Shown here piece after piece: positions 1 through 19,087 of a DNA stretch of 19,087 nt. Each line of letters opens with the position of its first letter. Positions within the stretch are counted from its first letter, which is position 1. Below the pieces are notes generated by a model. It saw nothing but the letters and a program-made list of their open reading frames with translations. It had not been told where the DNA came from and did no database searches. The position numbers and the translations under genes are program-made. Location: contig JAEOSV010000047.1 in NCBI GenBank assembly GCA_016840185.1, forward strand, positions 1-19,087, in the 5' to 3' direction. This DNA is from Candidatus Hermodarchaeota archaeon. Lineage in GTDB: Archaea; Asgardarchaeota; Hermodarchaeia; Hermodarchaeales; Hermodarchaeaceae.

Positions 1-1
1 A

Positions 2-88
2 GAAGAAGCCGAATTACTGCTCAACATGTTGATTCGTGCTTATGATCCCTGTATTTCGTGTTCTGTACATTATATACACACCATTTAG
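2..88 (+). CDS. Group 3 [NiFe]-hydrogenase large subunit, C-terminal end (partial)
   Basis: The frame starting at base 2 is open from the window edge to a TAG at 86-88 and encodes 28 residues ending in LIRAYDPCISCSVHYIHTI. The stretch RAYDPCxSCxxH is the C-terminal L2 motif of cytosolic [NiFe]-hydrogenase large subunits of group 3 (MvhA, sulfhydrogenase alpha and relatives). Its two cysteines bind the Ni-Fe centre, and the His is normally the last residue kept after maturation proteolysis. Here five residues (YIHTI) follow the His, which would be a very short removable tail. The rest of the gene lies outside the window, so subgroup 3b versus 3c cannot be decided. This cytosolic enzyme sits directly upstream of the membrane hydrogenase operon on the same strand. 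Confidence 0.85.
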   Translation, partial: EEAELLLNMLIRAYDPCISCSVHYIHTI

Positions 89-101
89 CACCGAAATTGT
101 G

Positions 102-116
102 ATTTATACATTTATA
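102..116 (+). promoter_or_regulatory. Candidate TATA box for the hydrogenase operon
   Basis: Two TATA-like hexamers (TTTATA at 103-108 and 111-116) lie in the 82-base gap after the group 3 hydrogenase gene, with a purine/A-rich BRE-like stretch just before them (about 92-98). Transcription would start near 130-140, giving a leader of about 30-40 bases. Read-through from the upstream hydrogenase gene is equally possible. Confidence 0.4.
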
Positions 117-136
117 GGCTATTGGCGTACGTATTA

Positions 137-162
137 GTCCGACACGGATTATTCCTGTGGAC
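137..162 (+). promoter_or_regulatory. Leader hairpin before the ferredoxin gene
   Basis: GTCC (137-140), ACA (142-144) and GG (146-147) can pair with CC (154-155), TGT (156-158) and GGAC (159-162), leaving two single-base bulges and an ATTATT loop. The hairpin ends immediately before the GGAAG Shine-Dalgarno-like motif (163-167), so it could modulate translation of the first operon gene. This is seen by eye only; its stability was not computed. Confidence 0.35.
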
Positions 163-170
163 GGAAGTAA

Positions 171-638
171 ATGTCGAAGGATTTCATGAATCAAAAAGTG
201 TTGATTTACAATCCTGAGAAGTGCTCAGGCTGCTACTATTGTATGATCGCCTGTTCTTTTTATCACAATGAAGAAGCAGATTTAGATAAGGCCTACCTTC
301 GGGTGTACCCCCAGGATGAAGAGTTCACCGGTTTTGTGAACGCCCATTGCACGCATTGTGAATATCCAATTTGTGAAGCTGCGTGCCCAACTGAACCTAA
401 GGCGATTACAAAAGACCCGAACAGCGGATTTGTGATAATTGATCGAATGAGGTGTATCGGTTGTAAATCATGTAATCTTGCCTGCCCCCTATCTATCCCG
501 ATTTTTGAAAAACCGTTTGGGATTAGCAATAAGTGCAATTTCTGTGATGGTGACCCTCGTTGCGCAAAATATTGCAGTACTGGAGCGTTAGAGGTCGTAA
601 CACGAAAGGAAGTCAAGGAGACTGGGTCGAATGAGTGA
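171..638 (+). CDS. Four-cluster [4Fe-4S] ferredoxin subunit (HycB/CooF-like)
   Basis: A 155-residue soluble electron-transfer protein of the family that serves as the ferredoxin subunit of formate hydrogenlyase, CO dehydrogenase-linked hydrogenases and DMSO-reductase-type enzymes. It has 16 cluster cysteines in four groups: C18/21/24/28, C60/63/68/72, C95/98/101/105 and C122/125/131/135. The spacings CxxCxxCxxxC and CxxCx4CxxxC are those of HycB/CooF proteins and predict four [4Fe-4S] clusters. It is first in the operon and overlaps the next gene by 8 bases. The ATG at 171 has GGAAG at 163-167. An alternative ATG at 186 follows GAAGGA at 176-181, so the true N-terminus is uncertain by five residues. 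Inferred role: an electron wire between the HdrB side and the membrane hydrogenase, perhaps replacing the missing iron-sulfur domain of HdrC. Confidence 0.9.
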   Translation: MSKDFMNQKVLIYNPEKCSGCYYCMIACSFYHNEEADLDKAYLRVYPQDEEFTGFVNAHCTHCEYPICEAACPTEPKAITKDPNSGFVIIDRMRCIGCKSCNLACPLSIPIFEKPFGISNKCNFCDGDPRCAKYCSTGALEVVTRKEVKETGSNE

Positions 639-912
639 CGATGAGATTGTCTTGTACCCCTGGAGAAAAAAAGTAAAAACACTTCCAGAGTCATTCAAAA
701 ATCCAATTATGAATATTATCCGTATGGGTCATATCCCGAAATTAGCAGTGACTCGAGAAAGAGTTCGGGAAGCGCTAGGGATCAATCGTAAGCCCCCAAC
801 CGCGTATCAGGACCCGAATGCCCAAAAGGAAGTTGAAGAGCTGGTCAAGGAAACTGACCTTTACGATAAGGCAACATGGGATGCGAGAGAAGAGGAGGAG
901 AGCGATCGATGA
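631..912 (+). CDS. HdrC C-terminal-domain-like protein lacking the iron-sulfur domain
   Basis: A 93-residue protein without a single cysteine. Residues about 24-80 (NPIMNIIRMGHIPKL, then REALGINRKPPTAYQDP and a helical KEVEELVKETDLYD) resemble from memory the segment that follows the two [4Fe-4S] motifs in heterodisulfide reductase subunit HdrC, where a helix and a proline-rich turn contact HdrB. The normal N-terminal ferredoxin domain of HdrC (roughly 100 residues) is absent. The start ATG at 631 has AAGGAG at 615-620. The gene overlaps the ferredoxin upstream by 8 bases and HdrB downstream by an ATGA, so translation of all three is probably coupled. The natural inference is a split HdrC whose clusters are supplied by the upstream ferredoxin. 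The alternative is an unrelated small adaptor; the HdrC assignment rests on motif memory and gene order. Confidence 0.6.
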   Translation: MSDDEIVLYPWRKKVKTLPESFKNPIMNIIRMGHIPKLAVTRERVREALGINRKPPTAYQDPNAQKEVEELVKETDLYDKATWDAREEEESDR

Positions 913-1784
913 CAAGAAGCTATGCACTGTTTCTGGGTTGCTATATTCCATCGATGCAGCCTTTTGCAGAAGCCTCGCTCCGCCGAATAGCTCCACCTCT
1001 GAAAATGAAGCTCATCGATATAGAGGGAGCAACATGCTGTCCTGTTCCCGAAATTGTTCGGTTAGCAGATCATGATGCCTGGTTATACGTCTCCGCACGA
1101 AACCTTGCATTGGCTGAATCCTTAGGTGAAGATATCCTAGCTGTGTGTAACGGATGTTGGGAAACCCTGTATGAAGCAAGGGAGACCATTGTGAACGATA
1201 CCCAATTGATGAATGAAGTGAATTCTCATCTAAGCCTTCTTGATAAGACCTTTGAAGGGAAAGTGAAAGTCAAACATTTTCTCGAGGTTATGGTCGAGGA
1301 CATCGGGTTAGAATCATTGAAGGCCGCGATTAAGCAGCCTTTGTCAAAACTGAACGTTGCAGTGCAGTATGGCTGTAAATTATATAAAAGTCCAGATAGC
1401 AAATTCATTTCGTATTTTGATAGTATCATTGAATCCCTCGGCGTAAACGCTATCGACTATGGCGCTGAAAAAATCTGTTGCGGTTTCCCTTTGTCATTAT
1501 ATTCCCTTGATGAGGCGATGGAGGAACGAGCCAAGTTCAAGCTAGACAAGATGCAAGCGGCGAAAGTGGATTGCATGGTTACTGCTTGTCCCGGTTGCTT
1601 TGACGTCTTAGAGAAAGCCCAATTGTTGTTGAAACGACAGGGGCTTCAATATGAGATTCCGATGCTGAGTCTAACAGAATTAATCGCCTTAAGTTTCGGT
1701 TTCAAACCCCACGAAATTGGGGTTGATAAGCATCGGGTGAAAACAAAAACCCTAATTTCGAAACTAGGGTTGGGGGGAAACTAA
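909..1784 (+). CDS. hdrB: Heterodisulfide reductase subunit B homologue (HdrB)
   Basis: A 291-residue protein with two complete CCG (cysteine-rich) domains: C11-x31-C43-C44-x35-C80-xx-C83 and C156-x33-C190-C191-x35-C227-xx-C230. In HdrB of methanogens these residues bind two noncubane [4Fe-4S] clusters that cleave the CoM-S-S-CoB disulfide, so the redox centre appears intact. The His usual after the second GC (GCH) is Lys here. The start was placed at the ATG at 909, which overlaps the preceding TGA as ATGA and follows GAGGAGGAG at 892-900; a longer reading from 876 has no comparable signal. The real substrate in this organism is unknown, since no coenzyme M/B genes are visible. No HdrA (the flavin bifurcation subunit) is in the window. 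Confidence 0.92.
   Translation: MTRSYALFLGCYIPSMQPFAEASLRRIAPPLKMKLIDIEGATCCPVPEIVRLADHDAWLYVSARNLALAESLGEDILAVCNGCWETLYEARETIVNDTQLMNEVNSHLSLLDKTFEGKVKVKHFLEVMVEDIGLESLKAAIKQPLSKLNVAVQYGCKLYKSPDSKFISYFDSIIESLGVNAIDYGAEKICCGFPLSLYSLDEAMEERAKFKLDKMQAAKVDCMVTACPGCFDVLEKAQLLLKRQGLQYEIPMLSLTELIALSFGFKPHEIGVDKHRVKTKTLISKLGLGGN
1748..1771. promoter_or_regulatory. Near-perfect 24-bp palindrome at the hdrB/hydrogenase junction
   Basis: AACCCTA at 1748-1754 and TAGGGTT at 1765-1771 are perfectly inverted, and the interior TTTCGAAA is itself palindromic, so 11 of 12 symmetric positions pair; the mismatch is 1755/1764. It lies inside the last codons of hdrB, and the G-rich Shine-Dalgarno region of the next gene (1772-1780) follows directly. 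As RNA it would form a strong hairpin between the Hdr module and the hydrogenase module. It could be an mRNA processing or attenuation site, or a protein-binding site. Confidence 0.5.
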
Positions 1785-2216
1785 ATGGGAAGAATGGACG
1801 AAATCAGAGAAAAATTGGAAGCGTTGTTAAAGGACGATTACTTGGACGAAAAGTCGGATCGATTCTCTCGATTTTATGTGCGGTCGAAACCCACCCATAT
1901 TAGACCTATCACTCAGCTACTTGTCGAGGAGTTGGAGGGGCGACTGGTGGCAATATCTGCTAATGATGAAGGGATTCAGGGCTTTGATCTTGTGTATCAT
2001 TTTGATTTTTCTCATCAAGAAAAGGGATTACACGTCGCTTTGAAGATTCGACTCCCTCGGAAAAAACCGAAAATTGATTCCATAACAGAAATTGCCTGGT
2101 CAGCAAATTGGGCAGAACGGGAACTGATGGACTTGATGGGAATCGTATTCGAAGGTCACCCCGATCCCCGGAAATTATTCCTCCCCTATGCTTGGCCTTC
2201 AGAGGAAGTGGGTTAG
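1785..2216 (+). CDS. Group 4 hydrogenase NuoC-like (30 kDa) subunit
   Basis: A 143-residue homologue of the complex I 30-kDa subunit (NuoC, EchD, N-terminal part of HycE). The diagnostic block is at residues 107-133: ANWAERELMDLMGI followed by FEGHPDPRKLFL, matching the family pattern W.ERE..D..GI.F.GHPD.R. The protein docks against the catalytic large subunit on the cytoplasmic arm and carries no cofactor. The ATG directly follows the hdrB stop, with a G-rich GGGGGGAAA motif at 1772-1780 as ribosome binding site. As in Ech hydrogenase, and unlike formate hydrogenlyase, the C and D parts are separate genes. Confidence 0.88.
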   Translation: MGRMDEIREKLEALLKDDYLDEKSDRFSRFYVRSKPTHIRPITQLLVEELEGRLVAISANDEGIQGFDLVYHFDFSHQEKGLHVALKIRLPRKKPKIDSITEIAWSANWAERELMDLMGIVFEGHPDPRKLFLPYAWPSEEVG

Positions 2217-3437
2217 TTGACAAGAAAGAAAAAAACAGAGAAGAAAACCATTCCAATGCAAATTGATGAGGTCACAGCGCCGGAATACGTTATACCGTTG
2301 GGACCCTTTCACCCAGCTCTCCTTGAGGGAGAATACTTCAAATTAAAAGTTGAAGGGGAAAAAGTTCTAGAAGTGGATTTGAAACTAGGTTACAACTATC
2401 GGGGCATTATGAAACTGGCTGAATCCCGAAGCTATCACCAGAATATGTACCTCTTCGAACGTGTATGTGGAATCTGTAGCGCAGCCCATACGACTGCTTA
2501 CTCGACAACCGTTGAAATGCTCGGTGGAATTGAACTCCCTGATAGAGCCCGCTACATTCGAACCCTCATAGCCGAATTGGAACGAATCCATAGCCACCTG
2601 TTATGGGCAGGTGTTGGTATGGAACTGATTGGTTTCAAAACGTTGTTCATGCTAATTTGGCGAGATCGAGAACATGTTCTCGACGTACTCGAGACCATTT
2701 CAGGGAATCGCCAGCATTATGCGATGAACACCATTGGTGGAGTTCGCAAAGATATTGAGAAGGAAGCAATCCCCAAAATTGAAGAAAAGCTCAAAGTGTT
2801 GCATAAGGCCACGGAAACTGTGACAAAGGCGGTGCTAGAGGATGGAGGGATACGAGCACGAACCAAAGGTATTGGAACACTTGACAAAGAAATCGCCAAA
2901 CAGATTTGTGTGGTTGGCCCGGTTGCTCGCGCAGCTGGAATGAAAATCGATGTCCGAAAGGATGATCCCTATGCCGCCTATGATGAGATTCCCTTCGATG
3001 TCATAACTGCAAATGACGGAGATATATTTTCCATGGCACTAGTTCGGCTAGGGGAACTTGTGGAATCAGTAAAAATCAGCCAATATTGCTTAGATAAACT
3101 CAAAACGACCGGAGGACCAATTCAAGCAGAAGTGAAAGAATTTCCTCCAGGCGAAGCAATTGGTCGAGTCGAGGCACCCCGGGGTGAACTGATGTACTAC
3201 CTTGTCTCGAATGGAACTAATAACCCGGAAAGAGCTCGTGTTCGAACACCCTCATATTTGAACGATTACGCACTGCTCTTCATGCTTCCTGGCGAATCGT
3301 TGGCAGATGTACCCATTACTGTAGCTTCAGTCGATCCTTGCATGGCATGTACTGATCGCATGTGTACAGTCGTTGATCAAGATACAAGGGCTCAAAAAAC
3401 AGGTTCTATCCGAGAGCTATTCAAGAATCCAAGATGA
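2217..3437 (+). CDS. Group 4 membrane-bound [NiFe]-hydrogenase, catalytic large subunit
   Basis: A 406-residue NuoD/EchE/HycE-type protein. Both metal-binding motifs are intact: L1 ERVCGICSAAH with C84 and C87, and L2 DPCMACTDR with C375 and C378. All four Ni-Fe ligands are therefore present, so this is a true hydrogenase rather than a Nuo/Fpo-type subunit that has lost the site. The last L2 position is Arg381 instead of His, common in group 4. Twenty-five residues follow R381 and probably form the C-terminal peptide removed by a maturation protease, but no protease gene is seen nearby. The start is TTG at 2217, immediately after the previous TAG, with AGAGGAAG at 2201-2208; an ATG at 2256 is an alternative and would remove a Lys-rich N-terminus. 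It should evolve or oxidise H2 on the cytoplasmic side. Confidence 0.93.
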   Translation: MTRKKKTEKKTIPMQIDEVTAPEYVIPLGPFHPALLEGEYFKLKVEGEKVLEVDLKLGYNYRGIMKLAESRSYHQNMYLFERVCGICSAAHTTAYSTTVEMLGGIELPDRARYIRTLIAELERIHSHLLWAGVGMELIGFKTLFMLIWRDREHVLDVLETISGNRQHYAMNTIGGVRKDIEKEAIPKIEEKLKVLHKATETVTKAVLEDGGIRARTKGIGTLDKEIAKQICVVGPVARAAGMKIDVRKDDPYAAYDEIPFDVITANDGDIFSMALVRLGELVESVKISQYCLDKLKTTGGPIQAEVKEFPPGEAIGRVEAPRGELMYYLVSNGTNNPERARVRTPSYLNDYALLFMLPGESLADVPITVASVDPCMACTDRMCTVVDQDTRAQKTGSIRELFKNPR

Positions 3438-3444
3438 AGTAACA

Positions 3445-5292
3445 ATGATAGATCCAGCAATCATCGTCATCGTTCTATACATTGCTGCTGCCTTCAGTCT
3501 TCTGGGCAATAAAATTCGACGAGTAAATGATGTTGTAGCACTTCTTGCAACAGGCTTTGCTCTTTTGGCAGTTGTTCTGAATTTCTTTTACCTACCACTT
3601 TGGATCAGCATCCCGGGTGTATTCGGATTTGCCTTCACAATCAATGGGTATACGAATTTAATCGCACTAATTGCTACATTCATCGGTGTTCTCGTCGTTG
3701 TATACTCCGTCAAATATGTGGAGCAGCGAGGGAGTTCCCATTGTCTTTTCGTGTTATTGACTATTGGTAGTCTTTTAGGCATGGCGTATAGTTGGAACCT
3801 TTTCTGGGTATTCCTGTTTGCTGAAGTTGCTACTATAACCTCGACCTTCCTCATTGCGCATCACATGAAATCCACTTCGTTTGAAGGAGGATTGAAGTAT
3901 CTTAGTATCCAAATCTTTGCCTCACTCTTTGTGGTCGTAGGTTTGGGATTGATTTACCAAGAGACCCTTGCTGCAGGCTATTCGGGGATTGGCGCCTTTG
4001 GCATTGATTTTCTGCTTTCTTCCGGACTGTTAGTGGGGTTCATCGGGAAATTTTCACTTTTTCTGATTTTTCTGGGGTTTCTTGTTAAAGTGCCCTCATT
4101 CCCCATTCATACATGGCTTCCTGATGCCTCTACCGTTGCCCCCGCTTCCATTAGCACCTTGTTACATGCAATGATGATCAAAGTTGCAGGGATGCCTGCA
4201 TTTCTTATTCTCCTGCTTTTCCATTCTCTTTTTGTCAGTATTAACTTCTGGTTGGTTATTTGCAGTCTTGGTATTCTGACGATGCTTGTCTGTGTAATCA
4301 TTGCTTTCGCTCAAAATGATTTGAAGCGACTCCTTGCCTTTGATAGTGTCAGCCAGATGGGTTACGTGATCCTCGGGATGGGAATTGGTGGACTTGCTAT
4401 CAGCTTCTATGACATTACCACAGACCCGGTTTGGCTGGTTGTAGCTGCAGGTGGAATCACAGCGGGACTCTTTCATCTTCTGAATCATAGTCTTTTCAAA
4501 TCAGTTCTGTTCTTCAGCGCAGGCGCAATAGAACATGAAACAGGAACCCGTGATATCAACAAGCTAGGCGGATTGCTCCAAGCCATGCCGAGGACTGGAT
4601 ATGTGATGCTAATTGGTTCTCTGGCCATTGCTGGGGTTCCGCTCCTGAACGGATTCATTAGCAAATGGATGGTGTATAACGCGTGCATTTCAGCAGGACA
4701 GCCTGTCTTTGCATTAATCGCCATTTTTACTTCTGCACTTACTTTTGCAGTATTTCTCCGAATGTTGTGCTCAGTCTTCCTTGGAAATGCCCCTGGGACC
4801 TATCAAGGAGTTCACGCCGCACCAAGAAGTATGTTCGGCCCTTCATTGCTTTTAGCTGGAGGATGTATTCTCTTTGGAGTCATTCCCCAAATTGCCATCT
4901 TGTTTCTGATTTTTCCTGCAACCACAGTTCTCCTCCCCGTGGCAATTACACCTCCAGCTAATCCACTGTTTTGGGTTTCATTGGATCTGTTCTTACTTGG
5001 AACCTTACTCATCATCGGGTTAATCATCGGCTATCTCCTCTACAGATTCAAGTGGGGAGTCACCCCCACCGATGCAGAAGATAAGACAATGCCTTTCACA
5101 GGTGGCACACTCAAAGAGCCCTATCTAAAAGTCGAAGAAGCTAGGCCCGCTTCTACTGTGTTTTCTTACCCATTCCGATCCTTGCTGAATGGTGTGCGAA
5201 AATCGCATACAGGACTTGTTAACATGTATATCCTGTGGTTCGTCCTGTTTGCCTTACTAATGCTTTCCTTGCTCATCGTGGGGTGGATATAA
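3445..5292 (+). CDS. Group 4 hydrogenase NuoL/antiporter-like membrane subunit
   Basis: A 615-residue polytopic protein of the proton-conducting Nuo/Mrp antiporter family (NuoL, EchA, HycC, MbhH). Key channel residues are in place: E127 in FAEVATITS, K215 in the signature KVPSFPIHTWLPDAST, K246 in HAMMIKVAG, K352 in NHSLFKSVLFF and K407 in NGFISKWMV. A hydrophilic stretch (about residues 545-580) precedes a last transmembrane helix, consistent with the long NuoL-type C-terminus. The start is ATG at 3445, seven bases after the large-subunit stop; a TTG at 3373 would overlap that gene by 65 bases and lacks support. It is the only antiporter-like subunit in the operon, so coupling would be through one NuoL-type channel plus the NuoH region. 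Whether the ion is H+ or Na+ cannot be read from this sequence. Confidence 0.92.
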   Translation: MIDPAIIVIVLYIAAAFSLLGNKIRRVNDVVALLATGFALLAVVLNFFYLPLWISIPGVFGFAFTINGYTNLIALIATFIGVLVVVYSVKYVEQRGSSHCLFVLLTIGSLLGMAYSWNLFWVFLFAEVATITSTFLIAHHMKSTSFEGGLKYLSIQIFASLFVVVGLGLIYQETLAAGYSGIGAFGIDFLLSSGLLVGFIGKFSLFLIFLGFLVKVPSFPIHTWLPDASTVAPASISTLLHAMMIKVAGMPAFLILLLFHSLFVSINFWLVICSLGILTMLVCVIIAFAQNDLKRLLAFDSVSQMGYVILGMGIGGLAISFYDITTDPVWLVVAAGGITAGLFHLLNHSLFKSVLFFSAGAIEHETGTRDINKLGGLLQAMPRTGYVMLIGSLAIAGVPLLNGFISKWMVYNACISAGQPVFALIAIFTSALTFAVFLRMLCSVFLGNAPGTYQGVHAAPRSMFGPSLLLAGGCILFGVIPQIAILFLIFPATTVLLPVAITPPANPLFWVSLDLFLLGTLLIIGLIIGYLLYRFKWGVTPTDAEDKTMPFTGGTLKEPYLKVEEARPASTVFSYPFRSLLNGVRKSHTGLVNMYILWFVLFALLMLSLLIVGWI

Positions 5293-6269
5293 TGGCTACA
5301 TTCTTTGATTATCTTCTCATCATCGGCTTGTACTTCGTAGCCATTGGCCTTGCCTTTTTCTTCAGCTGGGGAGCCGGATGGGTATTTCGGAAATTATCCG
5401 CCCGGTTACAGGCCAGAAGAGGGCCACCTTCGTATCAGCCGATTGCGGACATCATCAAACTCTTTGGAAAGGAACGGTTTATTCCAAGATTCGCAAACAA
5501 ATTCCTTTACATCCTTTCTCCCTTGCTGGCGTTAAGTGCGATTCTCATTTTGAGTTTCATGATTCCACCAGGTACTCCCCTTTGGCCAGGTCCTCTTGCC
5601 TTTGATCTCATTGTCATCTTGTACTTTTCAGTTATGTTCTCTCTTGCTTTTGTCATCGCAGGGTGGGCCTCAGGTTCCCCTTGGGGGAAAATTGGAGCGA
5701 GTCGAGAAGTTGCCATGATTCTCAGTGTAGAGCTTCCTCTCGCCATTGCCTTACTCATTCCATCGTTAGCCTTAGCTCGTGTGGGTTCTGGTTTTTCGTT
5801 ATCCATCACTGATGTCATTACAGCTCAGGAAGGCATTTTCATCTGGTTTCTCCCCAATTGGTTTCTATTTCATTATCCTCTTGCAGCTGTAGCTCTTTTC
5901 TTGGCGTTACTTACAAAATCATGGATGCGCCCATTTGGAGATATTCCAGAAGCAGAACAAGAAATCTTTGCAGGACCGTTAACAGAGTATGGAGGGCCAC
6001 TCCTTGGAATCTTTGAATTAGCTCGCCTCTTTCGATTTTACGTCTTCACTGCCCTCTTCGTGGACCTTTACCTGGGTGGAGGTGATGGCTTCATATTTCC
6101 AATTAATCTGCTTGTCTTTCTGGTAAAGTGCCTAGTCATTGTCATTATCATGACTATCATTCATGTCGCAAGTGCAAGATACCGGATAAGTCATGTATTC
6201 AAGTGGTTTTTGACAGTGTGTTTAGCATTTGCTGTCTTTTCCTTAATTCGCGTATTGGTGGGTTTCTGA
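5292..6269 (+). CDS. Group 4 hydrogenase NuoH-like membrane subunit
   Basis: A 325-residue polytopic protein homologous to NuoH/EchB/HycD/MbhM, which anchors the hydrophilic arm to the membrane and forms part of the ion path. Family blocks visible: QARRGPPSYQPIADIIKLFG with following KE (40-61), GASREVAMILSVELPL (135-150), and the cytoplasmic loop GDIPEAEQEIFAGPLTEYGG (216-235) rich in conserved acidic residues. About eight hydrophobic segments are seen. The ATG at 5292 shares its A with the preceding stop (TAATG), so this gene and the NuoL-like gene are translationally coupled. A reading from 5235 adds 19 residues that overlap the previous gene and is not supported. Confidence 0.92.
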   Translation: MATFFDYLLIIGLYFVAIGLAFFFSWGAGWVFRKLSARLQARRGPPSYQPIADIIKLFGKERFIPRFANKFLYILSPLLALSAILILSFMIPPGTPLWPGPLAFDLIVILYFSVMFSLAFVIAGWASGSPWGKIGASREVAMILSVELPLAIALLIPSLALARVGSGFSLSITDVITAQEGIFIWFLPNWFLFHYPLAAVALFLALLTKSWMRPFGDIPEAEQEIFAGPLTEYGGPLLGIFELARLFRFYVFTALFVDLYLGGGDGFIFPINLLVFLVKCLVIVIIMTIIHVASARYRISHVFKWFLTVCLAFAVFSLIRVLVGF

Positions 6270-6270
6270 A

Positions 6271-6837
6271 ATGGTGAAAATAACAGCAATCAAAGAAGCA
6301 TTGAAAGCCTTATTCAAACCAGCCACCACCAAATATCCACACGGTCCCCCCAGCCATGTCCCTGAAGGACTCCGTGGGCTCCCGCAATTTAAGGACGATA
6401 AATGCATTGGGTGTGGGGCATGTGCTGAATGCTGTTCAGCAAATGCAATCTCAATAACGGACAAAGGTGATACTCGAATAGTGAGTATCTTTTACCCAAG
6501 ATGCATCTTTTGCGGTCGCTGTGAGGACATTTGTCCAGAAGATGGAATTGCCCTTTCTGAGGAGTTCGAACTAGCTACTAGCGACATGAAGGAAGCAGAA
6601 GTCTCGATTAAGTTCACTTTAGTGAAATGTCAAGAATGTGGTTCAGCCATCTCAACAAAGGAACATCTAGCAAAAATCAAAGAGCGAATCATGAAAAACA
6701 TCGATCAAGCAATTGCTGACGACGTGGCTGAAGACCTTGCCAAATACGAAAATCTTTGTGTAGAATGCAGAAGAAAACTCAGTTACCAGCTGAATACGCA
6801 TACTCAGAAATATTATGCTAGGGGGTGGGAGAAATGA
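6271..6837 (+). CDS. Group 4 hydrogenase 2x[4Fe-4S] subunit (NuoI/HycF-like) with C-terminal zinc-ribbon-like tail
   Basis: A 188-residue peripheral subunit. Two ferredoxin motifs, C45/48/51/55 and C78/81/84/88 (both CxxCxxCxxxC), predict two [4Fe-4S] clusters that relay electrons to the NuoB-like subunit. A C-terminal extension has a second pair of CxxC motifs: C120xxC123 (CQECGSAIS) and C163xxC166 (CVECRRK), separated by a 39-residue charged helical stretch. The same layout occurs in HycF/HyfH-type subunits and probably binds a metal structurally. The ATG is one base after the NuoH-like stop. The gene ends in an ATGA overlap with the next one. Confidence 0.9.
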   Translation: MVKITAIKEALKALFKPATTKYPHGPPSHVPEGLRGLPQFKDDKCIGCGACAECCSANAISITDKGDTRIVSIFYPRCIFCGRCEDICPEDGIALSEEFELATSDMKEAEVSIKFTLVKCQECGSAISTKEHLAKIKERIMKNIDQAIADDVAEDLAKYENLCVECRRKLSYQLNTHTQKYYARGWEK

Positions 6838-7409
6838 ATCCGATTATTGGACTGCTCATACTCATTCTTGCAGTTGTCATCATTGAGGTTGACGATTTCC
6901 GATTTGTAACAATTCTTCTTGGAGTTCTTGGTGGGGCAATAACACTTGGTGCGATTCTTGAAGGAGCTTTTGTCGAAGTACTTCCACTCGCTATTTATTC
7001 AATCGTATTCCTTCCTATGGCACTTTTCATTACCACTGTTCGCACCAAACGAACTGAAGAGCCTCCATTAATTCATGGGGTTCCATCCATTGGTCTAGTA
7101 TTGATATTAGTGATAATTGCCTATGTCATCTCCCTTTACCTTCTTGGGGTATCCGGGATTGAATGGCCATTAGTTGTAGTCGGAATCTTTGGACTCATCG
7201 TGAAAACGGATTTACGGAAGAGTGTAGCCAGTTTATCGATCTTGGTATATTCAGTCCATTTGTTCGTACCGGGAGTTGATTTCATCATCGAGGGAATGTT
7301 GATGCTCACTACAGGAATTCTCATTCTTGCTTTGCTAGTACTTAGTCACCGATTCTTTATCCTGAAGGGTTCCATGTCAACGAGGGATCTAAAGGATTTG
7401 AGGTTTTGA
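6834..7409 (+). CDS. Hydrogenase small membrane subunit, probable NuoJ-NuoK-like fusion
   Basis: A 191-residue protein with about six hydrophobic segments. The N-terminal half (about 20-70: DDFRFVTILLGVLGG, then AFVEVLPLAIYSIVFLPMALF) follows the pattern of NuoJ/MbhE-type subunits (A.F.A..Q.LVY.GAI.VLFLF). The C-terminal half (about 113-148: GIFGLIVKTDLRKSVASLS followed by ILVYSVHLF) aligns residue by residue with NuoK/MrpC/HyfE (GL.GL..RR.L...IGLE). At the position of the NuoK membrane glutamate there is S135, as in MrpC-type proteins. I infer a J+K fusion filling the place of two small subunits. The start ATG at 6834 overlaps the previous stop and follows GGGGGTGGGAGA; a GTG at 6825 is less likely. 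The membrane character is certain, the NuoJ/NuoK assignment moderate. Confidence 0.65.
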   Translation: MNPIIGLLILILAVVIIEVDDFRFVTILLGVLGGAITLGAILEGAFVEVLPLAIYSIVFLPMALFITTVRTKRTEEPPLIHGVPSIGLVLILVIIAYVISLYLLGVSGIEWPLVVVGIFGLIVKTDLRKSVASLSILVYSVHLFVPGVDFIIEGMLMLTTGILILALLVLSHRFFILKGSMSTRDLKDLRF

Positions 7410-7420
7410 GGTGAAAAATA

Positions 7421-7870
7421 ATGGGGTTAATGAGTTGGGCTCGTGGCAAATCCCCCTGGATTGCAGTGCTTCATGCAGGGGGGTGTAACAATTGTGATAT
7501 CGAGGTGTTGGATGTTTTGACGCCCCGATTTGATGTTGAAAGATTGGGTGTCTTATGGAAACAGAATCCTCGCCATGCGGATATACTCATCACGAACGGC
7601 TGTGTATCTAAACATTCTAAGGTCTTCATCAAACGGATTTATGATCAGATGCTCGCCCCGAAGAAAGTTATTGCTTTGGGATCCTGTGCGTGTACTGGGG
7701 GCATCTATGTTGAAGGAGAGGGGAGAAACGTTGAAGAAACCCATACGATTATTGGCGGGGTTGACAAAGCTATCCCTGTTGATGTGTATGTTCCGGGTTG
7801 CCCGCCTAAGCCAGAAGCGATAATCCAAGGAGTAGCCATAGCTATTGAGAAGCTTAAAGAAGGCGATTGA
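7421..7870 (+). CDS. Group 4 hydrogenase small subunit (NuoB/EchC/HycG-like)
   Basis: A 149-residue subunit carrying the [4Fe-4S] cluster next to the Ni-Fe site. Ligands are C22 and C25 (GGCNNCDIE), C89 (GSCACTGGIY) and C127 (VPGCPPKPEAI), the usual NuoB/EchC/HycG set. It receives electrons from the NuoI-like subunit and passes them to the large subunit. The ATG at 7421 is preceded by a near-ideal ribosome site GAGGTGA at 7408-7414 with a 6-base gap, which decides against the internal ATG at 7430. It is the last gene of the operon; no Hyp maturation or endopeptidase gene follows, and the next gene is convergent. Confidence 0.93.
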   Translation: MGLMSWARGKSPWIAVLHAGGCNNCDIEVLDVLTPRFDVERLGVLWKQNPRHADILITNGCVSKHSKVFIKRIYDQMLAPKKVIALGSCACTGGIYVEGEGRNVEETHTIIGGVDKAIPVDVYVPGCPPKPEAIIQGVAIAIEKLKEGD

Positions 7871-7885
7871 TGAACTGAATTCACT

Positions 7886-9265
7886 CTACTTCTTTTGTTT
7901 TCGTTCTTGTAATCGTTCATAACGCAATGCCAAGATTTGAGCTGCAAGTGTTAAGGGTTCACGAATGGGGGCAACAGGTGGTGCATAGCAGGTTTCTAGG
8001 TCAGCAACTTCTCGGATCGTCATTCTTACTGATAGAGCAGCGCTGAGAATGTTTGTCCTCTGATGGGCACATGGACCAATGACTTGTCCGCCAAGTAATC
8101 GTCCTGTTTCTTTATGTGCTAGAAGTTTGACTGTGACCTCTCCTTCACTGGGGAAATACTCAGCGGTTCGGCTTCCCTTGAATTTCCCAGCAAGAATTGG
8201 GAGATCTGTTTTTTCAGCTGCCACCCGAGTAGGTCCAACTCCAGCAATCTCAAGACCGAAAAGATGAGTTGTCCGTGCTAATACTACGCCTCCTAATTCA
8301 GCTTTTCCTCCTGCAGCATTGATCCCAGCGACTTCACCTTGACGTAGTGCGATACTACCAAGCCCTGAAACGATACTCTGTCCTGTCACCAAATCATCAT
8401 GTTCGGCACAGTCACCTGCAGCGTATACATTGGGATGATTTGTTTTCATGTATTTATCCACTCGAATCCCACCACGCTCGCCAAGGGTTATACCTGCGTC
8501 CTGGGCTAGAGTGGTGTTTGCCTGGACACCGGTTGCGACTACTACAATATCGGCAGGGATTTTTTCTTCAGTATTGGTTTCGCGATCTGCAACAAGAACG
8601 TGGGTTTTTGTGACCTTCTTTGCCGCTGTTCCGAGTTTAACAAAAAGTCCATCGGCTTCCATTTTCTCTTGGACGATGGTTCCCATCTCATTATCAATCA
8701 TCGCAGGTAAAACCTGGGGAAGAAATTCAATCACGGTGATTTTCAAGCCTAGAGTGTGTAGGGCTTCGGCGGTTTCGAGTCCAACGAGTCCTGCACCAAT
8801 TATGGCAGCAGTTTTCCCTTTCTTCGCTACAGCTTGGAGTCGTTTTGCATCCTCGAAGGTATGCAGGCGATGCACATGAGAAGCATCTAAGCCTTCGATT
8901 GGAGGTGTGCTGGGTCGAGCCCCTGTTGCAAAGACCAATGCATCATAAGTGAGAGAGTCAGTACTTCCACCATTGGTTTTGATGGTTACAGTGTTTGTTT
9001 TCAAGTCGACTTTGGTGGCTTCTGTATTGAGACGTAAATCAGCACGCACCAAGTTTCCCGTATAGAAAGATTCTGGGTGGATGATGACGTCTTTCATGTT
9101 GGGAATAACACGGTTGACGGTATAGGGGAGTCCACATCGACTATATTCTGGCAAAGATTCATCTTGAAGGATTGTGATAGTTGCATCTCGGCTTGTCTTA
9201 CGGGCCATTAAAGTCGTAGCGGCACCAGCAGTACCACAACCAATTACAACGATATGTCGAGTCAT
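7886..9265 (-). CDS. FAD-dependent pyridine nucleotide-disulfide oxidoreductase (CoA-disulfide reductase / NADH oxidase family)
   Basis: A 459-residue flavoprotein with an N-terminal FAD dinucleotide fold (GCGTAG at 9-14), the single redox cysteine C44 in YSRCGLPY, a central NAD(P)H fold (IIGAGLVGLETAEAL), the FAD-binding YAAGDCAEH block and a C-terminal dimerisation domain with YAPPVAPIREP. One cysteine rather than a CxxC pair places it with CoA-disulfide reductases, NADH oxidases, NADH peroxidases and NAD(P)H:sulfur reductases. The exact substrate (CoA disulfide, polysulfide, O2) cannot be told. It converges on the hydrogenase operon with a 15-base gap. No clear Shine-Dalgarno precedes the ATG, but a TATA-like box sits about 25 bases upstream, so the mRNA may be leaderless. 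A role in thiol/sulfur redox beside HdrB is attractive but unproven. Confidence 0.9.
   Translation of the reverse strand: MTRHIVVIGCGTAGAATTLMARKTSRDATITILQDESLPEYSRCGLPYTVNRVIPNMKDVIIHPESFYTGNLVRADLRLNTEATKVDLKTNTVTIKTNGGSTDSLTYDALVFATGARPSTPPIEGLDASHVHRLHTFEDAKRLQAVAKKGKTAAIIGAGLVGLETAEALHTLGLKITVIEFLPQVLPAMIDNEMGTIVQEKMEADGLFVKLGTAAKKVTKTHVLVADRETNTEEKIPADIVVVATGVQANTTLAQDAGITLGERGGIRVDKYMKTNHPNVYAAGDCAEHDDLVTGQSIVSGLGSIALRQGEVAGINAAGGKAELGGVVLARTTHLFGLEIAGVGPTRVAAEKTDLPILAGKFKGSRTAEYFPSEGEVTVKLLAHKETGRLLGGQVIGPCAHQRTNILSAALSVRMTIREVADLETCYAPPVAPIREPLTLAAQILALRYERLQERKQKK
7889..7908 (+). terminator. T-rich candidate terminator of the hydrogenase operon
   Basis: The + strand is pyrimidine-rich with runs TTCTTTTGTTTTCG just past the last hydrogenase stop. 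Archaeal RNA polymerase commonly stops at such T tracts without a hairpin. It lies inside the 3' coding end of the convergent oxidoreductase (lysine codons on the other strand), so the composition may simply be coding. Confidence 0.35.
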
Positions 9266-9285
9266 CGGCTTTCATTTCCGGAGAG

Positions 9286-9296
9286 TTGTATAACCT
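9286..9296 (-). promoter_or_regulatory. Candidate TATA box, leaderless promoter of the disulfide oxidoreductase
   Basis: On the minus strand GGTTATACAAC (core 9288-9293) ends 22 bases before the ATG at 9265, the spacing expected when transcription begins at or next to the start codon. The absence of a Shine-Dalgarno motif fits this. The 131-base region 9266-9396 is shared with the divergent gene at 9397, which has another TATA-like patch (GATTATACTTTACC, 9324-9337). Confidence 0.4.
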
Positions 9297-9396
9297 ACCC
9301 ATTAGTACATCCTTAGCCAAAAAGATTATACTTTACCCCTTCGTTGGTTCTTTCTAGCAGCGAGATTATCATCCGTTCAGCGGGTAGGGTGGTAAC

Positions 9397-11004
9397 GTGG
9401 CAATTACAAAGGTTGCGGCATTCATTCAGGGTCCCTCTGAAGCCATGAAAGATGGTTTCTCCTCGACGCCAGAAGCCGATTTAGCCACTGCTTTACTCTT
9501 TCTTCGAAAGCAGATTCGAGAACCAGTTCCCTATCTCTTCTTCTCTCAAGTCTATATTCCCTTCAATATGGTACACGCGTTGCCGGGTCGCAGTTTGATA
9601 ATTAGTGGTGTCGGTGAACCCACCATTTCCGTTCGCCATTCATCAATCCCTTCATTGGTTCAGATGCGTGCAGAGCTCCGAAACGTTGAACGAATAGAAC
9701 TCGTCCCGAAATTACTAGGAGAATTCATTCAATCATACGAGAAGCCTGCCTCCGAATTGATTGTCATTCGAAATGCCATGTTACCAACAATGATTGATCC
9801 GCTGCGCGTATTGGTCGATTCCGGGATTCCTCCTCCTGGTGATGAAGTCACATTACCTTCGCGATTATCCACGAAAGAAATTCATGATGTGGGAATTTTA
9901 TTTCGAAATGAACGAGCTCGCCTTGATGGCAATCTTTCGCAATTAAGTCAAGCTGAGAGCCTGGTTGACGAGTTTGTGGAAGAAAATATTCGACTATTAG
10001 ATGCTCGACGGGATCGAATGTCCCATGGAGCTTCTCTTCGATGGGAAGCTCGACCGGTTGAGAGTGAACCACAGCCCTCGTTCTTTGCCGATGAACCGAC
10101 GGCTGAACTGGACCAAGAAAAGGAACGTATTTCGAAAGAACTGGCAGACGTTGTTAGTCATTTGGCCAATACACTTGGGCTTTCCACTGAACAATGTCGA
10201 AGACTGGTCAGTGCAATTAAAGCAAAACCCACTGAAGTTGAGTGGCACATTGCGAACGTGAAAACGCGTCTGGTCGAGTTAGAAAACACCGCGAACGTTT
10301 TTCAGTTATCCATTCAACAAGCACTAACAGAATTGGATGAAAAAACCGAAGAGTTACGTGATGCCCGAACTCGGTTTGAATGGAGTCGTGAACAATCTCG
10401 TCTAGAACCATCACGTGAGTCGATTCCACCACCCTTCCCAAGCGGCACGTTGACCTATTCTGAGTCAACGCCCCCTGATGTTGAAAGTGGTGCTCAGTTA
10501 TCTGAACTGAATATGATTCGTGAAGCCATCATAAAATTACATGCATCCTTGAAAGATACAATTCAGAACCTGAAAAACAAAGTTGAACAAGAACATCGTC
10601 GTTTTGAAGCTATTAGCGCTCCAGCCGACACATTACAAGGATACCTACCCCTTATGCAGGTCGTCGTTCCTGTTTTCGTTGTGAAAATCAATCAAAACGA
10701 AGGACAGTATGGTGTCATTCCTCCATTAGTGATTCAAGGAGGAACAGCAGCAAACCACCAAGTAAACTTTTTTGATGACATCTTTGGTGAACAACTAATT
10801 CAGTTGATGCGAACCGAAATTCGATCAAATCCTCACTTTCGACAGCAGCTCGATGCAACTGCAGAGCGGTCAAACTGGATCCGGCGACCATTCAGTGCAG
10901 AACATGTCCAGCGAGGAACCCGTCAACTAGCTAACTACGGGTTAGTGACATATGAAACGAGAGAGCAAATTGCCACGTTTTGGTCCGACATTTTATCGAT
11001 GTAG
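9397..11004 (+). CDS. Unrecognised 535-residue protein with a long helical, probably coiled-coil middle
   Basis: I do not recognise this family. Residues 1-150 look globular and mixed alpha/beta, with a hydrophobic run FFSQVYIPFNMVHALPG and strand-like LIISGVG. Residues about 155-215, 235-345 and 365-405 are rich in Glu, Lys, Arg, Leu and Gln with heptad-like spacing, suggesting coiled coils broken by Pro/Ser-rich linkers (about 218-236 and 340-365). A C-terminal globular part (410-535) contains LMQVVVPVFVVKI and YGVIPPLVIQGG, which loosely resembles the N-terminal hydrophobic block. There is no signal peptide, membrane span or metal motif, and only one cysteine (267). The start is GTG at 9397 after GGGTGGT; the stop is five bases from the convergent FEN-1 stop. 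The layout suggests a cytosolic scaffold or oligomer rather than an enzyme. Confidence 0.8.
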   Translation: MAITKVAAFIQGPSEAMKDGFSSTPEADLATALLFLRKQIREPVPYLFFSQVYIPFNMVHALPGRSLIISGVGEPTISVRHSSIPSLVQMRAELRNVERIELVPKLLGEFIQSYEKPASELIVIRNAMLPTMIDPLRVLVDSGIPPPGDEVTLPSRLSTKEIHDVGILFRNERARLDGNLSQLSQAESLVDEFVEENIRLLDARRDRMSHGASLRWEARPVESEPQPSFFADEPTAELDQEKERISKELADVVSHLANTLGLSTEQCRRLVSAIKAKPTEVEWHIANVKTRLVELENTANVFQLSIQQALTELDEKTEELRDARTRFEWSREQSRLEPSRESIPPPFPSGTLTYSESTPPDVESGAQLSELNMIREAIIKLHASLKDTIQNLKNKVEQEHRRFEAISAPADTLQGYLPLMQVVVPVFVVKINQNEGQYGVIPPLVIQGGTAANHQVNFFDDIFGEQLIQLMRTEIRSNPHFRQQLDATAERSNWIRRPFSAEHVQRGTRQLANYGLVTYETREQIATFWSDILSM

Positions 11005-11009
11005 GTGGC

Positions 11010-12041
11010 TTATCCCTTCGTCCAGCTGTCAAGACTTTGCTGACGTTGACCCTCTTTGGCTTTCTGAAGCCGGTCAACCACATTGGTTACACGGGTTTCT
11101 GAAAATCCCCGTTCCTGACACAGGAACGTAATTAGCCCTTCTCTGTCAATGGGCTGCGTAGTGAGGTCGTATTCATCTGTGATTGGATGATCCAAGAAAA
11201 GGCGACGGATTTTATGATAGTTCGGGGGGAGCTGTTCAAGAATCTTACTAGGCAGATTCTCTAGACTGTTATTTTCCTTGATGAGTTTTAACGCGGTTTT
11301 CGGACCCACTTGAGGAACGCCTTTGTTGAAGTCAGTTCCAATTAGGAGTGCCATGTCAACAAGTTGTTCGCGGTTAATGCCGTTGTCTGAAAAGACTTTG
11401 TGCAGATCAATGAGTTCGGGTTGTAGTGGCACACTGGTTCCCTTACTCGGTAAGCGTTTACGACCGGTAAGTGTCAAATAGCGTAACAACCGGGGTGACC
11501 CGAAGAGTAGAGTGTCAAAATCACGGCTCGCTGTGGCCCAGGCATCACCCCGTTGCACCATGTAAGCTGCTTGAGCTTCTCCTTCCCCTGGAGCCTGTAT
11601 GTATGGAATTCCCAGATAAGTAAGTACTTGTTGGGCCTCCTCTGCCATTGGGCGCGTAAGGCGCCCGGTTCCGACGGCCTTCGACCACGCTGTTTTCATA
11701 TCACCCTTGGCTACTGCTTCTTCGTATTCCCGTTCGGCTCTTTTTCGTTGTTCACGACGTTTAGCGATTTCATCTGATTTGAGATCCGGGGGTTTCCCAT
11801 CAAAGACAAAAATGAGTTTCAAATCGAAATCGGTGATTAACCGAGTTGTGCGATAGAGAAGACCAACGAGATGGGAGGTGGTTCGTCCTTTTCGATCCTT
11901 GAGTGGAATACCGTCTGGGGTTCTGATTAGGGCTAGGAATTGGTGTAATTGATTGGCAGCATCAACCGCAAATGATCGTCCACGCAATTCCTCTAGTGTA
12001 AGTGCTTGAGGTGTAATTAGGGGCGCCAGTTTAACACCCAA
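11010..12041 (-). CDS. fen: Flap endonuclease 1 (FEN-1/XPG family)
   Basis: A 343-residue structure-specific nuclease that removes 5' flaps in Okazaki-fragment maturation and repair. All seven metal-binding acidic residues are present: D27, D81, E153, E155 (GEGEAQ), D174, D176 (SRDFD) and D237 (GTDFN). The start is TTG at 12041. It is chosen because FEN-1 proteins begin MGV(K/N)L, whose N-terminus sits near the active site, and because GGGAGG precedes it by 9 bases. The C-terminus ends RQQSLDSWTKG, a PCNA-interacting (PIP) box Q334-xx-L337-xx-W340. The second aromatic position, usually Phe, is Thr341. A helix-two-turn-helix region follows the catalytic core (GVPQVGPKTALKLI). Confidence 0.96.
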   Translation of the reverse strand: MGVKLAPLITPQALTLEELRGRSFAVDAANQLHQFLALIRTPDGIPLKDRKGRTTSHLVGLLYRTTRLITDFDLKLIFVFDGKPPDLKSDEIAKRREQRKRAEREYEEAVAKGDMKTAWSKAVGTGRLTRPMAEEAQQVLTYLGIPYIQAPGEGEAQAAYMVQRGDAWATASRDFDTLLFGSPRLLRYLTLTGRKRLPSKGTSVPLQPELIDLHKVFSDNGINREQLVDMALLIGTDFNKGVPQVGPKTALKLIKENNSLENLPSKILEQLPPNYHKIRRLFLDHPITDEYDLTTQPIDREGLITFLCQERGFSETRVTNVVDRLQKAKEGQRQQSLDSWTKG

Positions 12042-12101
12042 TAGCGTTAACCTCCCAAGTCAATTTGATACCGTTGTCTGCCTCTCTGCTCGAACCATAG
12101 A

Positions 12102-12110
12102 CCATAAAGG
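12102..12110 (-). promoter_or_regulatory. Candidate TATA box for the FEN-1 gene
   Basis: On the minus strand CCTTTATGG lies about 60 bases before the TTG start, giving a predicted leader of about 35-40 bases that contains the GGGAGG ribosome site. The rest of 12042-12190 shows nothing else recognisable. Confidence 0.35.
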
Positions 12111-12190
12111 TTCCGCCAGCTCCATGAAAATACGGTTTTAATTCTCTTGACTACCAGGTTTCAATATGGTCTTAAAATCACTCGGGTTGT

Positions 12191-12237
12191 AAAAAAAAAG
12201 AAAAAAGGGGACGACCTGCAAGCCAAAGCTTGGGTCG
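12191..12237 (-). terminator. Hairpin plus U-tract terminator of the first small membrane protein gene
   Basis: On the minus strand, 8 bases after the stop codon, CGACC-CAAGC pairs with GCTTG-GGTCG around a TTTG loop with a 2-base bulge (12212-12237). It is followed by four C and a run of six T, C and nine T (12191-12206). It looks like a bacterial intrinsic terminator, although U tracts alone often suffice in archaea. A near-identical copy follows the paralogous gene. Confidence 0.75.
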
Positions 12238-12245
12238 ACTTAAGC

Positions 12246-12584
12246 TTAGTTTGAGGGCGCAATTATACCGCCGATTAGGACAAGGAGTCCTGCAATGAAC
12301 CCACCAAAGATGAGTCCAAGAATACCAGTGACAATAAGACCAGTCTTATGTGCACTAGGATCATGACGCCAGCGGAACCAGAGAATGAAGAAGATGATTC
12401 CAAAGATACTAATCAGGAGATAGAACGCGATGGAAATGAAAAAGACCATCATGATTAGTGGGTCCCAAATGGGTAAGAACAAGAGGAATGTGAATGCAAT
12501 CATTGCGAGACCAATTATCCAGAAGATTAACTGAAGCCAGGCGCCAATAGTTACGAGGGTACGTGCTGTTCCTTCATCTGCCAT
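12246..12584 (-). CDS. Small integral membrane protein, tandem paralogue 1
   Basis: A 112-residue hydrophobic protein I do not recognise. It begins MADEGTARTL, then has a hydrophobic segment at about 13-39, a long one at about 42-70, a charged loop RWRHDPSAHKTG (71-82) and a last segment at about 83-109, so three or four membrane spans. It shares its N-terminus, the DPSAHKTGLIVTGILGL block and the C-terminal GLLVLI.GIIAP with the neighbouring paralogue. A strong ribosome site, TAGGAGG, lies 10 bases before the ATG. A second ATG 3 bases after that site opens a five-codon frame overlapping the start. The gene has its own promoter-like leader and terminator, so it is probably a single-gene transcript. 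Confidence 0.8.
   Translation of the reverse strand: MADEGTARTLVTIGAWLQLIFWIIGLAMIAFTFLLFLPIWDPLIMMVFFISIAFYLLISIFGIIFFILWFRWRHDPSAHKTGLIVTGILGLIFGGFIAGLLVLIGGIIAPSN
12322..12362. repeat. 41-bp coding block identical to 12922-12962
   Basis: This stretch within the first paralogue, encoding the DPSAHKTGLIVTG region, is base-for-base identical to 12922-12962 in the second, including silent positions. Flanking coding sequence differs at many silent sites. Confidence 0.85.
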
Positions 12585-12673
12585 AACTCATATGCCTCCT
12601 AAAGTTTGTATTGATGGAACTCCGATGAGGAGTCAAGTCGCCTCTCATAGAACCGACTTAAAGGCTTTTGGCT
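12565..12673. repeat. 109-bp direct repeat, copy 1 (start codon, leader and promoter)
   Basis: Identical over 109 bases to 13147-13255. It covers the first 20 bases of the coding sequence, the TAGGAGG ribosome site, the leader and a TATA-like box. Beyond both ends the two copies diverge abruptly. Confidence 0.95.
12619..12671 (-). promoter_or_regulatory. Promoter and leader hairpins of the first small membrane protein gene
   Basis: On the minus strand a BRE-like CCAAAAG precedes the TATA-like CCTTTAAG (12657-12664). Two inverted repeats follow: AAGTCG/CGACTT (12654-12659 with 12635-12640, 13-base spacer), whose first arm overlaps the TATA box, and ACTCC/GGAGT (12629-12633 with 12619-12623, 5-base loop) in the predicted leader. 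The first could be an operator, the second an RNA hairpin upstream of the ribosome site. Between here and the second gene's terminator (12674-12788) I see nothing recognisable. Confidence 0.45.
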
Positions 12674-12789
12674 GAAATGGCGTTGAATAATCGACATATC
12701 ACGCATATTTGTCAAGTGTTAGATTATTGCCGAGTTTTCTGCAAACAACTACCCGGCTGAGCGTCTAATCTTTGCTTCGCTCGTTGTTG

Positions 12790-12834
12790 AAAAAAAAGAA
12801 AAAGGGGACGACCTGCAAGCCAAAGCTTGGGTCG
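12790..12834 (-). terminator. Hairpin plus U-tract terminator of the second small membrane protein gene
   Basis: Two bases after the stop codon, the minus strand carries the same CGACC-CAAGC / GCTTG-GGTCG hairpin (12809-12834) followed by a T-rich run (12790-12803). Thirty-six bases (12799-12834) are identical to 12202-12237. Confidence 0.75.
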
Positions 12835-12836
12835 TT

Positions 12837-13166
12837 TTATGCGGCTTCGCCAGGAGCAATAATTCCTGCGATGAGCACAAGTAGGCCGGAAATCCAGCCA
12901 AAGGCTAAGAAGAGCCCGAGGATACCAGTGACAATAAGACCAGTCTTATGTGCACTAGGATCGCTTTTCCATTGGAACCAAAGGATGAAGAATATAATTC
13001 CAAAGATGGAAAACACTACGTAGATTCCAGCTACGATCAGGAAGATCAGGGGATCGGGAAAGAGGATGAACATGAATCCAATGAAACCCAGACCAACAAT
13101 GAAGAAGATTAGCTGGAGCCAGGCTGCAATCGTGGTAAGTGTTCGGGCTGTTCCTTCATCTGCCAT
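12837..13166 (-). CDS. Small integral membrane protein, tandem paralogue 2
   Basis: A 109-residue paralogue of the neighbouring protein, family not recognised. Hydrophobic segments lie at about 13-36, 38-64 and 76-104, with the polar loop QWKSDPSAHKTG (65-76) between the last two. The shared segments are MADEGTARTL, AWLQLIF, SIFGIIFFILWF, DPSAHKTGLIVTGILGL and GLLVLI.GIIAP, while the region around residues 28-50 has diverged and is a few residues shorter. It has the same TAGGAGG ribosome site and leader as paralogue 1. Together they look like a tandem duplication giving two independently transcribed small membrane proteins; Ser/His/Lys in the loop may be functionally important because they are invariant between the copies. 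Confidence 0.8.
   Translation of the reverse strand: MADEGTARTLTTIAAWLQLIFFIVGLGFIGFMFILFPDPLIFLIVAGIYVVFSIFGIIFFILWFQWKSDPSAHKTGLIVTGILGLFLAFGWISGLLVLIAGIIAPGEAA
12922..12962. repeat. 41-bp coding block identical to 12322-12362
   Basis: Second copy of the perfectly conserved internal coding block of the two tandem membrane protein genes. Confidence 0.85.
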
Positions 13167-13255
13167 AACTCATATGCCTCCTAAAGTTTGTATTGATGGA
13201 ACTCCGATGAGGAGTCAAGTCGCCTCTCATAGAACCGACTTAAAGGCTTTTGGCT
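13147..13255. repeat. 109-bp direct repeat, copy 2 (start codon, leader and promoter)
   Basis: Exact copy of 12565-12673, offset by 582 bases. It contains the same ribosome site, the same TATA-like box (13239-13246) and the same inverted repeats (13217-13222 with 13236-13241; 13201-13205 with 13211-13215). The remainder up to the kinase-like gene (13256-13355) holds nothing I recognise. Confidence 0.95.
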
Positions 13256-13355
13256 AGCATTTGGCAGAAAAGTCGTCACTTTACTCACTATTAACAGATT
13301 CTCTGCAAATGACTAATTCCTTCACGTGAAATTAAATTTACTCCTCTTAAGCTGT

Positions 13356-14108
13356 TCACATTGAGAAGCCGCGTTCTTCAAACTGATTGATGAAATCTAG
13401 CAGCGTTGGTGGATTCTCGCGACGAGAAGCGGTTTCTTGAAGAACCCGAATCATCTGAGCGTGCGTTTCAGTTTTGAATTGTTCTAAGTTCTTAATTTGT
13501 CGTAGTTGAGCATAATAGTCGAGGACTGTGGTGCATAGTATGAGTTTGGGTTTTGTGAAAAGCGGTGTTGTATCAAGGATGGAAGCACAAAGAATCGCAA
13601 GATCTTTGATGTAAGGTCCAACGTGGCTTTCTTCAAAGTCAACTCCCACCAGATGACTGTGTTGGACAAGGAAGTTTCGGATGCGGGTATCACCTTTGGC
13701 TAGAACCTGATCTTCTCCTCGGGAGAAGGCGTTGTGATATTGGGCTAGCCATGTGCTCATCATTTGTCCCAACATTATGTCTGGGTTGAGTGTTATGAGG
13801 TCACAAAGGTTTGGCCCATCGATGTATTCTAAAAATAAAACATCGGTTGTTGAGCCGATGATGGTGGGAACATGCAGATTGTGTTGATAGGCTTCTTGAA
13901 GAATGGATGTCTCGTGGGCAATCCCCGCTTGGTGGTAAAATTTTGCCACGAGAGAAGAAGGCTGGGATTGTGAGTGAAGGGCGCCTGTAATTTTGTATAC
14001 TTCGTTTCTTCGACTCGGTAGCCTTTCGTATGAATGGATGGTGTATTCTTCACCGAGGACAGCTTTGAGTGAGTTGACGACCATTCGTGAGAGTTTGGTT
14101 GTTGCCAT
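13356..14108 (-). CDS. Protein-kinase-fold phosphotransferase (APH/Bud32-like)
   Basis: A 250-residue cytosolic protein with the landmarks of the kinase/aminoglycoside-phosphotransferase fold: ATP-binding Lys56 (LVAKFYH), a helix-C glutamate (E66 or E72), a hinge-like LFLEYIDGPNL (91-101), the catalytic loop KGDTRIRNFLV with D140 and N145, and a metal-binding D157 in VDFEES. The catalytic loop normally reads HGD and the metal motif DFG or D(x)D/E; here they are KGD and DFE. The essential Asp/Asn/Asp set is kept, so activity is plausible. No glycine-rich loop is obvious. The substrate (protein, tRNA-modification factor, small molecule) is unknown. GGTGGTGA lies 7 bases before the ATG. It is divergent from the ModE-like gene, with a 154-172-base shared upstream region. 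Confidence 0.75.
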   Translation of the reverse strand: MATTKLSRMVVNSLKAVLGEEYTIHSYERLPSRRNEVYKITGALHSQSQPSSLVAKFYHQAGIAHETSILQEAYQHNLHVPTIIGSTTDVLFLEYIDGPNLCDLITLNPDIMLGQMMSTWLAQYHNAFSRGEDQVLAKGDTRIRNFLVQHSHLVGVDFEESHVGPYIKDLAILCASILDTTPLFTKPKLILCTTVLDYYAQLRQIKNLEQFKTETHAQMIRVLQETASRRENPPTLLDFINQFEERGFSM

Positions 14109-14252
14109 CCTGATTTCACCACCGAGTTGAGTCGTTTTACAATTGGAAAGGTTGGTACTTTTAACAACTGGATTTTATGTTGTAGTTGATATTTGAAGTA
14201 TTGGATAGGGCGAACGGTAACGCGAATGAGGTCAACATAAAAACTGTGAATG

Positions 14253-14264
14253 ACTCTTATGAGT
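14253..14264. promoter_or_regulatory. Short palindrome overlapping the ModE-like gene start region
   Basis: ACTC-TTAT-GAGT is an inverted repeat just upstream of the start region of the regulator gene. Its position fits an autoregulatory operator, but a 4-bp arm is weak evidence. An AT-rich ATAAAAAC (14237-14244) may be the TATA element. No other signal was seen in 14109-14252. Confidence 0.2.
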
Positions 14265-14280
14265 GTTAGAGCTGAATATT

Positions 14281-14649
14281 ATGACGCACGCGAAAGAAGA
14301 ATTACTTACAGCTTTGGAACCGAAGGCGAAAATATGGTTTGAATTGGATGGGGAATTAATCCTTGGACGGGGAGGCGCGTTACTTTTGCGAGGTATTGCG
14401 GAGAAAGGATCAATTAGTCAGGCGGTTAAAACACTTCCACAGGATGCATTGGGGGAGATGGAATCGCCTTCGTACCGATTCGCGTGGGGTTACTTACAGA
14501 AGGTTGAGGAACGGATTGGGGCGCCAATTGTTGAGAAACGGCGGGGACACAGTAATGGGAAGGGGGGGACGGCGTTGACGAAGTTAGGGATTCAATTATT
14601 GGAGTTGTATGAGAGTTACGAGCAGAAGCTCTCCCAAATCCTTGATTAG
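14281..14649 (+). CDS. ModE-like winged-helix DNA-binding protein, no molybdate-binding domain
   Basis: A 122-residue protein with the ModE N-terminal winged-helix layout: ELDGELILGRGGALLLRGI (21-39), the helix-turn-helix start EKGSISQAVK (41-50), the recognition part SYRFAWGYLQKVEERIG (64-80), and the wing/last helix EKRRGHSNGKGGTALTKLG (85-103). The C-terminal oxyanion-binding (MOP/TOBE) domain of E. coli ModE is missing, so the ligand response, if any, is unknown. About ten extra residues (LPQDALGEMESP) sit between the two HTH helices. The start is uncertain: ATG at 14281 has no strong ribosome site, and a GTG at 14263 would add six residues. It is followed 105 bases later by the GTPase gene. 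Confidence 0.8.
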   Translation: MTHAKEELLTALEPKAKIWFELDGELILGRGGALLLRGIAEKGSISQAVKTLPQDALGEMESPSYRFAWGYLQKVEERIGAPIVEKRRGHSNGKGGTALTKLGIQLLELYESYEQKLSQILD

Positions 14650-14754
14650 TAATGCTGTATAGGAAGTGTTGTTGGATAGAGCTTCGATAACAATTAAATG
14701 GAGACCTTCCCATAATTCAGTTGGATTTCCTTTAGGCGATACGGAGGTTGAGAA

Positions 14755-15312
14755 GTGAGTAGAATTCCTGATGAAGAGAAACGCTTTGATGCTGTCTATA
14801 AGCTAGTGACGCTTGGCGAAGCGGCTGTTGGTAAAACAAGTCTTGTGAATAAATACGTGACCGGTAAATTCGACCGTGATTATCACCGTACTCTCGGAAT
14901 TGACATCAGTACGTATGATGCAAAAATTGATCCTCAACTATTCAAGTTACTCATTTGGGACCTTGCCGGGCAAGATATTTTTCGAGACTTACGAACACGA
15001 TATTGCCAGGGTGCTTCTGGAGGTGTGTTAGTCTTCGATTTAACACGTCCCCAAACCTTGGAAACCATCCCCAAATGGGTTGAAGCCTTCCGTGAAGCAG
15101 TTGGACCGGAACCACTTCTGATTATGCTTGGCAACAAGGCAGACTTGGATAGTAAACGCAAGATTACTCGTGCTCAAGGCGAGAGTATTGCAAAGCAATT
15201 GGGTCTGTTTCAATATGAAGAGACATCAGCGAAAACAGGAGACCAAGTTACAACCGCGTTCAATACTCTAGCCAAAATGATTTACGAATCTCATGCTAAG
15301 CGTCGTGATTGA
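14755..15312 (+). CDS. Ras/Rab-family small GTPase
   Basis: A 185-residue GTPase with all five G motifs: G1 GEAAVGKTS (21-29), switch-I threonine T46 (TLGID), G3 WDLAGQD (68-74) with catalytic Q73, G4 NKAD (127-130) and G5 ETSAKTG (156-162). This is the canonical eukaryote-like Ras superfamily order with WDxAGQ as in Rab/Ras proteins. Such GTPases are expanded in Asgard archaea and are the main taxonomic clue in this window. The C-terminus (ESHAKRRD) has no cysteine for prenylation, so membrane attachment, if any, must use another route. The start is GTG at 14755 with GGAGGT at 14743-14748. No GAP, GEF or roadblock gene is adjacent. Confidence 0.93.
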   Translation: MSRIPDEEKRFDAVYKLVTLGEAAVGKTSLVNKYVTGKFDRDYHRTLGIDISTYDAKIDPQLFKLLIWDLAGQDIFRDLRTRYCQGASGGVLVFDLTRPQTLETIPKWVEAFREAVGPEPLLIMLGNKADLDSKRKITRAQGESIAKQLGLFQYEETSAKTGDQVTTAFNTLAKMIYESHAKRRD

Positions 15313-15441
15313 TTCTGAGTATATGTAGAAGACAGTATCATATTGAATGATTGCATTTTGCGAGGGAATCAGAAAACCGTTTCGTGAAGTGGATAGAACC
15401 CAAAGTTTTTGACTGGGCATTTTAGAGAAATTATGGACATT

Positions 15442-15479
15442 GTGAACTGCTTTCTGAAATCCTAGGTCAGCCAGTTCAC
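15442..15479. promoter_or_regulatory. 8-bp inverted repeat upstream of the metalloprotease gene
   Basis: GTGAACTG (15442-15449) and CAGTTCAC (15472-15479) are perfect inverted repeats 22 bases apart, ending 37 bases before the ATG. A possible TATA element lies near 15419-15427 (ATTTTAGAG). The pair could be an operator or a leader stem. The rest of 15313-15441 shows nothing I can name. Confidence 0.35.
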
Positions 15480-15516
15480 TAAATCTGGAGTAGATGGACT
15501 ACAGAGGTCATATCTG

Positions 15517-17616
15517 ATGAGTAATGCCACAAGCCAGAACCCACGAATGTTTCCTGTTTTCCTTTTGTTGTCAATTCTTGCTCTCTCCATGATAGCGCCA
15601 TTTGCTATGAGCATATCTTCTGGCCTATCTAATCCCACTCAAACTTCAGCCTTGTCAATGCCCATGTCTTCGCGTGTCGGGCTTGATGGCCCACCTCCCC
15701 CGGATCAACCCTATTCGTCGCGGCAAGTGATTGGCCCACGAAATCTAATTGTAATTTTAGTTGAGTTTCCAGACAAGTCACATACTTTTTCCTCTTCTCA
15801 AGTTCGCACAAATGCGATTTCAGCGCTTGATGACTATGTTGATGAGGTGTCCTATGGTCTTGTGTCCGTTTCTGGTGATGCTACAGCATGGCTTAGCCTT
15901 TCTAACAATCGAGCCTATTATGTAGATGGTACCTCATTTCCGAGCGACCCGAAATTCGAATTAGTTTCTGAAGCCATTTCACTCGCTGACCCAGTGGTTG
16001 ATTTTTCCACCTATGATGGTGTGACTATCATTCATGCTGGTCAAGGGCAAGAGTTGAGTCATGATTGGCAGGACTACTGGTCAAGTGAATGGTGGAATTT
16101 CAACATCGTGACAGATGATGGTGTTTCTATCCGACGGGCATCGGTCAGCCCAGAGGAAAGCCTTCCAGGAGATCCCTCCTACATTGGAGTACTTGCCCAC
16201 GAATTTGGTCATGACCTTGGGTTACCTGATTTGTATGATGTGACCTCTCCACCCAATATAGAATATGTTGGACATTGGGGACTCATGGCTAAAGGATCCT
16301 GGAATGGACCCTCAACTCTGGGTGATCAACCATCCCACATGATGGGTTGGTGCAAATCTGAGCTTGGCTGGGTGAATTCGAGTAACACCGTTGAGGTTCT
16401 AACAGATCTTACCACAGTCATTGATCCGCTCGAACTATCTACATCAGGCGTTCATTTGGTTCGAATTAATGTTACATCAGAGCAATATTTCCTGATTGAA
16501 GTTCGACGTAAAATTGGTTACGATACCTCTTTGCCTTATCTCGGACCTGGGGGTGAAGGAGTTGTCGTTACCTATATTGATGAATCACTTGAATCTGGAC
16601 ATGGAATTGTTCAGGTTGTTGACTCTCACCCAGGAACCCTGACAGTTGACGATGGAGCCTTCGATATTGGTTTAGGAGAAGTGGATTCTTATGTCTCTTC
16701 TGTCGGGCAGTTTTCTATGGTAATTGAGAATATTGTGGGGTCATCATATAATGTCTCAGTTATTCGAGCATTCATGGAATTTCTCAATCCCCCACCCGGT
16801 GGCGCTGTTCTTTCACCGAATGTTACGGTGGAATGGACTGGAAATGCCGCTGGACCCGGAATCGATCACTATGAATTATTCATCGATGGTGTTTTGGAAT
16901 ATACTGGATTAGGAACAAGCTATGACATCACAGGACTTACCTCGGGCCTTCACAACGCCACTCTAATCATGGAACTTGCCGGAACCGGACGTCGCTTGAC
17001 GATTCATTCGAATTTTATAGTGGATTTAGAAGACCCAATTATACTCAGTGTGAGCCATTATCCAGAAGTACCTGGGTTTGGGGATTTAGTTATTGTAACC
17101 CTTCATGCCACTGATGACACATGGATTGTAAATGCAACCATATTTTATCAACGTCAAGGGGACACCAGATGGTATCATGTTGATATGACCTATATGAACG
17201 GCACCGAATGGATGGGTGCGATGGGCACATTTCTGCCAGGCGTGATCATCCTTTACTATGTGTCTGTAACAGATGCAGGAGGACGTCCGGGTTTGGATGA
17301 TAATGGAGGATTGTATTATTCTCTATCCTTTACAGGGCTAGGATTGATTATTTGGGTCATTATTGCGGCTGCAATCATTTTAGTTATTGTACTTGTTGTT
17401 TGCATGCGAATTCAACGTCGCAGGAGTAGGGGCCAAGAATACGTTTGGGCTCCACAACCTGAAACACAACCTAGGTCACCTCCATCATACCCTCCGCCTG
17501 AGTCGATTCGCACTCCAACCGACAAACCAGTTCGCACTGGCTTTTGCCATCACTGCGGAGCACCACTAACTCCCAATGCCATCTTCTGTGGTCATTGTGG
17601 GCGAACCACCATCTAG
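15517..17616 (+). CDS. Membrane-anchored M6-type metalloprotease with cytosolic zinc ribbon
   Basis: A 699-residue secreted, anchored protein. An N-terminal hydrophobic signal (about 12-32) is followed by a zinc-protease domain with HEFGHDLGLPD (H228, E229, H232, D238; the HExxHxxGxxD pattern of M6 immune-inhibitor-A-like proteases), a Met-turn candidate WGLMAKGSW and the family block SHMMGWCKSELGW. Two Ig-like beta domains follow (about 415-505 and 508-600). A transmembrane helix (about 608-630) comes next, then positively charged RIQRRRSR (positive-inside rule), a Pro-rich linker and a C-terminal zinc ribbon C677xxC680...C691xxC694. The protease should thus face outside and the ribbon the cytoplasm. 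ATG at 15517 has GAGGT 8 bases upstream. Likely targets are extracellular proteins or peptides. Confidence 0.88.
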   Translation: MSNATSQNPRMFPVFLLLSILALSMIAPFAMSISSGLSNPTQTSALSMPMSSRVGLDGPPPPDQPYSSRQVIGPRNLIVILVEFPDKSHTFSSSQVRTNAISALDDYVDEVSYGLVSVSGDATAWLSLSNNRAYYVDGTSFPSDPKFELVSEAISLADPVVDFSTYDGVTIIHAGQGQELSHDWQDYWSSEWWNFNIVTDDGVSIRRASVSPEESLPGDPSYIGVLAHEFGHDLGLPDLYDVTSPPNIEYVGHWGLMAKGSWNGPSTLGDQPSHMMGWCKSELGWVNSSNTVEVLTDLTTVIDPLELSTSGVHLVRINVTSEQYFLIEVRRKIGYDTSLPYLGPGGEGVVVTYIDESLESGHGIVQVVDSHPGTLTVDDGAFDIGLGEVDSYVSSVGQFSMVIENIVGSSYNVSVIRAFMEFLNPPPGGAVLSPNVTVEWTGNAAGPGIDHYELFIDGVLEYTGLGTSYDITGLTSGLHNATLIMELAGTGRRLTIHSNFIVDLEDPIILSVSHYPEVPGFGDLVIVTLHATDDTWIVNATIFYQRQGDTRWYHVDMTYMNGTEWMGAMGTFLPGVIILYYVSVTDAGGRPGLDDNGGLYYSLSFTGLGLIIWVIIAAAIILVIVLVVCMRIQRRRSRGQEYVWAPQPETQPRSPPSYPPPESIRTPTDKPVRTGFCHHCGAPLTPNAIFCGHCGRTTI

Positions 17617-17671
17617 TCTGAAGTCTAATCCTAAAACACATTTTCAAAAAGAGGGATTTGATAGAACCGAG

Positions 17672-18982
17672 TCATAACAAGGGAATAATCGAAGGTGCAT
17701 ACTTTTCAAGGTCGTTTTCGGTTTCAATCATCGGTGCAAGAAGACCCAGTTTTCCGGCTGTGGAGCTGACATCAGTTTCAATGTTTGTGAATTTAATAGC
17801 GGTGATTGCGTCACCTCCGCATTCATAGATGGCGAGGTTGCCATTTTGTTTCTGGCTTCGTTGCAGGAATTCGATGAATGGAGATCCGAATTCATCGAAT
17901 CGGTTAATGTTGCAGGGACAGCCATTAACGATGAGTAGTTGGGCACCTTTCACGACGTCTACAAAGCTTTGTGCCGTTGCGGGTCCGATGCCTTGGACAT
18001 CATCTCGGATTTTCGTTTTTGGTTCTAATGCTTGTGTGATGATGCGCTCTGGCGTGGAAAGGAGAAGGTCTGTGGCCAAATGGACTCGGTCGGGATCCAA
18101 ATGGTTCTGGAATTTCTTCAGTTCCTTATCCCCAATATCTTTGAAAAATCGGTCATCGTTCACTCCGAAGCTAAGGGAGGGGTTCTGGCTTTTGAGGAAG
18201 ACTAGACTGAGAAGTGATCCTGCGAGGAACTCGGTGTTGTCTCGGCGTTTGTACAGTGATAACACGTCAATGTAGTCTTTGATTTTGCCACCAAATAAGG
18301 CAATAACGACCCGTTTGCTCTTTGAAATCAATTCGTTTATTTTGGCATACTTGCGCATTTCGTCAACAAAATGTTGTGAGGGGAATACGGGAATGTTTTG
18401 TTTCTTGAGATAGGTGGGTAGTGCGAACATTGATGTGTCTTTTCCTTTCCCGCCACGGTGAGCTGAGGCGAAGGCATCTTGGACGTACCCAACCAAGTGT
18501 CCAGCATTTTGGATTTTCTGAATGAGTTGGACTGGTGGGATGTTGGATAGGTTTGAAGGAATCTTCAGCTCCCACGGTGCAAAGCGGATATTGTTGCTGA
18601 GCACATTTTTGCCTTGTGATAAGGAGCTGAATTGCGAAGGTCCCCAACAGGTTTCGTTGAAGACGAATTCCCAGTCAGGATAGAGGTCGGGATGCTCTTC
18701 TTTGAGAATCCGGTTCATGACCCGTGCATGCTCAAGGGTGGGATAGAAATCTGATTTGCCTTTTCGGGATTGGTGTGCGCCATCAGTAATTGCTGCAGCA
18801 CCAGTGTTTCTGAGTTCAATGCTTGTGGTTAGTGCTTCTCGTATCCGGCGTTCATTCAAGATTCTTCCTGAACTGGGCATGACGGAGTTAATGTCGGTTC
18901 GTTTCAGGAGGATGGGACTTTTTTTCACAAAGTCGTAACCAGTTTTCCATGCTTCATCGAGTTGGGCGAGAAACCGATCCAT
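17672..18982 (-). CDS. Divergent archaeal phosphoglycerate kinase homologue
   Basis: A 436-residue homologue of glycolytic 3-phosphoglycerate kinase. The N-terminal substrate half keeps typical residues: KRTDIN (R28, D30, N32), R46, AHQSRKGKSDF (H70, R73; archaeal form THQGRPG.DF), NNIRF (R133) and QDAFASAHR (169-176). The C-terminal nucleotide half is recognisable by order but eroded: FGGKIKDY (GGaK), GIGPATAQSF (normally DIGPxT), VNGCPCNINRF (normally NGPxGxFE), ECGGDAI (normally GGGDT) and SSTAGK (normally STGGGA). It may be a working but unusual PGK or a paralogue with changed chemistry. ATG at 18982 has GGGTGA 8 bases upstream. It lies 25 bases behind an upstream gene on the same strand, so likely in an operon with it. 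It is convergent with the protease gene; the 55-base gap (17617-17671) shows no clear terminator. Confidence 0.85.
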   Translation of the reverse strand: MDRFLAQLDEAWKTGYDFVKKSPILLKRTDINSVMPSSGRILNERRIREALTTSIELRNTGAAAITDGAHQSRKGKSDFYPTLEHARVMNRILKEEHPDLYPDWEFVFNETCWGPSQFSSLSQGKNVLSNNIRFAPWELKIPSNLSNIPPVQLIQKIQNAGHLVGYVQDAFASAHRGGKGKDTSMFALPTYLKKQNIPVFPSQHFVDEMRKYAKINELISKSKRVVIALFGGKIKDYIDVLSLYKRRDNTEFLAGSLLSLVFLKSQNPSLSFGVNDDRFFKDIGDKELKKFQNHLDPDRVHLATDLLLSTPERIITQALEPKTKIRDDVQGIGPATAQSFVDVVKGAQLLIVNGCPCNINRFDEFGSPFIEFLQRSQKQNGNLAIYECGGDAITAIKFTNIETDVSSTAGKLGLLAPMIETENDLEKYAPSIIPLL

Positions 18983-19007
18983 GGAGCTTCACCCGTGTTT
19001 TTCTTTG

Positions 19008-19087
19008 CTAGGAACCCAGCAGGTATTGGGCTCGCTCTGAAAGTCCTTTAATGTTTTCCTCCGTTGGCGTGCTTTCTAGAGGTTTGG
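19008..19087 (-). CDS. 3' end of an unrecognised gene (partial)
   Basis: On the minus strand one frame is open from the window edge to TAG at 19008-19010, encoding KPLESTPTEENIKGLSERAQYLLGS. The sequence is polar and helix-forming, like a normal protein C-terminus, and the stop lies 25 bases before the ATG of the phosphoglycerate kinase homologue, with that gene's ribosome site in the gap. Both points support a real gene in the same operon, but 25 residues are too few to name it. Confidence 0.5.
   Translation of the reverse strand, partial: KPLESTPTEENIKGLSERAQYLLGS

What the first reader, a model, noticed from the sequence alone, without database searches (positions are those of the whole stretch)
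171..7870. HdrB, a split HdrC and a HycB-like ferredoxin built into a group 4 [NiFe]-hydrogenase operon
Ten tightly spaced, mostly overlapping genes join a disulfide-reductase module (HdrB with both CCG motifs) to a complete, catalytically competent membrane hydrogenase (all Ni-Fe ligands C84/C87/C375/C378). In the well-known cases HdrB works with HdrA and a cytosolic Mvh hydrogenase or a cytochrome-linked HdrD; here no HdrA is present and the partner is an Ech/Hyc-type ion-pumping complex. This would be a direct thiol/disulfide to H2 coupling at the membrane (H2 production from a dithiol, or disulfide reduction with H2). I cannot say whether this arrangement has been described.
Basis: partly seen in the sequence, partly recalled or inferred. 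Interest (0 to 1): 0.85.

Follow-up and report, generated by a model that had tools for sequence, protein, structure and literature searches.

The report
Disulfide-linked membrane hydrogenase in Asgard archaeon
This Asgard archaeon carries an operon that seems to dock a disulfide-reducing protein onto a membrane hydrogenase through an adaptor protein, so that hydrogen gas and thiol chemistry could be coupled to ion pumping; the general idea is already known from other archaea, while the adaptor was not found described in the papers searched.

Summary
Ten genes at 171-7870 encode a HycB-like ferredoxin, a Cys-free HdrC-like protein, HdrB with ten cluster cysteines, and a group 4 [NiFe]-hydrogenase with intact C84/C87/C375/C378. 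The nearest relatives are Hermodarchaeia (Asgard). Nine cassette HdrBs form one clade apart from 14 other Asgard HdrBs.

The 'split HdrC' is better read as a chimera: a NuoC-like C-terminal tail (YP-x-RK) plus the HdrC C-terminal domain, natively fused to NuoC in one genome. That is the best evidence that HdrB is docked on the hydrogenase.

The general arrangement is not new: HdrB-linked group 4 hydrogenases (Ehd, Ehe, Drh, Ehg) were proposed in 2022, and the window's large subunit groups with a Methanomethylicia sequence. Not found in the open papers searched: this Asgard cassette and the adaptor. Whether Ehd shares the ferredoxin is unknown. Substrate, direction and ion pumping are inferred. 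Verdict: new variant of a known kind.

The parts
2..85 (+). C-terminus of a group 3b-like [NiFe]-hydrogenase large subunit (ShyA/HydA-like), cut by the window edge; neighbour, not part of the complex
   Evidence: complete in L001-L004 as last gene of a ShyBCDA-like set
171..638 (+). HycB/HydN-family ferredoxin, 16 Cys (four [4Fe-4S] expected): proposed bridge between HdrB and the HycF-like subunit
   Evidence: present with hdrC' and hdrB in 12 of 12 places
631..912 (+). HdrC': Cys-free adaptor, NuoC-tail-like motif YP-x-RK followed by the HdrC C-terminal domain
909..1784 (+). HdrB, two CCG domains, ten cluster Cys (ATG at 909; the listed ORF start 876 is upstream)
1785..2216 (+). NuoC/HycE-N-like subunit lacking the C-terminal PLRK tail
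   Evidence: PF00329 positions 3-110 of 124
2217..3437 (+). [quoted passage not shown]
3445..5292 (+). NuoL/M/MrpD-like ion-translocating subunit (ATG at 3445; ORF opens at 3373)
   Evidence: PF00361 E 8e-47
5292..6269 (+). NuoH/HycD-like membrane subunit (ATG at 5292; ORF opens at 5235)
   Evidence: PF00146 E 1.6e-61
6271..6837 (+). NuoI/HycF-like subunit, two 4Fe-4S motifs plus a further CxxC...CxxC
   Evidence: NF009053 FHL Fe-S subunit E 6.4e-36, below its cut-off; 7z0s_F E 4.4e-21
6834..7409 (+). Membrane subunit, possibly NuoK/HyfE-like (no direct family match; GTG start at 6825 or ATG at 6834)
   Evidence: homologue L047:650-1267 (24% identity, E 1e-5) matches PF00420 NuoK E 8.9e-6, just under its cut-off
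7421..7870 (+). NuoB/HycG-like small subunit
   Evidence: PF01058 E 9.7e-29; NF005012 above cut-off
7886..9265 (-). CoA-disulfide-reductase-like flavoprotein, convergent neighbour, conserved in L001-L003; not claimed as a subunit
   Evidence: TIGR03385 301.5 bits, below its cut-off 578.8

Best explanation
A membrane-bound H2:disulfide oxidoreductase built on a formate-hydrogenlyase-like chassis. HdrB replaces the formate dehydrogenase as the substrate module. Electrons would pass between HdrB (two noncubane clusters), the HycB-like ferredoxin (four clusters), the HycF/NuoI-like subunit, the NuoB-like subunit and the [NiFe] site. HdrC' would hold HdrB on the hydrogenase arm by supplying both the NuoC tail and the HdrC domain. 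SHOWN: the gene set, cofactor ligands, conserved cassette, one HdrB clade, chimeric adaptor sequence and a natural NuoC-HdrC' fusion. INFERRED: one complex, electron path, docking, ion pumping by the NuoL/M- and NuoH-like subunits, and the favoured direction (H2 reduces a disulfide and ions are exported). The disulfide is probably not CoM-S-S-CoB; lipoyl-GcvH or a CoA (per)disulfide are the leading guesses.
For: Gene order and ligands; cassette in 11 of 227 Asgard genomes, 12 places; ten best HdrBs of the phylum all within 2.5 kb of a group 4 large subunit; nine cassette HdrBs one clade, 99/95; HdrC' matches HdrC residues 110-177, 97.7% probability, E 2.5e-12 for one profile against one; NuoC ends where HdrC' begins, and G006 has them fused; ComA 0 of 10 genomes; GcvH within 3 kb of a non-cassette HdrB in 8 of 10.
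Against: No biochemistry. HdrC' and the HdrC part of the fusion fold poorly alone (mean pLDDT 60; block means 38-62), so no interface was modelled. G007/G008 cassettes show no NuoL/M-like subunit in the fetched stretch, so pumping may not be universal. GcvH is not in the window, and GDC-P is present in 10 of 10 genomes, so GcvH has an ordinary role too. ComA absence is weak evidence: its control does not ring in Methanosarcina acetivorans, which makes CoM by another route (recalled).
Confidence: 0.66

Rival explanations
1. Same complex, opposite duty: the ion gradient drives dithiol oxidation to H2, disposing of thiols made by an HdrABC-Mvh complex or supplying H2 to partners.
For: Reversibility of group 4 hydrogenases (established knowledge); HdrCB with HdrA-like and Vhu/Mvh-like genes in G001 (L057); other Asgards are read as H2 producers (PMC9723677 passages).
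Against: Uphill: H+/H2 (-414 mV) lies below lipoyl (about -290 mV) and CoM-S-S-CoB (about -140 mV), values recalled. No test of direction was possible.
Confidence: 0.15
2. An ordinary ferredoxin-dependent ion-pumping hydrogenase (Mbh/Ech-like); HdrB, HdrC' and the ferredoxin are co-transcribed but form a separate soluble enzyme.
For: Large subunit closest to Mbh and HycE among solved proteins; soluble ferredoxin could enter through the HycB- or HycF-like subunit; PMC11291895 reads Asgard group 4 enzymes as ferredoxin-oxidising (passages).
Against: Cassette kept through four different gene orders; NuoC-HdrC' fusion and tail transfer; cassette HdrBs one clade whose branching resembles that of the large subunits (no formal test).
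Confidence: 0.1
3. A sulfane-sulfur or persulfide reductase: HdrB reduces polysulfide or CoA persulfide, with the upstream sulfhydrogenase and the CoA-disulfide-reductase-like flavoprotein as partners.
For: ShyBCDA-like genes upstream in 4 of 4 Hermodarchaeal loci and CoADR-like downstream in the 3 of 4 whose contig reaches there (families from L001 and the window only, all below cut-off); CoADR-like beside GcvH and HdrCB in L069-L071.
Against: G070 has the cassette without either neighbour; the four Ni-Fe Cys are intact.
Confidence: 0.09

Closest known systems
Ehd / Ehd-like complexes (Methanomethylicia, Bathyarchaeia; PMC9723716)
   Same: Group 4 [NiFe]-hydrogenase with HdrB and HdrC genes and an antiporter-like subunit; the window large subunit groups with a Methanomethylicia one (P0056, 64% identity; 21-row clade 100/99).
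   Different: Asgard host without ComA match (0 of 10 relatives); HdrC reduced to a Cys-free chimera. Whether Ehd has the HycB-like ferredoxin or this adaptor could not be checked (figure not held, no context for P0056).
Ehe (Culexarchaeia), Drh (Methanocellales), Ehg (Nezhaarchaeia) (PMC9723716)
   Same: HdrB-linked group 4 hydrogenases; Drh is said to lack an antiporter subunit, as G007/G008 seem to here.
   Different: No SdhA-, CdhA-, FdhF-, GcvH- or HdrA-like gene among the ten ORFs of the window operon.
E. coli formate hydrogenlyase (FHL-1, 7z0s)
   Same: HycB-, HycF-, HycG-, HycE- and HycD-like parts.
   Different: HdrB/HdrC' instead of FdhF; NuoC- and NuoD-like parts are separate genes.
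MvhADG-HdrABC (5odc)
   Same: HdrB best solved match, E 2.2e-57.
   Different: No HdrA in the window; membrane group 4 hydrogenase instead of Mvh.
Freyarchaeia/Atabeyarchaeia group 4 hydrogenase block (PMC11291895)
   Same: Asgard complex-I-like group 4 hydrogenase with Hdr genes and ATP synthase in one block (passages); G006 here also has V/A-ATPase genes beside the cassette.
   Different: The passages read Hdr as HdrABC with the group 3c enzyme, and ferredoxin as donor of the group 4 enzyme; no HdrB docking is proposed in them.

Membership tests
Group 4 [NiFe]-hydrogenase | Two CxxC Ni-Fe motifs in a NuoD-like large subunit | tested here: met
   C84/C87, C375/C378; RVCGIC and DPCMAC
Group 4 [NiFe]-hydrogenase | NuoB-, NuoC-, NuoH-, NuoI- and NuoL/M-like partners | tested here: met
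Ehd-type HdrB-linked group 4 hydrogenase | HdrB gene inside the hydrogenase cluster | tested here: met
Ehd-type HdrB-linked group 4 hydrogenase | Large subunit inside the Ehd/Ehe/Drh cluster of the 2022 tree | tested here: inconclusive
Ehd-type HdrB-linked group 4 hydrogenase | HdrC as partner | tested here: inconclusive
   Only the HdrC C-terminal domain is present; the form of HdrC in Ehd was not visible
Ehd-type HdrB-linked group 4 hydrogenase | CoM-S-S-CoB reduction | not testable with these tools
   No ComA match in 10 of 10 cassette genomes makes it less likely; other CoM routes were not searched
HdrB (TIGR03288 equivalog) | Score over curated cut-off 345.15 | tested here: not met
   231.6 bits; another HdrB of G001 scores 403.9
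HdrB fold/cluster type | Ten cluster cysteines in two CCG domains | tested here: met
HdrC (TIGR03290) | Two 4Fe-4S motifs and score over 160 | tested here: not met
   No Cys, 27.6 bits
Formate hydrogenlyase | FdhF-type formate dehydrogenase in the cluster | tested here: not met
   None among the 20 window ORFs scanned against Pfam; relatives were not scanned for it
HdrABC-Mvh bifurcating complex | HdrA beside HdrB | tested here: not met
   None among the 20 window ORFs scanned

The most novel reading that the evidence does not exclude
In Asgard archaea a domain-swapped adaptor, made of a complex I NuoC tail plus the HdrC C-terminal domain, plugs HdrB into a formate-hydrogenlyase-type chassis and creates an ion-pumping H2:disulfide oxidoreductase that works outside methanogenesis, with protein-bound lipoate (GcvH) or a CoA disulfide in place of CoM-S-S-CoB; with the adjoining sulfhydrogenase and CoADR-like enzyme it would let the cell turn NAD(P)H/thiol imbalance into an ion gradient through an internal H2 cycle.
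Probability: 0.25. Interest if true: 0.78.

Novelty: new variant of a known kind. Interest (0 to 1): 0.52.

Why it matters
If true, thiol/disulfide chemistry is a direct entry point to a hydrogenase-driven ion pump in the archaeal group nearest to eukaryotes, in cells that seem to lack the methanogen coenzymes. It extends the Ehd idea to Asgards, supplies a mechanical reason (the chimeric adaptor) to believe HdrB is really docked, and gives a short sequence marker by which such complexes can be found. It also shows how complex-I-type arms may exchange catalytic modules.

Tried and rejected
'Split HdrC' as a simple gene split: rejected, because the Fe-S half is missing and the N-terminal motif resembles the NuoC tail. 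Misassembly: rejected, same order in four MAGs of different isolates. Loss of the Ni-Fe site: rejected, four Cys intact.

In the large-subunit tree I labelled as HdrB-linked only the 11 rows with the cassette. G006:C84 (L055) also has an HdrB with full-length HdrC about 3 kb away, divergently transcribed, and was left unlabelled. The P rows have unknown context, so the '7 changes' is not evidence of repeated gain. Most unlabelled loci were seen with only 1.5 kb flanks. The root is at the midpoint. L050 repeats L019. Rows were a choice: 38 of the 120 listed protein hits, 35 locus rows and the window. Five long branches are flagged in the HdrB tree and eight in the other. The HdrB tree has 23 rows and omits the G001/G002 cassette HdrBs (97% and 84% identical to the window) and the cut ones of G069 and G070:C70. 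Gene-order sketches are BLAST matches against the window and a few neighbours, not full annotation; names given by eye were then checked with Pfam for ten proteins.
Full report
What is there. Ten ORFs on the + strand, 171-7870, overlap by up to 8 bases or are at most 11 bases apart if the start codons chosen from the sequence are used. Families: HycB/HydN-family ferredoxin with 16 Cys; a 93-aa Cys-free protein; HdrB; NuoC; a NuoD-like [NiFe] large subunit; NuoL/M; NuoH; a HycF/NuoI-like subunit; an unassigned membrane protein; NuoB. The large subunit carries Cys 84, 87, 375, 378 and is closest to Mbh (6cfw_L) and HycE (7z0s_E) among solved proteins. HdrB has all ten cluster Cys and is closest to 5odc HdrB, but scores below the TIGR03288 cut-off (231.6 against 345.15). 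The ferredoxin's best solved relatives are an aldehyde-oxidoreductase Fe-S subunit and HycB3 of HDCR, FHL HycB coming later. The membrane protein at 6834-7409 is possibly NuoK/HyfE-like, through a weak homologue in L047 that itself lies just under the NuoK cut-off.

Where it comes from. No whole genome is held for the window. A genome-contig scan with the Cys-free protein found four loci, titled Hermodarchaeota (two), Hermodarchaeum yapensis and H03M_Hermod_104. Gene order is the same in all four, L004 being cut inside the large subunit. Upstream of the ferredoxin in all four lies a ShyBCDA/HydBGDA-like set; in L001 the best NCBIfam matches of the four genes are those of NAD(P)-dependent sulfhydrogenases, all under their cut-offs apart from no exception. 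The window begins in its last gene. Downstream, convergent, lies a CoA-disulfide-reductase-like flavoprotein in the three loci that reach so far.

Is it conserved. In 227 Asgard genomes, 137 have a large-subunit relative at E <= 1e-40 and 143 an HdrB relative at E <= 1e-52. The ten best HdrBs (E <= 6.2e-70) belong to G001-G004, G070, G008, G007, G006, G174 and G173; each has a group 4 large subunit within 2.5 kb, that of G070 running off the contig end and continuing on another. Of the next five (G178, G176, G175, G177, G005) four were read, and none has a group 4 large subunit in the stretch: three are HdrC-HdrB near GcvH and a CoADR-like gene, one is beside HdrA- and group 3-hydrogenase-like genes. 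A profile of the adaptor (A4) gives 12 matches in 11 of 227 genomes at E <= 7.3e-25, starting at profile position 1, 2 or 7. 139 of 227 have some match at E <= 0.01; the other listed matches are far weaker (E >= 2.7e-11), start at position 13 or later, and lie in open frames of about 170-344 aa except two of 115 (the list is cut), as expected for the C-terminal part of full-length HdrC. All 12 places hold ferredoxin, HdrC' and HdrB; in G006 a NuoL/M-like gene stands between the ferredoxin and the other two. In 10 of 12 the large subunit is seen too; in the other two (L077, L078) the contig ends inside hdrB. Four architectures occur: the Hermodarchaeal order (G001-G004; G070 alike, without the Shy-like set or the flavoprotein); TM-H-I-B-ferredoxin-HdrC'-HdrB-NuoCD without NuoL/M in the stretch (G007, G008); ferredoxin-HdrC'-HdrB-TM-L/M-NuoCD-H-I-B (G173, G174); and ferredoxin-L/M-NuoC~HdrC'-HdrB-LSU-H-I-NuoK-like-L/M beside V/A-ATPase genes, with no NuoB seen before the contig end (G006).

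The adaptor. HdrC' aligns with residues 110-177 of full-length HdrC (hhalign 97.7%, E 2.5e-12 for a comparison of two profiles, seven against ten sequences), so it is the HdrC C-terminal domain without the Fe-S domain. In front of it stands YP-x-RK; P, R and K are invariant in 28 of 28 sequences. The same motif (YPLRK) ends NuoC in the two group 4 complexes without the cassette that were examined (L055, L073), while NuoC in the cassette complexes stops just before it: five separate NuoCs in A5, and four fused NuoCDs that lack the motif. Pfam Complex1_30kDa is matched to position 110 of 124 in the window NuoC, 118 in the G006 protein, 121 in L055. In G006 NuoC, tail and HdrC domain are one 223-aa protein. 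My reading (inference): the NuoC tail was carried over to HdrC', so the adaptor docks where the NuoC tail docks and presents the HdrC domain to HdrB. Structure models were too weak to test the interface.

Trees. Nine cassette HdrBs form one clade (99/95; 98% of bootstrap trees) against 14 other Asgard HdrBs. In the large-subunit tree all 11 cassette rows fall on one side of a branch (46 rows, 100/99) together with Methanomethylicia and Bathyarchaeia proteins of unknown context; the locus rows without the cassette lie on the other side. Inside it the window belongs to a 21-row clade (100/99) with the Methanomethylicia protein P0056. The order G006 / (Hermod, G070) / (G007, G008, G173, G174) is similar in both trees, which suggests joint inheritance; no formal test was made.

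Mechanism. The electron path HdrB - ferredoxin - HycF-like - NuoB-like - NiFe is inferred from FHL, where HycB bridges FdhF and HycF (recalled). From standard potentials (recalled) H2 to disulfide is the downhill direction, leaving energy for ion export; the reverse would need the gradient. Substrate: ComA has no match in 10 of 10 cassette genomes searched (G069 was not among them); its control rings in M. jannaschii but not in M. acetivorans, which makes CoM otherwise (recalled), so this is weak. PMC8163825 reports no MCR in Hermodarchaeota (passages). Together CoM-S-S-CoB seems unlikely. GcvH occurs in 10 of 10, and in 8 of 10 (G001-G004, G070, G007, G008, G006) one lies within 3 kb of an HdrB that is not the cassette's; of these HdrBs only those of G001 and G070 were tested and passed the TIGR03288 cut-off. 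In G006 the GcvH stands with HdrB, HdrC and a lipoate-ligase-like gene; in G174 one lies 3.6 kb from the cassette HdrB. A lipoate-binding protein, LbpA, is essential in Hdr-like sulfur oxidation (PMC6067878, start of abstract in the listing; its kinship with GcvH is recalled). Against: GDC-P is also present in 10 of 10, so GcvH has a normal job. The substrate remains a guess.

Known or new. [quoted passage not shown] PMC8163825 (passages) lists group 4 hydrogenase, fpo, nuo, hdrDE, hdrABC and mvhADG in Hermodarchaeota; the passages do not link HdrB to the group 4 enzyme. PMC11291895 (passages) describes Asgard group 4 blocks with Hdr and ATP synthase but assigns Hdr to HdrABC-group 3c. PMC9723677, PMC7886697 and PMC9478090 (passages) show no such complex in the passages returned. 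Two papers I looked for, Spang 2019 and Greening 2024 (named from recall), are not held. That the Asgard cassette and the adaptor are undescribed rests on paper searches in the open library only, and on text, not figures. Hence 'new variant of a known kind'.

Noticed in passing
window 2-85: C-terminus of a group 3b-like hydrogenase large subunit; a ShyBCDA-like set stands immediately upstream of the operon in the four related loci.
   Followed up: yes
window 7886-9265 (-): CoA-disulfide-reductase-like flavoprotein (below the family cut-off), convergent with the operon and conserved in L001-L003; a 38% relative stands beside GcvH and HdrCB in L069-L071.
   Followed up: partly
L055:2284-5408 (-): HdrB, full-length HdrC, lipoate-ligase-like and GcvH genes divergent from a second group 4 hydrogenase cluster: reminiscent of the sHdr-LbpA sulfur-oxidation set (recalled).
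   Followed up: partly
L057:1-11109: HdrC-HdrB with 2-oxoacid oxidoreductase, HdrA-like FAD/Fe-S and Vhu/Mvh-like genes; GcvH about 2.5 kb away. GcvH lies within 3 kb of a non-cassette HdrB in 8 of 10 genomes.
   Followed up: partly
L047:2829-4886 (-): hdrB and the large-subunit gene of G006 appear to lie in one frame, parted by a TGA (one search reports a 689-codon open stretch with one TGA); probably chance, but some Asgards are reported to use selenocysteine.
   Followed up: no
L001:10458-10889: NuoC of this MAG has one in-frame stop; assembly error or true defect not decided.
   Followed up: no
P0036, P0039: Large-subunit relatives with an altered second motif (DPCMAW, DTCMAC); P0036 loses a Ni-Fe cysteine.
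   Followed up: no
P0033 versus L017: A large subunit named Odinarchaeota in NCBI sits at zero distance from the Hermod MAG L004/G004 in the tree; the label is probably wrong.
   Followed up: no
L078 (G070:C70): G070 has a second ferredoxin-HdrC'-HdrB cassette, cut by the contig end.
   Followed up: partly
window 12246-12584 and 12837-13166 (-): Two similar short membrane proteins in tandem without Pfam match.
   Followed up: no
window 11010-12041 (-), 14755-15312 (+), 15517-17616 (+), 17672-18982 (-): FEN1/XPG-like nuclease, Ras-family small GTPase, M6-type peptidase and phosphoglycerate-kinase-like protein.
   Followed up: no
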